Shown: in pieces, positions 1 through 64,000 of the stretch
Layout of the letters: each line of letters begins with the position of its first letter
How positions within the stretch are numbered: the first letter of the stretch is position 1
Assembly: GCA_903873415.1 (NCBI GenBank)
Contig: CAIQOK010000021.1
Location: forward strand, 62,001 to 126,000
DNA from: an uncultured Verrucomicrobiota bacterium
GTDB taxonomy: Bacteria; Verrucomicrobiota; Verrucomicrobiia; Limisphaerales; CAIQOK01
DNA length: 64,000 bases
Direction of reading: 5' to 3'
The notes under the pieces: model-generated
The model's input: the letters and a program-made list of their open reading frames with translations, nothing else
What the model was told of the DNA's origin: nothing
The model's database searches: none
Program-made: the position numbers and the translations under genes

Positions 1-299
1 GCGGTGCGGCTGAGCCCGGCGCGGCCCCGGCCCCAGCCCCGGAAGGCACACCGGCCAGCGTGGTGAATTCCAACGAGGTGTCCACGATCACCCTGACCTG
101 CCGAGCCATTGACCTGAGCAGCCAGATTCCCGATGCGAACCAGACGATCATTTACACCCTGCAGAGCGAGTTAAAGGGGAGCACGAATTGGTTCGATGCG
201 GACAAGACGGAGTTGGATGGTCAAATCGTGCAGGATCCAAACACCTCGACCTTTACGTTCGGCGTGAAAGTCGTTCTAAAGCGGCCGCTCAAACTGTAG
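1..299 (+). CDS. Pilus assembly protein (PilM/PilN-like), C-terminal fragment
   Basis: The reading frame is open from the window edge (in frame from position 3) to a TAG at 297-299, so this is the end of a longer gene. The visible 98 residues begin with an Ala/Pro-rich linker, followed by a compact alpha/beta-like segment with the phrases TLTCRAIDL and TFGVKVVLK. The next three genes match the Akkermansia Amuc_1100, 1099 and 1098 order, so this position corresponds to the Amuc_1101 (PilM-like) gene. The assignment therefore rests mainly on gene order and only weakly on sequence. The next gene starts one base after the stop, which implies translational coupling. The rest of the protein lies outside the window. 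Confidence 0.55.
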   Translation, partial: GAAEPGAAPAPAPEGTPASVVNSNEVSTITLTCRAIDLSSQIPDANQTIIYTLQSELKGSTNWFDADKTELDGQIVQDPNTSTFTFGVKVVLKRPLKL

Positions 300-300
300 T

Positions 301-1284
301 ATGCCCTGGATAAAACGTAATCTTCTCTTCCTGATAGGGGCCGTGGTGGCTGTCATACTGCTCGGCTTGGGAGGCTGGTATCTCTACGCCAAGTCCGAAT
401 TGAACAGCGCCAATCTCGAGGAGCTTAATAAAGCCTATGCGGAGCTGGAGCGGATTGCTGGCCTCAACCCCAACCCGGGCAACTCCAAGACGGACAACAT
501 CGCTCTGGCCAAGGAGCAGCAGGCACGGGTGCGCGATCAGATACGAAAAGTGGGCCGCTTCTTCACGCCTATCCCCCCGATCCCGGCGGGAGCAAATGTC
601 ACCAGTGAGGCTTTTTCAGCCGCCCTTCGACGCACGGTCGTGGAGTTGGTCAGTCAAGCCGGCATGGCCAGTGTCGGTCTTCCCCCGAAAAACGCCACCA
701 CAGGCGCGTCCTACAACTTCTCCTTCGACGCCCAGCGTAATCTCGTCAAGTTTGCCTCCGGCAGCCTGCCCGCTCTGTCCAGTCAGTTGGGTGAAATCAG
801 AACCATTTGCGGTGTTCTCTATGCAGCCCGTATCAATTCGTTGGACGGCATCCGGCGCGAGCGTGTTTCCACGGATGATTCCAGCGGGGCCGCCACGGAT
901 TATCTCGATGGCCAGTCGGTGACCAACGAGCTGGGGGTTTTAACGCCTTATGAAGTGACGTTTCGTTGCTTCAGTCCGGAGTTGGCCGGCGTCCTTGGGG
1001 GATTGGCCAGCGACCCGCACGGATTGCTGGTGAAAACAATCAATGTGGAACCGGCTCCGCCAAGTTCGGCGCCTGCATCGGATGCTTCCGGAGCGATGGG
1101 GGCCTATAGCCAAGGCTTTGCGGGTTCGCGTTACTTTCCGGGCGGGGGCAATCCCTATGCCGCGGCGGCGGCACCAAGCGGGGTTCCGGCCGTTGGGGCT
1201 GGTGGGTTACCGATCCTTTTGGATGAAAAGCCTCTGAAAGTCACCATGGTGGTTAACGTGCTGAAATTGCAGCCCAGGAAATAA
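301..1284 (+). CDS. Amuc_1100-like inner-membrane pilus biogenesis protein
   Basis: A 327-residue protein with a short basic N-terminus, one transmembrane helix at about residues 8-28 (core ending GGWYLYA), a helical stretch and then a mixed alpha/beta region. This is the layout of PilO/GspM-type platform proteins and of Akkermansia Amuc_1100, which is about the same length. The C-terminal third has an Ala/Pro/Ser-rich insert at about residues 250-300. The ATG at 301 follows the previous stop by one base and the next gene begins immediately after this stop, so the four genes form one operon. It most likely links the cytoplasmic PilM-like protein to the secretin across the periplasm. Family membership is by architecture and gene order; a homology search was not possible. 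Confidence 0.7.
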   Translation: MPWIKRNLLFLIGAVVAVILLGLGGWYLYAKSELNSANLEELNKAYAELERIAGLNPNPGNSKTDNIALAKEQQARVRDQIRKVGRFFTPIPPIPAGANVTSEAFSAALRRTVVELVSQAGMASVGLPPKNATTGASYNFSFDAQRNLVKFASGSLPALSSQLGEIRTICGVLYAARINSLDGIRRERVSTDDSSGAATDYLDGQSVTNELGVLTPYEVTFRCFSPELAGVLGGLASDPHGLLVKTINVEPAPPSSAPASDASGAMGAYSQGFAGSRYFPGGGNPYAAAAAPSGVPAVGAGGLPILLDEKPLKVTMVVNVLKLQPRK

Positions 1285-2073
1285 ATGCAGTTCCTAAAGA
1301 AAAATTACGAAAAGGTTCTGCTCGGCTTGGTGCTGGTAGGACTTGTGGTGTCGGTGGGCTTTCTGGTGGTGCTCGTCTCCAAGGAAAAAGAGGCACAGGA
1401 AGAGCGCCGGACCAAGATTTTCAACCGCCCGGTCAAGCCTATTGAAGCGGCGGACACCACCGCTCTGGAAGCGCTGCTGGCCAAAGCCGATTCTCCTTTG
1501 GCCCTCGATTTGTCGAGTAGCAACAAGGTGTTCAATCCGGTGCGCTGGCAAAAGGACGCCAATGGAAAGCCGTTGCGTAACCCGGCGGGCAGCGAGTTAC
1601 GCAACCTGCAGGTAGTTAAAATTTCTCCGCTCTACTTTGTGCTTACTTTGGATTCCGTGAGCGTTTCCGATTCCGGGGTCCGCTATGTGCTGGGGTTGGA
1701 CCAGCAGAGCAAGGCCCGCGCGGGCAAGCGTCAGTATTACGTGTCCAAGGGCGATAAAAAGGATCTCTTTTCTGTGGTCGAGGTGCGGGGACCCGCTGAG
1801 AACCCCACGGCCCTGGTGCTGGAATTGACCGATTCGGGTGAACGCGTGTCCATCGCGAAGGAACATCCCTTCCGACGTGTTGACGGATACATGGCCGATC
1901 TAAAATACCCCCCCGAGAACCGCTCGTTTTTGGCCCGTCGCACGGGAGCCACCCTTTCTTTTGGCGGCAGCGAATATAATCTCGTTGCCATCACGGAGGA
2001 TGAAGTTGTATTGTCCGCGCCATCAGGAAAAAAAACGTCGATAAAGTCCCTAGCCGGGCTTGAAACGCGTTAG
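1285..2073 (+). CDS. Amuc_1099-like inner-membrane pilus biogenesis protein
   Basis: A 262-residue protein with one N-terminal transmembrane helix at about residues 9-31 and a periplasmic remainder. The C-terminal half carries a short beta-rich domain around KTSIKSLAG that resembles PilP-like secretin-docking domains. Its ATG abuts the TAA of the preceding gene (zero spacing), and it is followed after 22 bases by the secretin. The operon position equals Amuc_1099 in Akkermansia. The likely role is a periplasmic bridge between the inner-membrane platform and the secretin; this is inference from context. Confidence 0.65.
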   Translation: MQFLKKNYEKVLLGLVLVGLVVSVGFLVVLVSKEKEAQEERRTKIFNRPVKPIEAADTTALEALLAKADSPLALDLSSSNKVFNPVRWQKDANGKPLRNPAGSELRNLQVVKISPLYFVLTLDSVSVSDSGVRYVLGLDQQSKARAGKRQYYVSKGDKKDLFSVVEVRGPAENPTALVLELTDSGERVSIAKEHPFRRVDGYMADLKYPPENRSFLARRTGATLSFGGSEYNLVAITEDEVVLSAPSGKKTSIKSLAGLETR

Positions 2074-2095
2074 AGACTTATTTACGCAACCGATC

Positions 2096-5023
2096 ATGAC
2101 TAAAGCAGCCAATCATTCCTTTCGCTTAATGCTCCTGCTGGCGGCCTCTCCGCTGCTGCCGGGCGCGTCGACCACGGCTTTGGGCCAGGCAGACGTCGAT
2201 CTCGCTGTTCAGCAAGCCCTTCACCGCCAAGCCGACCGCGTCACGCTTCGGGAGAAGCTCAATGAGGCGTCGGCCGCTTCCCAGCGGCATGAGCTGCCCA
2301 CGGCCGCCAAGCTATATGATGATGCCTGGAAATTAGTGGAAGGCATTGGGTCGGGAGTTGAGGCTGAGAAAGCCCGGACATTGGCCGGCTTGTCCAGTGC
2401 GCGGCTTGAATTGGCGCGTGCGGCCCAAAGCCGCGGCGACCTGCGCGAGGCCGACACCCAGATCAAGGATTTGCTGCGGGTGGCCCCGAAAAACTCCGCA
2501 GCCCAAGCCTTCAAACGCGAGAACGACAAGCAGCTTGTGGCCAAGCGCCGCCTGATGCCCGAGGTCGCCGTGCAGGAGCAACTGCCTGCGATCGCCAAGG
2601 ATAAAGACGCCGCGTTCGCCCTAGTGCAGAGCGCACGTGTCCTTTTTCAAGCCGGTAAATTGGATGAGGCGGATGTAAAGATTAGAGAGGCGCTAAAGCT
2701 TGATGCCGGCAATCAAGCCGCCACTTACTACGCCAGCCTCATCAATCAGGAAAGGGAACGTCGTTCCACCGAGAAACGGAATCTTTCTTCGCAGAAAATG
2801 ATGGTGCAGGTCGAAGACGCTTGGAGCGAATCCAACAAGCGATCCTCCTTTCAGGTGCCAAATCCGATGGCACATACCAATCTGATCTACACCAGCACGG
2901 GGCGTCAGGCCATTATGAACAAGCTGGACCGCATTCATCTGGATACCGTGATGTTTGACGGACTTCCCTTGCCGGAGGTTATTCGTAATCTTAGCGAGGA
3001 AGCCAGAAAGCGCGATCCAGAGCACAAGGGAATTAATTTTCTTATTCATGGAAATCAAGAGGGCGGAGTTAGTTATTCAGCCAACTACTCCACATCGCCC
3101 TTGGGCGGCGGCGTCACCAGCGGAACCGGTGGTGCGGGTGGTGTCGGTGGTGCGGGCGGCGGTGGTATAAGTGGAGGCGCCGGCGGGGCAGGCGGTCTGG
3201 CTGGTGTGGCGGGTTCCCGTTATGGTGGCGGATTCCCGGCTCCAATCGGCGCCGCTGGTCAGCCCGCTCTCGATCCTGCCACAGGTTTGCCGGTGGCCCA
3301 GGCTGCCGCTCCCGTGGAGGTTGATATCAACACGGTTTCCATCAAACTCAATCCTGCTTTGACAGACCTGCGCCTGGCCGATGTGCTTGAGGCGATTATC
3401 AAGGTGGCGGATAAACCCCTGAAGTATTCAATCGAAGATTACGCTGTTATTTTCTCGCTCCGTGAGGCGGAGACCCCCCCCTTGTTCATGCGGAAGTTCA
3501 AGGTGGATCCTAACACCTTCTATCAAGGCTTGGAGAGCGTGAGCAGCATTGATCCTTCCGGTGGTGGGAGCAGCGGAAGTGGTGGCAGCAGTGGGGGGGG
3601 AGGCGGCGGAGGCGGAAGCCGTGGCGGTGGCGGCGGGAGTTCCGGCGGCAGTTCCGGCGGACAAGGTGGTAGTTCGGGCGGAGGACTCATTCCCAGGGTG
3701 AGTGTCACGGGCGGGAGCATCGGGGGCCAGGGCGGCGGCGGTGGCTCGGCAGGTGGTCAGGGTGGCGGCGGTCAGTCCGGCAACGGTCTTCACTTTATCA
3801 CCAGCAAATTCAATGTCCAATCAGTGCAGGTAGAGGTGATTAACTTCTTCCGCTCTGTCGGGGTCGACCTGACTCCGCCGAAGAACGTGTTTTTCAACGA
3901 CCGCCAAGGAACACTGCTGGTGCGGGCCACTTCTCAGGAGCTGGATATTATTGAGGCGGCCATAGAAACTCTTAATATCGCGCCGCCGCAGGTGAACATT
4001 AAAGCCAAGTTTGTGGAGGTTTCGCAAAACGACAGCCGCGCCATGGGTTTTGACTGGTATCTGGGCAATGTTCTGGCGGCCGGAGGTAAAGTAGCCGGTT
4101 CGGGCGGCACCCAGCCCTCATTCAACGGAAGCTCTACCGCGGCAAATCCGGAAGGGACTTTTCCTGGAAGCCAAAACTTTGGGACCGCAATTCCGGCCAG
4201 TGCTTCCGACGGCCTGATGACCAGCGGCCTGCGCAATTCGGCCAACGCTCCTTCTCTGGCAAGTGTGACCGGCATTCTTACCGATCCCCAATTCAAAATG
4301 GTCTTGCATGCTCTGGAGCAGCGCGACGGATCAGACCTTCTCAATGAAGGCCAGGTGACCACTCTAAGCGGGCGCCAAGCTCAGATTCAGACAATCGACC
4401 TTCAAACTATTGTCACCGGGACAAGCACCCAGCAGACCTCCTCCAGCGGTGCGGCCAATCAGACAACAGGCGGCGGACTTGCCGGAGGCGGGGCGGCGAT
4501 CGGATCAACGATTGATTATCCCACCACGCAGATTCCGTTCGGCCCGGTTCTGGACGTAGTCCCTTATGTGTGCGCCGATGGTTACACCATTCAGATGACT
4601 CTGATCCCCACCGTTACTCAGTTTGTGGGTTATGATAACCCCGGCCAGTTTGTGCCTCAGGCTCAGTCGGTAGGCGGCTCTGTTGGTATCCCCCTCACGG
4701 CCGTGCTGCCTCTCCCCCGTATCCGTGTGCGCCAGGTCACCACCAGCGCCATTGTCTGGGATGGTCAGACGATTGTCTTGGGTGGACTGATCAGCGAGGA
4801 CGTCAGCCGCGTGAAAGATAAGATCCCGTTTCTTGGCGATATCCCTTGGATCGGCGGTCTTTTCCGCAGCGAATCCAATGTGACTGCCAAGAAGAATCTG
4901 GTGATCTTTGTCACTCCCACCATCATTGACCCTGCGGGCAACCGCTCGCACGGCGAGGAAGATTTGCCTTTCGCACAGCCTGCCGTGCCTGCGCTGGCCA
5001 AGCCGGTTTCATACAAACCCTGA
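2096..5023 (+). CDS. Secretin (type II/III secretion and type IV pilus, Amuc_1098-like)
   Basis: Outer-membrane gated channel for pili or secreted substrates. The ATG at 2096 (975 residues) gives a good signal peptide; a longer reading from a TTG at 2060 would overlap the previous gene and is less likely. Order of parts: signal peptide (1-30), helical TPR-like region (about 40-230), first secretin N-type domain (about 270-330), glycine-rich insert (about 335-380), second N-type domain (about 400-480), a second very Gly/Ser-rich stretch (about 486-565), a third N-type domain, then the secretin core from about residue 630. The core shows the family signatures IVLGGLISE and a KIPFLGDIPWIGGLFR-like region, followed by LVIFVTPTII. 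The protein is longer than typical PilQ/GspD (about 650-750) because of the Gly-rich linkers. Confidence 0.93.
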   Translation: MTKAANHSFRLMLLLAASPLLPGASTTALGQADVDLAVQQALHRQADRVTLREKLNEASAASQRHELPTAAKLYDDAWKLVEGIGSGVEAEKARTLAGLSSARLELARAAQSRGDLREADTQIKDLLRVAPKNSAAQAFKRENDKQLVAKRRLMPEVAVQEQLPAIAKDKDAAFALVQSARVLFQAGKLDEADVKIREALKLDAGNQAATYYASLINQERERRSTEKRNLSSQKMMVQVEDAWSESNKRSSFQVPNPMAHTNLIYTSTGRQAIMNKLDRIHLDTVMFDGLPLPEVIRNLSEEARKRDPEHKGINFLIHGNQEGGVSYSANYSTSPLGGGVTSGTGGAGGVGGAGGGGISGGAGGAGGLAGVAGSRYGGGFPAPIGAAGQPALDPATGLPVAQAAAPVEVDINTVSIKLNPALTDLRLADVLEAIIKVADKPLKYSIEDYAVIFSLREAETPPLFMRKFKVDPNTFYQGLESVSSIDPSGGGSSGSGGSSGGGGGGGGSRGGGGGSSGGSSGGQGGSSGGGLIPRVSVTGGSIGGQGGGGGSAGGQGGGGQSGNGLHFITSKFNVQSVQVEVINFFRSVGVDLTPPKNVFFNDRQGTLLVRATSQELDIIEAAIETLNIAPPQVNIKAKFVEVSQNDSRAMGFDWYLGNVLAAGGKVAGSGGTQPSFNGSSTAANPEGTFPGSQNFGTAIPASASDGLMTSGLRNSANAPSLASVTGILTDPQFKMVLHALEQRDGSDLLNEGQVTTLSGRQAQIQTIDLQTIVTGTSTQQTSSSGAANQTTGGGLAGGGAAIGSTIDYPTTQIPFGPVLDVVPYVCADGYTIQMTLIPTVTQFVGYDNPGQFVPQAQSVGGSVGIPLTAVLPLPRIRVRQVTTSAIVWDGQTIVLGGLISEDVSRVKDKIPFLGDIPWIGGLFRSESNVTAKKNLVIFVTPTIIDPAGNRSHGEEDLPFAQPAVPALAKPVSYKP

Positions 5024-5133
5024 GAGTTACCGGATTCACCCGGCGCAATGGATGATTTGGATTCAAACTGTCGTTTGAGTCGCAGTTCCGACGGAGCCTG
5101 TTCGGGTTTGACGGGTGGGTTTAGAGTGGATCG

Positions 5134-7542
5134 ATGATAATAGAACGACTTATGTCACTGCTTTGCATTTTGCGGAAAAGTCTTTGTGGCTTCGGCTTGT
5201 CAGCCCTTGCTGCCACGGCGGTTGTGGCCCAGACAAACCCTGGGCCTTTGGGGGCAGAGTATGCTTTGGCCGGCATCCGTGCCGGCGACCAGGTCCATCC
5301 TTCAATCGCCCTTAATTCGTCCGGCGGCGTGCTGGTATGGGAAGACAATTCATTGGGGGGCGAGGGTTTATCTGTGGGGGCGATGCGGATAGGACCGGAT
5401 CTTTCAGGCTCACTGTCGGCTTTCCGGGTCAACCAGGCAGGGTCGGGCGAACATGAGGCTCCCAAGGTGGCTTTGCTTTCAAATCAGAGTGCGGCTTTTG
5501 TATGGCAGGGCGGCCGGCATGGCCTGGCGCACGTATGGCAGGGCGGCCGGCATGGCCTGGCGCACATCTTCACCCGGATACTTGCCACGAATAATGTTTG
5601 GTTAACTGGCGATCTGATGGCGAGCGGACCGACCAACAGATTTCAGAAAAACCCCGCGGTTGCGGCCTTGTCCGGCGGTAATTTCGTGGTTGCATGGGAA
5701 AGCTGGAATCAGGCCGGCTCGAACAGCATGTGTGATGTCTATGCTCAGATCTTTAACCCGACTGGAGCCAAGGTGGGCGCAGCATTCTTGGTCAATGAAT
5801 TTGTAGCTTACAATCAACGCTCTCCCGCAGTAGTCGGCCTGAGCAATGGCGGTTTTGTCGTAACCTGGGTTTCCGAGCAGCAGAACCGGACCGATTCCGA
5901 CCTTGGCCTTCCGAGTACGGATGTCTTCGGCCGTCTGTTCAACGCTTCCGGCGCAGCCCTCAGCTCTGAGTTCATGGTCAATGTGGCGGCCAATCCTTGC
6001 TCCAGCCCCAGTGTCGCAGCTGTTACCAGCGGCGGCTTCTTGGTCTCATGGAGCGAAAAAGATGTTGTTGACCAGAACAACAAGTTGGATGTTTACGCCC
6101 GCTCTTTCTTCCCGAATCCAACTAACGATCTCATCATGGTCCGCGGTTCCGTTCAGCGGGTGAATACGCAGTTGTATGGCGACCAATATGATTCACATTT
6201 GTCCGGTTCGGGCGACAAGTTTCTGGCTATCTGGACCAGCGTGAATCAGGACGGATCCGGTGACGGGGTCTATGGCCAGTTTTTAAACAGCGATGCGAGC
6301 CCTAGTGGAGGTGAATTTCATGTTAACTTAACCACAAAATTAGATCAGACACAGCCGGCGATCGCCACCGACGGCTTGGGTCGCAATCTGGTTGTCTGGT
6401 CTAGCATGATGGGCACGACTTCAGGGGTTGCCAGTTTGGGCCGGAAGATGGATCTCTACGCCCAGCGTTACGCCGATCCGATGCAGACTCTGGCAGCGCC
6501 CGCTGCACCCACGGTGGTCTCGACCGTCAGCGCACTGAGTGTAAGTTGGGCGCCTGTCATGGGGCTGAATGTTTCCAACTACGATGTTTATGTGGACGGT
6601 GCAACCAACGCGCCCATAAGTGTCAGTGGAACATCTTGGGCGATTACTGGATTGCCTCTGGGCAGCAACCACCGATTCCAAATCGATTACGTAGTTACCG
6701 ATGGACGGCATTCACTTATCTCCGCGGCCACTTCAGGGACCACCTCGACCAAGGCGGCAACCAACGGTAACAGCGTTGTTATTGGGCTGCCTCCCGGTAA
6801 GACGGATTCCCACGAAGTGGACTTGCTCCCTCCCCCCTCCAAACCGGGCTCAGGCTCTGCCCTCCTCCCATTCGCCGCTGTTGCAGGGAGCTACAACGGA
6901 CTTTTCTTTGACCAGACAAACGTATCCACGAGCCGATCCGGCTTGATTGGTGCCGTTGTTAGTCCGAAGGGTTCTTATACCGCCAAGCTCCAGTTGGCTG
7001 GTCAGAGCTACTCTGTTGCAGGTCAGTTCAGCAGTTTAGGACAGGCAACAAACCACATCGTTCGCTCAGGCCAACCAACCCTGGAGCTCGGCTTGCAGTT
7101 GGATATGTTCGGCGGCGATCAGATCACCGGTGCTCTTATGGATGGGGCTGGATCGGCAGCAGTGAGGGCGGATCGTGCTGTTTACTGCTCCACCAATGTG
7201 GTGCCATCATCGATCGTAGGGAAATACACAATTATCCTCCCCGGTCCCACCGGTAACGGTATCGCCACGCTGGTTGTCGACCAGCAAGGTAAGGTGGCCT
7301 GGAGCGGAACCCTAGCCGATGGTAGCGCGGTTTCCCAGATAACAACCCTCTCGAAGGCCAATTACTGGCCCCTTTATTCCTCCCTGTATTCCGGGAAAGG
7401 TTTTGTTCTGGGTTGGATGCAGATGAACGGCAGCGTCACGGGGCCCTTTGTATGGACTAAACCGGCCATGGCTGGAGCAGCCTATCTTCCCGCGGGATTT
7501 ACCAATCAGGCCGTGGTGGTGGGCGCCCATTCCGGGCTGTAA
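5134..7542 (+). CDS. Large secreted protein with VYGQ-type repeats, Fn3 domain and shared C-terminal domain
   Basis: An 802-residue exported protein with an N-terminal signal peptide ending near VVAQT. Residues about 50-440 hold repeats of the kind FVVAWES...DVYAQIFN...FLVN, roughly 50-70 residues apart, likely a beta-propeller or beta-sandwich array. A fibronectin type III-like domain lies at about 450-540 (SVSWAPVMGLNVSNYDVYV). Residues about 590-800 form a domain also found in the protein encoded at 9869-13750. A perfect 33-bp tandem duplication at 5500-5565 repeats eleven residues (VWQGGRHGLAH twice). It starts 110 bases after the secretin. The function is not recognised; an adhesin or surface protein is plausible. 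An in-frame ATG at 5152 would give a shorter signal peptide. Confidence 0.8.
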   Translation: MIIERLMSLLCILRKSLCGFGLSALAATAVVAQTNPGPLGAEYALAGIRAGDQVHPSIALNSSGGVLVWEDNSLGGEGLSVGAMRIGPDLSGSLSAFRVNQAGSGEHEAPKVALLSNQSAAFVWQGGRHGLAHVWQGGRHGLAHIFTRILATNNVWLTGDLMASGPTNRFQKNPAVAALSGGNFVVAWESWNQAGSNSMCDVYAQIFNPTGAKVGAAFLVNEFVAYNQRSPAVVGLSNGGFVVTWVSEQQNRTDSDLGLPSTDVFGRLFNASGAALSSEFMVNVAANPCSSPSVAAVTSGGFLVSWSEKDVVDQNNKLDVYARSFFPNPTNDLIMVRGSVQRVNTQLYGDQYDSHLSGSGDKFLAIWTSVNQDGSGDGVYGQFLNSDASPSGGEFHVNLTTKLDQTQPAIATDGLGRNLVVWSSMMGTTSGVASLGRKMDLYAQRYADPMQTLAAPAAPTVVSTVSALSVSWAPVMGLNVSNYDVYVDGATNAPISVSGTSWAITGLPLGSNHRFQIDYVVTDGRHSLISAATSGTTSTKAATNGNSVVIGLPPGKTDSHEVDLLPPPSKPGSGSALLPFAAVAGSYNGLFFDQTNVSTSRSGLIGAVVSPKGSYTAKLQLAGQSYSVAGQFSSLGQATNHIVRSGQPTLELGLQLDMFGGDQITGALMDGAGSAAVRADRAVYCSTNVVPSSIVGKYTIILPGPTGNGIATLVVDQQGKVAWSGTLADGSAVSQITTLSKANYWPLYSSLYSGKGFVLGWMQMNGSVTGPFVWTKPAMAGAAYLPAGFTNQAVVVGAHSGL
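5500..5565 (+). repeat. Perfect 33-bp tandem duplication inside a coding region
   Basis: Two identical 33-base units at 5500-5532 and 5533-5565, each beginning gtatggcagggcggc. They are in frame and encode VWQGGRHGLAH twice. Exact identity points to a very recent slippage or duplication event, or to an assembly artefact. Confidence 0.97.
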
Positions 7543-7570
7543 GAAGCTGTGAACTGACAGGAAAATTTCT

Positions 7571-9838
7571 ATGTTGCGATACGTTAAACAAGCCGGGTTG
7601 ATCGGGTTGCTGGCCGCCGTGGCGCAAACCGCCTCAGCTTTCTCCTTGGGCGGCCCCATCGCGAACGGTGCTGACTCTTATCAATTGCCGGTTATTGGCT
7701 ACGGATTGCCCGGCGACATCAATGCTCCCAAGAATATAGGAGAGGGTTACCGTCGCAACACGCCGGTGATGTATTATTCGTTCGACAAGAGTTTTTTAAC
7801 CTTCTTCGGATCGAACGGTGTCGCCGCTGTCGATGGCGCCTACGCCATCCTCAACGGTCTTACCAACGTATCCTCATACAGTTCAGACTTGTTTGCCGAA
7901 TTCCCACTTGAGACACGCCGCTTGAATTATACGGCCCAAGCCCTCAATCTTCTCGATTTGCGTTCGGCCACTCTTCACCTCATGGTGGAGCAGTTGGGCC
8001 TCACCGAACCTGTCCGCCGGATTTGGAATATTCATGACCGTGACCCCGGAACGGAATGTCCTTTTACCGCAACCTATAAAATCGTTAAGCGCAACTTGGA
8101 TCCAATAGCCAGCGCCTTGAACCAACAGCAATACTCCAGTTATGTGAATGGAACTCTCTACAGCTACCAGATTTACGAGTTCTGCAGCGGGCCGACGACA
8201 CTAGCCGATGCCGTTGAGTTTTCAGTGGATCCTTTGGCCAACCAATACTCGTCGGTGGCAGATCGGTTTCTCTCGTATGGCACGTTCTACACTGGGCTTA
8301 CGAGAGATGACGTGGGTGGCCTGCGCCATTTGCTGCGCGCCAAGAATTACAATGTGGAGGAGGCTGGTTCCGGGACTTTCCAGTTTGTGACCAATGCGAC
8401 ACCCCAGGTTTTGAGAACCTCTGATTACGGCGCACTCCTCGCTGCCTCGAAGACGAACACGGCCGCGCAGCTTCAAGCCCTCTTCCCGGGACTTGTTGTT
8501 TTGGATAATGATCAGCTGGCAAACCCGCCTTATAAGCTCTCTGTCACAACCAACTTTATTTATACCTTTAAGGGCTTCAGCTATTCCAAATCAGTGGTCC
8601 TCACCACCAACTTCGTTCTGGTATACGATCATACCTTTGGCAATGTTCTTCCCTACAAGACCAACTCCTCCTCCGTAGTAACCTATCAGACCATTACCTA
8701 TGGCGCCGAGCCGACAGCGCCCGTCGGCAGCCCTAGCCACCTCAAAGTCAAATACAATACTGTCAAGCTCAACAACGTTCCTTCGGGTGATTTCATTCTT
8801 CTTGATGCAGCCACCTGTGCCTCTCCCCACATTATCGCTCAGCTGAGCTCCGTCACCGCGGTGACAAACCCCATTGCAGGTCCACTTGTAACACTGTCGG
8901 GTGATCCACCTACAAACGGCTTTTCCGGCCAGATTTATACCAACCTCTTCAATTCTTCGAGCGGAGCGAGTGGATCTTTTTATGTCACTTATTTTACGAA
9001 CCACCAGCTCCTTGTATACAATGTGACCTGTCCCACAAACACAGTGGCCATGCGCCAGGGCATCGAACGAATCCAGTTTGTCCGTCGGGATTTCGACTCC
9101 CTTATTGGCTCCTTCTTTTACTCGGTCACCAATGATTATCCTCTTTACGCGTTGAAAAACAACGCGGTCCAATCACAGCAGATCCGCCGGGTCGTATCAG
9201 CCCCCGATTTTCTCTTTACAGCGACGGATGAGGACAGCGCAAATAATATCGCTACCCGCTCGATAAGTTTCAATCAGAACAATATCGGCGCAGGGCTTGC
9301 CGGACCTGGAACTATCGATCCGGGCACCGTTTTTAACATCAACAAATCCCCCTATCTCGGGAATTCTTGGGGTATTCCCACGAATTATTCCAGGGTTATC
9401 GGGAATGAATCCACCCAGTCTTCCACCAACGCGCACTGGGGTTCCTTCGACGGAACGACCAATGATCCCGTGGTTTATCCCAATGGCACCAGCCTTGCCT
9501 CTCTGGAGAACATGCTGCTTATCCAGATCTCCCCAGCCTCTCTTCCCGATGCTGTGAACGGCACCCTTTACCTCAGCACACTGACTGTCAACGGCGGTGT
9601 GGCGCCCTATACTTGGTCACTCAGCCCGGGGTCGGCCGGACTTCCCGGTGGTTTGCAACTCAATCCAGACTCCACCGGATTGACCTGCGACCTGTCCAGC
9701 GTATTCACCGCGGATGGAACACTCTCGGTGAACGATTTGCTTCCTGCCACCTACGATTTTAGCATTCGCGTTTTGGATTCCACCTCGAGGTTCGTGGATA
9801 TTCCCTACTCCCTCACCGTGGGAGCATCCACTCCTTAA
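7571..9838 (+). CDS. Large secreted protein with C-terminal putative Ig-like domain
   Basis: A 755-residue protein with a signal peptide ending around ASAFS. It begins 28 bases after the previous gene, with an AGGA box upstream of the ATG. The body is rich in Asn, Thr, Ser, Tyr and Val, as expected for an extracellular beta-rich protein, with no recognised catalytic motif. The last 95 residues (GTLYLSTLTVNGGVAPYTWS... ending YSLTVGAS) look like a putative-Ig (He_PIG-like) domain. It lies between two other giant secreted proteins and downstream of the secretin, so a surface or matrix role, possibly linked to the pilus machinery, is the best inference. Only the exported nature and the C-terminal domain are supported. 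Confidence 0.78.
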   Translation: MLRYVKQAGLIGLLAAVAQTASAFSLGGPIANGADSYQLPVIGYGLPGDINAPKNIGEGYRRNTPVMYYSFDKSFLTFFGSNGVAAVDGAYAILNGLTNVSSYSSDLFAEFPLETRRLNYTAQALNLLDLRSATLHLMVEQLGLTEPVRRIWNIHDRDPGTECPFTATYKIVKRNLDPIASALNQQQYSSYVNGTLYSYQIYEFCSGPTTLADAVEFSVDPLANQYSSVADRFLSYGTFYTGLTRDDVGGLRHLLRAKNYNVEEAGSGTFQFVTNATPQVLRTSDYGALLAASKTNTAAQLQALFPGLVVLDNDQLANPPYKLSVTTNFIYTFKGFSYSKSVVLTTNFVLVYDHTFGNVLPYKTNSSSVVTYQTITYGAEPTAPVGSPSHLKVKYNTVKLNNVPSGDFILLDAATCASPHIIAQLSSVTAVTNPIAGPLVTLSGDPPTNGFSGQIYTNLFNSSSGASGSFYVTYFTNHQLLVYNVTCPTNTVAMRQGIERIQFVRRDFDSLIGSFFYSVTNDYPLYALKNNAVQSQQIRRVVSAPDFLFTATDEDSANNIATRSISFNQNNIGAGLAGPGTIDPGTVFNINKSPYLGNSWGIPTNYSRVIGNESTQSSTNAHWGSFDGTTNDPVVYPNGTSLASLENMLLIQISPASLPDAVNGTLYLSTLTVNGGVAPYTWSLSPGSAGLPGGLQLNPDSTGLTCDLSSVFTADGTLSVNDLLPATYDFSIRVLDSTSRFVDIPYSLTVGASTP

Positions 9839-9868
9839 CCGCCGACCGGTTTTCTATCCCCTGAAATT

Positions 9869-12800
9869 ATGAAACGCATTTTATCATCGTTTTGTTCGGT
9901 GTTGGCATCGGTCGCTTCGCTCGTAGCCCAACCCTCCGGTTATACGAACAACCAGACGGTTCTCTACCCTGGGAATGTGACTGCGCAGGCACTTCAGATT
10001 GACGCCCTCAGCTTTGTCAATAACGGCAGCTACAACATCAAGCTTTCCGGCGGGTTCGGCGGCACCACGTTGTTCCAAACCTCAGACACGCTCAACTTCA
10101 TCAACAACGGCACGATGATCTGCAATCCCGGGTTTGACTTCCAGACCTGGCCCTCCTCCTCGGGAACTCCCCACATGGCCTCCAGCTTCGTCAACTCTGG
10201 AGACAACGGCAACAACGGCGGAGTTATCAGCTGCCTTGGCTTTGATCCTGCAAACCAGTTTCATGTCGTCAACTACTCCGGGGATAATAACTTTCAGTCC
10301 CGGCTTATTATCTCGGCCACCAACATTCAAAACTCAGGTGTCCTCAGCATGGACAACCACGGCCTTATCAGAATCGAAGGACAAAACGTTGATCTGAGCC
10401 GCGGCAAAATCTCGATGCCCCAGGCTCCTGGGACCAGCTCTTCCTTCGGTATTTATTCATTGGATTACGGATCGGGCACCACCGCGTTTCCCTGGAACCC
10501 GAAGGCCAGCTTGGTGGACCTCCCCCCAACCAATTCCAGCGCAACGTCCGCCTACTTTCTTTCAAGTATCCCCTTCTCAGCACAGCAGATTGTAGTGGGT
10601 CAGCCACTGTTCGCAGGTCAGCGCATGGCTTTGCCGAACGCCCGCAGGTTTTACTTCGAGTTCGACAGCGGGCAGAGTCCTAGCCGAACCAACTCTGCGG
10701 GTGATCCTATTGTCGACAAAAACTACTGCGCTATCTACATTTCCGACTCCAGTCCGGCCAATGTGACAATCAACCCCGTCTACACACAAGGCGGGCTCGC
10801 GGAAGTGCAGTGGTCGGGCCTTTACACCAACCCGGTGACCAAGTCATCAGCCCCCTCCTACTTCACCTTCGCCGCTAATTTTGCCGATATCACGAACACG
10901 GCAGCCATTGGCGGTGTTCCCATCGCCTTCAGCTTTCCATCTCTTTCCTCGCCCCTGACCGCGGACGTAGCTGCCGTGCAGTCCATAAACTATAAATCCC
11001 AAGGCCTGATCACTAATTTTGCATACCTGAAGGCTCAGCTTATTCCCACTCCTCAGAGCATTAGTGTTATAGGCAATTACGCAACCAACCTTTCCGGCAC
11101 TGTGCGGATTAAAGCCAGCGGCAAACTGGACCTGGCTATGGCCCAGATCAACGCTGCGAGCTATATTTCCCTTGAATCCCCGGATTACCGAGGGAACGCC
11201 GGTGCCCTTATCACATCCCCCTATTGCGATATCCATTTGGGCACCCCCTCGGGATCGCTGACCTTTTCCAACCTGTTCAGTCCTTCCACAAAGTTCTGGA
11301 ACGGACCACTGGAGACTTGGGCCACCGCATGGGAGGATGATCCCGTCGATATCACCAAGGAAGGCACCAATTATTTCAAGGTTCTCTTCATCAGGAGCTC
11401 ACTCGCCCCATTCAGCTCGACTGTGCAACAGGATCTTGTTCTGCACGCGACCAACGCAGTGACGTTGAGCGACCCTCTTAATATTGCGGGCAACTTTCGG
11501 ATTGATTCCAAGGTGGTCACTATCACCTCGAATTCGTCGGGAGCATACTCCTTCATAGGCTCGGTAAACCTCATGTCGCCTGACACCTATTGGTCTTCTC
11601 TCTCACTGCCCAACCTTCAGTGCCTGACAAACTGGGGCGGCATTTACACGCTTAACCAAGCCACCTTCGCCCATAATGTCATTCCCCCCTACTACGCTTC
11701 GCCCGCCGCACCCTATCAGTCCTTTGTCAATCATGGCTCAATCACCAACCAGGGAACCTTTATCCGCTCCGATTATTTTGAAAACACCGGACTTATCAAG
11801 GAGGGAACGAATGGAAGCCTAGATATCTCTGCAAACAATGGGGTTTTGTTGAACGGCAGGTTCGCCGCATCCGGCTCGATAGGTTCTATTCAAATCGCCG
11901 GAGGTTCCCTCATCATCAGCAACCATCCGATTTCCTCCGCCTCCACACTGACCCTTGCATCCATTAATTATTTGTCCGACGGGTTTACCCTGGGAAATCA
12001 GTATGGTTTATCAGCCGCCACCACGGCCCTTTCTCTGAACATCAACGCATTCGGAAACAAATGGTTGGCGGGAGGTTCCCTCAATCTAACGGTTAAGCCC
12101 GCTTACGGTGATCTCCTCGGCACCGTAATTACCAATCGGTCCCCCACACAGGTCCATCCCAATGTATCCACCACCAGTCTCTGGGCTGGGCATGACCGGG
12201 GTCGTTCGGCGGCCGGGTTTACCAACAATGTCGCGTTGGGCCGTTTGGTTCTGGATGGCGGCACCAACGGTATTCCCCTGTTCAATTTTGCGCCGGTCAA
12301 CTGCACTAACGCGCTCTATGTTGATTCCATCGAGTTTATCAACGCGGCCACAAACACCGACTTGTCAGGCAGCATGGTCGCGATTGGTCTTGCGCCCGGC
12401 ATGAAGATTTACTACGCTCAGGCCATCTCAGGCAACCGTGACATTGGGAGCCAGCTAGATGGAATGAACGGGGGCGGCTTCTGCTGGGTTAGCAACTATG
12501 CCGGCTATTTCAGTCTCACCAATATCACGCGTTCCGCAACCAATGTTGTTGTGAACCGCCAGCTTTCTGTGCTCAATCCTGCCCTGCCTACGGCTTTCAC
12601 TCCCACTCTTGTCCCGGTTGAGACTGGCTACTGCGGCTATGTTCCGCCTTCCCCCGGAGGTGGTTCCAACGGCCCCTCCACTGGCGCTGGCGAAGTCGTT
12701 GTTCATCCGGCTTCAATGGTTCCCATTGAGACCAACGCAGCCCCGGCAGGCAGCCTATTCAGGTTGGCACAGGGCGCTTACAACGGCCTGTTTTACGATA

Positions 12801-13750
12801 CCAACGGGGTCACGGCGGGCAGTGCCGGTTCATTTTCCGCACAAGTCAGTTCCGACCGCAAATTCTCCGCTACATTTCGTCTTTCAGGTGTCACCTATTC
12901 GCTCAAAGGCCTGTTCGATTCCTCTGGCCTCTATTCTAACCCCGCCGCGCTCCCACGCTCTCGCACTAATTCCCTCTCCGTGGTATTGCAGCTCGACTTG
13001 GGCGGGGGCGACCGGATCACCGGCACCGTTTCGGATGGCTCATGGATTTCCGCCCTCTATGCCGATCGTGCCTTCTTCTCCTCATCGGTTGCCACGAAGG
13101 CGAAGGGCAGTTACACACTGTCTCTTCCAGGATCGTATGGAGCTGCCGATCTTCCGAGCGGAGACGGCTTTGGCACCCTGACTGTGTCTGCCAATGGCAC
13201 GGTTTCGTGGAGCTTGAAACTTGCCGATGGAACGGTGATACCAACTCAAACGACCGCCCTTTCCAAGCAGGGTTACCTGCCTCTGGTCTACTCCTATGTC
13301 GGCGGCTCCGGCCTTTTGTTGGGCTGGCTTCAACTCAACCAGCAGCCGGATTCCCAGCTCAATTGGCCGGCCGTATGGATCAAGTCCCCCGCCACGTCCT
13401 CAAAGTATTATCCCGCAGGCTTCGCGAGCGCCGTGTCTGTCCTTGGGGCCCGTTACACCAACAACGTTCCGCTCATTAACTACACCAAGGCAATGCTCGT
13501 TTTTCAGGGCGGCAACCTTGCCGTTCCTTTCACAAACCACATCCAATTCACCCCCTCCGGTTGGGGCGTTGATTCCACCACTAAAAAACAGGTCCTTCAC
13601 ATCACCGGAGGTAACGGTCTATTCCTCGGAAATCTTCCGGGCCGCGTCAGCCTCTTTCAAGGCGCTTTATTCCAGGGCGCTGGAACCGGCTCGGGCTTCT
13701 TCCTCGGCACCAATCAGAGCGGACGTGTTTACTTCGTTCCTGCAGACTAG
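9869..13750 (+). CDS. Giant secreted beta-rich protein, adhesin-like
   Basis: A 1293-residue protein with a signal peptide ending near SLVAQ, starting 30 bases after the preceding gene. The N-terminal two thirds contains many phrases of the type FVNNGSYNIKL, FINNGTM and NIQNSGVL, typical of beta-helix or hemagglutinin-like surface proteins. Residues about 965-1195 align by eye with the C-terminal 210 residues of the protein at 5134-7542 (shared YNGLF, GGD.ITG, ADRA and YPAGF phrases). About 95 further residues contain two short internal repeats (LFLG / FFLG and LFQGALFQG). There is no C-terminal sorting signal that I can name. The gene ends a three-gene run, and function is unknown beyond likely surface exposure. 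Confidence 0.8.
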   Translation: MKRILSSFCSVLASVASLVAQPSGYTNNQTVLYPGNVTAQALQIDALSFVNNGSYNIKLSGGFGGTTLFQTSDTLNFINNGTMICNPGFDFQTWPSSSGTPHMASSFVNSGDNGNNGGVISCLGFDPANQFHVVNYSGDNNFQSRLIISATNIQNSGVLSMDNHGLIRIEGQNVDLSRGKISMPQAPGTSSSFGIYSLDYGSGTTAFPWNPKASLVDLPPTNSSATSAYFLSSIPFSAQQIVVGQPLFAGQRMALPNARRFYFEFDSGQSPSRTNSAGDPIVDKNYCAIYISDSSPANVTINPVYTQGGLAEVQWSGLYTNPVTKSSAPSYFTFAANFADITNTAAIGGVPIAFSFPSLSSPLTADVAAVQSINYKSQGLITNFAYLKAQLIPTPQSISVIGNYATNLSGTVRIKASGKLDLAMAQINAASYISLESPDYRGNAGALITSPYCDIHLGTPSGSLTFSNLFSPSTKFWNGPLETWATAWEDDPVDITKEGTNYFKVLFIRSSLAPFSSTVQQDLVLHATNAVTLSDPLNIAGNFRIDSKVVTITSNSSGAYSFIGSVNLMSPDTYWSSLSLPNLQCLTNWGGIYTLNQATFAHNVIPPYYASPAAPYQSFVNHGSITNQGTFIRSDYFENTGLIKEGTNGSLDISANNGVLLNGRFAASGSIGSIQIAGGSLIISNHPISSASTLTLASINYLSDGFTLGNQYGLSAATTALSLNINAFGNKWLAGGSLNLTVKPAYGDLLGTVITNRSPTQVHPNVSTTSLWAGHDRGRSAAGFTNNVALGRLVLDGGTNGIPLFNFAPVNCTNALYVDSIEFINAATNTDLSGSMVAIGLAPGMKIYYAQAISGNRDIGSQLDGMNGGGFCWVSNYAGYFSLTNITRSATNVVVNRQLSVLNPALPTAFTPTLVPVETGYCGYVPPSPGGGSNGPSTGAGEVVVHPASMVPIETNAAPAGSLFRLAQGAYNGLFYDTNGVTAGSAGSFSAQVSSDRKFSATFRLSGVTYSLKGLFDSSGLYSNPAALPRSRTNSLSVVLQLDLGGGDRITGTVSDGSWISALYADRAFFSSSVATKAKGSYTLSLPGSYGAADLPSGDGFGTLTVSANGTVSWSLKLADGTVIPTQTTALSKQGYLPLVYSYVGGSGLLLGWLQLNQQPDSQLNWPAVWIKSPATSSKYYPAGFASAVSVLGARYTNNVPLINYTKAMLVFQGGNLAVPFTNHIQFTPSGWGVDSTTKKQVLHITGGNGLFLGNLPGRVSLFQGALFQGAGTGSGFFLGTNQSGRVYFVPAD

Positions 13751-13850
13751 CCTAAATCCGGCGCTTTTTCCGGCGCCCGATCGTGGTTTCATTTTTCCAG
13801 AGGTTCATTACTCGCCCTGGCCCCTCAGGTCAGGAGCGTACCTTGATTAA

Positions 13851-14504
13851 ATGAAAGTTTTAGGATTGACCGGCGGAATAGGGATGGGCAAGTCCACCGC
13901 CGCCTCTATTCTGCGTCAGCGAGGCCTGCCCGTTACTGATGCTGACGATCTGTCCCGTCAGGTGGTTCTGCCCGACCGCCCCGCCTTGGAAGAGATCCGG
14001 CGTGCCTTCGGTCCTGACATCCTCAATTCTGACGGCAGTCTGTGCCGCGAAAAATTGGGCCGGATCGTTTTCTCCAACCCGTCCTCCCGCCGGATTCTCG
14101 AGGAAATCACCCACCCGCGCATCCGGGACTGTTGGCTCAGGCAGATCCACGAGTGGCGCGAATCGAATTTTTCCTTGGGCGTGGTTGTCATCCCGCTCCT
14201 GTTCGAGACCGGGGCCCAAGCGGAGTTGGATGCGACCATCTGCATAGCATGCTCCGCCGCCACTCAGCAGACGCGTCTGGCCTCACGCGGATGGTCGTCG
14301 GAAGACATTGCGGGGCGGTTGGCCGCCCAGTGGCCGGTGGACCGAAAAATCGAGCGGTCGGATTTCACGGTCTGGTCCGAGGGAACGCTCGAAATTCTGG
14401 CTGCGCAGCTGGACCGTGTTGTAAGCCGGGTCACCCAACCCATTGAACCGGGGGGGCCCGCACCTGTGAGAAGAGAATGGCCTTCATTTTTTGTTTCCAT
14501 CTGA
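13851..14504 (+). CDS. coaE: Dephospho-CoA kinase
   Basis: Last step of coenzyme A synthesis: ATP-dependent phosphorylation of the ribose 3'-OH of dephospho-CoA in the cytoplasm. At 217 residues it is close to the usual 200. The Walker A motif GGIGMGKST is at residues 8-16, followed by DADDLSRQV (the conserved D-A-D region) at about 30-38, a THPRIR motif at about 86-91, and the lid/CoA-binding part VVIPLLFETG. The C-terminal 18 residues (after VSRV) go beyond the normal end. The ATG at 13851 has AGGAG about 14 bases upstream, which is a long spacing. It starts 100 bases after the giant secreted protein gene, so it may use its own promoter. Confidence 0.95.
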   Translation: MKVLGLTGGIGMGKSTAASILRQRGLPVTDADDLSRQVVLPDRPALEEIRRAFGPDILNSDGSLCREKLGRIVFSNPSSRRILEEITHPRIRDCWLRQIHEWRESNFSLGVVVIPLLFETGAQAELDATICIACSAATQQTRLASRGWSSEDIAGRLAAQWPVDRKIERSDFTVWSEGTLEILAAQLDRVVSRVTQPIEPGGPAPVRREWPSFFVSI

Positions 14505-14520
14505 AATGGGTGGGTTAACC

Positions 14521-14745
14521 CAAAAACCGCACTGGGAATCCATCGTTGAGCTCTGACCACCCGAAAGCACCTTTGAGATAAAACCGAAGTAACCATGAAG
14601 CACTGGATGAGGCGTAGGAATCGGAAGCCCTTGTTTGTCTCCATGGTCTTCATGAACTCTTTGGTTGATTTGTCTTGGGTTGGGAGGTTCACCATGAAGC
14701 CCATGGAGGGCATGAAGGGGTATGATTTTTCGATGACGCAACCGA
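14521..14745 (+). repeat. Dispersed repeat family A, copy 1 (with about 100-base insertion)
   Basis: Parts match 33421-33550. The segment accacccgaaagcacctt at 14557-14574 and the following gagataaaaccgaagtaaccatgaag region correspond to 33457-33500. After about 100 unmatched bases the match resumes at 14691 with accatgaagcccatggag through tatgatttttcgatg. The word accatgaag stands at both edges of the extra segment (14592-14600 and 14691-14699), as expected for an insertion, or for a deletion in the other copy. Confidence 0.75.
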
Positions 14746-14856
14746 ATTTATCTCAAAGCCGGCAGGTATTAATTTGTGTCATCGGGTAGATTAAGACGTT
14801 CTAGAGCAGAATGGCGCGCAGTTTTTTTCCACTTGAAATGGGGGGTAAAAGAAAGA

Positions 14857-15022
14857 ACCGGCGGCTTGCTTTCGCAGACCGCCGGGAACCAAACCCATTT
14901 GAAGAACGCCCGCTTTAGGCGGAACGCATACTGGCGGAGGTTATGATGGGACAGGTGCTCTCCCATAGAAGGGCAGAGCGGGAAGACAACACAGCCCCGT
15001 TCGTGCGGTTCTATGTTGTTTT
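14857..15022 (+). ncRNA. Possible structured RNA, unidentified
   Basis: Successive hairpins are visible on the plus strand: a 7-bp perfect stem at 14858-14864/14879-14885, a stem at 14957-14979 (GCTCT...AGAGC with an inner CCC/GGG), and a final stem ACAACA/TGTTGT (14986-14991/15014-15019) running into TTT. I compared it by eye with the conserved cores of 6S, SRP, RNase P and tmRNA and found no convincing match. It could equally be a decayed repeat. Confidence 0.2.
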
Positions 15023-15164
15023 GCTGTTTGCATCTTCCTCCTTATAGCAGGGCCCTTGCCAACCCCATTTGCCCCCTGTTTCGGTCATCTATAAACTTTT
15101 CCACTCTGAATTCCCCCGCGCCCTGTCTTTTTTTGCGACTCCCGTGTCCAAGGCCATGTCCCTA

Positions 15165-15752
15165 CTATTGGAATAATCGGACGAGGCGTTCCTGAAGTTG
15201 GGTTTGCCAGCGGGTGAAATAGCTCAGCAGCCGGTAAATCTCCTCCAATCGCGGCAAGCCGCTCCGGTCCTGCGGCATAGCCGACCAGTGGCGCACTTCA
15301 TCGAGCAGCTTTGCACATCGCGCATGGGTGTCCCCTTGCAGCACCTGAAGTTTCCCAGTCAGCTCCGCACCGCGCTGAAAGAGCTGTACCTGAAGCAGCG
15401 GCGAAGCGGTCCGCTCCTTCTCAGCGGCCAGAGAATCGGCCTGACGGCAGGTTTCCCCGATCCTCAGCGAAAGGTCCATCAGATCGGAAGGGATGCGCTG
15501 CAGATCCTTGGGTAGGCATCCCAACTCCAGTTCCAGCCAGTGCCGCAAGCGGTCCTTGGGTTCACGCAGGCAAGTGTAGGCTTCGTTGAGCGCCGTGTAG
15601 GCGTGATGGGCATCGTCCCGCTCCGCGGCTCCCAAGTTGTGCGCCCGGTCCGGGTGAAGCGTGGCCGAGCGCGCCAGAAACTTCGACTTGAGATTCTCGG
15701 CGTCCAACCACGGAAGGCGCGGTTCGCCCAGTAGCGCGTAATAATCGGTCAT
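15165..15752 (-). CDS. hscB: Fe-S protein assembly co-chaperone HscB (J-domain protein)
   Basis: A 195-residue J-domain protein that would stimulate an HscA/DnaK-type Hsp70 during transfer of Fe-S clusters from the scaffold. The J-domain is N-terminal: DYYALLGEPR, then LHPDR with the HPD triad at residues 33-35, and an AYTALNEAYTCL helix. The C-terminal half is helical with E/L-rich segments, as in HscB. It begins 13 bases after the end of the A-type Fe-S carrier gene, so the two are co-transcribed. The rest of an isc operon (iscS, iscU, hscA, fdx) is not nearby. A generic DnaJ-domain protein is the alternative, but length and partner favour HscB. Confidence 0.85.
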   Translation of the reverse strand: MTDYYALLGEPRLPWLDAENLKSKFLARSATLHPDRAHNLGAAERDDAHHAYTALNEAYTCLREPKDRLRHWLELELGCLPKDLQRIPSDLMDLSLRIGETCRQADSLAAEKERTASPLLQVQLFQRGAELTGKLQVLQGDTHARCAKLLDEVRHWSAMPQDRSGLPRLEEIYRLLSYFTRWQTQLQERLVRLFQ

Positions 15753-15765
15753 GGCAACCCCGCCG

Positions 15766-16149
15766 CTAGGCGCTGAAACTCTCGCCGCAGGAACAGCTTG
15801 TCGCCGCGTTGGGATTCTTCACCTTGAACCCGCCTTGTAAAGTGTCCAGATAATCCAGCTCGCTGCCGGTGACGTAAAGCGCGCTTTTAGGATCCACCAC
15901 CACGCGCACCCCGGCGCTCTCGACCAGGAAATCCCGGTTGGCTGGGGCGTCTTGCAAATCCATTTTGTATTGCAGCCCGGAGCATCCGCCTCCCACCACA
16001 GAGACGCGCAGGACGCCGCCCGGGCGGCCTTGTTTTTGGAGGAGCGTGGTCACGCGCCGCGCCGCGCTGGAGGTGATTTTGATGAGCCGCTCGTCGCTCT
16101 GGCGGTAGGCGGGTGGGGTTGCGGCGGCGGTTGTGGGTTTGGCAATCAT
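15766..16149 (-). CDS. A-type iron-sulfur cluster carrier (IscA/ErpA family)
   Basis: A 127-residue protein from an ATG at 16149 (an upstream in-frame GTG at 16161 would add four residues). It has the three invariant cysteines of the family: Cys56 in the GGGCSGLQY motif and Cys119/Cys121 in SCSCGESF at the C-terminus, plus GSELDYLDTL and FKVKNPNA, typical of the HesB/IscA/ErpA fold. It delivers Fe-S clusters to apoproteins. The first 20 residues are a low-complexity extension. IscA, ErpA and SufA cannot be told apart with certainty here. It is the first gene of a two-gene unit with hscB. Confidence 0.93.
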   Translation of the reverse strand: MIAKPTTAAATPPAYRQSDERLIKITSSAARRVTTLLQKQGRPGGVLRVSVVGGGCSGLQYKMDLQDAPANRDFLVESAGVRVVVDPKSALYVTGSELDYLDTLQGGFKVKNPNAATSCSCGESFSA

Positions 16150-16297
16150 TCTACGCCGCACATCCTAGCCTCTCTACGCCCCACGGTCAATGCGGCGCCC
16201 AGCCCGTTCAACGCGTATGTGTTTAGGTCCACGTTTCGGCGGTTTTCCACCCCGCCTGGCTAAAGCCCAGTGCAAACGTCGCGCGGCACAATTTGGA

Positions 16298-16900
16298 TCA
16301 ATGATGAGGCCTGAACGAACCGCCTCCGTGCGAACCGCCTCCGCCATGATAGGATCCCCCATAGCGAAAGCCAAAGCTGACCGAAGGATAGTAAAAGCCG
16401 CCCCATCCGCTGTAGGCCGGGTAATAGTAGTAGTCGGGATAAACGTAGGTCGGTTGGGGAAACGGTTCCACATAGACGGTGGTGACGGGGGCTTGGGGCG
16501 GCGGCGCATAGACTTGGGTTTGCGCCGGCGCAACCGCACTCGTGCCTGGCAGCGGCACCGGTGCCGGGGCTGCGGCTACGGCTGCGGATTTCTTTAGCAT
16601 CGCTGTGATCACCTTGTCAGAAACCCCTTGTTCCTTCAGATGGAGAATCTCCGCAGCTTCCAGTTTGTATTCCGTGCGGGAAGTTTTGATGAAAGCCACC
16701 ACGGTGTCGTCGTTGACTTTGGCGCGGACGAGCTTCAGGACGTCAGCCGTTCCGTAGGTGAGTTGGATGGGGTGGTTTGCCGGCCCGGGGGTTGCTGAAG
16801 AGGGTTCGGTGGTTTGGGAGCGGACCTGACCGGAGCTGGTGGCCAAGACAAAGACCGCTCCGCCAATCCAAAGGGATGCACCGAGGCTTCCGGGTTTCAT
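16298..16900 (-). CDS. Exported small protein with Tyr/Gly-rich tail, unknown function
   Basis: From the ATG at 16900 the product is 200 residues; an upstream in-frame start at 16921 would lengthen the N-terminus but gives a worse signal peptide. Residues 1-30 form a signal peptide or anchor (ASLWIGGAVFVLATSSGQVRS). Residues about 45-105 form a helical domain containing DVLKLVRAKVNDDTVVAFI and GVSDKVITAMLKK, which looks like a short helical repeat common in verrucomicrobial exported proteins. Then comes a Pro/Ala linker and a C-terminus dominated by Tyr, Gly, Ser and His (YPDYYYYPAYSGWGGFYYP). I do not recognise a function; a surface or envelope role is inferred. Confidence 0.7.
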   Translation of the reverse strand: MKPGSLGASLWIGGAVFVLATSSGQVRSQTTEPSSATPGPANHPIQLTYGTADVLKLVRAKVNDDTVVAFIKTSRTEYKLEAAEILHLKEQGVSDKVITAMLKKSAAVAAAPAPVPLPGTSAVAPAQTQVYAPPPQAPVTTVYVEPFPQPTYVYPDYYYYPAYSGWGGFYYPSVSFGFRYGGSYHGGGGSHGGGSFRPHH

Positions 16901-17013
16901 AAAATTTTTCCAACACCGCACACCGCCGCCAGGCTGCCACAGCTCACAGCCACGGAGGTGTTGACGCCGGGTTTAGCCTTCTATTCATTGCGCGTTCGGA
17001 CGGCTTGCATCAC

Positions 17014-18282
17014 TCACTGCGGCGAGGTCACCAGCACGATGCCTTGGCCCGGGCGCAAATCGTAATCAAAGGGCGTGGGCAAATACTCCAGCGGATATTC
17101 CGGGGACACATCACGCAAGGGGCCCGGCTTTTGAACGTATTGATACAGATTCTCCGTGTGAAAATGCTGCTTCTGGTGCGCATCCTTGTTCAGGATGATC
17201 ACCGCTTCCTGTCTGGCCCGCACCGAACCTTTCCACAGCAGGAGAATCTGCGGATTATGAGCAGGCAGGATTTCCGTGGCTGTATCGGCCAGAAACACCG
17301 GATTCCGCGCCTTCGTCCTGTTCAGGCTCCGCACGAAGCCGCCCAGATCAATGTCCGTCCTCTCCCAATCCGTCGGGCGTGTCTTGACAACATGAAGGCG
17401 CTTGCGAAAGCCAAACTCAAAACCCATCGGAATCATCACACCCGATGAAAAGAGAGCGCTGAAAAGATAATTGCGCTTCAAGGCGTCGATGTTGCCGTGC
17501 AGCTCCTCCGCCAACCGCGGAGTGTCGTGGCTTTCGGGAAAGCTCACCGACTTGGCTTGTTCCCGTGTGAGGTTGTATTGCTCGAGCAGCCAGGGGCTGG
17601 AGAAGTCCCACCATTTTGAGCTGTTGAAAATATATTCAAACCCCGCCTGCGCCGTCTGCGCCGTCTCGTGCGGCGAACAGCCCAGCGTCTCGGCCACGAA
17701 AACCACCTCCGGATGCCGGCCGCGCGTCTCCTGGATGAGCCTGCGCCAGAATTTCTCCGGCACCTGATATGCCGCGTCGCAGCGAAAGCCTTCAAAACCC
17801 AGATCAATCAGATACTCCACCACACTGGCCAGATATTGAAACAACCCCTCCGGATCCTTGGTTTTTTTGTGGTCGAACTGGGCCAGATCCTTCCATTCCA
17901 CCACCTTCTGCCCCTCCAGACAGGAAGGATGCACGATTTTGCCATGCTCCCGCCGGAACCATTGCGGATGTTCCTTGATCAAATCCGAGTCGAACGCGCA
18001 ATGGCTCACCACCAAGTCCACCATGAGCTTCAACCCCAGCGCCTTGGCCTGTGCGGTCATCGCCTTAAACCCCGCTTCCGCCTCCGCCGCGCCCGAGTCT
18101 CCCACCATCAGCGGGTTCAGTCGGAAATAGTCCTTGATGGAATACAGGCTGCCCGAGTAGCCGGGATACTGGACGGGGTTGATGAAAATCCAGTCGAAGC
18201 CCAGATCGGCTGCGCGGACGAGGTGGGGTTGCCAGTCCCGAACATGCCCGGCCAGAAGGGGGAAGAGGTTGTAGATGATCAT
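17014..18282 (-). CDS. Glycoside hydrolase family 13 (alpha-amylase superfamily) enzyme
   Basis: A 422-residue cytoplasmic (beta/alpha)8-barrel enzyme. The ATG at 18282 overlaps the TGA of the upstream gene by four bases (ATGA) and has AAAAGGA six bases ahead, so start and coupling are clear. The catalytic triad is visible: nucleophile Asp169 in GFRCDAAY, acid/base Glu198 in VFVAETLG, and transition-state Asp253 in SFPESHDTPR. The N-terminal barrel begins at residue 1 (NPVQYPGYSGSLYSIKDY) and lacks a signal peptide. The DIDLGGFVRSLN region and overall plan resemble maltosyltransferase/trehalose-type GH13 subfamilies more than secreted amylases. Substrate is most likely glycogen or maltodextrin, because the operon starts with a glucan water dikinase homologue. 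Confidence 0.88.
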   Translation of the reverse strand: MIIYNLFPLLAGHVRDWQPHLVRAADLGFDWIFINPVQYPGYSGSLYSIKDYFRLNPLMVGDSGAAEAEAGFKAMTAQAKALGLKLMVDLVVSHCAFDSDLIKEHPQWFRREHGKIVHPSCLEGQKVVEWKDLAQFDHKKTKDPEGLFQYLASVVEYLIDLGFEGFRCDAAYQVPEKFWRRLIQETRGRHPEVVFVAETLGCSPHETAQTAQAGFEYIFNSSKWWDFSSPWLLEQYNLTREQAKSVSFPESHDTPRLAEELHGNIDALKRNYLFSALFSSGVMIPMGFEFGFRKRLHVVKTRPTDWERTDIDLGGFVRSLNRTKARNPVFLADTATEILPAHNPQILLLWKGSVRARQEAVIILNKDAHQKQHFHTENLYQYVQKPGPLRDVSPEYPLEYLPTPFDYDLRPGQGIVLVTSPQ

Positions 18283-19088
18283 GAGAGGTCCTTTTCGAGC
18301 AAGGCCAGCAAACCATTGCGTGCATTGACCAGCAGTGAATCCGGCTGTGGCCATTGTTCGAGAATGGCACAGCCCTTGAAGTTCCGCTTGCGGAGCCTGT
18401 CCAGCAGGCCGGCCAGGCCGGCGGTGTCATCCCTGGAAGGGCCTGTGAACAGAGTCAGGTGGCGGTCGGCGTCGCCGAAGTTTTCGTGCAGGTGGAGATG
18501 AATGACCGGCGTGTCCGGGGCCAGAGCATCGAAGTATTTCCAGAAATTGTTGCGCGTGGCTCCATACAGGTTGGCGTGGCCGAGATCGAAGCACATTCCA
18601 ACATGGGCGGACGTGGCATTTGTGCCGGCGCGCAGCGATGCGAAGAATGCGTTGAAATCATCCGGCCCGGTCCACACGGTGTTTTCCACTGCCAGCTTGA
18701 GGCCGGCACCGGCAGTCAGTCGCAGTGTCGGTTCCAAGGCCTCCACAAAACGGTTCACGCCCCGGCCCGCTTCCAAATGCAGGTTGAGCAGTGTGGCGCC
18801 AATGTCGGTTGCAAATTCCACCGTGCTGTGAAGACGGGCGGAGTGGGGTTGCAGGAGTGGATTGAACTCCAGCGGCGCGTGCACCGTGAGTTCCAGATGT
18901 CGGGCTGACGCGGTGCGGCGGATCTCCTCCCGGGTCGCGCTGCTCAGGTCGTTTTCATGCCATCCACCGCGGCCGGAGAAACCGCGATCGGGAAAGAACT
19001 CGAAGGCATCGAATCCCCGGGCCACGGCAAACTCGAACGGTTCCAGAACCGAGCTGGAAGCAAAGGAGGTCTGGTTGCCGATGCGCAT
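18279..19088 (-). CDS. TIM-barrel sugar isomerase/epimerase-like protein (AP endonuclease 2 family)
   Basis: 269 residues from the ATG at 19088 (ATG codons at 19091 and 19088 are adjacent). The frame stays open upstream to 19436, but that part overlaps the dikinase gene and is not protein-like. Fold signatures: FEFAVARGFDAFEFFPD at the N-terminus, TVHAPLEF, NLHLEAG, LAVENT, DLGHANLYG, HLHLHENFGDADRH and a final LEQW. These supply the Glu, Asp and His metal ligands expected of xylose isomerase-like TIM barrels. The exact substrate is unknown. It lies between the dikinase (91-base gap) and the GH13 gene (4-base overlap), which suggests a role in alpha-glucan or hexose handling. Confidence 0.8.
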   Translation of the reverse strand: MRIGNQTSFASSSVLEPFEFAVARGFDAFEFFPDRGFSGRGGWHENDLSSATREEIRRTASARHLELTVHAPLEFNPLLQPHSARLHSTVEFATDIGATLLNLHLEAGRGVNRFVEALEPTLRLTAGAGLKLAVENTVWTGPDDFNAFFASLRAGTNATSAHVGMCFDLGHANLYGATRNNFWKYFDALAPDTPVIHLHLHENFGDADRHLTLFTGPSRDDTAGLAGLLDRLRKRNFKGCAILEQWPQPDSLLVNARNGLLALLEKDLS

Positions 19089-19179
19089 CATGGCCTTTGG
19101 GGCGCACTGTCGAGCGGATCTCGCCGGGCGCGTTTTGTTTTCCGGGGTGGGATGTTTTTTTGCAACGAATTTGTTGGAT

Positions 19180-22100
19180 TCACAGGCCCACCTGCGGCCT
19201 GGTTTGGACGATATAAAATTTGCCCTTGGACCAGGCCCCTTCAATGTCCTGAGGCGCGCCAAAGGCCTCTTCCACTGTGGTTCCAATGCGTGTGAGCATT
19301 GCGGCAAACTCCAACCTGAATCGCTCGTCCCAGACCAGTTTGTCACCGGTGTAGTCCAGACACTCTTCGGCGGGCGGTTCCAGCAAGACACTGTCGTAGA
19401 GCCCCGCCCCGGCATAGCCTGCCAGATCCTCGGCATTGGAATCGGAGCGGAAGATAAGGCCGCGGCCGAAAAGGCCGCTGCTTTTGGCTGGATAGGCCAG
19501 GATGGTTGCGGCGCCGCTTTCCTTGGAGCCGGTCAGACTCAGGGCGCGGCCCGGATAATTGCCCACCACCGTTTCGCCAAGGCCCCTGACGACCTCGGCA
19601 TAGACTTCTCCGCGGTCTCCCGTGAAGGGGTTGACCGTGTGAAGCACAAAGGCGTATTCGGCTTCGACCACTTCCTGGATGAGCACCGCCATTTGCACGG
19701 CCGTATGGGGCCAGCCGCGGGTTTCCCGGCTGAAATAGGCTCGGTCGTTCCACAGCGAGGCCCAGACCTGTTTGACGCGGGTTTCGGCAAGATCCTTGTT
19801 TTGCGGTTCGGGGAGTCCAGCCTCCCGCAGGGAGCGGTAGAGCTCCTTCTGCAGCGCATTTGGCAGCTGCAACTCAAGCAGGCATTGCCGGATGGAGGCG
19901 AGCGTGGCTTGGGGATCGGAGCCGATTTTTGCGATCAGCCCGGCATAGCGTGCGGCGAGAGAGCGGTTGGCCGGGGTCTCCAAAACGGCATCGAAAACAC
20001 CGAAGGGCAGGACTACGGAGCGCGGGGTCTGCAGCCAGTCGGGAAGTTTGTCGGCGAGTTCCTTCAGGTGCCAGGACTTGCCGCCGACCAGTTGCCGGGA
20101 AAAACCGGACAGCGGGAGCGCTTGCAGAACCGGTCTCGCACGGGCGGACTTGGGGGCAAGTGCAGTGTCTTTTGTCCGGCTTGAGGAATCGGATTTTGCT
20201 GTCGTCTTGGAAAAGAGCACGTCTCCGCCGGGGGCGACTCTCAACTCCACCGTTTGGCCTTTGAGTGCTTGAAGGCTTTCAAAACATGCCCGGTCGTAGC
20301 AGGTGGCAAAAAGGATGCGGACGTTGCGCGCCCGGACCGCCACATGCGACACCAGATCCACCGAACTGGGGGTGATGACGGCGTGGACATTTTCCGGAGG
20401 TTCTTCGTCCCCGAAAACCTTTTCAGCGACGATTACGGTGGGGCTCTCGAAAATCCGCCCTTGGACGTCGCGGAAGGAGGCGACGACCTCGACCCTGCCG
20501 ACGGCCTGGCTTGGGCTGATGACCTGCCAGTTGCCGAGCTTGGCCTGCTGCCGTAAAATCGGATCCAGGTGATGCAGAAGCATGGAGAGGACAAAGACCG
20601 GCTGGCCGCGTACGATTTCCTCTGCGAACAGCCGAACCACCCAGTCATCCGCCTGGAAGGCGTGGCCCAAGGCCTCGCCCCGGGGCTGGAGCAGTTGGTG
20701 GAGCGAATCAATCTGCGTCTCCACCGCCCTCCGCAGGCGATCCAGTGCGGCCTTTGCATGCAGGGACCAGTCGGCGTGGGATCGGTTGTCTGTCGGAAGT
20801 CGCTGAACTTCGCGCTGGCATTGCAGGAGTTCCCCTCCCGACGGCAGCAGCAAAAGGTTCTCAACCCCGCGCTGAATCAGTTTTAGGAGGGAGTCGCGGT
20901 CGAAGCCGGAGTTCAAGCTGCGTTCGATCACCGTGCGCAGCGTCTGCTCTAGGGCGAGGTCGAGGTAGATGAGTTCTTTTGCGCAGGGAATTGCCGGGCG
21001 CGCTTCCAAACGGTTCTGGAGAGTCTGGCGCAGCCCGGTGATGCGGGCGGACAGCTCCAGCGGAGACGGGCCCGGCGCATGGAACAGATGTCGGACATGG
21101 CTCAGAGCGGCATTTGTTTCTGCATCCAGCCAAGGGTGTGCGGCGTTGGCTGCCGTTTCAAGGTCAGTCCCCGAGTGGACGGATTTGAGGAGCTTGAGGT
21201 AGTTGTGAAAATCGTGCAGGAGGCCGTCACGGAGATGGGGGTGCCATTCCGGCACTTTGGTGATGGGTCGCTCAAAGCCTGCAAGCCGTTCGGGGGCGAC
21301 TCCGCCCGCCGCCAGTGCCGCTTTGTATCGGTTGAGATCTCCGCCGCTCTGCAGGAAGGCGAGGTAGGCTTCGCAGATGACCACGTCGTCCGGGGTGTTG
21401 TTGTTGTGCAATTTCTGATGCCATTGTTCCATCCACGTTCCGCCCACCTCCTTGATATGATGGCGGTGCATGATGTGGAGGATTTCGTCCCGGATACGCT
21501 GCCCGTCTCCTCCGCGCCCCAGGCAGCCGAACATGAGCGCGATGAGGTCGCGGTTGGAGGGTTGGCTGAGGTAGGCTGTGGTCAGGCTGGCGGTGAGCCG
21601 GTCTTGGGCGTGGGAAAGTTCGCGCGGCTTCGTGTTGTAATTCCGCTGCCAATCCAGTTGCCGGATGGCCGAGAAACGCAGCCAGACAAACAGCGTCGCC
21701 CAATTCTCCCGGTCACTCCCCGCCTCGGCGATCAACTCCTGACAAAGGTTGAAGCGGTGCATCAGGCTCCAGCCATGCGCTCCCGTTTCCGCGGCTACAA
21801 TCCTGCCTCCCAGAGCGGACAGTTCCTGACTGCCGGTTGGCGGGGGCAGGATGGGAATTGTTAGATTCTGTCCTCCCTGTTTCAGCCATTGTCCGGATTG
21901 GATCTGGTGTAGGACAAAACCTAGGCCTTTGGGGGCGAGTGGTTCGGGGATATGAAAAGAAAGTCTGCGCAGGCCATTTGATTCCCGGAACGGTGTTTCG
22001 ACGGAAGTTTCGCCAAAGACTGTGGTCCCTTGCGGCCAAACGGATTCTGGGGGAAAGCGCCAGACGGTGCGCGACTGTTCCGTCAACCCCCAGTGCAGAG

Positions 22101-22644
22101 CCAGCGGTCCTGCGGCATCCGTGATCAGCAGGACTTGGAATCCGTCGCTCTGTGGCATGACGGCGGCGGCCAGTTCCGCTCCGGAATCGAGCCTGAAACG
22201 ATTCTGAAAAAGAACCTTTGTCCCGGCGACTTCATTCTCGAGCGTCGCGGCGGGGGAATTGGAACAGGGTGCGGGGCCAGACAGTGCCATGTAGAAGTCT
22301 TTGCCAAGGTTGTTTTCCCAGCGGTTGGTATCGGGAAAAAAAAGGTCGAAAACAAGAAATGGCGCCTGGACCGGTTCATTGAAGTGCAGAACCAAATCGC
22401 GTTCGACCGGGTTGGCGGGGAAGGGGGTTTGCACTGCTTGGGCATTGAAGGCCTTGGTGCCCGGAGGCCAGAGAGAGGCGGGGGGAGCCTGCCACTGTGA
22501 CGGATGCTGATGCGACAGACCCCAGTGCAGCCAAGGGTTGCCTGTGCCCTTGAACCGGAGCACTACCGTCCAGCCGTCCGGAGTGGCCCGTCTCTCTGCG
22601 CCCAGTGAGAGGTGTGGGCCGCTTTTGATCAGCTCATCGAACAC
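19180..22644 (-). CDS. Alpha-glucan water dikinase-like protein
   Basis: A 1154-residue cytoplasmic protein with the full architecture of plant GWD. Two N-terminal CBM45-like starch-binding modules at about residues 15-115 and 155-255 each have LHWGL, a W...PP..W motif and a closing TPF. A helical region carries WHQKLHNNNTPDDVVI near residue 405, nearly identical to the hallmark GWD motif. A phosphohistidine domain has catalytic His767 in VDLVSHVAVRARN and then FATCYDRA. A C-terminal PEP-synthase-type ATP-binding domain (about 850-1154) includes KSWHLKEL and SDSNAEDLAGYAGAGLYDS. GWD phosphorylates glucosyl residues of starch with the beta-phosphate of ATP. Plant enzymes have about 1400 residues, the difference being mainly in spacers. 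It is first in the operon with the TIM-barrel and GH13 genes. Glycogen is the inferred substrate. Confidence 0.9.
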   Translation of the reverse strand: MFDELIKSGPHLSLGAERRATPDGWTVVLRFKGTGNPWLHWGLSHQHPSQWQAPPASLWPPGTKAFNAQAVQTPFPANPVERDLVLHFNEPVQAPFLVFDLFFPDTNRWENNLGKDFYMALSGPAPCSNSPAATLENEVAGTKVLFQNRFRLDSGAELAAAVMPQSDGFQVLLITDAAGPLALHWGLTEQSRTVWRFPPESVWPQGTTVFGETSVETPFRESNGLRRLSFHIPEPLAPKGLGFVLHQIQSGQWLKQGGQNLTIPILPPPTGSQELSALGGRIVAAETGAHGWSLMHRFNLCQELIAEAGSDRENWATLFVWLRFSAIRQLDWQRNYNTKPRELSHAQDRLTASLTTAYLSQPSNRDLIALMFGCLGRGGDGQRIRDEILHIMHRHHIKEVGGTWMEQWHQKLHNNNTPDDVVICEAYLAFLQSGGDLNRYKAALAAGGVAPERLAGFERPITKVPEWHPHLRDGLLHDFHNYLKLLKSVHSGTDLETAANAAHPWLDAETNAALSHVRHLFHAPGPSPLELSARITGLRQTLQNRLEARPAIPCAKELIYLDLALEQTLRTVIERSLNSGFDRDSLLKLIQRGVENLLLLPSGGELLQCQREVQRLPTDNRSHADWSLHAKAALDRLRRAVETQIDSLHQLLQPRGEALGHAFQADDWVVRLFAEEIVRGQPVFVLSMLLHHLDPILRQQAKLGNWQVISPSQAVGRVEVVASFRDVQGRIFESPTVIVAEKVFGDEEPPENVHAVITPSSVDLVSHVAVRARNVRILFATCYDRACFESLQALKGQTVELRVAPGGDVLFSKTTAKSDSSSRTKDTALAPKSARARPVLQALPLSGFSRQLVGGKSWHLKELADKLPDWLQTPRSVVLPFGVFDAVLETPANRSLAARYAGLIAKIGSDPQATLASIRQCLLELQLPNALQKELYRSLREAGLPEPQNKDLAETRVKQVWASLWNDRAYFSRETRGWPHTAVQMAVLIQEVVEAEYAFVLHTVNPFTGDRGEVYAEVVRGLGETVVGNYPGRALSLTGSKESGAATILAYPAKSSGLFGRGLIFRSDSNAEDLAGYAGAGLYDSVLLEPPAEECLDYTGDKLVWDERFRLEFAAMLTRIGTTVEEAFGAPQDIEGAWSKGKFYIVQTRPQVGL

Positions 22645-22819
22645 GCCTGATAGTTAAGGTGGCGGGGCAAGTTGTGCAACCGATTTCCATCCGATTTTTG
22701 CGCAGCGGTGGTGTCGCTCTCAGCTCTGTGGACGTTTAGTCCGGCGCTGCACTCGCAGGTCGGCGGGGTAATGATCCGGGCATAATTCGGGTCTCGAATC
22801 TCTCCGCCGCTGCATCCCA

Positions 22820-22885
22820 CGGCCCCGCAGGGGCGGGGTGAGGAGCCGGTTTTTTATAGACATGCCGATCCTCCGGAGCTTTGAA
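22820..22885. repeat. REP-like palindromic unit (family B)
   Basis: Contains the small palindromes ggccccgcaggggcgggg at 22821-22838 and ctccggag at 22871-22878, followed by ctttgaagg. The layout (short GC hairpins, tttttatagaca-type spacer) resembles the other family B copies, in part in inverted order. Confidence 0.5.
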
Positions 22886-22977
22886 GGCAAGGAGAAGAGC
22901 GCAGCGCGCCGTCTCTGCCTGTTTTTGAAATGGGTGAAATTCCCCATGCTCGCGGGGGCTTTCGTATTATTTGGTCT

Positions 22978-23035
22978 TTTCAAGTGCCGGAGGCGCGACT
23001 TGTCTATAGATTGCATCCAATAAAATCCGGTGCGT
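22978..23035 (+). repeat. REP-like palindromic unit (family B)
   Basis: tttcaagtgccggaggcgcg followed by acttgtctata, a short spacer, then aataaaatcc. The same order (tttcaagctcc..ggagcgacctgtctgta ... aataaaatcc) is found at 38661-38717, so this is a dispersed two-part element. Confidence 0.75.
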
Positions 23036-23141
23036 TCGAATTCGCTTCGTTGGCGTCACACTCCGTTCGTGGGGAAGCGGGATCCTTTTGCGGCCGTATT
23101 TTCGGGGTTGGTTTTTACGGCGGGAATTGGCATGGACAATC

Positions 23142-23387
23142 ATGGACAATACAACTCCATTTCAGCAGGTGGCGAAAGAAGAACCAATGGAATTGCCGGG
23201 CCCGGTGACCCAACTTCTTCCGGGAACCATGTTCCGTGTCGCGCTTCCCAACGGGCACGAAGTTCTTGCCCATATCTCCGGAAAGATGCGCGAAAATTTC
23301 ATCCGCATCAGTCCGGACGATCGCGTCATTTTTCAGATGGCCCCCTGTGATCTGGGCATGGCACTGATCACTTTCCATCGGAGTTGA
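23142..23387 (+). CDS. infA: Translation initiation factor IF-1 (divergent)
   Basis: An 81-residue OB-fold protein. After a nine-residue lead it matches IF-1: MELPGPVTQLLPGTMFRV, NGHEVLAHISGKMRENFIRI, DDRV. IF-1 binds the ribosomal A site during initiation. The C-terminal strand, normally of the YDLSKGRI.FR type, reads CDLGMALITFHRS here and so lacks the usual lysine and arginine. An upstream ATG at 23132 lies in another frame; the ATG at 23142 has GGA six bases ahead. The gene stands alone, outside a ribosomal-protein cluster, so it may be the only IF-1 or a diverged paralogue. Confidence 0.88.
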   Translation: MDNTTPFQQVAKEEPMELPGPVTQLLPGTMFRVALPNGHEVLAHISGKMRENFIRISPDDRVIFQMAPCDLGMALITFHRS

Positions 23388-23450
23388 GGGATCGGGCGTC
23401 AGGTTCTGCAAAAGTCTCGACTTTTCGGGTTGGCCGGCTTTTGCTGCGGC

Positions 23451-24845
23451 ATGCGCATCCACTTTCTCGGGGCCACCCGGACCACGACCGGCTCGATGTA
23501 TCTTCTGGAAATCAACGGCCGCAGGCTTCTGCTCGAGTGCGGGCTTTTCCAAGGGCACCGCGAGGAATCCATCGAGCGCAACCAGAAATTCCCCTTTGAC
23601 CCGAAGGGCATCGATGCGGTCATCCTGAGTCATGCCCACATTGATCATTGTGGCAACCTGCCCAATCTGTGTCGCCAGGGGTTCAACGGTTCCATTTACT
23701 GCACCTTTGCCACGCGGGATTTAGCCAGCATCATGCTGGTGGATTCAGCACAGATTCAGAAGGATGATGCGGCGTTTGTGACGCGGCAGCGAGCCAAGAA
23801 GGGGCTGCCGCCGGTGGAGCCCCTCTACTCCGCCCAGGACGCTGAGAAGGCCGTGCGCCAATGCGTCTCCCTGAATTACGACCGGCCCATTCAGGTTTCT
23901 GACGGCGTGACAGTTACCTTTCGTGACGCCGGACACATCCTCGGCTCGGCTCAGGTGGTGTTTGATGTCCGTGAGGGGAAACGCCAGTTCCGCTATCTCT
24001 TCAGCGGCGATGTGGGGCGGGGTGGTGACGATATCCTGCGCGATCCGGAGGCCGTCGGGGACGTGGATTTTCTGCAGGTTGAATCCACCTATGGCGACCG
24101 TGTGCATGGAGGGAAAGAGGCCGGTCAGGATGAGGTGTTGCGGCTTCTTGAGCCTGTTTTGCGTCAGGGGGGGAAGGTGATTATTCCCTCCTTTTCGGTG
24201 GGGCGCACCCAGCAGATTGTCTACACGCTGCACCAATTGGCACACGCCAACCGCCTGCCCATCGTTCCAATGTTTGTGGATAGTCCGCTGAGCGTGAATG
24301 CCACGGAGGTTTTCCGGCTGCATCCGGAATGTTTCAACGACCAGGTCTATAAATTCCTTCAGACCGGCGACAACCCGTTCGGCATGGAGAATCTCACGTA
24401 TATCCGGGAAGCGTCGGGTTCGAGGAGGTTGAATGATCTGCAAGGACCTGCGGTGATCATCAGCGCCTCGGGCATGTGCGAGGCGGGGCGCATCCGGCAT
24501 CATTTGCAGAACCATATTGGCAATGCGGAGAATCTGGTGCTGTTCATTGGTTACTGCGCCGAGCATACCCTGGGGGCGCAGATTCTGGCCGGCCGAAGTC
24601 CGGTGAATATTTTCGGAGAGCCAGCGGCGGTCCGTGCCGGGGTCGGTTCGATCGATTCCTTTTCCGGCCATGCGGACCGGAACGAGCTGCGGCGCTACGT
24701 GCAGGACATTGGCGGTAATTTAAAGAAGATTTTTGTGGTTCATGGCGAGCAATCGCAGGCACTTGCTTTTGGCGATGTGCTAAGGACGCTCAAGCCGCGC
24801 GCCGAAGTGGTGGTTCCGGTGCACCGCCAAATCGTTGAGATTTGA
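23451..24845 (+). CDS. Metallo-beta-lactamase / beta-CASP RNA nuclease-like protein
   Basis: 464 residues from the ATG at 23451, where the fold begins (MRIHFLGATRTTTGS); seven extra residues from 23430 are unlikely. The zinc-binding motif HAHIDHCG is at about residues 62-69, with DAGHILGSA, the Asp-containing FSGDVGRG, then a beta-CASP domain with IIPSFSVGRTQQ, SASGMCEAGR and the C-terminal SGHADR and VHGE histidine motifs. These are the signatures of CPSF73/YsxF-type exoribonucleases or endonucleases that process RNA in the cytoplasm. It follows infA by 63 bases. The exact target RNA is unknown. Confidence 0.92.
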   Translation: MRIHFLGATRTTTGSMYLLEINGRRLLLECGLFQGHREESIERNQKFPFDPKGIDAVILSHAHIDHCGNLPNLCRQGFNGSIYCTFATRDLASIMLVDSAQIQKDDAAFVTRQRAKKGLPPVEPLYSAQDAEKAVRQCVSLNYDRPIQVSDGVTVTFRDAGHILGSAQVVFDVREGKRQFRYLFSGDVGRGGDDILRDPEAVGDVDFLQVESTYGDRVHGGKEAGQDEVLRLLEPVLRQGGKVIIPSFSVGRTQQIVYTLHQLAHANRLPIVPMFVDSPLSVNATEVFRLHPECFNDQVYKFLQTGDNPFGMENLTYIREASGSRRLNDLQGPAVIISASGMCEAGRIRHHLQNHIGNAENLVLFIGYCAEHTLGAQILAGRSPVNIFGEPAAVRAGVGSIDSFSGHADRNELRRYVQDIGGNLKKIFVVHGEQSQALAFGDVLRTLKPRAEVVVPVHRQIVEI

Positions 24846-24885
24846 GCCCGTATTCTTGTCGCCTCCGGCTCCGGTTTGGTGTTGC

Positions 24886-25566
24886 ATGGATCCCGTGAAA
24901 CGCCCGATTTTATTCGTCACCGGCACCGATACGGGGGTTGGAAAAACCGCGCTGACCGCCTGGCTTGCCCGTTGCCTCTCCGTTACCGTACCGGGTGTTG
25001 TCGCCCTCAAACCGGTCTGCACCGGCGGCCGCGATGATGCCAGAGCCCTGCAGGAGGCCTCCGGCAAACGATTGTCTCTGGACGAAATAAATCCTTGGCA
25101 TTTTCGTGCGCCTCTGGCCCCGCTGCTGGCTGCACGTCGGGAACAGAAGGAATTGAGGCTCGCCCAGGTTCTGGCCTGGATCCGCAGCCTTCAGAAAAGT
25201 CATCCGGGAATTCTTGTGGAGGGCGCAGGCGGTCTGCTGACTCCGATCGGTGAAGATTTCGATGCCCGCAATCTGATCGTCGCCTTGCGTGCGACGCCGA
25301 TCGTGGCGTGTGCCAACCGGCTTGGAGCCATCAATCAAACCCTGCTGGTTTTGGCTGCATTGCCACCAGCGCTTGTCCTCCGTGCCCGTGTCGTTTTGAT
25401 GTCTTTGACTCGCGAGACGGCCGTTGCCCGGAGCAATGTGGTGTTTTTGCAGGAGCGGCTCGGGATGGACCGCGTTCATGCAGTGCCATGCTCTGCGTGC
25501 CCAAGCCAACCCGATCGTCGGGTGGGGGTGGCTATCGACGGCCTGGCTCGTTCCTTGGGGTGGTGA
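24886..25566 (+). CDS. bioD: Dethiobiotin synthetase
   Basis: 226 residues from the ATG at 24886 (the frame is open from 24835, overlapping the previous gene, but the P-loop begins soon after this ATG). Motifs: FVTGTDTGVGKTALT (P-loop), ALKPVCTGGRDD with the catalytic Lys, PWHFRAPLAP, VEGAGGLLTPI (switch II-like) and ACANRLGAINQT (base binding). It catalyses ATP-dependent ureido ring closure of DAPA with CO2 in biotin synthesis. No other bio gene is adjacent. It begins 40 bases after the nuclease gene and is convergent with the lipoprotein gene, 30 bases apart. Confidence 0.93.
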   Translation: MDPVKRPILFVTGTDTGVGKTALTAWLARCLSVTVPGVVALKPVCTGGRDDARALQEASGKRLSLDEINPWHFRAPLAPLLAARREQKELRLAQVLAWIRSLQKSHPGILVEGAGGLLTPIGEDFDARNLIVALRATPIVACANRLGAINQTLLVLAALPPALVLRARVVLMSLTRETAVARSNVVFLQERLGMDRVHAVPCSACPSQPDRRVGVAIDGLARSLGW

Positions 25567-25596
25567 AGCGTGTCGTCTCCGGGGCTGCGGGGAATA

Positions 25597-26262
25597 TCAG
25601 GGCGCTTTGGCTGTGCGCTTGAAGAAATCAGCCAGATCGCTGGCCAGATCCCGGATGTCGTTGCGCTGGATTTCCTCGTCGCTCAGCCACACGCCGCCCA
25701 GACGCGCGCCGGCCGACTCGCCGCTGCGGCGCAGCTCATAAACACACAGCAGCTTCTCACCCTCCAAGACCCGCCCCCGGACTTTGATGACCGGCTGGCC
25801 CCCGCCGAACATCCCGGCCCAGTAGCGCGCCCCGCCGCCGCCCTTTTCGTATTCGATGACGGTGTTTTCCAGCTTGAGGCTGCGCACACCCGGTTTGACA
25901 TCGTCGGTGCGCAGGGTCACCAGCGGGAAAAGCTTTGTCCCCTCCATATATTCCGCCATTGACTGCGGCAGCAGGCGCAGCGCCATCGACCGCATCGCGG
26001 CCTCATTGGGTCGTTCCACCGCCGCAAACAAAGGATTCTCAATGTAAAGCGCATCATAGCCTTTGAAGTCAACCCCCGCCGCCAGCCAGACGCCGTTGAT
26101 ATCCTTGTCTTGGTGCAGGGTGACACCCGAAGGCAGCCCCGGTATTTTGAGCAAGGCGGCTTTATCCGGAGCGCTCGAGCTGCAACCGGCTTCCCAGAGC
26201 AGCAAGCCGATGATTGATCCCAAGACCGTGGTTCGGGTCCAATGGTTTGTTGTTTTTTTCAT
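25597..26262 (-). CDS. Lipoprotein of unknown function
   Basis: A 221-residue lipoprotein: a short basic N-terminus, a hydrophobic stretch and a lipobox WEAGC with Cys27 as the lipidation site, then SSS (an Asp is absent at +2, favouring the outer membrane in proteobacterial terms). The mature part contains GYDALYIENPLFA, LFPLVTLRTDDVKPGVRSLKLENTVIEYEKGGGGARYW and VKVRG-like strands. This pattern resembles DUF4410/DUF3313 lipoproteins, but I cannot confirm it. The gene is divergent from the large membrane protein gene and convergent with bioD. Confidence 0.75.
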   Translation of the reverse strand: MKKTTNHWTRTTVLGSIIGLLLWEAGCSSSAPDKAALLKIPGLPSGVTLHQDKDINGVWLAAGVDFKGYDALYIENPLFAAVERPNEAAMRSMALRLLPQSMAEYMEGTKLFPLVTLRTDDVKPGVRSLKLENTVIEYEKGGGGARYWAGMFGGGQPVIKVRGRVLEGEKLLCVYELRRSGESAGARLGGVWLSDEEIQRNDIRDLASDLADFFKRTAKAP

Positions 26263-26716
26263 AAGCGTCTGCGGGTGTTGTTTGCGTTGTCCGTGGTTTT
26301 TGAGCGCACCCGTAAATCAGACCGCATCCGCGCCGCCAATCGGCCGATTCAGCCCAGCCGGCCGGGCGCGCCCGCCGCATCTGGAATGAGTTTTATTTTT
26401 CAGTGCCGTTTCAGGAAGGGGCCCGCCGCCATGATTATAGCCCGTTCCGCCGCCTTCGGGAGTGATTCAACGGCCCGCCTTCCGCGCTTAACTAAGCCAC
26501 GCTGCGCCGCCCTGTCAAATTGGAAGATCCTCCAGCCGGGCACCGGCGCGGTTCGTCCCCGCCCTCGTTCAGCGGCCCATTTGGGGCCTGATTGGGGTTG
26601 ACACGGGCAATGGGTGTTCTTACTCATGGATCCGGTAGGAGGTGGTTTTCGTCCGCGCGTTTTCCGGCCGGAGATCTCATTTGGATCACCTTGTTCAAAC
26701 CATGGAGGATAACAGC
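26263..26716. other. Divergent intergenic region with possible promoter
   Basis: 454 bases between the lipoprotein gene and the giant membrane protein gene. No protein-like reading frame. A consensus -35 hexamer TTGACA is at 26598-26603 on the plus strand, but the -10 at the right spacing (tactca, 26621-26626) is poor. Confidence 0.5.
26704..26708 (+). promoter_or_regulatory. Strong ribosome binding site deciding the start of the 26717 gene
   Basis: GGAGG at 26704-26708 sits eight bases before the ATG at 26717. It is the strongest Shine-Dalgarno sequence noticed in the window, where most genes have weak ones, and selects 26717 over the upstream in-frame starts at 26642 and 26702. Confidence 0.75.
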
Positions 26717-29700
26717 ATGAGCGGAAACAAAACGTTGTCCGGTTCGCCCTTCAGCCTCACCACACTGGTCGCCATTCTGACCTGCGCCGGAGGCTTGATC
26801 ATTGCTTCCCGCAAGATCAGCAGCGATAGGCCCGCCGTTGCCACGATGGGTTCCACGGTGTCCATTGGAGATCAAACCGAGTCGGGCCGGCTCTGGGCGG
26901 ATCCGTTCGACTTGGGGCCGGTGCCGGTAGCGCGAAGCGGCAACGGCGCCTTTTCCTGGTTGAGGCAGCAGGCTCAATGGGAGGCGATCTCGAACCGCAG
27001 GCCCGCTTTGCTGACGGTATTCCTGCGGGCCGGCCCTTTTGGGGAGAATCGCGAAGCCCGTATCCGGACCCGCTTTGCGGTCGTCTCCGCTCTCGGTGAG
27101 GCGGGCTATGTGCCGGAAGATCAGGATCGGATTGGAGCAATCGATTTTGCCTGGCCGACGAGTTCCGAGTTGCGCCGGGGCTGGTTGACGAATGACAGCA
27201 GCGACCTGTGGATTTCAAATGTGTCGAGCAATCCAGTGTTGCGTCAAAGGGCTGCGTTCGAGTGGTATCGCGACCGGGTTTTTCGACCGGGGCGTTCCAG
27301 CCAGACGCCACGCGCTCCCCGTGTGCTGGTCCTCTGGGTGGAGGAGGATCAGTTTGCCGATGTGCCTGCCGCAAGGTTCGCCCTGCTCCTTCAGGAACTG
27401 GCCGGGGCGGGTGAATCTGGGAAGCCGGCCTCCATCCGCGACCATTTCGGGTGTGTGCTTTTTCTGGGACCCCGTTCGTCGAGCACGCTGCGGGCATTGC
27501 TGCCGGACTACGGGCAGTCTGGTTTTTCCCCTTCGGCGCTCGCCCCGGGGTTGCGGCGAAAAATCGCTGCGCTGCTCCATCAAGTGGAGGTCTATAGCCC
27601 GACGGCCAGCGCCATGGACGCGGCGTTGGTGTCCGATAACCCTGCTTCCGGCGCTCTGCCACGGCAGCCTGTCGAAGCGCTGCTCACCAACCTCTGGTTC
27701 CATTCATTCCACAATTTCTGCGCCACGGACTCCCGGTTGGCTGCAGAGGCACTGGATGAATTGAAATTGCGCGGTGTGGACCTCTCCCGCACCAATGTCA
27801 ATCTGGTTGTTGTCTCCGAGTGGGATACCTTCTACGGCCGGATGCTCTCCTTGACCTATGCCGCCGAGCTGGCCTGCCTGCAGGGTATCGCAACCAGCGA
27901 CCATGATTTCGTTGTCCGCTATCAGGCAGGCCAAGCCGTCTGGCCTGCTAATCTTTTCTCCTTCGTGCACCTGAACGGTTTGGATGGGCAGACCACCGGA
28001 CAGAATCCGGGATCTGTTCCTGGCGCGGCGGCACCGGCGACTCTTGAGGCGCTCAAACATGGAAATTCTGATGAGAATTTGGCTCAGGGCCCGGCGCAGC
28101 TCGATTATCTCACCCGCTTGGGCCGGCAGCTCCTTGAGCTGCAGTCGCGCCTTGAGCGTCAGGGCAGGGGACGCATTGCCGCCATTGGCATCGTGGGTAG
28201 CGACGTCTACGATACGCTTGTCATTCTCCAGGCGCTGCGGGGCCGGTTTCCAAACGCCGTTTTTTTCACCACGGATCTCGATGCGCGCTATCTCCATCCA
28301 AAGGAGCTGGAATGGAGCCGCAATTTGCTCGTGGTCAGCGGTTATGGGCTGCGCTTGAGGGACGGGTTGCAGGGCGGGGTGGCGCCGTTCCGCGACAGCA
28401 TGCAGACGGCGCAGTTTGCCGCCACGCTGGCGGCCCTGGGCAGTCCCGTAATGCCTGGAGTCTTCACCGTTTCACCTCGCCGGACCGAAGTGGGCCGCGG
28501 CAAGGCTTTTGACCTCAGCACAACGGCGTCCGATCCGCATCCGCCTCCGCCCGCGTTGGACCGCTCCCTGCCGTGGCCCAAGTATCTGGTGCTGGGTGCT
28601 CTCTTGGTGGCGGTATCCCTGACTTTGATGTTGGTTATTTATCTGCCCGGTCTGCAGAGGCTGACAAGGAAGGCGGCACAGTTTGAACTCCGGAGTTTGT
28701 GGTTCCGCTCGGAGGATGTGGGCGGGCGGGCGGGGTTGAGCGCTTTGCTCCTTCAGTTGCGCGCCAGTCCCGATCCCCGGGCCTTGGAGTTGATTGCTTC
28801 TTATTCCAATTCCCGCACCCCCGTCTTGCAGGTTTGGGAAACGGCCGACCTTGATGAAACGCGATCTTTTCTCGATTTCCTTAATGAATTTGTTTTCGAG
28901 GAGCCGGCAAACGTATCGGCGACGGATTCGTCAGGAACGGTTGGCGGACGGCTTTTCGGGTGGCGCTTCCGGCGCCGGCAGATGCTGGACGAGCTTTTCA
29001 CCGAAGTGCTGCGCTCGTCCTCAGACGCGGATCTGCAGGCGCTGGGAGCCTCCGCCCACAGTGCCCGCCAGGCGGCAGAGCAGGGCTATTGGCTGCGTCA
29101 CAGCCGGCGGCGGCGGATATCCCTGTTGCTGCTGGCCGCTTTGTTCCTGTTGATCGCTTTGGTTGCCTGCATTGTTCACGACCAGTTGGGCGGCGGTCGG
29201 GGCGAACCTTTCTCCCTGCTCGGCGGGGTAAGCGTGTGGCCCACACAATTCATCCGGCTGCTCGCTGTGACCCTCTCGGGCATTTTTCTGGTGAACTCCC
29301 ATGCGGCGCTGAATGGCTGGGTCCTCGATGCGACCCGGCGGTTTCGCCTGCCCATGGAAGAGGATGGGCCGCAGGTCCAGCGGCCGCGCCGGGGTGTGAA
29401 AGATCTGCTCCATGCTTGTGCTGGATTGGTCAACGGTGTGAAGCGGCTTGCGCGGATCTTTTTCCAATCATCCGACCGTTGGCAGTTGCCTGCGCTCCGG
29501 CCTCATGCGGCGATACACGCGGGGCAACTGTGGAAGGAATACCAGCAACTGGGCTGCCTGCGGCGCCGACTGCTCCGCACGATTCCACCCTTTTGCGTCT
29601 ATGTGTTTTTTTGCATTGGGGTGGCGCGTTTGGCAGGGGGCGCGGCTTATCGTCCGGTGCGTGGCGGCCTTTCCGACGCATGGGATATTACTCTGCTTGC

Positions 29701-30328
29701 CCTCTCGGTGGCGGCCTATTTGTTCCTGGCCTTTTGGACCATTGATGCGGTGCGCCTGTGCCGATGGCTGGTGGAGCACTTGAGCCAAGCTCCAACCCGC
29801 TATCCCAAGTCCTGTCTGCAATTCTTCGCCCGGCAATGCGGGCTGGAGAATCCGCATGCCGGGGATTTGCCCATGCTCGCCGAGTGGATAGATATGCAGT
29901 TGATTGCCGGGTTGACCGAGCGGGTGGGAAGGCTGGTTTACTATCCTTTTCTCATCTTCTTCCTGCTGCTCCTGTCGCGCAATAACTGGTGGGATCGTTG
30001 GGTTTGGCCGCCGGGGCTGTTGATCATCTTCAGTTCCAACCTCCTGTTGTCATTGGCCGGCATGCTCATTCTGCAGCGGGCCGCCCTTCAGGCCAGGGAA
30101 CGGGGCTTGATCAAGCTGCGCGCCACTGTGGCCGCCGCCGAGCAGAGGGCCGAGGCTCCCCAATCGGCCCGGTATCAGGCCAATGTGGGGCGCCGGTTGA
30201 TCCAAGAGGTGGAGACCCTTGAGCAAGGGGCGTTTGCCCCGTTCTGGCAGAACCCCGTGGTCGGGGCGCTGCTCATTCCTTCCGGCGGCTCCGTGCTCGT
30301 CGAACTCTTGGATTACCTCTTTCACTGA
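26717..30328 (+). CDS. Giant polytopic membrane protein with large extracytoplasmic domain, unknown
   Basis: 1203 residues. Topology by eye: one helix at about 13-35, a soluble region of some 590 residues, then helices near 625-648, 800-820, 845-865, 958-975, 988-1010, 1073-1088 and 1098-1118. The soluble region has alternating strand and helix and phrases such as RIAAIGIVGSDVYDTLVILQ, FFTTDLDARYLHP and FRDSMQTAQF, which suggest a periplasmic-binding-protein or Rossmann-like fold; this is an impression only. The segment between helices 2 and 3 is cytoplasmic or periplasmic with YSNSRTPVLQVW. I recall similar phrases in uncharacterised bacterial proteins but cannot name a family. The gene stands alone with a strong ribosome binding site. 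A sensory or transport-related role is possible; no catalytic motif was found. Confidence 0.75.
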   Translation: MSGNKTLSGSPFSLTTLVAILTCAGGLIIASRKISSDRPAVATMGSTVSIGDQTESGRLWADPFDLGPVPVARSGNGAFSWLRQQAQWEAISNRRPALLTVFLRAGPFGENREARIRTRFAVVSALGEAGYVPEDQDRIGAIDFAWPTSSELRRGWLTNDSSDLWISNVSSNPVLRQRAAFEWYRDRVFRPGRSSQTPRAPRVLVLWVEEDQFADVPAARFALLLQELAGAGESGKPASIRDHFGCVLFLGPRSSSTLRALLPDYGQSGFSPSALAPGLRRKIAALLHQVEVYSPTASAMDAALVSDNPASGALPRQPVEALLTNLWFHSFHNFCATDSRLAAEALDELKLRGVDLSRTNVNLVVVSEWDTFYGRMLSLTYAAELACLQGIATSDHDFVVRYQAGQAVWPANLFSFVHLNGLDGQTTGQNPGSVPGAAAPATLEALKHGNSDENLAQGPAQLDYLTRLGRQLLELQSRLERQGRGRIAAIGIVGSDVYDTLVILQALRGRFPNAVFFTTDLDARYLHPKELEWSRNLLVVSGYGLRLRDGLQGGVAPFRDSMQTAQFAATLAALGSPVMPGVFTVSPRRTEVGRGKAFDLSTTASDPHPPPPALDRSLPWPKYLVLGALLVAVSLTLMLVIYLPGLQRLTRKAAQFELRSLWFRSEDVGGRAGLSALLLQLRASPDPRALELIASYSNSRTPVLQVWETADLDETRSFLDFLNEFVFEEPANVSATDSSGTVGGRLFGWRFRRRQMLDELFTEVLRSSSDADLQALGASAHSARQAAEQGYWLRHSRRRRISLLLLAALFLLIALVACIVHDQLGGGRGEPFSLLGGVSVWPTQFIRLLAVTLSGIFLVNSHAALNGWVLDATRRFRLPMEEDGPQVQRPRRGVKDLLHACAGLVNGVKRLARIFFQSSDRWQLPALRPHAAIHAGQLWKEYQQLGCLRRRLLRTIPPFCVYVFFCIGVARLAGGAAYRPVRGGLSDAWDITLLALSVAAYLFLAFWTIDAVRLCRWLVEHLSQAPTRYPKSCLQFFARQCGLENPHAGDLPMLAEWIDMQLIAGLTERVGRLVYYPFLIFFLLLLSRNNWWDRWVWPPGLLIIFSSNLLLSLAGMLILQRAALQARERGLIKLRATVAAAEQRAEAPQSARYQANVGRRLIQEVETLEQGAFAPFWQNPVVGALLIPSGGSVLVELLDYLFH

Positions 30329-30340
30329 TCCGATATTCTA

Positions 30341-30529
30341 AAAGCCGCAGTTGGAGTTCAGTCTTACGGGGTGGGCGTTAAGGGGGATGATTTTTCTGAT
30401 GGTCCAACCGGGCGTTTAGGGGATGGGGGTGAAGTAAACAGGTAGGGCGTGCCACTCGGTGCGCGCCGGCGTGGCGCGGCAGAAACGCGGTTTGGTAACA
30501 GCGGCGTGCAGCGGAATATCCGCCCTACC
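30341..30529 (+). repeat. Dispersed repeat family A, copy 3, with inverted-repeat-bounded tail
   Basis: Begins aaaagccgcagttggag, continues with gggggatgatttttctgatg and ggggtgaagtaaacaggtag, all closely matching 33520-33640. The tail 30441-30529 is bounded by a perfect 9-bp inverted repeat, ggtagggcg at 30441-30449 and cgccctacc at 30521-30529, and contains several smaller GC palindromes. Confidence 0.8.
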
Positions 30530-30579
30530 GGTGTTTTTCCGAATCAGCTCGCATTATGAAGGGCATGGGTCGGACGGCA

Positions 30580-30616
30580 GAAAAGAAAACCCGGCGCTGG
30601 AGGATCCAACGCCGGG
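30580..30616 (-). terminator. Rho-independent terminator of hpnJ
   Basis: On the minus strand the stem cccggcgttgg / ccagcgccggg (one mismatched pair) with loop atcct is followed by ttttctttt. It lies about 20 bases after the hpnJ stop codon. Confidence 0.8.
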
Positions 30617-30634
30617 TTGCAAAACCTGTTCCGG

Positions 30635-32095
30635 TCAGCCCCCCGCAGTCACGGCTTTGGCCGCGGCCAGATCGCTGCGGCGCTGGGACATACTCTTGAA
30701 AAACTCGTAGCCCTCGCGCAGCCGCCGCACGCACACGTCCTTGTCCTCCAGCATCGTCTTGATGATGCGCAGAATGGGCTTCGGACGCAGGTAGTAGCGG
30801 TGGTAAAACTTCTCAACATTCGCGAAGATTTCGTCTTTCGACAGGCCGGGATATTCCAGCGCGCTCTGCTGGAAACCGTCCCCGTGCAGGATGTCGCCCT
30901 TGTCCTTCTTGCTGAACCAGCCGTTGAGCTTGGCTTGTTCGTAGAGTTCGGTGCCTGGGTAGGGAGCCGCCAGCGAGACCTGTAGGCTGAAGACGTCCAG
31001 CTCCTTGGCGAAATTGATCGTCTGCTCGATCGTCTCCCGCGTCTCCACCGGCAGGCCGAGGATGAAGGTGCCGTGGATAACCACTCCGGCCTTGTGGCAG
31101 TCCTTGGTGAACCGGCGCATCTCGTCGGTGGTCACGCCCTTCTTGATCCGTGTCAGCGTTTCGTCATTGCCGCTTTCATAGCCCACCAGGAAGAGCCGCA
31201 ACCCGTTGTCCTTGAAACTCTTAATCGTGTCGTAATCCAGGTTGGCCCGGCTGTTGCAGCTCCAGTCCACTCCCAGCGGGCCCAGCTTTTTGGCGATCTC
31301 CCGGGCGCGCGGCAGATTCGCCGTGAAGGTGTCGTCATCAAAGAAAAACTCGCGCACCTGCGGAAAGATTTTCTTCATGTGCGCCATCTCATCAGCCACG
31401 TTCTGCGGCGAGCGGACGCGGTATTTGTGCCCCCCGATGGTCTGGGGCCAGAGGCAGAAGCTGCACTGGGCCGGGCACCCCCGACCCGTATACATCGACA
31501 CGTAGGGATGCTGCAGATATCCGATGAAATATTTTTCGATCTCCAGATCCCGCTTGTAGACGTCCGCCACCCAGGGCAGTTCGTCCATGTTGGCGATCAT
31601 CTCCCGCTCCGGGTTGTGCTTGATCTTTCCGTCCTTGTCCTTGTAGGAAAGCCCGGCAATGGAGGCCAGATCCCGCCCCTCCGCCACTTCCTTGCACGTG
31701 TAATCAAACTCCTTGCGCCCAACCCAGTCGATCGCAGGCGAGGCCTTGAGCGTCTCGGTGGGCAGCACCATGGTGTGGGCCCCGATAAAACCGACTTTCG
31801 TGGCCGGCTTTTGATCCTTGATCGTCTCGGCCACCTTGCAGTCGTTCTTGAGCGAGGGCGTGCTGGTGTTGATGATGACGTGATCGAAATCCTTGGCGAT
31901 CGCCAGGCACTTGGCCACGTTGATGTCGTGGGGCGGGCAATCGAGCAAACGCGAGTTGGGCGTCAGTGCTGCCGGTTGCGCCAGCCAGGTCGGATACCAG
32001 TAGCTGGTGACTTCCCGCCGGGCTTGATAACGCGCCCCAGCCCCGCCGTCGAACCCGTCAAAACTCGGAGGTGAAAGATACAGTGTCTTGCTCAT
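30635..32095 (-). CDS. hpnJ: HpnJ, radical SAM enzyme of hopanoid side-chain synthesis
   Basis: A 486-residue B12-binding-domain radical SAM enzyme. The N-terminus LYLSPPSFDGFDGGAGARYQ and early GFIGAHTMVLP form the cobalamin-binding-like domain (about 1-150). The Fe-S motif CPAQCSFC (CxxxCxxC) is near residue 205, followed by FFFDDDTF, WSCNSRANL and LRLFLVGYESG. The sequence matches what I know of HpnJ, which takes part in making the cyclitol ether head group of bacteriohopanepolyols. No squalene-hopene cyclase or other hpn gene is adjacent, so here it is an orphan. The ATG at 32095 has GGAAAA upstream. A terminator follows the gene. Confidence 0.88.
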   Translation of the reverse strand: MSKTLYLSPPSFDGFDGGAGARYQARREVTSYWYPTWLAQPAALTPNSRLLDCPPHDINVAKCLAIAKDFDHVIINTSTPSLKNDCKVAETIKDQKPATKVGFIGAHTMVLPTETLKASPAIDWVGRKEFDYTCKEVAEGRDLASIAGLSYKDKDGKIKHNPEREMIANMDELPWVADVYKRDLEIEKYFIGYLQHPYVSMYTGRGCPAQCSFCLWPQTIGGHKYRVRSPQNVADEMAHMKKIFPQVREFFFDDDTFTANLPRAREIAKKLGPLGVDWSCNSRANLDYDTIKSFKDNGLRLFLVGYESGNDETLTRIKKGVTTDEMRRFTKDCHKAGVVIHGTFILGLPVETRETIEQTINFAKELDVFSLQVSLAAPYPGTELYEQAKLNGWFSKKDKGDILHGDGFQQSALEYPGLSKDEIFANVEKFYHRYYLRPKPILRIIKTMLEDKDVCVRRLREGYEFFKSMSQRRSDLAAAKAVTAGG

Positions 32096-32319
32096 AATCT
32101 ATTTTCCAGCCAACCCAGTTTAACCACTTCGCCGCGCCTGCTTCAATGGCAATTTTCCCCCTGCACCCCGCCGCACGTCGCCTCTCGCTGTAAAATTACG
32201 GACCCAATTCTGGATTAGTACGAATGTTTTTCCACACCCCGCTTGGTCTAAGGTCATCTCAGCAATGGATTGCGCGGCGTCGAAACCCGGCTCCCCCAAT
32301 CCCGTTCGCGGTAAAAAGT

Positions 32320-32970
32320 ATGACAACAATTTTAAACACATCGCCCGTCGCGCAGGAGTGCTTCCTCATGCGCAAAGGACTGCGGGTTTTCGCCCTGCTC
32401 GGCAAAGCCGCTCCCTCCGGCCTGATCCCATTCCCCCGCGAAGGCGCCGGCCAAAGCTGGGCTGTCACCGCCGAATACGGCTGCCTGCGCCTCGAACTAT
32501 TGGCCGGCGACGAGGAATACACCGGTCTGAAATTGCTCCTGCCCGCTTCGGGTGACCATGCCTACGGTGTTTCAGGCGTCAGTGAGTCCTCCGAACTGGT
32601 CCGGGCGGTTTTCGGCCTCCTGCCCGCCGAGCTGGAGGAACTGGTGGCCGTCCTGGGCCGCGGCGATTTCCCGGTCATCTCTCGCTCCCCAACCGCAGCC
32701 CAATGCAGCATCAGTGGCATGCTCATTCCGGCCGGCTGGCCCCACCTTGTGCTTTCCAATTCCGCCGCATACAGAGGCGTGGTTTCCGTGGAAACCTTCG
32801 TTAAAATACTTGTCTCCTCCCTCCCGCAAGGCCAGCTAGGCACCCGCTTTCCAGGCCTCCAAGAGACGATCAGGCAAATGATCAAGCTCTCCATCTCCAG
32901 GGTGCCGGGCATCCCCTGCCACCCTGAAATCTTCAACCTCGTCCCTGCTGAGAAACCGTTGATTAAATAA
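32320..32970 (+). CDS. Conserved-looking protein of unknown function
   Basis: 216 residues from the ATG at 32320; the frame is open from 32224, but the first 32 residues (rich in Arg and Pro) are not convincing, and an ATG at 32368 is also possible. The protein is hydrophobic-neutral with repeated Leu/Ala/Glu segments (LLPAELEELVAVLGRGDFPV, ISRSPTAAQCSISGMLIPAG) and no signal peptide or transmembrane helix. It looks like a small globular cytoplasmic protein. I do not recognise it. It is divergent from hpnJ with about 225 bases between them. Confidence 0.55.
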   Translation: MTTILNTSPVAQECFLMRKGLRVFALLGKAAPSGLIPFPREGAGQSWAVTAEYGCLRLELLAGDEEYTGLKLLLPASGDHAYGVSGVSESSELVRAVFGLLPAELEELVAVLGRGDFPVISRSPTAAQCSISGMLIPAGWPHLVLSNSAAYRGVVSVETFVKILVSSLPQGQLGTRFPGLQETIRQMIKLSISRVPGIPCHPEIFNLVPAEKPLIK

Positions 32971-33151
32971 GGCCAGAGGCCGGAGGCTGGTCCCGAAAGC
33001 GTAAATCCAAAAAACAGGTCCGGCTTGGCTGCAATCCCTGCTAGTTCAAGCAATTCGCGCCAGACATCAGGCGCTGCTTACATCGTGCGCCGCAGGATGC
33101 GCCCTTTCGCCCTGTGGTCGACGAGGTAAAGGGTTGCTTCGGCTCATGTTA

Positions 33152-33177
33152 CCTGCGGCATAAGCATGCGCCGCAGG
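33152..33177. repeat. Inverted repeat
   Basis: CTGCGGC at 33152-33158 and GCCGCAG at 33171-33177 form a 7-bp perfect stem around cataagcatgc. The right arm motif gcgccgcagg recurs at 33087-33096. Confidence 0.6.
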
Positions 33178-33420
33178 CAGCCTCGAAACCAAAACCAGAG
33201 GCCAGCCTTCAGAGCGCGAAGCGCATCCTGTAACGGCGGCCTATGACCGCACGTGGGATGAACCCCGACATCTGAAGCGCCAAAGCCCGGAAACCGGTTC
33301 TGTGGTATCCGGAAAAACCTCTTGGAATTCCCGCTGCCGGGTGGCGATGTCGCGCTAATCCATCCCCCAACTTCAAAGGTCTTTTCGCCCGGGGCAGACC
33401 ACCGAACAGCCGGGCTTTAA

Positions 33421-33665
33421 CCTAACGGCACTGGGGCTCAAACGCGGATCTCCGATCCACCCGAAAGCACCTTGGAAATAAAACTGAGGTAACCATGAAG
33501 CCCAGGGAGTGCATAAAAGGGGGTGATTTTTCTGATGGTGCAATCGAGCATCTACGGGATGGGTGTGAAGTAAACAGGTAGGGCGCGCCACTCCGTGCGC
33601 GCCGTCGCGGCGCAACAGAAAACGCGGGTCGGCAAGAGCGGCGGGCCAAGGCCGGCCGCCCAACG
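33421..33665 (+). repeat. Dispersed repeat family A, copy 2
   Basis: The left half (cacccgaaagcacctt, gtaaccatgaagcccagg, ggtgatttttc) matches 14556-14745. The right half (tttttctgatggtgcaa through gtgaagtaaacaggtagggcg and cgcgccg) matches 30387-30470. It is the longest copy and joins the parts that are separate elsewhere. The right end is degenerate: ccgcccaacg stands where copy 3 has cgccctacc. Confidence 0.8.
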
Positions 33666-34046
33666 CCGGACGCATATCTCCTGATCCCCTCTCTTGGCTA
33701 CCCCACCGTTTTTACACACTGGCTTGACACTGCTGTCCTGATTTTTTCAGTGGTCCTTTGTCCGAATGTGGGCTGCGCAAGGGGTTGCGCAATGTCAATC
33801 ACCTACCCTCTCTTACGGATTTTTCCTCGCGAATTCCCGGGAAATCCACTCCGCAGCTCTTTAATGGCCTCGGTTCCGGCGCGCTGGCGCGCAATCTGCT
33901 TGGCTCGGAGCGTGGTTCGAAAAAGCAAAATATCGCAGCGGCAAGCAGTCAGGCGTTCATCCCGCCTTGATTCTCTTGAGTATCCGGCCGGCAGCCTCCA
34001 GGGGGGCGACGCAAGGGATGGCAGAAGTGTATCGCAAACTTAAGTT

Positions 34047-37000
34047 ATGAAAAACAACAACTCGTCAGATTGGCAAAGTGCCCCGCCAGAGGCGGGCTTT
34101 TCTCCGTGGCAGCTCTTGAAGAGTAAGCGCATCTCCTACCTCACACTCCCGTTGCTCATCATGGCAACCATCACGGAGTTTGTCATCCTGGCAACAGGCT
34201 GGAAATATCAGCAGATAGCCTGTCTGCCCAAGGGCATGGGCGTGACCTTCTTCGGCATCGGCCCCATCGGAGCCACCATCCTCGCCGTCGAGCTGCTCAA
34301 GCTGCCTCTGGCCATCTGGACAGCCTCGCGCACCGGCTGGCAAAAAGGCATCATGATCATGGCCGGCTTGCCCCTCATTTGCATTCTCACCTTCCAACTG
34401 GTCAAGGACATGGCGGTCTACGAAATGGGCATCGCCATGGCGCCGGCCGGCCAGATGCTCGATCAGGCGACCCAGGAGGAAAACAAAATCGTCCAGCTCA
34501 ACGGCGAACTGGCCCTTATCAAGGACAAGAAAGAGGAGCGCGAACAGAAACTCGCCGCGCTGGCGTCCAAGAAAGCAAAGTTCAAGGCCGACCTTGAGGA
34601 ATCCCTCAAGCGCAACGGGGACTTGCGCGAGGACGCCATATCCCTGACCGATTACCAGAAAAAGGAGCTCTCCGGAGTGGAGGCGCGCCAGTCCACAATC
34701 ATCAAACAGTTCGATGCCGACACCGAGCAGCTGACCAAAGCGGTGACGGACTTGCGCGGCCGGCGTGAGGCCGAGATGGCGCACGCCACCAAATGGAACG
34801 CCGAGGAGGCCCGGATTGAAAACGATTATCAGACCAAAGCTGCCGAGTATGCCAATAAAAAAGCGGCTTATGAAAAAGACAAGGCCGTTTTCGAAAACGC
34901 CAACTATCTCAAACGCCACTTGATGAAGGAACCTGTCGATCCAGGCGTGCCGCCCGGCCGCGAGTCCAACACCATCCTCAAACCCACCCTTATCGCCGAG
35001 CTGGACGCCCAGATCCAGGCCAAAGAAGCCGAGTTGCTTGCTGTCAACAACCGCCGCCGCGACCGCGTTGCCCAGGTGGAGTCCGAGGCCCATCAGCTCC
35101 GGCAGGAATTCGACCGCCGCTCCAGCACCAAACGCGAGGAAAGCGACCGCAAGCGCGAACAGTTGCTCGCCGCCCAAGCTACTCTGGCCGCTGAGTGGGC
35201 CGCCGAAGAGAAGTTGATTGATCAAGGTTATGAGGCCGCCGTGCAAAAGGTGGACCTCATTCGCGCGGAACTGGACGCTTCCCAGAAAAAAGCCCAGGCC
35301 TTCTACGAGGCCCGCGAGACCGCCATCAAAAACACCCAGGTCCACCGCATCGCCACCACCGTCGAAATCGTCCGCAGCCTCCTCTTGGGCCAGCGCCCCG
35401 TCTCCATCAGAACCACCGCCAAGGAACGCGGCGACCTCTACACCGACCAAATCAGCATGGTCCGCGTCTGGGTCTACCCGGTCCTGGCTTTCATTGTCGC
35501 GTTCCTCCCCACCCTGATGGTCGAGGTGGGCTTCTCCACCCTCTTCAAATCAGAGCATCCGCGCCCGCCGTACCGGCTAGGATTGTTCGGCCACAGCCTC
35601 CACCGCCTCTACACCCGCGCAGGACGCCAGAAAATTCTGCGCGCCGACCGCTTGGCCCGCGAGGCAACCGGAGAAATCGCGCGCCGCGACGAGGCTCTCG
35701 TGAGCGCACAGGCCGAAGCCCAAAAAACCATCCTCGACAAGGACGCCCAGTTGCAGGCCGCGCGCCAGGCTCTGGCAGACTCCGCCGCCGCGCATGAGGA
35801 CCAATTGAAAAAGAAGTCCGACGAGTGGGTCGCCAAACTCGCCCTCATGGCCGACTCCCTCAACCGCGCCATCATCGAGAAGGACGCTTTGCGCGACCTC
35901 CAGAAATCCGAGATCGACCGCCAGATCCAGATGCGCCAAAACGCATGGTCGGACCGCCTCACCCAACTACGCCAGGAACTCGACGAGCAGCGCGCCGCCG
36001 CCGAAACGGAACGCACCGCCCTCATCCAGGAGCATCACCGCAAGTTGATGGAGGTGTCCGAGGAAGCCAAAACCCAGGTGGTTCAGGCCCGACGCCAATT
36101 GACCGAGGCCGAACTGGCCGGCCTGGAGAAAAACGCCGCTCTGGTCCATGACCTCAAGGAAGCCCTGCATGCCCGCGACAGCGCGGAGACCGAGTTGAAA
36201 CACTTGGCCGATTCCCAAACCCTCAAGCTGGCGCAACTCCAGGACGAAGCCGCCCGGGAACTTGAGAAGGCCGCCCGTCAGGAGCGGCACCGCGCCGAGC
36301 GCCAGCAGCTCGAGTTCGAGCAGACCCTCCACCAGAGGGAAGAGGATTCCCAGCGCCGCCTCAAACAGCGCGAGCAGGATTTGACTCTCGGTTTTGAAGC
36401 ACGTCTGGTCGCCGAACAAACCAGAATCGAGGATGCCGCTCGACGCCGCGAGGCCGAGCTGGCCCGCCAGTTCGAGGCCCGCGCCGTTGAAGCCGATGCC
36501 CGCTGGAAACAGGAGGCCCAGCAGCGCGAGGCCGCCGCCGAGACCCGTCTCAAACACCGCGAGCAGCAACTGCAGGCCCAGACCGAGGTCCGCTTGGGTG
36601 AAATCAAAACCCAGGCCGACCTGGATTTGCGCCAGCGCGAATCCGACTTTGTCCGCCAGCTCGAAGCCCAGACTCGCGAGGCCGACGCCCGCCTCAGGCA
36701 CGAACTGCAGCAGAAGGAACTCGCCCTCCAGGCCAAGCTCAAACAGCGCGAACAGGAGCTGGCCGCCCGCGCCGCCGCCCGCGAAACCGAATGGCAGAAC
36801 CAGTCCGCCGCCGACTTGCTCGCACGTCAGGAGGAATGGGAACTTCAAACCGCCCTGCGCGTCCGCGCCGTCGAAACCCGCCTCGCACAAGAGTTCATGC
36901 AGAAGGAAGAAGTCGACTTATCCAAATTCAAACAGCGCGAACAGGAACTGGTCCTCGCCTTCGATGCCCGCCTGGTTGCCGAACAAAGCAGAATCCAGGA

Positions 37001-38543
37001 AGACGCCCGACGCCGCGAGCTCGAGCTGGCACGCCAGTCCGAGGCCCGCGACTTGGAGGCCGACGCCCGCTGGCAGCAAGAGCTTCAGCAGCGCGAAGAA
37101 GCCGCCGAAATCAGGCTCAAACAACGAGAACAGCAGTTGATGGCCCAGACCGACGTGCGCCTGGCCGAAATCCAGACCCAGTCCGCCCAGGAACTGCGCC
37201 GCCGCGAGTCCGACCTTCAGCACCAGTTCGAGACCCAGTCGCGCGAGGCCGATGCCCGCTTCAGGCACGAACTCCAGCAGAAGGAACTCGCCCTTCAGAC
37301 CAAGCTCAAGCAGCGCGAGCAGGAGCTGGCCGCCCGCGCCGCCGCACGCGAAACCGAACTCCATCAGCAGGCCGCCGCCGACTTGCTCGCACGCCAGGAG
37401 GAGTGGCAGCGCCAGTCCGCTTCCCGCCTCGCCCAGGACATCCAGGCCCAGGAAGAATCCCTCTTATCCAAATTAAAACAGCGCGAGCAGGAATTGGCTC
37501 TCGCCTTTGAATCCCGCCTCACGGCCGAACAAGCCAGAATCGAGGACGCCGCCCGCCGCCGCGAATCCGAGCTGGGCCGCCAGATCGAGACCCGCTGGAA
37601 ACAGGAACTCCAGCAGCGCGAAGAGGCCGCCGAAACCCGCCTCAAACAGCGCGAACAGCAGCTCCAGGCGCAGACCGAATTGCGTCTGGCCGAAATCCAA
37701 ACCGTGGCCGCTGAGGATTTGCGCAAGCGCGAATCCGAATTCGACCGCCTCCTCGAGGTCCAATCCCGCGAGGCCGACGCCCGTTTCCGTCAGGAATTGC
37801 AGCAGAAAGAACTCGCCCTCCAGACTAGGCTCAAGCAGCGCGAGCAGGACCTGGCCTCCCGTGCCGCCACCCGCGAAACCGAACTGCAAAACCAAGCCGC
37901 CGCCGACTTGCTCGCACGCCAAGACGAATGGGAGCGCCAGACCGACTCCCGCATCCGCGCCACCGAAGCACGCCTGGCCCAAGAGGCCCAGCAGCAGGAA
38001 GAACTCTTCCAATCCAAATCCCGACAGATCGAACAGCATTGGCAGGCCAAGCTCGACAGCGCCCGCATCGAGGCCCAGTCCCAGACCGAACAGGCTCTGC
38101 GCCGGCGCGAACTCGAGTCCGCCGACGCCCTGCCCCGTGCCCTCCGCGAGCAGGAAGCCCGGCTCCGGCAGGAACTCAACCAGCAAATGGAGTCGATCCA
38201 GACCCGGTCCAGGCAGCGCGAGCAGGATCTGGCGGGCCAGTTGGCAGCACAATCCGCCGCCCATCAGTCCGCCCTCCAGAATTCCGAGATTGAGCTGGCC
38301 GGGTTGCGTCGCAGCATTGAGCCTTTCAAGGCCCTGCTGGCCCACACCGAGAAGGAACGCGACGAGGCCAGGTTGTCCGCCTCCGAAGGCATCCGTCAAA
38401 TGCAGGATCTGGAGAAAAAGCTCACTGAAGCATCCTCTCTGCTCAACGGCTGGAAAACCGACAAACATGTCGCCCCGTCCCGGAGTGGCAAAGAAGCATT
38501 CCAGTTTGTGCGCGGTGGATTAGGTGCAACCAGCGAATCCTGA
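34047..38543 (+). CDS. Giant membrane-anchored coiled-coil protein with tandem repeats, unknown
   Basis: 1498 residues. The N-terminus carries three hydrophobic helices at about 28-50, 64-92 and 98-118, then a long charged coiled coil (about 138-445), a fourth helix at about 474-498 (VYPVLAFIVAFLPTLMVEVG) and a second very long coiled coil to the end. Residues 772-1324 are three tandem repeats of 189, 182 and 182 residues, each starting with a KQREQ(E/D)L...F(E/D)(A/S)RL..EQ segment and containing LLARQ(E/D)EW. Composition is dominated by Gln, Glu, Ala, Arg and Leu. No enzymatic motif was seen. The architecture suggests a membrane-attached filament or spacer, perhaps in cell shape, division or envelope organisation. 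There is no obvious Shine-Dalgarno, and the neighbours give no hint. Confidence 0.85.
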   Translation: MKNNNSSDWQSAPPEAGFSPWQLLKSKRISYLTLPLLIMATITEFVILATGWKYQQIACLPKGMGVTFFGIGPIGATILAVELLKLPLAIWTASRTGWQKGIMIMAGLPLICILTFQLVKDMAVYEMGIAMAPAGQMLDQATQEENKIVQLNGELALIKDKKEEREQKLAALASKKAKFKADLEESLKRNGDLREDAISLTDYQKKELSGVEARQSTIIKQFDADTEQLTKAVTDLRGRREAEMAHATKWNAEEARIENDYQTKAAEYANKKAAYEKDKAVFENANYLKRHLMKEPVDPGVPPGRESNTILKPTLIAELDAQIQAKEAELLAVNNRRRDRVAQVESEAHQLRQEFDRRSSTKREESDRKREQLLAAQATLAAEWAAEEKLIDQGYEAAVQKVDLIRAELDASQKKAQAFYEARETAIKNTQVHRIATTVEIVRSLLLGQRPVSIRTTAKERGDLYTDQISMVRVWVYPVLAFIVAFLPTLMVEVGFSTLFKSEHPRPPYRLGLFGHSLHRLYTRAGRQKILRADRLAREATGEIARRDEALVSAQAEAQKTILDKDAQLQAARQALADSAAAHEDQLKKKSDEWVAKLALMADSLNRAIIEKDALRDLQKSEIDRQIQMRQNAWSDRLTQLRQELDEQRAAAETERTALIQEHHRKLMEVSEEAKTQVVQARRQLTEAELAGLEKNAALVHDLKEALHARDSAETELKHLADSQTLKLAQLQDEAARELEKAARQERHRAERQQLEFEQTLHQREEDSQRRLKQREQDLTLGFEARLVAEQTRIEDAARRREAELARQFEARAVEADARWKQEAQQREAAAETRLKHREQQLQAQTEVRLGEIKTQADLDLRQRESDFVRQLEAQTREADARLRHELQQKELALQAKLKQREQELAARAAARETEWQNQSAADLLARQEEWELQTALRVRAVETRLAQEFMQKEEVDLSKFKQREQELVLAFDARLVAEQSRIQEDARRRELELARQSEARDLEADARWQQELQQREEAAEIRLKQREQQLMAQTDVRLAEIQTQSAQELRRRESDLQHQFETQSREADARFRHELQQKELALQTKLKQREQELAARAAARETELHQQAAADLLARQEEWQRQSASRLAQDIQAQEESLLSKLKQREQELALAFESRLTAEQARIEDAARRRESELGRQIETRWKQELQQREEAAETRLKQREQQLQAQTELRLAEIQTVAAEDLRKRESEFDRLLEVQSREADARFRQELQQKELALQTRLKQREQDLASRAATRETELQNQAAADLLARQDEWERQTDSRIRATEARLAQEAQQQEELFQSKSRQIEQHWQAKLDSARIEAQSQTEQALRRRELESADALPRALREQEARLRQELNQQMESIQTRSRQREQDLAGQLAAQSAAHQSALQNSEIELAGLRRSIEPFKALLAHTEKERDEARLSASEGIRQMQDLEKKLTEASSLLNGWKTDKHVAPSRSGKEAFQFVRGGLGATSES
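36360..38018 (+). repeat. Three in-frame tandem repeats of about 560 bp
   Basis: Units at 36360-36926 (567 bp), 36927-37472 (546 bp) and 37473-38018 (546 bp). Each begins with an (L/F)KQREQ motif and ends just before the next. Units 2 and 3 carry different internal deletions (unit 3 lacks about 11 residues after its ARRRE segment, unit 2 about 7 near its end). Copies differ at many positions, so the expansion is not recent. Confidence 0.9.
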
Positions 38544-38652
38544 GGCTTGTTCTTTGTCCGTCCCGGGGCCGATCTGCGGTCCCGGGGCGGAACCCCAAAG
38601 CCGAAGACAAGAGACAATGGGTAACGGGTAAAATGGGTAACGGACAAGGGCA

Positions 38653-38735
38653 ATTTCAGTTTTTTCAAGCTCCAGAGGAGCGACCTGTCTGTATCAACCC
38701 AGTCCAAAATAAAATCCAAGCTCCGTAGGAGCGGC
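38653..38735 (+). repeat. REP-like palindromic units (family B)
   Basis: ttcaagctccagaggagcga followed by cctgtctgta, then aataaaatcc and a second palindrome gctccgtaggagcggcac. The same order occurs at 22978-23035. The hairpin gctcc-gta-ggagc is the kind of short palindrome commonly dispersed in verrucomicrobial genomes. Confidence 0.8.
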
Positions 38736-38852
38736 ACAACCGGCAGATGCGCAATCCAGAAAAATGCAATTTATTTTGCGTGTGATTTTCGCTCTAACCG
38801 ATAGATCCGTGCCGCCCCTCTGTGGCTTGGGAAGGTTTGTTTTTGGTTTTGG

Positions 38853-38897
38853 CTGTAGACAGGTCGCTCCGGCGAGGCCGCGCCTCCGGCGCTTGAA
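38853..38897 (-). repeat. REP-like palindromic unit (family B), inverted copy
   Basis: agacaggtcgctcc followed by palindromic GC text and gcgcttgaag is the reverse complement of the family B unit at 38661-38690. Together the two copies form an inverted pair about 160 bases apart. Confidence 0.7.
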
Positions 38898-39105
38898 GGG
38901 CAGGTAATGGGCAAGTCTTTCGTTGCCGGCCTTTTGGGGTCCAATGGGGACTTATCCTTCTGAGGCTTAGATATTTGGGGTTTTTATGATGCCGGTGGCA
39001 TTGAGCCGCTGCGATTAAAAACGGATTGAACCGGAGCGGGTGGAGTGTTTTCTTGCTTTACTAAATAGGTTTTTCAGCCTAGTCTCATCGAAGATTAGTT
39101 AATGT

Positions 39106-39387
39106 ATGAATGCAACTCTTGCAGTATTGGGTTTGAGTGGTGGCGAACTGGTTTTAGTACTGGTGGTCGTGCTGGTTTTGTTCGGCGCCAAACGGATTCC
39201 CGAGTTTGCCAAGGGGCTGGGCAAGGGCATCAACGAGTTTAAGAAGGCCTCGCGCGAGGTGACGGATGAAATTGAGCGGGCTGGCGAGGCGGCACCATCT
39301 GTCCCGCGCCCCCAAGTTTCGCAAACCCCGCCGGCCAACACCACTGTCCAAGGCTCTCACGAGTCCGCCCCCGGTTCCAAGGCCTGA
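39106..39387 (+). CDS. tatA: Sec-independent protein translocase TatA
   Basis: A 93-residue TatA/E protein: short N-terminus, one membrane helix at about 10-28 ([19 protein letters not shown]), then the signature [20 protein letters not shown] amphipathic helix and a Pro/Ser/Thr-rich cytoplasmic tail. TatA forms the pore of the twin-arginine pathway that exports folded proteins. It starts at the ATG at 39106; an overlapping ATG at 39102 is in another frame. tatC follows after 24 bases, and no separate tatB is seen, so this protein may serve both roles. Confidence 0.94.
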
Positions 39388-39411
39388 TTCCTTCGTTCCC
39401 GCAGGCTCATC

Positions 39412-40419
39412 ATGTCCGATCCCACCGACGAGTTGCGTTCTGACCACCTCGAGGAGGGTGGCGGTCCGGTCAAATCCTTTCTTGAACATCTTGAGGATTT
39501 GCGCTGGATGCTGGTCAAGGGAGGCGCCGCGCTGTTGGTGGGGATGATCATCTGTCTGTATGGGACCAGCCAGATTGTGTGGGCGCTGAAGCTGCCATTA
39601 AGGCGGGCAGCGCTCATTACGGTGGGGCATCAGCAAAAGGCGATGGTGCATTTCGGCACGAATTTGTTGAGCGTGATTGAAGCGCCGACTAACCGGTTCG
39701 GTCCGCTGTATTTGGGCACCAACAGTTTCACGGATCTCCAGATTGAACCGGTTGCGGTGGGGACGAACATCCTGCTCACCGTGCATGTGGATCCCAGTCC
39801 GTCAGATGAGCTGATACAGTCCACGGCGACCGATCTGGTATATCTGGATCCAGCCTCGCCTTTTTTATCCTCGCTGCATCTGGCTCTCTACGGTGGGGTG
39901 CTGCTTGCCGCTCCGTTCATCTTTTATTTTATTGCGCAATTCATTCTGCCGGCGCTGCGGGTTAAGGAGAAGAAGTATGTGCTCAGGGCGTGCTTGGTGG
40001 GGGTGGGTTTGTTTCTTAGCGGGGTGTGTTTCTGCTATTTTTTCGTACTGGCCCGCGCCCTGAAATTCGCCGAGCAATTCTCCCTGTGGATGGGGATCAA
40101 GGTGCCGGAATGGAGGGCTGAGACCTATTTTAGTTTTGTCACCAAGTTCATGCTGGGCATGGGTTTGGGTTTTGAATTGCCCGTGGTTCTGCTGGCCCTG
40201 GTGAAGATCGGGATCCTGGATTATCGGCGGCTGGTGGCCATGCGCCGGTATATGGTTGTGGTGAATCTGGTTTTGGGCGCTTTACTGACCACACCGGAGG
40301 TTTTCACCCAGGTGGTGATGGCCCTGATCCTGCAGGTGCTCTACGAGGTCAGCGTGGTGATTGCCTGGTATTGGGAGCGGCAGGATAAGAAGCGCGCTGC
40401 GGCGGCACCGAGGGATTAG
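39412..40419 (+). CDS. tatC: Sec-independent protein translocase TatC with enlarged first periplasmic loop
   Basis: A 335-residue six-helix receptor for twin-arginine signal peptides. Conserved parts: SFLEHLEDLRWML at the N-terminus, a membrane helix at about 33-52, ASPFLSSLHLALYGGVLLAAPFIFYFIAQFILPAL, then LRVKEKKY, where the Glu corresponds to the essential E. coli Glu103, and later FGFELPVVLLALVKIGIL-like text. The loop between helices 1 and 2 (about residues 53-148) is roughly 70 residues longer than in E. coli TatC and includes beta-like text such as LQIEPVAVGTNILLTVHVDP. The C-terminal tail is Lys/Arg/Ala-rich. It is coupled with tatA. Confidence 0.93.
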   Translation: MSDPTDELRSDHLEEGGGPVKSFLEHLEDLRWMLVKGGAALLVGMIICLYGTSQIVWALKLPLRRAALITVGHQQKAMVHFGTNLLSVIEAPTNRFGPLYLGTNSFTDLQIEPVAVGTNILLTVHVDPSPSDELIQSTATDLVYLDPASPFLSSLHLALYGGVLLAAPFIFYFIAQFILPALRVKEKKYVLRACLVGVGLFLSGVCFCYFFVLARALKFAEQFSLWMGIKVPEWRAETYFSFVTKFMLGMGLGFELPVVLLALVKIGILDYRRLVAMRRYMVVVNLVLGALLTTPEVFTQVVMALILQVLYEVSVVIAWYWERQDKKRAAAAPRD

Positions 40420-40434
40420 CCCGAGCGGGGCTAA
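40416..40434 (+). terminator. Possible hairpin at the end of tatC
   Basis: TTAGCCC at 40416-40422 and GGGCTAA at 40428-40434 form a perfect 7-bp stem with loop gagcg, spanning the tatC stop codon. No T-run follows, so it is at best a weak terminator or mRNA-end stabiliser. Confidence 0.3.
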
Positions 40435-40816
40435 GGGCCGGAGGAAAGCGGGCTGCAAATTATCGAGGATTAGAACGGCACACTTTTTGAGCCGGACCGA
40501 GCCTTCAATATGTTGGCTTAGGCTGGAGATTGGGAGGGTGCTTTCTGGCCTGCCATCCAATAATCTCCCCGCTCCGGTTTAGTCTAAAAACCGCAGTTGG
40601 GATCAGTTGTGAATCAGGAAATCACCGGGGACTGAGAGGAATCATCATCAAAATCATTGATTTGATAGATGAGCTGGATTTTCAAGGAAAGCTCTTTTTC
40701 CCCGCGGTTGCGTGCGGTCTCCACTTCCAAATTCGGGTTTAACCCGACTTCCGCAATTGGGTCTGGACTAAGAATTTCCGGCGGGATTTTGCCGAGTTGG
40801 ATGGCAAAAGTCGCCA
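40420..40816. other. Intergenic region downstream of tatC
   Basis: About 400 bases with no convincing gene. The words ctaaaaaccgcagttgggat (40576-40595) and cttccgcaattgggtctgg (40748-40766) resemble the first part of repeat family A (30341). The region borders the transposase remnant. Confidence 0.5.
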
Positions 40817-41529
40817 CTACAGCCGCGCTTTGGGTTGGTTTATTTTGTCCGCAGTGATGCGAGGCGGTGGTTGGAGATTAAGCTGGGCCGGCAGCAACGC
40901 CACGTCCCGGTCCGGTTGGGTGCGTCGCACCAGCAGGAGTTCCCGCCCGTCGTTGGTGGGCACGCGCACGTCCAAGAGTTGCAACGTGGCCAGCTTCTCG
41001 AAGACGACCCGCGGCATCCGGGTCCCAGCCAGCGCCTTGAGCCGCTGCCACAGGGGATGGCGCGGGCGGTGGTGGCGAACCAGTGCCGATGCAAACGCCA
41101 TTGGCTGCCCGGCGAAAGCAGCCGGTAAAGCGTGAGCAGGCGCAAGACTTTCTCCCAGTCCGTGCCTTCGCGGCTGCAACCCAGACGCGCGGCGAAGAAC
41201 GTATCAAGTTGGAGGTCGTTCCAGAGCTGATCGGCCAGCCACCACGCGCCCTGGGAACGGGGACGGGAGAGTTTAAGCTGGCTGGGTTGGACCTGCACGG
41301 CGGGCGGGGTGCGATCGGCGGGAGAGATCGCGCAGCGCCGGGTCTGCCCGTCGTGTTCGTCAAAGACGTCGATGGCCTTCTGCCACGCGGCGCGCTGGGA
41401 ATCGTTGATCTCGCCCAGGCAGGGGACATGCCGCTGCCCCACGCCGGGCCCAATGCGGCGGCTTTTGACGACGGACCAGGAGCGAGGCTCCTTGCCGCTC
41501 TTTTTGCGCGTGCTAGACTTGAGAGACAT
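40817..41529 (-). pseudogene. Transposase remnant (IS1634/IS4-like), internally deleted
   Basis: Reading leftwards from 41529, the first frame gives an N-terminal transposase part (LGEINDSQRAAWQKAI, WLADQLWNDLQLDTFFA, LRLLTLYRLLSPGSQWRLHRHW) down to about 41070. The next frame, from about 41065 to 40825, gives a C-terminal part (LWQRLKALAGTRMPRVVFEKLATLQLLDVRVPT..., ending PPPRIT). The catalytic DDE core between them, some 300 residues in full-length relatives, is missing, and the join shifts the frame. The element cannot move by itself. No terminal inverted repeats or target duplications were found. Confidence 0.85.
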
Positions 41530-42058
41530 GTCGCCAGCGTAACCGCGGCGCGACGGATGAGAAGAGGGGTGGTCGCCACCACACGCCGTTTGACAGCGGA
41601 AAATGGCGGAATCCTGAGGAAATCCGAAGGTCGATACCGCGAAAAAACCAGATCGCTATCCCGGAAGTAAGGTTTTTCGGTTTAAAGTTTTCGCGTCCGC
41701 CGCCGAGGTTTTAGCCGCTGGAGTTATCTCTTGCTCTGGTTCCTGTTCGTCACTCTCCTCTGCGGCAGGGGGGTGCGATGCGAATATCGACTTTGGCTTC
41801 AGGCATTTTTGAAAGCGAAGGGCCGTCAAGCAGGGGCATTCATTGCCGAGAATCGAAGCCTTATGGATGAAATCCGAGGGCGTGTGTCGACGGCAAATCC
41901 ATCGGCATTCCGGACGTGGCCGCGCAGCGTTCGGACCCTAATCCGTGTCGGCTGTCAGCCGAAGACGGAGGCCAGATCCAATATCCACGGAGGGCATGGG
42001 AAGCGGACGGGACTTGAAACCGAGTGCGACGGATCAAGAGTGAGGAGCCTGCTTGACG
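41530..42058. other. Intergenic region between transposase remnant and exoprotein gene
   Basis: About 530 bases. The first 140 may be the outer end of the old insertion sequence. The open frame at 41731-42081 (+) has no protein-like features and overlaps the end of the exoprotein gene; it is not credited. No terminator was identified. Confidence 0.5.
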
Positions 42059-45000
42059 CTAGGATTTGGGAGGGAGGATGACGGTGACACGGCCGACGCG
42101 GCGGACAAGTCCGGGCTGCTTGCCTTTTTTCTTGTTGGAATCATCTTCCGCAACATCATTTTTGGCCACCTGCTTTGAATCGTTGGAGGCCTGCTGTGCA
42201 GCGGACTGACTGCTGGCGGTGGCGGTGGCCGTAGTCCCGAGAGTTGACTGAGAGGCACCACCGTTGACGGAAACGTTCTGCCCCATCACATCAGCAGAGA
42301 CCCCCTGACCAGCCGAGGCGGACACACCGCTGATACCGATGATGGTGCCGGAGACCGATCCGCCGGCGGAGAGATTTGCCGAGCCGCCGGAGAGGACCGA
42401 TCCGCTGAAACTCTGAGCCGCATCGATGGTGGAGTTCTGACGGGAAACGATAAGGCCTTGAATGTTGCCTTGGGCGGAGATGTTGATTGTGCCGCCGACA
42501 ACGCCACCGGAACCGAGGAGCACATTTCCCGCATGGCTAGTGGTGCCGTCGGGGTTTTTGGAGCCTGCTATCAGGGTAACGGTGGGGCCACCGGCGACGC
42601 TGCCGTTCAAGGCATATTGGGAGATGCCTCCCAAAGTGGAAACAATATCCCCCTGCGGGGTGGTGACTGTAATGTTTCCAGGCAGAGAGTTAAGCGCGCC
42701 GCCTTGGTATTGGCCGGCAGGAGAGAGGGCCAAGATTCCGCTGCCGAAGGGGCGGGGGCTCTGGATGGTTCCCGACACAAGACCTCCCGAAACGAGATCG
42801 GAATAAACCACAGGAATGATCAATGCCGAGTTGGCGCCATTGCCCGCATTGACATTGCCATTGAGTGATGTGACAAACACATTTCCGCCGTTGAACGAGC
42901 CAATCCTCGCGCTGCCCACGTTAACGTCCTGCCCGGCAGACACATATACATCGCTGTGGCCTGAGGTGTAAATGCCATAGGCGATGTTGCCCCCGGTTGG
43001 GGGGATGAAAGCGAAATTGCCCAGACTCAAATCCATTTGGCCCGCCGCACTGACATCCACATCCCCGCCATAGACCGAAGCGATCGTGGAGGTGATCATA
43101 CTGAGAGCCGATGCGGACCGGACCGTGACTGAAGCTCCCACCTGAGTGATGCCGTTGAGCGCAGTATAGTCCCGTGCGGCGCCGCTTCCGCTGCCAACAC
43201 CCCAGGAAATGATTCCGCGGCTGCTCCCCAGATTGATTGCGGCAGCATCGATGCGCAACTGCCCGGGGCCGCCTATCTGGAATCCTGCGGGCACTTCCAA
43301 GTCGCGGTTCCAGGAAGCCAGACTGCTCTGATATAATGCCTCGATGGAAGAAGGCGAAACGAAGGCCAGCGTGCCGAGTGCAAAATAGTATCTGGAAGGA
43401 TCCTGCCCCAGGGCCAACTGCCCCCGCGCCAACACCGGTCTACCGGCGGCATCCAGCCTGACTGTTTGCAGCGGACCTTCCATGAGACTTCTCACATACT
43501 GGCTCATCTGGAAGTGATATCCCAAGCGCAAGGTGGCTGGATCATAGACAAATCCCGGATTGGCGCTGTCTGCGGTGCTCCCGGGAAGGGCGCGTAACTG
43601 GTTGAATGCCGTCTGGAGCTCCTTTGTGGTGGCGTTGGGGGAAACGGTGAAGGCCGATGCCAGCAGCGGATCCACCAGCAAACTGAAGATCGAGTTCCAA
43701 AGGCCGGGATACAGAGGATCGGCGCTGATAATCGCCTTGTCCAAGGTTGTGAAAGTGTAGACCGGAGAATAACTGATGGATCCGCCCACCTTGACCGAAG
43801 TCACGTCGGACTTCTGCAGGTTTTGCCCCACAAGGCTCGAATTGAACATGTTCCCGGCTACAACCATTTGGGCCTCCTTCGGGCTGTAGAGCGTGACATT
43901 ATTCATGTTTCCACCGACACTTACTTTCACCGGAGATGCAGGGTCGACGAACGACGGAGGGCTGGAGCCGTGGTCTGTCGGAAGAAACGTCCCGGTAAGA
44001 CCATTAACCGGGCTTGGATTCCATTGGGCACTTTCGCTCTCAGAGAGGCATAGCGAAAAGACGCCGCCGGGAGCACTTTGAAAATTTCCTTTGGTGGTGA
44101 CATTCAGATTCCCCTGTGAGGAGGGGAACAGAACGACGTTTTGATCCAGAACGAAGTCCCGCCCGGCATCCACTTTGAGACTGGGGGGAAGGAGAATAGG
44201 CAGAGCCCCCCCGCCCGCTGAGGGAGGGGCGAGGGGCGCTCCGATCCCGGTAATCTCAATATTCCCACCCGCCCTCAAGGATAGGGTGGATGCCGCATCA
44301 TAGTTGAAGCGGTGATAACCGGCATAACTCATTCCATCCTTGTCATTGAAGAGTCCGTTCGGATTGAAGGCGTGCTGCAAATAGATATCCCCCTCGGGGG
44401 CGTTTATATTCCACGTTCCCTTGATGAGGCCTAGGGAAAAACCTCCGCTGGACGCCGAGCCTATCGTTCCACCTGAAGTGATGGTGCCTATTCCGTTTGC
44501 AAGAACATAGTTGCCCAGCACGTTGCCTCCGGCGGTGACGGTGACATTTCCAGGCTGGGAACCGAACGCGCCTGATCCGGCGCCGTACTGGGCCTCGTTA
44601 TAATTATTCTGGAGCGGGAGATAACTGGTTACATTTCCTCCGGCAGTGATGGTGACATCTCCACCCGCAGCGGTGCTGATGCCTCCCAGCCGCGTGGAAT
44701 TCACAATGTAATACGGTGCGGCAAGGCGGCCAAAAGTATATCCGTAGAAATTAACTCCGCTGTTCACATCACCCAGAAGGGCCGTAACGTCGATGCTTCC
44801 GCCCGTGCGGGTTCGGACGGCACCGGAGTTGATGAAAACCTCGTTTGCAGCCCACAAACTGACCCGGCCATTCAGCGCATCAACATAGGAGTTGCCGTCC
44901 AGATAGATCCCTCCAGTCCGCATTGTGTCAGGTCTCGCGAGCAGATTTTCCGGCCCGGCTTTCAAATAAACGCTCCAGTTGTTGCCGGCCTTGATGCCGG

Positions 45001-46312
45001 CTCCGTTGTTGAAAATGATGCTGTTTCCCGCCTGCAGACTCAGCCGCGCAGCAGCACCCGGATCCGTCAGGGTCCAAATGCCTGCGAGGGTGATGTTGTG
45101 ATCCGCCTGGAGATTGATTTGATAGAGACCGGAATTCAGGGTCGGAACCAGCGAACCTGTCAGGGCGCTGTTGATGAGAAGGTCGTAGGGATCCAGCAAG
45201 AGAGTTCCACCCCGATAGCCCTGTCCGGCGTGGCCGTCGATGCGCGAATGCAATTCGCTGAAGTAGGCAGCCGAAATCTCCGCGCCTCCGGCCTGCCCGC
45301 CCTGTTCGCCGCCGGAAATGTTGAGCACGGAACCGGCCGTGTCCGTGAAACCGCCGCCTGACTTCACTGTGATGGATCCGCCACCGCTTATTCCCTGGCC
45401 AAAACCGCGAGCCGAGAGCAGTGAATCCGCCCCCAGAGTCACCGCATCCGCTGCGATCAGCTCAATCACCCCATTCTGGCTGCGAACGGAGTTGGCCTGT
45501 ATCAAGCCTCCCTGATTCACCACCCTGGCTTGCAGGGCGATCGTTCCGGCATCGGCGACCAACTGTCCTTGGTTATTCACCGCCCCTTGAGGCAGCGTGA
45601 CCTGGGCGGTCAAACCACGCCCGTCCGGCCGTGTCGACAATGAAACCTGCTGCCCGCTATAAAGCCCGATGCTTCCCCCCGGAGCGGTGATGCTGCCGTG
45701 GTTTTGAATGTCTTGGGCGATCAGAAAGGCGGATCCGGCCGATCCAAGGTTGATCTTGCCATAATTCAAGATGCTCGCTGAGGGAGGCAGGGCATTGAAC
45801 TGCCAGGCGCCACCGCTGAAAAGATCCGGAGCCGGAGTGGGAGATGTGGTCATCACAAGTCCTTGGGCATTGAGAACCGCCTGTCCGCCGAGAAAGAAGC
45901 CCGATGGATTCTGCAACACCACCAGGCCGTTGGCGTTCAAGTTTCCAAGGATTTGCGAGGGATTAGGATCATTGATTTGATTCCAAACGACGGACGAGGC
46001 GGACGGCTGCACGAAGGTCGTCGTCTGCCCGGCACCAATATTAAAGCTTTGCCATGCGATCGTAGCCCGGTCGGAGGTCGTGACGGTCAGCTGGTTTCCG
46101 GACGAACTGAAAGCGGCCGTTCCACGCGTGGCCGTTCCGCCTGCGGGATTGGCTGCAGCCTCCGGACAGGGGCCCCATCCGCTCAGTGCAAGGAGAGCGG
46201 CCATGAAAGCGGGCCGGCCAACACTCAACGTGTTCTCAAGCATAAAAACATTTCTGGCTTGAGTTCCCTGCGATTGCGCGCCGGATTTCCCAGCCCGTCG
46301 TGGTGTTTTCAT
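42059..46312 (-). CDS. Two-partner secretion exoprotein (filamentous hemagglutinin-like, TpsA)
   Basis: A 1417-residue exported beta-helix protein. It has a long N-terminal extension and signal region (hydrophobic core AFMAALLALSGW near residues 35-50), as is common for TpsA. The TPS secretion domain follows at about 55-175: RGTAAFSSSGNQLTVTTSD, WQSFNIGAGQTTTF, NQINDPNPSQILGNLNANG and NPSGFFLGG, equivalents of the NPNG-type motifs read by the partner transporter. The rest is Gly/Asn/Ser/Val-rich with GGNVTVTAGGNV-type rungs. The C-terminus is short, charged (SNKKKGKQPG) and carries no toxin-like domain. The transporter gene ends three bases upstream. Likely an adhesin or biofilm matrix protein. 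An ATG at 46243 is an alternative start. Confidence 0.9.
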   Translation of the reverse strand: MKTPRRAGKSGAQSQGTQARNVFMLENTLSVGRPAFMAALLALSGWGPCPEAAANPAGGTATRGTAAFSSSGNQLTVTTSDRATIAWQSFNIGAGQTTTFVQPSASSVVWNQINDPNPSQILGNLNANGLVVLQNPSGFFLGGQAVLNAQGLVMTTSPTPAPDLFSGGAWQFNALPPSASILNYGKINLGSAGSAFLIAQDIQNHGSITAPGGSIGLYSGQQVSLSTRPDGRGLTAQVTLPQGAVNNQGQLVADAGTIALQARVVNQGGLIQANSVRSQNGVIELIAADAVTLGADSLLSARGFGQGISGGGSITVKSGGGFTDTAGSVLNISGGEQGGQAGGAEISAAYFSELHSRIDGHAGQGYRGGTLLLDPYDLLINSALTGSLVPTLNSGLYQINLQADHNITLAGIWTLTDPGAAARLSLQAGNSIIFNNGAGIKAGNNWSVYLKAGPENLLARPDTMRTGGIYLDGNSYVDALNGRVSLWAANEVFINSGAVRTRTGGSIDVTALLGDVNSGVNFYGYTFGRLAAPYYIVNSTRLGGISTAAGGDVTITAGGNVTSYLPLQNNYNEAQYGAGSGAFGSQPGNVTVTAGGNVLGNYVLANGIGTITSGGTIGSASSGGFSLGLIKGTWNINAPEGDIYLQHAFNPNGLFNDKDGMSYAGYHRFNYDAASTLSLRAGGNIEITGIGAPLAPPSAGGGALPILLPPSLKVDAGRDFVLDQNVVLFPSSQGNLNVTTKGNFQSAPGGVFSLCLSESESAQWNPSPVNGLTGTFLPTDHGSSPPSFVDPASPVKVSVGGNMNNVTLYSPKEAQMVVAGNMFNSSLVGQNLQKSDVTSVKVGGSISYSPVYTFTTLDKAIISADPLYPGLWNSIFSLLVDPLLASAFTVSPNATTKELQTAFNQLRALPGSTADSANPGFVYDPATLRLGYHFQMSQYVRSLMEGPLQTVRLDAAGRPVLARGQLALGQDPSRYYFALGTLAFVSPSSIEALYQSSLASWNRDLEVPAGFQIGGPGQLRIDAAAINLGSSRGIISWGVGSGSGAARDYTALNGITQVGASVTVRSASALSMITSTIASVYGGDVDVSAAGQMDLSLGNFAFIPPTGGNIAYGIYTSGHSDVYVSAGQDVNVGSARIGSFNGGNVFVTSLNGNVNAGNGANSALIIPVVYSDLVSGGLVSGTIQSPRPFGSGILALSPAGQYQGGALNSLPGNITVTTPQGDIVSTLGGISQYALNGSVAGGPTVTLIAGSKNPDGTTSHAGNVLLGSGGVVGGTINISAQGNIQGLIVSRQNSTIDAAQSFSGSVLSGGSANLSAGGSVSGTIIGISGVSASAGQGVSADVMGQNVSVNGGASQSTLGTTATATASSQSAAQQASNDSKQVAKNDVAEDDSNKKKGKQPGLVRRVGRVTVILPPKS

Positions 46313-46315
46313 AAA

Positions 46316-48856
46316 TCAGAACTGTGAGGTGAGGGCGAAGTTAAACATAGGCTGTCCCGGTTCGCTGATTGCGGTGCGAAGCAAAGGCCAGGAGAAGAGG
46401 ACTCGCGCATCCCAATGAGAGCCTAGCGATGCAACCCCGCCAAAGCCCACGCCCCACAGCGAGACTTGGGAGTCCCGACCGCGCGGATCAATGAGATAGG
46501 TCTGGGCATAATCCGTGTAGATCGATCCCCGCACGGTGAGGGGAACACCACCCTGCAAAGAGCCGACCCGATGCGGAGGCGTTTTAAGTTCCGTGTTGAT
46601 GCGCCATCCGTTGTCACCAAAAACCTCGCCCTCATGGTAACCCCGCACGCTCGCCACACCTCCTGCGCCGAATTGCTCGTTGCTGATGAGTGGTTCATTC
46701 ACCCACTGTGCATCGGCTCGGGTCGACAGGGACCAGTTGGTATGAATGATGAAATCCCGCGACAAGCTCGGGGTAACCGCGACCCAATGTCCCTGCGATT
46801 TAGAGGAACCGGTGATGGCTTGCAGATCCTGAATCGAGCCGTCATGCCAGGCGTTTCCGCTAATCCCCAGTCCAAAGGTGGTCAGGCCCATCCGATCGCG
46901 CCAGCCGCCATCATAGCGGAGGGATAGGGGCAGATATTCCAAATGCTTGACAGTCACTCCGTTTGCACCCACAGGGGAAGTCACCACGGAAACGTTGATA
47001 TTAGTCAACGGTTTCTGGGGATTCGAATTCGGATCGATCACCTCGCTTCTGAGCGTAAAGAGGTTGGTTTTATGGCTCGCGAGATTGTAGGTCTTATAAT
47101 CCCAACCACCCGAAAAAGTGCCCTGATAATTCTCCGATGCGGACTGCGGCAGGCTGAGTCGCGCCCCGAAGCTATTATTGACCGTGGCATCTTGTTGCTG
47201 GTCCTGCCGGTTCAGGGAGTTGCCATTTGTGTTATACAGCATGCTATCGAAGGTCGTGGACACCCCTGTGTCGATGGTGGATCGACTGGCATAGACATTC
47301 AGTTCTGGGCGTCCTGAGGGAGAAGGCAGTTTGAACTTGCGAGAGGCCTCGTCGTAGCCAAAGGCTCCCGGATTGCTGGCGACCAGCTCCTCAATACCCG
47401 TGGGGGAACCAAAGGGCATTCGGTAGAAAGCGCTGTAATTGACCACCGAGGGGCGGTCATAGAAATGCCAGTCTTGGCCGGATTTGTAGGATTCCGGGGA
47501 AAAACCGTATTGGATGCCGGCGGAGTGTTCCGCCTGCCATAGGTTGTTATATGCCAACGATCCGTTGGCCCGCAGATCGGGAGTTCCAGGTGAGTTTTGA
47601 TTGTTCAGCTCCAGCTTCGAGTGCAGAGGCAACCTGTCCTTCACCTCCAGAGTCAACGCAGTGGTCCCTGGCTCTGTTCCAGGCTCGATCTTGGGATAGA
47701 TCTGCCTGTCTTGATTTGCGTTGGCCCTGTCCAGCCCGCTTTGAAATACCGGTCCCACCAGGACCATGTCCTTGCGCAGACCGGGCAGGGCCCGCATGAC
47801 GTTGTTCGAACTGAAGTGGCGATTGTTCACCACATTGATGTCCGAGAGATGTCCTTCCACCACCCGGATGCGCACGATGCCATCCCCCAGCTTTTGCGCC
47901 GGAAGACTGACCGACACTGTTACAAATCCCTGCTGGCGATAGACCAATTGCAAATCGGTCAACGCCTGGCGGATCAGCTCAAAGCTGGTTTTCGGCCCGA
48001 TAAACGGCCGAAGAACGAGCTCTAGCAGATCGGGCGCCAGCAAGGTGTTTCCGATGACTTCATAGCCTTTGACCGCAAAGGTTTGGACATTGGCTGCGGC
48101 AACAGGATTCGCCGGGGAATTAGGCACCAGACGGGCCCGCCGCTCGGAAGCTTGATGCTCCAGATTTTCGCGCCGGCGGAGCTGGTCCGGGCTTTCCACT
48201 CCCGAGGCAGGCGGGGTGGCGTTAACCAAGTGTCTGGGTTGACGTGAGAGAATTTCCTCACGCCTCCGGGCCAATTCTTCCGCCTCTTTTCTCTGTGCAG
48301 CGGTCTGCGCCGGCACCGGGGCAGCCGACACCGGCGCTGCCGAAACGGATTTGCCATCCCCGCCGTTGATGCTGGAAAGGTTCGGGAAAAAGCGCTTCCC
48401 AGAAATGACAATCTGGGGGAACGCCCCCTCAAACACGTGCATTGTGAGAGTTCCTTTCGAACTCTCCTGATGTCCGATGACGACGCTCACCGCCGGATGG
48501 CCACGCCGCCCATAGTCCAGCTGCAATTCGGCCGCGGCCTGAACAATGTTCTGGAGGGGGACGTTGGATCCGGTGAGCTTGGAGAGGCCTGGGGTCTGGA
48601 AATCGGCCGGAATGCCGGCACCCGCCTTGATGGAGTAGGACTGCACATTGAAGGTTTCCGGGATCAGGTTTTCTGGAGAACCAGCCCCAAGACTCCCAAC
48701 ACTCGGCGCAGCCACGGCTCCGGCAGCCAACAGATGGGTTGCGGTCAGCACTCCCACAAACCCGGCGGCCAGCCTGCGAAAGGGCTTATGGGGCGGCGGA
48801 ACAACCCTTGAGGCCGACATCGGAGGGCATGGGAAACTGGTGTTCATCCGGATCAT
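46316..48856 (-). CDS. Two-partner secretion transporter (ShlB/FhaC family, TpsB) with extra N-terminal module
   Basis: An 846-residue outer-membrane transporter; relatives usually have 550-600. Signal peptide at about 25-50. Residues about 65-145 form a POTRA-like module (YSIKAG ... GRRGHPAVSVVIGHQ...TMHVFEGAFPQIVISGKRFF). A Gln/Glu/Arg-rich linker spans 170-245. The canonical POTRA_2 domain (GYEVIGNTLLAPDLLELVL ... VSVSLPAQKLGDGIVRIRVVEG) is at about 260-340, followed by the second POTRA and a 16-strand barrel with the C-terminal Phe of outer-membrane proteins (FALTSQF). The extra module and linker are unusual. The start is either 48856 or 48847 (MNTSFPCP). It is co-transcribed with the exoprotein gene. 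Confidence 0.92.
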   Translation of the reverse strand: MIRMNTSFPCPPMSASRVVPPPHKPFRRLAAGFVGVLTATHLLAAGAVAAPSVGSLGAGSPENLIPETFNVQSYSIKAGAGIPADFQTPGLSKLTGSNVPLQNIVQAAAELQLDYGRRGHPAVSVVIGHQESSKGTLTMHVFEGAFPQIVISGKRFFPNLSSINGGDGKSVSAAPVSAAPVPAQTAAQRKEAEELARRREEILSRQPRHLVNATPPASGVESPDQLRRRENLEHQASERRARLVPNSPANPVAAANVQTFAVKGYEVIGNTLLAPDLLELVLRPFIGPKTSFELIRQALTDLQLVYRQQGFVTVSVSLPAQKLGDGIVRIRVVEGHLSDINVVNNRHFSSNNVMRALPGLRKDMVLVGPVFQSGLDRANANQDRQIYPKIEPGTEPGTTALTLEVKDRLPLHSKLELNNQNSPGTPDLRANGSLAYNNLWQAEHSAGIQYGFSPESYKSGQDWHFYDRPSVVNYSAFYRMPFGSPTGIEELVASNPGAFGYDEASRKFKLPSPSGRPELNVYASRSTIDTGVSTTFDSMLYNTNGNSLNRQDQQQDATVNNSFGARLSLPQSASENYQGTFSGGWDYKTYNLASHKTNLFTLRSEVIDPNSNPQKPLTNINVSVVTSPVGANGVTVKHLEYLPLSLRYDGGWRDRMGLTTFGLGISGNAWHDGSIQDLQAITGSSKSQGHWVAVTPSLSRDFIIHTNWSLSTRADAQWVNEPLISNEQFGAGGVASVRGYHEGEVFGDNGWRINTELKTPPHRVGSLQGGVPLTVRGSIYTDYAQTYLIDPRGRDSQVSLWGVGFGGVASLGSHWDARVLFSWPLLRTAISEPGQPMFNFALTSQF

Positions 48857-49146
48857 AGGCTGAGGGTGTGATTCTAAAGCGCCCTTTCAGCATCTGTGAA
48901 ACGGCCGTAGAACAATGGCTTGGCGCTTTGCATTCCCATCGTTCATCCCGACTGGCGCCGAATCCGAACAGCGTTTCAAACTCATCATAAAAACGATTTG
49001 CCAACATGTTGTCCCATCGGTAATCCGGTGACCCGCGCGGTTCTCCGCCGGGCCGCCATTCACCCCGAGGTTTATTAAGCAGTCCTCCCGCAGGTCGTTT
49101 TCGATCTGCGGAATCAAATATGGGCACACGTTGCCGGAAAAGTGTT

Positions 49147-49173
49147 ACAATCGCATGACGCCATTGTGACAAT
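49147..49173. promoter_or_regulatory. Candidate operator (inverted repeats)
   Basis: ACAAT at 49147-49151, ATTGT at 49163-49167 and ACAAT at 49169-49173; the last two form a tight palindrome around one base. TTACAAT at 49145-49151 could also act as a -10. It lies between a regulator gene and the divergent operon. Confidence 0.3.
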
Positions 49174-49270
49174 CCCGCAACTTACCTCCCGCGTTGCCGG
49201 TTGCCGAACAGGGCAAGCCCTGAAAGACCGGGTTTTACGCGGATTGAATTTGTTGCCGGCATTTTTCCAA

Positions 49271-49290
49271 ACCGTCACCCAACCGTAACC
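49271..49290 (+). promoter_or_regulatory. Candidate regulator-binding direct repeat
   Basis: ACCGTCACC at 49271-49279 and ACCGTAACC at 49282-49290, period 11 bases (one helical turn), as often bound by AraC or OmpR-type proteins. About 140 bases before the AraC-type start codon. Confidence 0.3.
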
Positions 49291-49427
49291 TTCATCCTTT
49301 AGTGTTTGGGACACGAGCCATGCTCCCAAGTTAGACCGGAGGGATGCGCCCGAGTAGCGGCTCAAGTCATCAATGGTTTTGCGGGAATCACATGTTCCCA
49401 TAGGTCGGGAATGAAGCTTTGAATGCC

Positions 49428-50351
49428 ATGAAACAACGGAATCGCTCCTTTGAGCCCCACCTGGCAACGCAGAAGTTCACGCTGCCTCCGTCGGGAGAAT
49501 GGTCCACCACCTCTTCCAGCTGGCGGCTTTGTCAAATCACAAGCGGCACAGGTTACTGGGTCAACCCGGTCGCAAGCCATCAGCTCGAGTCTGGCACACT
49601 CATGCTGCTTTCAACCAAATCAAAGGGAAGCATCCGCGCCAGTCAACTGGGGGACGGATTGTCCTTTGTCCTGTTCGGCGTGGAACTCTCGAGGCTTACA
49701 GCCTTGCTCACCCTTAGCGAGCTGGACGTCTTCGAACGTCTGGCGGCAGTGGAAAAGAGCCCCCACATCATCCTGCCCCCGCACAGTCCGGCGGCAAGGA
49801 AGATGATAGACCTGCGGCAGAACCCAAACCAGACGGACTGCTGGGTGCGCCTTCAATTGCTGGCGCTCTTTGTCGAGGTCTTCGGCAGCGAACTTCAAAT
49901 CCGGCAGGTCGAGCCGCAGGGTGCGGTGGATGCCCGGGACCGATTGCGCAAGTTCCTCTCCCAAACGCCCGCCAGCGAACTCCTGCACATCAAGTTTTCA
50001 GAATTGGTAAGCCTGACCGGCTGCACTCAGCGTCACTTCAGCCGTGTTTTCCGGGAGGTGGTGGGAATGTCTTTCCGCGACAAGCACACCGAACTGCGTC
50101 TCCAAAGGGCGCTTGAACTTCTCGCCGGCACCCGCATCAAAGTCGTCGATGTGGCTATGGAAAGCGGATTCCCTTCGTTGAGTCTATTCAATTTGATGTT
50201 CAAGCGCCGCTTTGGGATCACCCCCGGAAAATGGCGCGAGAATAAATGCCCAGACAATCAAACACATCCCGCCCGGCCCAGGTCGGTGGCGGGATCTTTG
50301 AAATTGGAGTCCACGACCCCGCCGGGCCGGAGATCGCGCATGCCAAAATAG
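49428..50351 (+). CDS. AraC-family transcriptional regulator
   Basis: 307 residues from the ATG at 49428 (a TTG at 49419 lies just ahead in frame). The N-terminal part, about 1-170, looks like a cupin-type sensor (GTGYWVNPVASHQLESGTLMLLSTK). The C-terminal AraC DNA-binding domain at about 180-280 has both helix-turn-helix units: FSELVSLTGCTQRHFSRVFREVVGMSFRD and IKVVDVAMESGFPSLSLFNLMFKRRFGITPGKWR. The last 30 residues are a Pro/Arg-rich tail. It is divergent from the two-partner secretion operon and upstream of the exbB operon, so either could be its target. Confidence 0.93.
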   Translation: MKQRNRSFEPHLATQKFTLPPSGEWSTTSSSWRLCQITSGTGYWVNPVASHQLESGTLMLLSTKSKGSIRASQLGDGLSFVLFGVELSRLTALLTLSELDVFERLAAVEKSPHIILPPHSPAARKMIDLRQNPNQTDCWVRLQLLALFVEVFGSELQIRQVEPQGAVDARDRLRKFLSQTPASELLHIKFSELVSLTGCTQRHFSRVFREVVGMSFRDKHTELRLQRALELLAGTRIKVVDVAMESGFPSLSLFNLMFKRRFGITPGKWRENKCPDNQTHPARPRSVAGSLKLESTTPPGRRSRMPK

Positions 50352-50697
50352 TCATGGCGATCGTCAGCCCTTTGCCCGATGCGGGGTGTTGACCCTCCAT
50401 TGACTTAGTCAGGCGGTTGATCTAGCCCAAAGCCGGCGCTTTTCATCGGCATCATCTTGTCACTCATTCGTAACACTTAATCGCTCCGGGTTCCGCTAAG
50501 ATGGGTGGAAAGAATCGAGCTCATGCTCAACCTGAAATCAAAGACAACGGGTGCCGGTCGCGTTGGAGTTGTGAACTGCAGCTCCGACAGTATTGTGCTG
50601 TTGAAATCCATCGGACCGGTCATGGCACACTTTAAATCCGTATGCCTGCCGAACTCATCGCTTGGATGATCCTATTCACATCAACCATTCTCAAATC
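50352..50697. other. Intergenic region upstream of exbB
   Basis: 346 bases. A 48-codon open frame at 50523-50669 (ATG to TGA) is present but has no supporting feature. No clear -35/-10 pair was found. The promoter of the exbB operon is expected here. Confidence 0.5.
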
Positions 50698-51576
50698 ATG
50701 ATTCACTCATTAATCACCCCTGTTCTGGCCAGCGGCGCGCTCAAATTCGCTTTCGAAAAGGCCACAGTAGAAGGCAAACTCACCATCAGTGCATTGGCCA
50801 TCCTTTCCGTGTTCAGTTGGACGGTGATGATTGGCAAAGGCCGGCAGCTCTATCGGGCGGGCAAGGCCAGTAAAAAGTTTTTCGCCGCCTACCGGGCCAC
50901 TCGTGATCCGCTGGAGATCGCCAAGAAGGGAATGAACTTCGACGGATCGCCCGCCTTCGACGTGTATTATACCGGTGCCGAGGAACTGGAGTATCAGTTG
51001 AAGAACAACCCCGTCGACCTCTCCAAGGTGAAGGTCGCGCCGCCTAGCGCCGGCAAAACCGCAACTGGAGCCGAGGACGATACCCTTGCCCACGAAATCA
51101 CCATTAAAATCAGTTCCGGATCCTTTGACTCCGTTCGCGGGGCTTTGGAACGGGCGTGCAGTTCCCAGGCGCTCGTGTTGGAAAAGGGGATGATCGTTCT
51201 TTCCACAGCGGTGGCCGGCGGGCCGTTTATCGGCCTGCTCGGCACCGTCTGGGGTGTGATGGAAACATTTTCGGGCATAGCCAAGGCGGCGTCGGCCAGC
51301 CTCACGGCCATGGCTCCGGGCGTGGCCGGTGCGCTCATCGCCACCGTGGTGGGGTTGTTCGTCGCCATCCCGGCCATGTTCGCCTATAATTTCATGGTGA
51401 CCACCATCCGTTCGATCACCCAGGAACTGGACTCCTTTGCAAGTGAATACGCCACCTCCTTGGAACATAAATACGTCGACAACCGTCGACTGGCCGATGA
51501 AATCCGCGAGGCGCTGCTGGAATCCCGCAGCCACGAGGCCCAGCCCAGAAAACAGGTGTCAGCCATGGTGAACTAG
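50698..51576 (+). CDS. exbB: MotA/TolQ/ExbB proton channel family protein
   Basis: 292 residues from the ATG at 50698; a TTG at 50662 would add 12 residues. Membrane helices are at about 20-42 (LTISALAILSVFSWTVMIG), 175-200 (STAVAGGPFIGLLGTVWGVM) and 215-245 (APGVAGALIATVVGLFVAIPAMFAYN). The family signature GLLGTVWGVMETF is intact. The cytoplasmic loop between helices 1 and 2 includes GALERACSSQALVLEKGM. ExbB with ExbD converts the proton gradient into TonB movement to energise outer-membrane transport. It is first in the exbB-exbD-tonB-exbD operon. Confidence 0.93.
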   Translation: MIHSLITPVLASGALKFAFEKATVEGKLTISALAILSVFSWTVMIGKGRQLYRAGKASKKFFAAYRATRDPLEIAKKGMNFDGSPAFDVYYTGAEELEYQLKNNPVDLSKVKVAPPSAGKTATGAEDDTLAHEITIKISSGSFDSVRGALERACSSQALVLEKGMIVLSTAVAGGPFIGLLGTVWGVMETFSGIAKAASASLTAMAPGVAGALIATVVGLFVAIPAMFAYNFMVTTIRSITQELDSFASEYATSLEHKYVDNRRLADEIREALLESRSHEAQPRKQVSAMVN

Positions 51577-51594
51577 CGCGCAAAGCGGTGTCGC

Positions 51595-52023
51595 ATGAAA
51601 AAGTGCTCTGCAAGTCATCATCACGCGCTGGCGGAATTGAATATCACCCCGCTGCTCGATTTGGCCTTCGTGCTGCTGGTGATTTTCATCATCACAACCA
51701 CCCCGGTGGTGAACGATCTGGAAATCAGCCTCCCCGAGGCTGCCAAACGGCCGAAAGAACCAAAATCCAAAGTCCACTACGTCACCGTCGGCAACAACGG
51801 AACCATCTACCTCGACCGCGGTCCGGTGGATTTGTCCTCCCTGCAGGCCCAAGTGGCAGCCCTGCGAGTGGACGACCCGGACCTGAATATCGTCATCCGG
51901 GGCGCCGCGCGCGCTAAGTATCAAAACATCGTGGGAGTGATGGATATGCTGCAGCAGGCCAATGTGGGCAAAGTCAATCTGGCAACTGAGGCCTTTGCGG
52001 AAGTAAAAACCGGCAAGGAGTAA
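51595..52023 (+). CDS. exbD: ExbD/TolR family biopolymer transport protein (first copy)
   Basis: A 142-residue protein with a short N-terminus, the signature ALAELNITPLLDLAFVLLVIF (residues about 10-30), where the Asp in the membrane helix is the proton-carrying residue, and a periplasmic domain with VGNNGTIYLDRGPV and PDLNIVIRGAARAKYQNI. It begins 18 bases after exbB and is followed by the tonB-like gene three bases after its stop. It works with ExbB as the stator of the TonB motor. Confidence 0.92.
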   Translation: MKKCSASHHHALAELNITPLLDLAFVLLVIFIITTTPVVNDLEISLPEAAKRPKEPKSKVHYVTVGNNGTIYLDRGPVDLSSLQAQVAALRVDDPDLNIVIRGAARAKYQNIVGVMDMLQQANVGKVNLATEAFAEVKTGKE

Positions 52024-52026
52024 GCT

Positions 52027-52710
52027 ATGATTCAAAAACGTAAGAAATCAGGGTCTTCACGGGCCAATCTGGTCTGGTCCGTCGTTTTTCATGCGGTGCT
52101 GATTGTCGCCGCTTTCTTTCTGGCTGCCAAAGGAGGCTTGATCCCCCCTAAATTCCTCCCGATCACCATGTTGAAACCGGAGGAGAAAAAGATCGAACCC
52201 GCCAAACCCAAGGCCCCGGAGCCGAAGGTGGAAACCGCCAAAGCACCCGAGCCCCCAAAAACCGCATCCATCCCGCAGCCCAAGTTGGAAACCGCAGCTC
52301 CTCCGCCCGCCGATGCGGCACCCTCCGTCGCCCCGGCGGCCGCTGTCCTGCCCGATTTGGATTTTGGCGATGGCGCCAAGGAGGTGGTCTCTGCTTCGGA
52401 TCCCAACACGATTTACAAGTCCGTGGTGGAGCAGGCGCTGCGCTCGCACTGGCATCGGCCTGAAGACGTGGCTGATGATAGCTTCACGGCCCAGGTGCAA
52501 CTCAGTGTGGACAGCTCGGGAGCCCTGCTGGGCAGCACCTGGCTGAAGGGTTCAGGTGATCCCCGCTGGGATGCGTCTGTCAAGACCGCCCTTGCGCAAA
52601 CCAAGACCATCAGTCGCCCGCCTCCCAAAGGATTTCCCTCCACCTTCGTGGTGAAATTCGACGTGGAGCGCGTGGAAAGTGCCGACACTCTTCAGTTGAG
52701 CCTCCAGTGA
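52027..52710 (+). CDS. TonB-like energy transducer
   Basis: 227 residues. One membrane helix at about 15-35 (VWSVVFHAVLIVAAFFLAAK), a Pro/Lys/Glu/Ala-rich periplasmic spacer at about 45-110 with KPKAPEPKVE repeats, and a C-terminal TonB/TolA-type domain at about 125-220 with YKSVVEQALRSHWHRPE, VQLSVDSSGALLGSTWLKGSGDPRWDASV and FVVKFDVERV. AGGAG lies six bases before the ATG and overlaps the end of exbD. TonB transmits energy to outer-membrane receptors; the C-terminal domain leans towards the TolA/TonB_2 type. The last four bases overlap the next gene. Confidence 0.88.
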   Translation: MIQKRKKSGSSRANLVWSVVFHAVLIVAAFFLAAKGGLIPPKFLPITMLKPEEKKIEPAKPKAPEPKVETAKAPEPPKTASIPQPKLETAAPPPADAAPSVAPAAAVLPDLDFGDGAKEVVSASDPNTIYKSVVEQALRSHWHRPEDVADDSFTAQVQLSVDSSGALLGSTWLKGSGDPRWDASVKTALAQTKTISRPPPKGFPSTFVVKFDVERVESADTLQLSLQ

Positions 52711-53120
52711 AAAAGACCTCCAAAAGCCAGCACAGCACGCTCAACGAGCTGAATATCACCCCGCTCCTTGACCTCGCTTTTGTACTGCTAGTCATCTTCA
52801 TCATCACCACCCCCCAGCTCTCAAACGACCTGGAGATGAATCTTCCTTCGCCCAAGAAAAACTCGCCTCCGGTCAAGCCGCCGAAGATCAACCGCATCCG
52901 GGTGGACACCGCAGGGCATATCCAGCTCAACGGACAGGCCATGGAGCTGCCGGCTCTGCGGGACACGTTGAGCGCCATCAAGGCCAGCGACGGCACCGAA
53001 ACGGCAGTGGTGGTTCTCGGGGCGGCGGATGTGGACTACCAACGCGTCATCAGCGTGCTTGATATTATTCAGCAGCTGGACATCACCAAAGTCGGCCTCT
53101 CCACAGCCACGGTGAATTGA
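52707..53120 (+). CDS. exbD: ExbD/TolR family biopolymer transport protein (second copy)
   Basis: 137 residues from a GTG at 52707 that overlaps the TGA of the tonB-like gene (GTGA), a clear coupling. It has the same signature as the first copy (STLNELNITPLLDLAFVLLVIFIITTP) but a different periplasmic domain (INRIRVDTAGHIQLNGQAM, AVVVLGAADVDYQRVISVLDIIQQL). The two ExbD-like proteins share the membrane segment almost exactly and may form a mixed dimer inside the ExbB ring. Confidence 0.92.
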   Translation: MKKTSKSQHSTLNELNITPLLDLAFVLLVIFIITTPQLSNDLEMNLPSPKKNSPPVKPPKINRIRVDTAGHIQLNGQAMELPALRDTLSAIKASDGTETAVVVLGAADVDYQRVISVLDIIQQLDITKVGLSTATVN

Positions 53121-53289
53121 TGGGGAACCTTCGGAGGGCCGGGATGCTGGGAGGGCGCCTTTCGCAGGCGGATGCCCCTGATCCCAACGCCCCCGGTTCC
53201 GGTGGAAAGCGGGTTTTTGAATTGGTCCCCAAGGTTTCCAACCCCACCTGTCACTCACCACTTGAACATCAGGTGCCCTGGTGCGGGAA

Positions 53290-54453
53290 CTAATCGAGCA
53301 CCTTGATGGGCTCATAAAAGGTGTTTCGCTGAACCGGCGTGCGGCCCGCTTCCCGGATCGCCTTGATCATATCTGATTCCGTCTGCAACTGGGGCGATGT
53401 CGCTCCAGCCATGTGAAAGATGTGTTCCTCGAGGATTGTTCCGTGGAGATCGTCCGCTCCGTAGCTCAAGGCGATTTGCGCCAGTTTCATTCCCAGCCCG
53501 ACCCAGTAGGCGGTGATGTGATCGAAGTTATCGAGATAGATTCGACTTGCCGCGAGAGTCCGGAGGGAATCAAATCCGGTGGGCGGCGCCTTGACTGGGA
53601 TTTCATTGTTCTCGGGTTGATAGGGCAGCGCAACGAATCCCACGAAACCGCGAGTCTCGTCCTGCAATGCCCGGAGCTGCCGCAAATGGTCAACGCGGTC
53701 GGCGGGTTTCTCCACGTGCCCGTAGAGCATGGTGCACGTGCTGCGCCCCCCGAGCCGGTGCCAGACACGATGGACATCGAGATATTCTTCGGCTGATTCT
53801 TTGCCTTTGGCGATGGCACTGCGGACTGCGGGCTGAAAAATCTCAGCTCCGCCGCCGGTCAGCGATTCAAGCCCCGCGTTTTTGAGTTCGATCAACGTCT
53901 GTTCAACGGTTTTTTTCGCGAGCCAGGCAAGGTGCAGGATTTCAATCGCGGTGAAACACTTCAGATGCAGACGCGCGGTGGGATGCCTTGGGTCGTGCGC
54001 GCCGCCCGGCGGGCACGGTTCTGCCCGCCCTGCCACTCCATCGTTCAGCGCGCTCAAGGATTTCAACATGTCCACATAGTGGCTGAACGGCAGCGATGGA
54101 TGCAGTCCTCCAACGATGTGCAGTTCCGTGATGCCCAGCTTAAGTGCCTCGCGCGCCTTCTCGACCATTTGCGGGATCGTTAGCTCGAAGCCGTCGGCAT
54201 CGCGTTTCTTGCGGGAAAAGGAGCAGAACTGGCAGCTTAAAATGCAGTAGTTCGAGTAATTGAGGTAGCGGTTGAGGATGAAGCTGGCGCGGTTGCCGAC
54301 TTTCTTCTCCCGCGCCAGATCCGCAATGGCACCCAACGCATTGAGGTCCTTGGATTCAAACAATCGCAGCGCGTCGGCCTCGGAAACACGTTGCCCCGCC
54401 GCGACCTTGTCGTAGAGGTCCCCCAGTCCGCTGCGTTGGACGAAAAAGTTCAT
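53290..54453 (-). CDS. mqnE: Aminofutalosine synthase MqnE, with palindromic-repeat-derived insert
   Basis: 387 residues from the ATG at 54453; a TTG at 54501 is less likely because family members begin near the RSGLGD motif. It is a radical SAM enzyme that makes aminofutalosine from chorismate-derived enolpyruvyl benzoate and SAM in the futalosine route to menaquinone. CxxxCxxC appears as CILSCQFC at about residues 66-73; further motifs are ITELHIVGGLHP, GLESLTGGGAEIFQPAVR and GGRSTCTMLYGH. Between MLKSLSAL and LHLKCFTAIEI, where relatives have about six residues, there is an insert of about 20 residues (NDGVAGRAEPCPPGGAHDPR) encoded by a GC-rich palindrome. Its reading frame stays open. Confidence 0.93.
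   Translation of the reverse strand: MNFFVQRSGLGDLYDKVAAGQRVSEADALRLFESKDLNALGAIADLAREKKVGNRASFILNRYLNYSNYCILSCQFCSFSRKKRDADGFELTIPQMVEKAREALKLGITELHIVGGLHPSLPFSHYVDMLKSLSALNDGVAGRAEPCPPGGAHDPRHPTARLHLKCFTAIEILHLAWLAKKTVEQTLIELKNAGLESLTGGGAEIFQPAVRSAIAKGKESAEEYLDVHRVWHRLGGRSTCTMLYGHVEKPADRVDHLRQLRALQDETRGFVGFVALPYQPENNEIPVKAPPTGFDSLRTLAASRIYLDNFDHITAYWVGLGMKLAQIALSYGADDLHGTILEEHIFHMAGATSPQLQTESDMIKAIREAGRTPVQRNTFYEPIKVLD
53991..54034 (-). repeat. Palindromic repeat inserted in frame in mqnE (related to family A tail)
   Basis: On the minus strand it reads ggcagggcgggcagaaccgt followed by gcccgccgggcggcgcgcac. The family A tail at 30441 reads ggtagggcgtgccactcggt then gcgcgccggcgtggcgcggc: same length and layout, roughly 70 percent identical by eye. 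The core gggcgggca...tgcccgccc is a strong palindrome. Confidence 0.65.
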
Positions 54454-54645
54454 CCCGCCCAGTAAACCAGCTTTTCGGGACCAAGGCAAATGGACGGACA
54501 AAAACCTCAGCCCTCACATTAATTACAGCGGGGAGCTCTTTTCAGTCACGGGATAAAGCACGCATGTTCGGCGCAACCCCCCAATTCTTGCCGAAAGTCC
54601 GTCACGCTTGCACCCGGCACCGCATCGTTGCCTGGAGGGGCTCTG

Positions 54646-55539
54646 CTACCGCATCCGGAACCAGGGGAAAACCACCTCTGCCGCGGTCACACCCAGAAAG
54701 ACCATGCTGACCACCGCATTGAGACGGAAGAAGGCGACGTTGATCCAGTCCAGGCTGCGCCGGCGCGCGATCCAGTGCTCCATCACCAGGCATCCCAGAA
54801 TCAGTCCCCAGCCGATGAGGTAAGCGATTCTAAACCGGCAGAGGACTCCAAAGGCGAGCAGCAGTCCGCACATGGCCAGATGTGCCAGGAACGCGGCGGC
54901 CAGGGCGTTTTTCGGCCCCCAAGCCACCACGAGCGAACGCAGGCCGTTGGCCCGGTCGAACTCATAATCCTGCAGGGCATAGATGATGTCGAAGCCCACC
55001 AGCCAAAGCACCACGGCAAGGGACAAGACCAGCATTTGCACCCACTCGAGAGGCGACACGCCGCCACCCTTAACCGCCAGCCAGGCCCCCACCGGGGCCA
55101 GGGCGAGAGCAATGCCAAGGAAAAAATGGGTGTAATCCGTAAACCGCTTGGTGAGCGAATAAAAGCAAACCGCCACCAAGGCGAGTGGGGAAAGATAGAA
55201 GCAAAGGGCATTGAGAAAATAGCTGCTCGCGACCAGCCCCGCCGCGCAGACCGAGCAAAGAATCCAAGCCTGGGCGAGTGAAACCTGCCCGGCGGGCAGG
55301 TGGCGAGCGGCGGTGCGCGGGTTCAACGCGTCAAACTGCCGGTCGGCAATACGGTTGAATGACATTGCACAGGTCCGCGCGCAAACCATGGCCGTCAGGA
55401 TCAGCCCGAAGGTTTTCCATCCCGGCCACCCGCGATTCTCGCGCGCCGCCACCAGCATCGCCGCCAGCGCAAAGGGCAGGGCGAAAACAGTGTGGGAGAA
55501 ACGCACGAACGAGAGCCATTTACTGAGGGTGGAAAACAT
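54646..55539 (-). CDS. mqnP: UbiA-family prenyltransferase, probably MqnP
   Basis: 297 residues from the ATG at 55539; a TTG at 55572 would add 11 residues. A polytopic membrane enzyme with eight or nine helices. Two aspartate-rich motifs are visible: NRIADRQFDALNPRTAAR (NxxxDxxxD, prenyl-diphosphate and Mg2+ binding) and DIIYALQDYEFDRANGLRS (DxxxD-like). It is expected to attach a polyprenyl chain to the dihydroxynaphthoate-like ring (or 6-carboxylate precursor) in the futalosine menaquinone route, because it lies between mqnE and ubiX. Classical UbiA in ubiquinone synthesis is the alternative. Confidence 0.9.
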   Translation of the reverse strand: MFSTLSKWLSFVRFSHTVFALPFALAAMLVAARENRGWPGWKTFGLILTAMVCARTCAMSFNRIADRQFDALNPRTAARHLPAGQVSLAQAWILCSVCAAGLVASSYFLNALCFYLSPLALVAVCFYSLTKRFTDYTHFFLGIALALAPVGAWLAVKGGGVSPLEWVQMLVLSLAVVLWLVGFDIIYALQDYEFDRANGLRSLVVAWGPKNALAAAFLAHLAMCGLLLAFGVLCRFRIAYLIGWGLILGCLVMEHWIARRRSLDWINVAFFRLNAVVSMVFLGVTAAEVVFPWFRMR

Positions 55540-55604
55540 GGGGGGGGAGTTGCTTGAAGCAGAGTTGTGCAACGGCGGCGACGAGGGTTCCGAGTCCGCG
55601 CGCT

Positions 55605-56162
55605 TTATTCCTTTTCCTCAGCCCAGCGGGGGGCGAGCCGGTTTGGGATCCCGAGATGATCGAGCACCCGCGCCACCACTGTGTCCACCACCTCCACGAC
55701 GGACTTGGGGTTCATATACAAACTGGGATTGGCGGGCAGGATGGTGGCGCCCGCGAGCAAGAGCAGCTCCATGTTCTTGACGTGGAGCAGACTGAAGGGC
55801 GTTTCGCGTGGCACGAGGATGAGCTTCCGCTTTTCTTTCAGTGCCACATCCGCGGCCCGCAGCAGGACATCCTCGCTGAAGCCGTGGGCGATCCGGCCCA
55901 TCGTTCCCATGGTGCAGGGGATCACCACCATGGCATCGGGCGGGTTGGAGCCGCTGGCAAAGGGGGCGTTCATGCTCTTCAGGCTGTGCGTCTGCACGCC
56001 CTCGGGCAGGCGTAGTCCTCCGGGCAACTCCTCCGCGATCACTTGGTGGGCGTAATTGCTGAGCACGACGTGGATCTCATGCTGGAGCGGGTCCAGATTG
56101 TCGAGCAGCCGTTGGGCGTAAAGCGCGCCGGTGGCGCCGGTGATGGCGACGAGAATTTTCAA
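55605..56162 (-). CDS. ubiX: Flavin prenyltransferase UbiX
   Basis: 185 residues from a TTG at 56162; no ATG is available, and the fold begins at once (KILVAITGATGALYAQRLL). Other motifs: VVLSNYAHQVI, MVVIPCTMGTMGRIAHG (FMN-binding), LILVPRETPFSLLHVKNM and GATILPANPSLYMNP. UbiX makes prenylated FMN for the UbiD-type decarboxylase used in quinone synthesis; here it likely serves the menaquinone futalosine route with mqnP and mqnE, all on the same strand. It is divergent from the amidase gene with a 100-base gap. Confidence 0.93.
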   Translation of the reverse strand: MKILVAITGATGALYAQRLLDNLDPLQHEIHVVLSNYAHQVIAEELPGGLRLPEGVQTHSLKSMNAPFASGSNPPDAMVVIPCTMGTMGRIAHGFSEDVLLRAADVALKEKRKLILVPRETPFSLLHVKNMELLLLAGATILPANPSLYMNPKSVVEVVDTVVARVLDHLGIPNRLAPRWAEEKE

Positions 56163-56262
56163 GCGATTGAAATATGGCGTTGCGTGCTCCGTGGATCAAG
56201 CTGCTTCGGCCGCAAACAGGGAAACGGCTTGAGTCGGGCCCGCACTTCCACACAATGGACTG

Positions 56263-57405
56263 GTGTTCAAGTCTGGTAAGATATGGTTCGGCGCGCTTGT
56301 TTTTCTCGCAGGCTGCACGACGCCTGTTCATCGCCCCACCCAGCCAGGCAATTGGAGCGATGTGCCACCACTGACCGAGCCCCCCCCATTCGTGGCACCC
56401 GTTGTTCCCGCCCCGCCTGCGCTCACTAAAGAGCCTTCTGTTTCTCCGCCCGTCCTCCACACCAATGCCCCTGTGGACCTCTGGGTTCCGCTGCGTCGTT
56501 GGGCGGCGGAGACCGGGGCGGGTACGTTGCGTTGCGTTGCCCCACCGCCCTCGCCTGCTTTCGCGCTGGTCAACACCAACGGGGATTTTGTCTTTCGCGT
56601 GCACACCCGAGTGGCCAACTGGAACGGACTGGATCTCCAACTGGGTTTCGCTCCGCAGTGGACCAACGGGCAGATCTACGTGCACAGCCTGGATTTGAGG
56701 AAAAATGTCGATCCCCTCATCAATCCTTCCCTCCGGCCTGTTGCCAGTCATCGCATCATCGTTCTTGACCCCGGACACGGGGGGATTAGCGCCGGGACGC
56801 CCAGTGTTTTGGGGCGCGGTCATGAGAAGGATTACACGCTGGACTGGGCCTTTAGGCTCTCCGAACTGCTTGCGGCGCAGGGCTGGCAGGTGTTTCTGAC
56901 CCGCACCAATGACTGCGGTATAAGCCTGTCCAACAGGGTGGCCTTTGCCGAGGCGCACCGCGCGGACCTGTTCCTGAGCCTGCATTTCAATTCAGCGGCA
57001 CCGGACCGCACCCAGGCGGGATTGGAGACCTATTGCCTGACGCCAAGGGGCATGCCCTCCAATCTGTTGCGCACCGCCGAGGACGATGCCAGCCTGAGCT
57101 TCATCAACAACCAGTTTGATGCGGCCAATCTCCAACTGGCCGCACAATTGCACCGCTCCCTGCTGCGGATCAACGGCCAGCATGACCGGGGGGTGCGGCA
57201 CGCGCGTTTTCTGGGCGTCCTGCGCGGGCAAAACCGCCCGGCTGTGCTTATCGAAGGAGGCTACTTATCCAATCCTTATGAGGCGCGGCGCATTGCCGAC
57301 CCTGCCTACCGGCAGCTTCTTGCTCAAGCTGTGGCCGAAGCGCTGCCCGCCCCGGGGCTGGAATCCGGCCCGTTAAAACTCCTGAAAGAACCTATTTCGC
57401 ATTGA
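56263..57405 (+). CDS. N-acetylmuramoyl-L-alanine amidase (Amidase_3), lipoprotein
   Basis: 380 residues from a GTG at 56263. The N-terminus is a lipoprotein signal with lipobox FLAGC and Cys18, then a Pro/Val/Thr-rich linker to about residue 70 and a beta-rich domain to about 160. The catalytic amidase domain at about 162-365 has the zinc ligands: His in DPGHGG, Glu in HEKDYTLDW, His in LSLHFNS, and the catalytic Glu in LIEGGYLSNP. It cleaves the MurNAc-L-Ala bond of peptidoglycan in cell separation or wall turnover. It is divergent from ubiX and precedes the epimerase gene by 145 bases. Confidence 0.93.
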   Translation: MFKSGKIWFGALVFLAGCTTPVHRPTQPGNWSDVPPLTEPPPFVAPVVPAPPALTKEPSVSPPVLHTNAPVDLWVPLRRWAAETGAGTLRCVAPPPSPAFALVNTNGDFVFRVHTRVANWNGLDLQLGFAPQWTNGQIYVHSLDLRKNVDPLINPSLRPVASHRIIVLDPGHGGISAGTPSVLGRGHEKDYTLDWAFRLSELLAAQGWQVFLTRTNDCGISLSNRVAFAEAHRADLFLSLHFNSAAPDRTQAGLETYCLTPRGMPSNLLRTAEDDASLSFINNQFDAANLQLAAQLHRSLLRINGQHDRGVRHARFLGVLRGQNRPAVLIEGGYLSNPYEARRIADPAYRQLLAQAVAEALPAPGLESGPLKLLKEPISH

Positions 57406-57550
57406 GATCCCGCACCCTCATGATTTTCCCCGTTCACCGCAGTTCCGCACGGATTGAGCCTTTGGCAAAGGGGTTGGCAGCCCCCGGAAACTTCCAGCAG
57501 CTGCCCGTTGGCAGGCGGGTTGAATCGGGAATCCGGATTGGAAACTTCCA

Positions 57551-58537
57551 ATGACTATTCCACCTCCGACTTCCGGCTCGCGGCCGATTCTCGTTTCCGG
57601 CGGCGCCGGGTTCATAGGCTCGCACTTGGTGGAACATCTTCTGACCGCCGGGCATTCCGTGGTGGTGGTGGACGACCTCTCCACGGGCAGCTTGGAAAAT
57701 CTCCGGCAGGTGGCTACTCATCCGCGGCTTCGAATTATTTGCTCCACCCTCTCGGCCTGCCCTGAATTGCCGGAATTGGCCGCGACCGCCGGGTTCGTTT
57801 TTCATCTCGCCGCCACCGTCGGCGTGGAACTGGTTGTCAAATCGGCGCTTCAAGTGCTGGAGTCCAGCTTTCATGAAACCCAGGTCTTGCTGCGCGCCGT
57901 CGCTCAAGGAAGCGCCGCTCTGCTGTTCACTTCCAGCTCGGAGGTCTACGGCAAAAGTGACAAGCCTGCATTCCTGGAAACGGATGACCTGCTGATCGGC
58001 CCCCCAAGTCAGGCGCGCTGGAGTTATGCCTGCGCAAAACTCACCGACGAGTTTCTGGCGCTGGCCTATGCGCGGGAGAAAAACCTGCCTGTCACCATCG
58101 TCCGCCTTTTCAACACCGTCGGTCCCCGCCAGACCGGCCGCTATGGGATGGTGCTTCCGCGTTTCATTGACGCTGCAAAAAGAAATCAAACCCTGAAAGT
58201 GTTTGGGGACGGTCGCCAAACCCGCTGTTTCTGCTACGTGGCCGACGTGGTGGCGGCGCTGGCAGGGTTGCAGCAGTCCGGAGTGGCACGGGGGGGGATT
58301 TTCAACATCGGCGGCACCGAGGAGATTTCGATGTTTGATCTTGCCCGCGAGGTGATAGCCACATTGAACTCCAGTTCCCGGATAGAACTGCTGCCCTACT
58401 CCGAGGCCTACGCGCCGGGTTTTGATGACATGCGGCGCCGGAAACCGAATGTGGAAAAACTGCAGGCCACCTTGGGGTTCCGCCCCGCCACAACCCTTCG
58501 GGATATCATTCTGCTCACGGCGGCCAGCAGCCCGTGA
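57551..58537 (+). CDS. NAD-dependent epimerase/dehydratase (extended SDR, UDP-sugar type)
   Basis: 328 residues. Rossmann motif GGAGFIGSHLVEHLL at about residues 16-30, VVVDDLSTG for NAD specificity, LLFTSSSEVYGKS (active-site Ser/Thr region), YACAK (YxxxK), LPVTIVRLFNTVGPRQ, and a C-terminal sugar-binding part with FGDGRQTRCFCYVADVV. These are features of UDP-glucuronate decarboxylase, UDP-glucose 4-epimerase and dTDP-glucose 4,6-dehydratase relatives; the exact substrate cannot be chosen. It probably supplies a nucleotide sugar for envelope polysaccharide. A strong terminator follows. Confidence 0.9.
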   Translation: MTIPPPTSGSRPILVSGGAGFIGSHLVEHLLTAGHSVVVVDDLSTGSLENLRQVATHPRLRIICSTLSACPELPELAATAGFVFHLAATVGVELVVKSALQVLESSFHETQVLLRAVAQGSAALLFTSSSEVYGKSDKPAFLETDDLLIGPPSQARWSYACAKLTDEFLALAYAREKNLPVTIVRLFNTVGPRQTGRYGMVLPRFIDAAKRNQTLKVFGDGRQTRCFCYVADVVAALAGLQQSGVARGGIFNIGGTEEISMFDLAREVIATLNSSSRIELLPYSEAYAPGFDDMRRRKPNVEKLQATLGFRPATTLRDIILLTAASSP

Positions 58538-58572
58538 GACAGCCGTTCCTCTGGCATCGATTTAAAAAGAAA

Positions 58573-58596
58573 GGGCGCTCTTGCGAGCGCCCTTTT
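58573..58596 (+). terminator. Strong bidirectional Rho-independent terminator
   Basis: Perfect 8-bp stem GGGCGCTC (58573-58580) / GAGCGCCC (58585-58592) with loop ttgc, then TTTT to the right and an A-rich run to the left. It separates the epimerase gene (plus) from the pseudopilin gene (minus) and can serve both. Confidence 0.92.
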
Positions 58597-58622
58597 GTTA
58601 AGTCCAGGATTGGGGCCCCTGA

Positions 58623-59456
58623 TTAGGGGAACTGGAGGCGGTTGATGCCGGAGGGCATGGCGCCGGTGGCGGAATGCAAGGTGTCTGCCGTGTTGGCCAA
58701 GGCCGTCCGGAAGCCCGCAGTGGTGTAGGCTTGCACGCTGCCGTCGGCCAGCAGCACATTGCCCTGCTTGCTGTGCCCGTTATCCATGTAGCCCAAGGAA
58801 GCCAGAGTGGCGGCGGAATTGGTTCCAGCCGGCACGTAGCCCGGTCCCGCATACGGGGTGCCCAGCTGTGAGGAGGAGTAGCAGGTGGTTGCCACCGAAA
58901 CGTTGGGCAGAGTCGCGCCCATGTTGTGGTCGCCAGCCATCAGCATTTGGGGATTGATGTCCGTGGCGTCAACACCGATGAAATAGCTGCTGTTCAAATC
59001 GTTTTTGAAACCGATAGTCGAACCGGAATCCGGACCCCAGACCGAGGCTTGGCCGCGGCCAGTGCTGTCAAATTCCGAGGGGCAGGCCAGGATTTTCGGG
59101 GTGTTCAGCTCGTTGGACATGCAGAGGAACATGTAGAAAACGCCCTTGATGGCCGTGGCACTGCCCACGTTGTTGGCGAAGGTCGTCGCCGATGTTGCCG
59201 CGCGGCCGACCGCCTCGGCGGCACCGCCGCTGGCCCACGGCACGGCCATCGGGAAACGATCGCCGTTGTCACCTTCCCAAATGCGGAAGGCAAGGCCCAC
59301 CTGCTTGAGGCCGTTGGTGCAGGAGATGCGCTGGGCGCGGGCTTTGGCCTTGGCAAGGGCGGGTAAAAGCATGGCGGCGAGAATCGCGATGATCGCGATA
59401 ACCACCAAGAGTTCGATCAGGGTGAAAGCCCGGATTTTATTTGTAAGCTTTTTCAT
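58623..59456 (-). CDS. Pseudopilin-like protein (prepilin N-terminal methylation motif, H-x9-DG type)
   Basis: A 277-residue protein with a class III prepilin leader: basic start, cleavage context [26 protein letters not shown] with the conserved Glu at +5 after the Phe. The mature part has a disordered Ala/Gly/Ser-rich region and the C-terminal [16 protein letters not shown] (histidine, nine residues, Asp-Gly), the hallmark of the large planctomycete/verrucomicrobial type II pseudopilin family. Such genes are present in many copies per genome. It is inserted by the pilus or type II secretion platform, matching the secretin at 2096-5023. A promoter with TTGACA lies 57-86 bases upstream. Confidence 0.9.
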
Positions 59457-59512
59457 TGATTTTAATTTTATCGGTTTACTGGTTTTGCTGATTGTTCGGG
59501 TTACAGGTGCGC

Positions 59513-59542
59513 AAGCTAGCTACTAGCTCCGCAGTCTGTCAA
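59513..59542 (-). promoter_or_regulatory. Candidate sigma-70-type promoter of the pseudopilin gene
   Basis: On the minus strand TTGACA (59542-59537), an 18-base spacer and TAGCTT (59518-59513), 57 bases before the ATG. The -35 is perfect; the -10 is weak. Confidence 0.4.
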
Positions 59543-59735
59543 ACCGATTCACTCAATTTCAATAGCAAAGCCGGTGCCATGCACCCGGGAGGGGAAAAGC
59601 CTCATAAACCGATGGTTTCGATGGAGTGTTCCAGTCTGGGGTGCGCAGTTTTCACGCTTTCTGCGTGAGCCTCACGCATCCCCCTGTTTACCAGGCCAGC
59701 CGCGAACGGAGGACAAAGCTTGGACGATCGCAAAA

Positions 59736-59776
59736 AACATCAGTCTGGCTTCGTGCGGCCTACGCGAAACCAGACT
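59736..59776 (-). terminator. Candidate terminator downstream of the exonuclease gene
   Basis: On the minus strand GTCTGG...CCAGAC with an inner TTCG/CGAA stem, followed by tgatgtttttt. It lies about 260 bases beyond the exonuclease stop, which is far but in the right direction. Confidence 0.45.
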
Positions 59777-60037
59777 TTCCAAAGTTTTGTTCAAGTCCAC
59801 CCAAGCCCGTTCCGGCGCGAGGGGTTTTGTTGAGCCGGACGGATAGATTGCAGCGCCGCCCTTATGTTTTTTGGAGCGCGGCGACGGTGGTGTGTTTTTC
59901 GACCTGAGTCGGCTCGCGGGCCGGGGGCGGGCCTGATGGAATCCAGCGGTTGCGCCTGCCGGCCTGCCTGGCGCTTCGGGCAAAACCACCAAGCCCGGAT
60001 CCGGTGTGGCCGGCTGGGGGTTCGAGGGAATCCCCGC

Positions 60038-60574
60038 TCAACTCCACTTCACCGGCACGGTGAGTTTTTTTCCGAACCGGTTGTTGTAATGCAGCTCTTT
60101 ATGCTGAACTCCGTATTCATGGACCAGCTTGGTGATTTTCACATCGTAGCAGCAATACTCGGCGATTTCGAGCATCCGCCCCTGGCGGAACCACTCGATG
60201 GCCTGCAAGCCTTCGGCGGTTTTCTCCACGCCGAAGGTGGCTGTGGCGATGGAGTCGAGCGAAACCCGGTGCTTGAGTGTTTCCTGCAGGTCGACCAGCA
60301 TGTCCAAGGTGGGGAGTTGGCGCAGATCCATCGTGGTGTAGCCGTGCAGCACCTCGTAGTCGAATCGCAGGTTGTTGAATCCGACAATCAGATCGGCGCG
60401 CTGCAGGTCGGTGAGCAGATCATTGACCTGGGGTTCGCCGTAGATTTTGTAACCGCCGGTGGCGGTGCTGTAGACCACCCCAAGGCTCATCCGCATCTGA
60501 CTTATCTTGTCCCAGCCGCCGACTTCCTCGGCGGATTTCTGCGTTTCAAGATCGAAATAAACAATGTTTTTCAT
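60038..60574 (-). CDS. DEDD-type exonuclease-like protein (RNase H fold)
   Basis: 178 residues from the ATG at 60574; a start at 60592 would add six residues. Motif I IVYFDLETQ (DxE) is at the N-terminus, motif II FNNLRFDYEVLHG in the middle, and motif III AEYCCYDVKITKLV (Y-x3-D) near residue 145, the order of DEDDy 3'-5' exonucleases and YprB-like RNase H domains. There is no helicase partner; the protein is a single domain. The substrate is unknown, DNA or RNA. It is divergent from hflX. Confidence 0.8.
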   Translation of the reverse strand: MKNIVYFDLETQKSAEEVGGWDKISQMRMSLGVVYSTATGGYKIYGEPQVNDLLTDLQRADLIVGFNNLRFDYEVLHGYTTMDLRQLPTLDMLVDLQETLKHRVSLDSIATATFGVEKTAEGLQAIEWFRQGRMLEIAEYCCYDVKITKLVHEYGVQHKELHYNNRFGKKLTVPVKWS

Positions 60575-60723
60575 CAATGCTGGCCTGATCAAATTCTAGC
60601 CGCGCTGCCTCCGGGCAAAAGAAAAATCGGCGCCGCCCCCGCCCGTAATCCCCCATCCCGGAAATTCCATGTTTCCTCCCGGCGCGTTTTATGGCAGGAT
60701 GGGGCGGTTGATTTTTAACTGAG

Positions 60724-62019
60724 TTGAAAGCGCTGATTGAAAACAGAACGACTAGGACTGAACGTGTCTTCCTGGTTGGTGTGGAGTTGAAATCCGGTCT
60801 CGCGTCGGCCACCCGCGAATCCTTGGAGGAGCTCGCCGAACTGGCCGCCACGGCCGGGGGCGAGGTTGTCAGCCAGGGCGTTCAAAAACTCGAGACACCC
60901 AACGCTGCCAGCTATATCGGCAAGGGCAAGGCCGGTGAGTTCTCAGACTATTGCAAGGAGCACGGGATCGACACGGTTGTTTTCGATGACGAACTCTCCC
61001 CCGCGCAGAGCCGCAATCTGGAGAGGATTTTCAACTGCAAGGTTCTCGATCGGACGGCACTCATTCTTGACATTTTCGCCCAACGCGCCCGGACGCGGGA
61101 AGGCAAGATGCAGATAGAACTGGCGCAATTGCAGCATCTGCTGCCGCGCCTTACGCGGTTCTGGGGCCATTTGTCCCGGCAAAAGGGCGGTATCGGCATG
61201 CGCGGCGGCGAGGGCGAGTCGCAGTTGGAGGTGGATCGACGCAAGACTCAGGAACGGATCGATAAAATCACCGATGAACTCGATCTGGTGCGCCGTCAGC
61301 GTTCCACGCAGCGCCAGGCGCGGCAGCGTCAAAGCTGGCCGATGGCGTCGATCGTGGGCTACACCAACGCGGGCAAATCCACTTTGTTGAACCAGTTGAC
61401 TGGAGCGGGAGTGCTGGCAAAGGATATTTTGTTCGCCACGCTGGATCCAACCACGCGGCGTTTGCGCCTGCCCACCAACCAAAACGTTCTGCTCACGGAT
61501 ACTGTGGGATTCATCCGCAAGCTGCCCCACGGGCTGGTTGAGGCCTTCAAAGCCACGCTGGAGGAGGTGGTGCAGGCCGATTTGCTGCTCCATGTCGTCG
61601 ATGCCAGTCATCCTTTGGCCGAAGAGCAGATTCAATCCGTGGACACCGTGCTCAAGGAGATCGGTGCGGAAGGCAAGCCGACGATCATGGTGTTCAACAA
61701 GATTGACCGCATCGGGAGCGGGGGGCAGGCGCTGGCGCGTTTTCTTGAAAAACATCCCCACGGGGTTCCTCTCTCGGCCAAGACCGGCGAGGGGGTTGCG
61801 GCCTTGCTCTCCGAACTGAGCACCCGGCTGCGCCCCGTGCGCGAACTGGTCGAATTGCGTGTGCCGCACGGGCAGGCCGCGATCATCGCACGACTGCATG
61901 AGGTGGGGCAGGTGGTGGAGCGGAGCTACACGGGTAAGATGGCCCGGCTCACGGCCCGCATCCCGCCGCATTTTCATCATGAGTTTTCCGGATTCATTGT
62001 TGCCGAGTCGTCGACGTGA
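60724..62019 (+). CDS. hflX: GTPase HflX
   Basis: 431 residues from a TTG at 60724; a stop codon 13 bases upstream in frame and the lack of an ATG before the conserved ERVFLVGVEL make this start likely. The N-terminal HflX domain has YIGKGKAGEF and DDELSPAQSRNLE, then a coiled linker with GGIGMRGGEGESQLEVDRR. The GTPase domain has G1 GYTNAGKST, G3 DTVGFI and G4 NKID, plus a C-terminal domain. HflX binds the large ribosomal subunit and splits or rescues ribosomes, especially under heat or antibiotic stress. It stands alone; the LysR-type gene follows after 95 bases. Confidence 0.95.
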   Translation: MKALIENRTTRTERVFLVGVELKSGLASATRESLEELAELAATAGGEVVSQGVQKLETPNAASYIGKGKAGEFSDYCKEHGIDTVVFDDELSPAQSRNLERIFNCKVLDRTALILDIFAQRARTREGKMQIELAQLQHLLPRLTRFWGHLSRQKGGIGMRGGEGESQLEVDRRKTQERIDKITDELDLVRRQRSTQRQARQRQSWPMASIVGYTNAGKSTLLNQLTGAGVLAKDILFATLDPTTRRLRLPTNQNVLLTDTVGFIRKLPHGLVEAFKATLEEVVQADLLLHVVDASHPLAEEQIQSVDTVLKEIGAEGKPTIMVFNKIDRIGSGGQALARFLEKHPHGVPLSAKTGEGVAALLSELSTRLRPVRELVELRVPHGQAAIIARLHEVGQVVERSYTGKMARLTARIPPHFHHEFSGFIVAESST

Positions 62020-62114
62020 GTCCGTTGCCCGGGTTCAGGCTTTCTATGAAAAACTTGTCAACCCTCGGTGTTTTGCCGCGACAATTTGTCTGCAGCAGTC
62101 CGGTTGCTAAATAA

Positions 62115-63041
62115 ATGGACACGCGATTATTGAAGATGTTTTGCGCCGTGGCGGAGAGCGGCAGCCTGGTGCAGGCCGCCGCCAAGCTGCGGCTGACACC
62201 CTCCGCCATCAGCCACGGCATCAAGGATCTTGAGTCCCAGATGGACTGCCGGTTGTTCGACCGGGTTGGTAAAAAGCTCCTGCTCAATCAGGCCGGGGAA
62301 CAGCTCCTTTCCCTGGCGCGGGCGCCGCTGGCCCAGTTGGAAGCGGCGTCCGCCGCTGTCAAGCGGTTCGCCCGTTCCGGCAGCACGCGCCTGCGCCTGG
62401 GTGCCGCCGCCTCAGCCTGCGGCTATTTCCTGCCCCGCGTCATCCGCGAACTCAAGCAGGCTCATCCGAATCTTGAACTCCAAATTGACTCCGGCACCAC
62501 CGAGGCCATGGTGGATCTGGTTCGCGCCAACCAGGTCGACCTGGTGCTCGGGCTCGCCCCGCATACCACCACGGGCTTGGATACCCGTCCTGTATTCCGG
62601 GATGAGCTCATGTTTATGTTCGCCCCGATGCATCCGTGGGCGGCCGGCCGGGGTCTGACCGCAGAGGTTCTTAGCCGGCAGCCGCTCATTGTATTTCAGC
62701 GGTCCAGTCTCACCACACGGCGCGTTCTTGATCATTACCAGAGTTTGGGCGCAACGCCGGCAGCGGTGATGGAAATCGCCAGTTTTGAAGGCATCAAGGA
62801 ACTGGTCAAACTGGATCTGGGAGTTTCGGTGCTCGCTCCTTGGACGGCCGACAAGGAGCTGTTGCGGGGCACGCTAAAAACCCGTCCGCTGGCCGCCAAA
62901 CCGCTCATGCGCGATTGGGTGATTATCTCGCTGGCCACCCGGCGGTTCTCGACGGAAGAGGAGCTTTTTTGCCGCCTCTGCCGCAATCAGGCCACCGGAC
63001 TGCGCCTGGACCGGCGCGATGTTCCGGCTTTAAAAGAGTGA
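62115..63041 (+). CDS. LysR-family transcriptional regulator
   Basis: 308 residues. The winged helix-turn-helix is at residues about 1-62 (MFCAVAESGSLVQAAAKLRLTPSAISHGIKDLE), then a linker helix and the effector-binding domain at about 90-290 with DSGTTEAMVDLVRANQVDLVLGL. The ligand is not known. No divergent target gene is adjacent: hflX lies upstream on the same strand and the foldase gene downstream. The ATG at 62115 is clear. Confidence 0.92.
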   Translation: MDTRLLKMFCAVAESGSLVQAAAKLRLTPSAISHGIKDLESQMDCRLFDRVGKKLLLNQAGEQLLSLARAPLAQLEAASAAVKRFARSGSTRLRLGAAASACGYFLPRVIRELKQAHPNLELQIDSGTTEAMVDLVRANQVDLVLGLAPHTTTGLDTRPVFRDELMFMFAPMHPWAAGRGLTAEVLSRQPLIVFQRSSLTTRRVLDHYQSLGATPAAVMEIASFEGIKELVKLDLGVSVLAPWTADKELLRGTLKTRPLAAKPLMRDWVIISLATRRFSTEEELFCRLCRNQATGLRLDRRDVPALKE

Positions 63042-63400
63042 CATCCACCATCCCGCAGGGCTCCTTTCCTGCCCGGCAATGCTGTCCCTGTTTATAATCG
63101 CAAGTTTGCAGAGCCGCATGCGCCGGAGCATGGAGCGGGTTTTCGCGGGCCGGTAAGGCAGGGTGCCGGCAGGCAGGCGGACGGGCTTCACACTGTGCCG
63201 GGCAGCCGCATGGCGCTGCAAAATCAGCGCGGCGAGCGGGCGTCCTTTTTTCGCCCCGCAATTTTCCGGTTCTCCTTCAGCCTCTGGCCGCGGCGTTGAT
63301 CCTTCTGATTGCGCAGCGGCGCGTCCGTTTCGCTCTAATTTTGCGTTTGACCCGCCCCGCCCCGCATGGTTAAGGTGTTCGACCTATTTACTGTTGAACT
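63042..63400. other. Intergenic region upstream of the foldase gene
   Basis: 359 bases. A perfect TATAAT occurs at 63093-63098 on the plus strand, but the hexamer 17 bases ahead (tgcccg) is a poor -35, and it lies 300 bases from the next start codon. GC-rich palindromic text follows. No gene is visible. Confidence 0.45.
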
Positions 63401-64000
63401 ATGATTGGGACGATTCGCAAGCATACTGGTTGGCTCTGGGCGGTCATTATCACCGTCACGATCATCACCTTCGTTTTCTGGGGGTCGCAATCCGGCGGTT
63501 CGGGCGGGCGTTCCAAGACCTCTAATTTTGGGTCCATCGACGGGGCACCCATCTCCCAGCAGGATTATGTGGAGGCGGCGCGCGAGGTTTATCTTCACTA
63601 CCTCATCCAGTATGGGCCGAGTGTGGATCTCAAAAAGATGGGTGTGGACGAAGAGCGTGAGACATACTACCGCCTGTTTTTGATGCGGAAAATCAAGCAG
63701 TTGGGCATCGGGGTTGATCCCAAGGCGGTGGCGCAGACGGCTGGGGATATATTGCGGGCGTTTGGCCGAGGCCAACCGGTGGCCCTGAGCCTCTTTGAGC
63801 AGCAGGTTCTTCTTCCGCGCGCCAATGCCGACGATTTCGAGCGTTACATACGCCATGAACTGAGCATTCAGCAGCTGGTCTCTGTCGTTGGGCTCGGGGG
63901 CACTCTGGTCACCCCCGAGGAGGGCCGCGCTCTTTATATCCGGGAACGGCAGGAGTTGGCGGTCTCTGTGGCATTCTTCTCCGCTTCCAATTATCTGGCG
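63401..64000 (+). CDS. SurA/PpiD-like periplasmic peptidyl-prolyl isomerase, N-terminal part
   Basis: The frame runs 200 codons from the ATG at 63401 off the window end, so the gene is incomplete. Residues about 10-30 form a membrane anchor (GWLWAVIITVTIITFVFWG), then GSIDGAPISQQDYVEA, the typical start of a SurA_N/PpiD N-terminal domain, and helices with FLMRKIKQLGIGVDPKAV. The expected rotamase (parvulin) domain lies beyond the window. Such proteins fold outer-membrane and secreted proteins in the periplasm, which fits the many exported proteins nearby. Confidence 0.82.
   Translation, partial: MIGTIRKHTGWLWAVIITVTIITFVFWGSQSGGSGGRSKTSNFGSIDGAPISQQDYVEAAREVYLHYLIQYGPSVDLKKMGVDEERETYYRLFLMRKIKQLGIGVDPKAVAQTAGDILRAFGRGQPVALSLFEQQVLLPRANADDFERYIRHELSIQQLVSVVGLGGTLVTPEEGRALYIRERQELAVSVAFFSASNYLA

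Follow-up and report, generated by a model that had tools for sequence, protein, structure and literature searches.

A window of 64,000 nt from an uncultured Verrucomicrobiota bacterium, i.e. the whole stretch of DNA analyzed here, contains an operon of three genes, encoding a homolog of alpha-glucan water dikinase (GWD), an endonuclease IV-like TIM barrel (TIM1) and a GH13-family protein, which would make up one half of a cycle of glucan phosphorylation in bacteria. In the cycle that we consider probable, GWD and a PWD-like paralog act as kinases, TIM1 and a second TIM barrel (TIM2) as phosphatases, and GH13 and similar enzymes remodel the glucan. The kinase half of this cycle is well supported, and we infer the phosphatase half. 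The underlying observations concern the families to which the proteins belong, the order of their domains, their catalytic residues, the conserved linkage and fusion of the genes, and co-occurrence.

The GWD operon

The gene at positions 19180..22644 of the minus strand (an open reading frame with a GTG start) is, judging by its translation, a complete GWD-type dikinase of 1154 aa. The first ~265 residues are Ig/CBM45-like, with two stretches matching the Ig-like N-terminal domain of GWD1 (Pfam PF23166, E=2.8e-39); tandem N-terminal starch-binding (CBM45/Ig-like) domains are a criterion for the GWD family. The middle domain (residues ~269-701) matches the plant GWD structure 9ha9 (residues 269-701, E=8.9e-83) and contains the WHQKLHNN motif, starting at residue 408. 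It is followed by the GWD1 phosphohistidine domain (Pfam PF22973, residues 705-817, E=1.1e-34), where the active-site motif SHVAVRARN retains the conserved catalytic histidine, His767, and by an ATP-grasp domain at residues ~850-1154 (Pfam PF01326, PPDK_N, E=4.3e-31). Hence the composition read by the initial annotation from the sequence of this 1154-residue protein (two starch-binding-like modules, WHQKLHNN, His767 and the ATP domain) is confirmed by the Pfam and 9ha9 matches. The ATP domain is permuted in comparison with other dikinases, with VWAS at 960 preceding RSDSNAEDL at 1066, and the same permuted order is observed in all 74 classifiable GWDs from bacteria. The GWD motifs are kept across 84 sequences, WHQKLHN in 83 of them. 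PEP synthase and rifampicin phosphotransferase were considered as possible identities and rejected, as their matches are confined to a portion of the ATP domain and score well under the respective cut-offs.

Where land plants have the redox-regulatory motif CFATC, the window GWD has LFATC. No CFATC was seen among the bacterial GWDs readable at this site, which have xLFATC and its variants instead. Since CFATC is also absent from GWDs of red and green algae (PMC11986951), it is a land-plant trait rather than a family-defining one, and, as it is missing here as well, chloroplast-type redox control is not expected.

GWD is followed on the same strand by TIM1 and then by GH13. A spacer of 88 bases (19092..19179, minus strand) separates the stop of GWD from the start of TIM1, a candidate phosphoglucan phosphatase of 270 aa (18279..19091, minus strand; AP_endonuc_2, 1.1e-27). 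The downstream gene (17014..18282, minus strand) encodes a 422-aa protein assigned to the alpha-amylase superfamily GH13 by Pfam and by its motifs, GFRCDAA, VFVAET and FPESHD occupying the usual GH13 catalytic positions. The TIM1 stop and the GH13 start share the ATGA overlap (18279..18282, minus strand), which makes translational coupling of GH13 to TIM1 likely; the operon with GH13 and a TIM barrel, described earlier with a 4-base overlap of the last two genes, is thus found as described (ATGA at 18282-18279). The listed open reading frames start upstream, at 19436 (TIM1) and 18354 (GH13), of the probable true starts at 19091 and 18282, both of them judged by alignment with homologs. The window yielded zero Rfam matches.

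The second dikinase and TIM2

The source genome encodes a second dikinase, of 892 residues, on contig C170. It has a GWD-type phosphohistidine domain (PF22973, 91 bits) with the motif SHLGVRARQ, while LQNKLH replaces WHQKLH, and its similarity to plant GWD is weak. Its ATP domain has the canonical order, the reverse of that in the window GWD, with the full PF01326 in one stretch (580-888). This dikinase presumably resembles plant PWD (GWD3), which we treat as a lead. The four PWD-like proteins scanned gave no Pfam match to CBM20, and, an N-terminal CBM20 being a criterion for PWD, the paralog is referred to as PWD-like only.

The start of the TIM2 gene (351 residues) lies 8 bases before the end of the PWD-like gene. 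A set of His, Asp and Glu residues comparable to that of TIM1 is kept in 19 out of 19 TIM2 sequences, with the spacing of the Asp-His pair different from that in endonuclease IV, and the predicted structure gives weak structural matches only. The spacing and the weak matches count against the explanation that we prefer, in which TIM2, with moderate confidence, may be a phosphatase.

Distribution of bacterial GWD

A single scan over the genomes of ~85,000 species of bacteria and archaea produced 138 stretches encoding a GWD relative, 80 of which were fetched. By record title these 80 represent some ten phyla: Nitrospirota, Verrucomicrobiota, Planctomycetota, Thermodesulfobacteriota, Myxococcota and Pseudomonadota, and, with single members, Acidobacteriota, Nitrospinota, Deferribacterota and Fibrobacterota. 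Most sources are metagenome bins, and therefore single phylum assignments may be wrong. The initial annotation describes GWD as known mainly from plants and algae; bacterial GWD is already known from one published tree legend (PMC6260743). Within the order of the window the distribution is sparse, the GWD1 phosphohistidine family scoring above the cut-off in 9 of 116 genomes, and among 388 genomes sampled evenly across the phylum GWD was present in one, that of the window. Searches of viral contigs, phages and plasmids found no GWD relatives; thus nothing indicates that GWD is carried by phages or plasmids.

Conservation of the cluster

In other genomes the genes occur together in the order GWD-TIM1-PWD-TIM2-GH13. 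In the source genome this cluster is split, GWD-TIM1-GH13 being in the window and PWD-TIM2 on C170. TIM1 is directly beside GWD in 51 of the 72 loci having at least 900 bases downstream of GWD. The PWD-like gene is present in 29 of these loci and is fused to TIM1 in 27 of the 29. TIM2 is found in 19 GWD loci, always together with PWD, and in two of the loci (L073 and L086) it is fused to GH13. In 20 of the 72 loci, mostly from Nitrospirota, GWD has no TIM1 within the fetched stretch. This counts against the explanation that we prefer and means that these genomes either have no TIM1 or have its gene at another location.

Among the 116 relatives from the order of the window, TIM1 is present in all nine genomes with GWD and in none of the 107 others, and TIM2 in all four genomes where PWD was detected and additionally in G112, where the cluster is broken across contigs. 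These counts are raw, i.e. taken regardless of relatedness, and the adjacency of GWD and TIM1 holds across phyla. Hence the GWD-TIM1 partnership is near-obligate, and strict within the order. GH13 was considered as a further obligate partner and rejected: its homologs with an identity of 55% or more are found in 4 of the 9 genomes with GWD and also in 5 of the 107 without it. Still, homologs of the window GH13 (57-76% identity) are located near GWD in other phyla. Whether the three genes stay together, a question raised by the initial annotation, is thus answered positively for GWD and TIM1, the association of GH13 being looser. That annotation had missed the PWD-like paralog and TIM2, as well as the fact that GWD and TIM1 are near-obligate partners.

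Probable substrate of the dikinases

Genes encoding GH57, GlgB, GH77, GH13 and glycosyltransferases are recurrent neighbors of GWD, and another alpha-glucan enzyme is encoded at 35 of the 64 loci that span 8 kb or more. The remaining 29 of the 64, with no other recognized alpha-glucan enzyme nearby, could be taken to mean that the acceptor is different (for example, trehalose, maltose or a polymer of the cell surface) and that the resemblance to GWD is a resemblance only. We consider this very improbable, given the conservation of both GWD-type N-terminal domains and of the middle domain, which matches plant GWD at E=9e-83, and the recurrence of GH57, GlgB, GH77 and GH13 among the neighbors. 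That glucan is the substrate of the dikinases is strongly indicated. Moreover, genes of the glycogen synthase and phosphorylase families lie close together on contig C19 of the source genome, which makes an internal glucan the likely substrate. The proposal of the initial annotation, bacterial phosphorylation and remodeling of a glycogen-like glucan, is thus supported by the grouping of the protein with plant GWD, by the alpha-glucan neighbors across phyla and by these genes.

TIM1 as a candidate phosphatase

The structural model of TIM1 is confident (pLDDT 91.6) and has a fold common to sugar epimerases and endonuclease IV. Foldseek ranks the epimerases higher (the top matches are MJ1311, psicose epimerases, UlaE and YcjR), and this structure comparison does not separate a phosphatase from an epimerase. 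MJ1311 is also the best sequence match of TIM1 and has the same residues. These matches count against the explanation that we prefer.

Residues E31, H71, H105, E136, D169, H172, H198, H200, D209, H211 and E245 are invariant in all 54 TIM1 sequences. The metal ligands of the Chlamydia pneumoniae endonuclease IV are H75, H115, E153, D187, H190, H229, D237, H239 and E269 (PMC13113976). Their TIM1 counterparts, matched partly by alignment and for the rest by motif, and hence as residues of the sequence and not as geometry, are H71, H105, E136, D169, H172, H200 (or H198), D209, H211 and E245, respectively. The D-x-x-H and D-x-H spacings are the same in both proteins. Endonuclease IV and the cobamide-hydrolyzing family member CbiR are characterized hydrolases (PMC7733943).

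These data bear on a second possible role of the TIM barrels. The dikinases could phosphorylate glucan while TIM1 and TIM2, as sugar or sugar-phosphate isomerases or epimerases, process the released phosphorylated glucose or maltodextrin, which would agree with the epimerase-type proteins at the top of the TIM1 Foldseek list and with the Pfam label of TIM1, "xylose isomerase-like". Epimerases of this fold need only about four metal ligands, whereas the full nine-residue set of endonuclease IV is kept in 54 out of 54 TIM1 sequences. Moreover, the characterized proteins that TIM1 resembles in its ligand residues, endonuclease IV and CbiR, hydrolyze phosphate esters, and the fusion to a dikinase fits an enzyme handling phosphate. 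We therefore regard the isomerase role as rather unlikely, though it deserves more weight than the other alternatives considered here. The dual-specificity phosphatase domain (PF00782) had no match in the source genome, in a search that succeeds with no more than half of the controls. Since the residues of the endonuclease IV type are kept and no dual-specificity phosphatase is detectable, our preferred but unproven reading, held with moderate confidence, is that TIM1 may be a phosphoglucan phosphatase.

Phylogeny and origin of the dikinases

Plant GWD falls together with bacterial GWD, apart from the PWD-like clade (100% SH-aLRT), and so the phylogenetic check suggested for the window protein places it with plant GWD, to the exclusion of PEP synthase and the PWD-like paralog. 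As plant GWD is on the GWD side with the PWD-like proteins as an outgroup, the split between GWD and the PWD-like paralogs predates the separation of plant and bacterial GWDs. Both paralogs are old within bacteria. In a tree of 89 rows the plant GWD fragment is nested within bacterial GWDs, and in a tree of 44 rows it is sister to all of them. Both trees contain one plant fragment on a long branch, so that bacteria nested among eukaryotes could not have appeared in either of them. Since the nested or sister placement depends on sampling, we make no claim on the direction of transfer. On where GWD came from, a point brought up by the initial annotation, the two trees disagree.

The legend of a GWD tree published in 2018 mentioned GWDs in bacteria and raised the possibility of lateral transfer for some of them (PMC6260743). 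Lateral acquisition of bacterial GWD from algae or plants, with the cluster as a secondary assembly, would also agree with the patchy presence of GWD (9 of 116 relatives and 1 of 388 genomes across the phylum). It is, however, unlikely in view of the spread of bacterial GWDs over about ten phyla by record title, the age of both paralogs in bacteria, and the lack of plant features, as CFATC was not seen in readable bacterial GWDs, nor CBM20 in four PWD-like proteins. The sister (44 rows) or nested (89 rows) placement of plant GWD also speaks against it, with the reservation given above on what trees with a single plant fragment can show.

According to a study of 2019, the duplication of GWD and PWD preceded the last common ancestor of Archaeplastida, and the cyanobacterium sister to plastids was found to have no GWD-type gene (PMC6805951). 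As several phyla of bacteria have the two dikinase types next to each other, they are candidate donors for this part of starch metabolism. Tentatively, and with more doubt than confidence, one may imagine that a complete, reversible bacterial cycle of GWD, PWD and two dedicated TIM-barrel phosphatases, each linked with one of the kinases, predates plants, that the first Archaeplastida took the GWD/PWD pair, and that DSP-type SEX4 and LSF2 later replaced the phosphatases.

The proposed cycle and known systems

By established GWD chemistry, the enzyme transfers the beta-phosphate of ATP to a histidine and then to a glucosyl residue, while water receives the gamma-phosphate (PMC7569903). The plant enzymes differ in their target carbon, which is C6 for GWD and, on glucan that already carries phosphate, C3 for PWD (PMC12892837). 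In the proposed cycle the window GWD would place the beta-phosphate of ATP onto its own histidine and then onto a glucosyl residue of the glucan, and the PWD-like paralog would add further phosphate; by analogy with plants, the two may divide C6 and C3 between them. TIM1 and TIM2, as metal-dependent TIM barrels, would most likely take the phosphate off again, as SEX4 and LSF2 do in plants, and GH13 with the nearby GH57, GlgB and glycosyltransferase enzymes would cut and remodel the opened glucan.

The mechanism of glycogen phosphorylation was called unknown in a 2025 paper (PMC13011383). In the open-access literature searched, we found no report of the cluster, of the GWD/PWD-like pair, of the strict GWD-TIM1 link in the order or of candidate TIM-barrel phosphatases. 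The bacterial GWD and PWD-like proteins offer testable enzymes simpler than the plant ones, and TIM1 and TIM2 are candidates for a new class of phosphoglucan phosphatase.

The window GWD shares with plant GWD1 (PDB 9ha9/9qvi) the Ig-like N-terminal domains, the middle domain containing WHQKLHNN (E=9e-83) and the phosphohistidine domain with its histidine; unlike plant GWD1, the protein is bacterial, has 1154 aa and xLFATC instead of CFATC, and its gene sits in a cluster with TIM1, PWD-like and GH13 genes. As in the case of plant PWD/GWD3, the second bacterial dikinase has a GWD-type phosphohistidine domain and the canonical order of the ATP domain and is paired with GWD, but no CBM20 was found, and many bacteria have an N-terminal endonuclease IV-like TIM barrel fused to it instead. 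The role proposed for TIM1 and TIM2, dephosphorylation of glucan that lets degradation proceed, is that of SEX4 and LSF2 in plants and laforin in animals, although these three are dual-specificity phosphatases of the DSP fold, while TIM1 and TIM2 are TIM barrels. Finally, TIM1 shares its fold and metal-ligand residues with endonuclease IV and CbiR of the AP endonuclease 2 superfamily, but the substrates of these enzymes are DNA and cobamides, while TIM1 is co-inherited with a glucan dikinase.

Gene neighborhoods of GWD relatives

One locus (L015) encodes an unusual fusion protein of 1638 residues (L015:4850-9766, minus strand) that combines TIM2, the second, PWD-linked TIM-barrel protein, with domains of glycoside hydrolase family 2; its gene adjoins those of TIM1-PWD and GWD. 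In some Nitrospirota, magnetotactic lineages included, GWD has no TIM1 nearby (L064, L065, L091, L092, L099), and a small predicted gene of approximately 190-217 aa (cluster c12) recurs immediately upstream at these loci. A DUF4912 protein (L073:18897-19730) is a repeated neighbor of the GWD cluster, being observed also in L028, L033, L054 and L077; GH57 genes often adjoin the DUF4912 gene at GWD loci.

Other genes of the window and its genome

Two very large plus-strand ORFs of the window, 26642-30328 (1228 aa) and 34047-38543 (1498 aa), have no Pfam matches. On its minus strand, at 42059-48856, the window encodes a two-partner secretion pair, in which a TPS-domain exoprotein of 1417 aa is accompanied by a ShlB-type transporter of 846 aa.

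The genome of the window (G000) contains two glycogen synthase-family matches, one in a 495-codon open frame on contig C19, and the second on contig C157 (14690-15250) in a 388-codon open frame, similar in length to the glycosyltransferase of approximately 386 aa found near GWD in other phyla.
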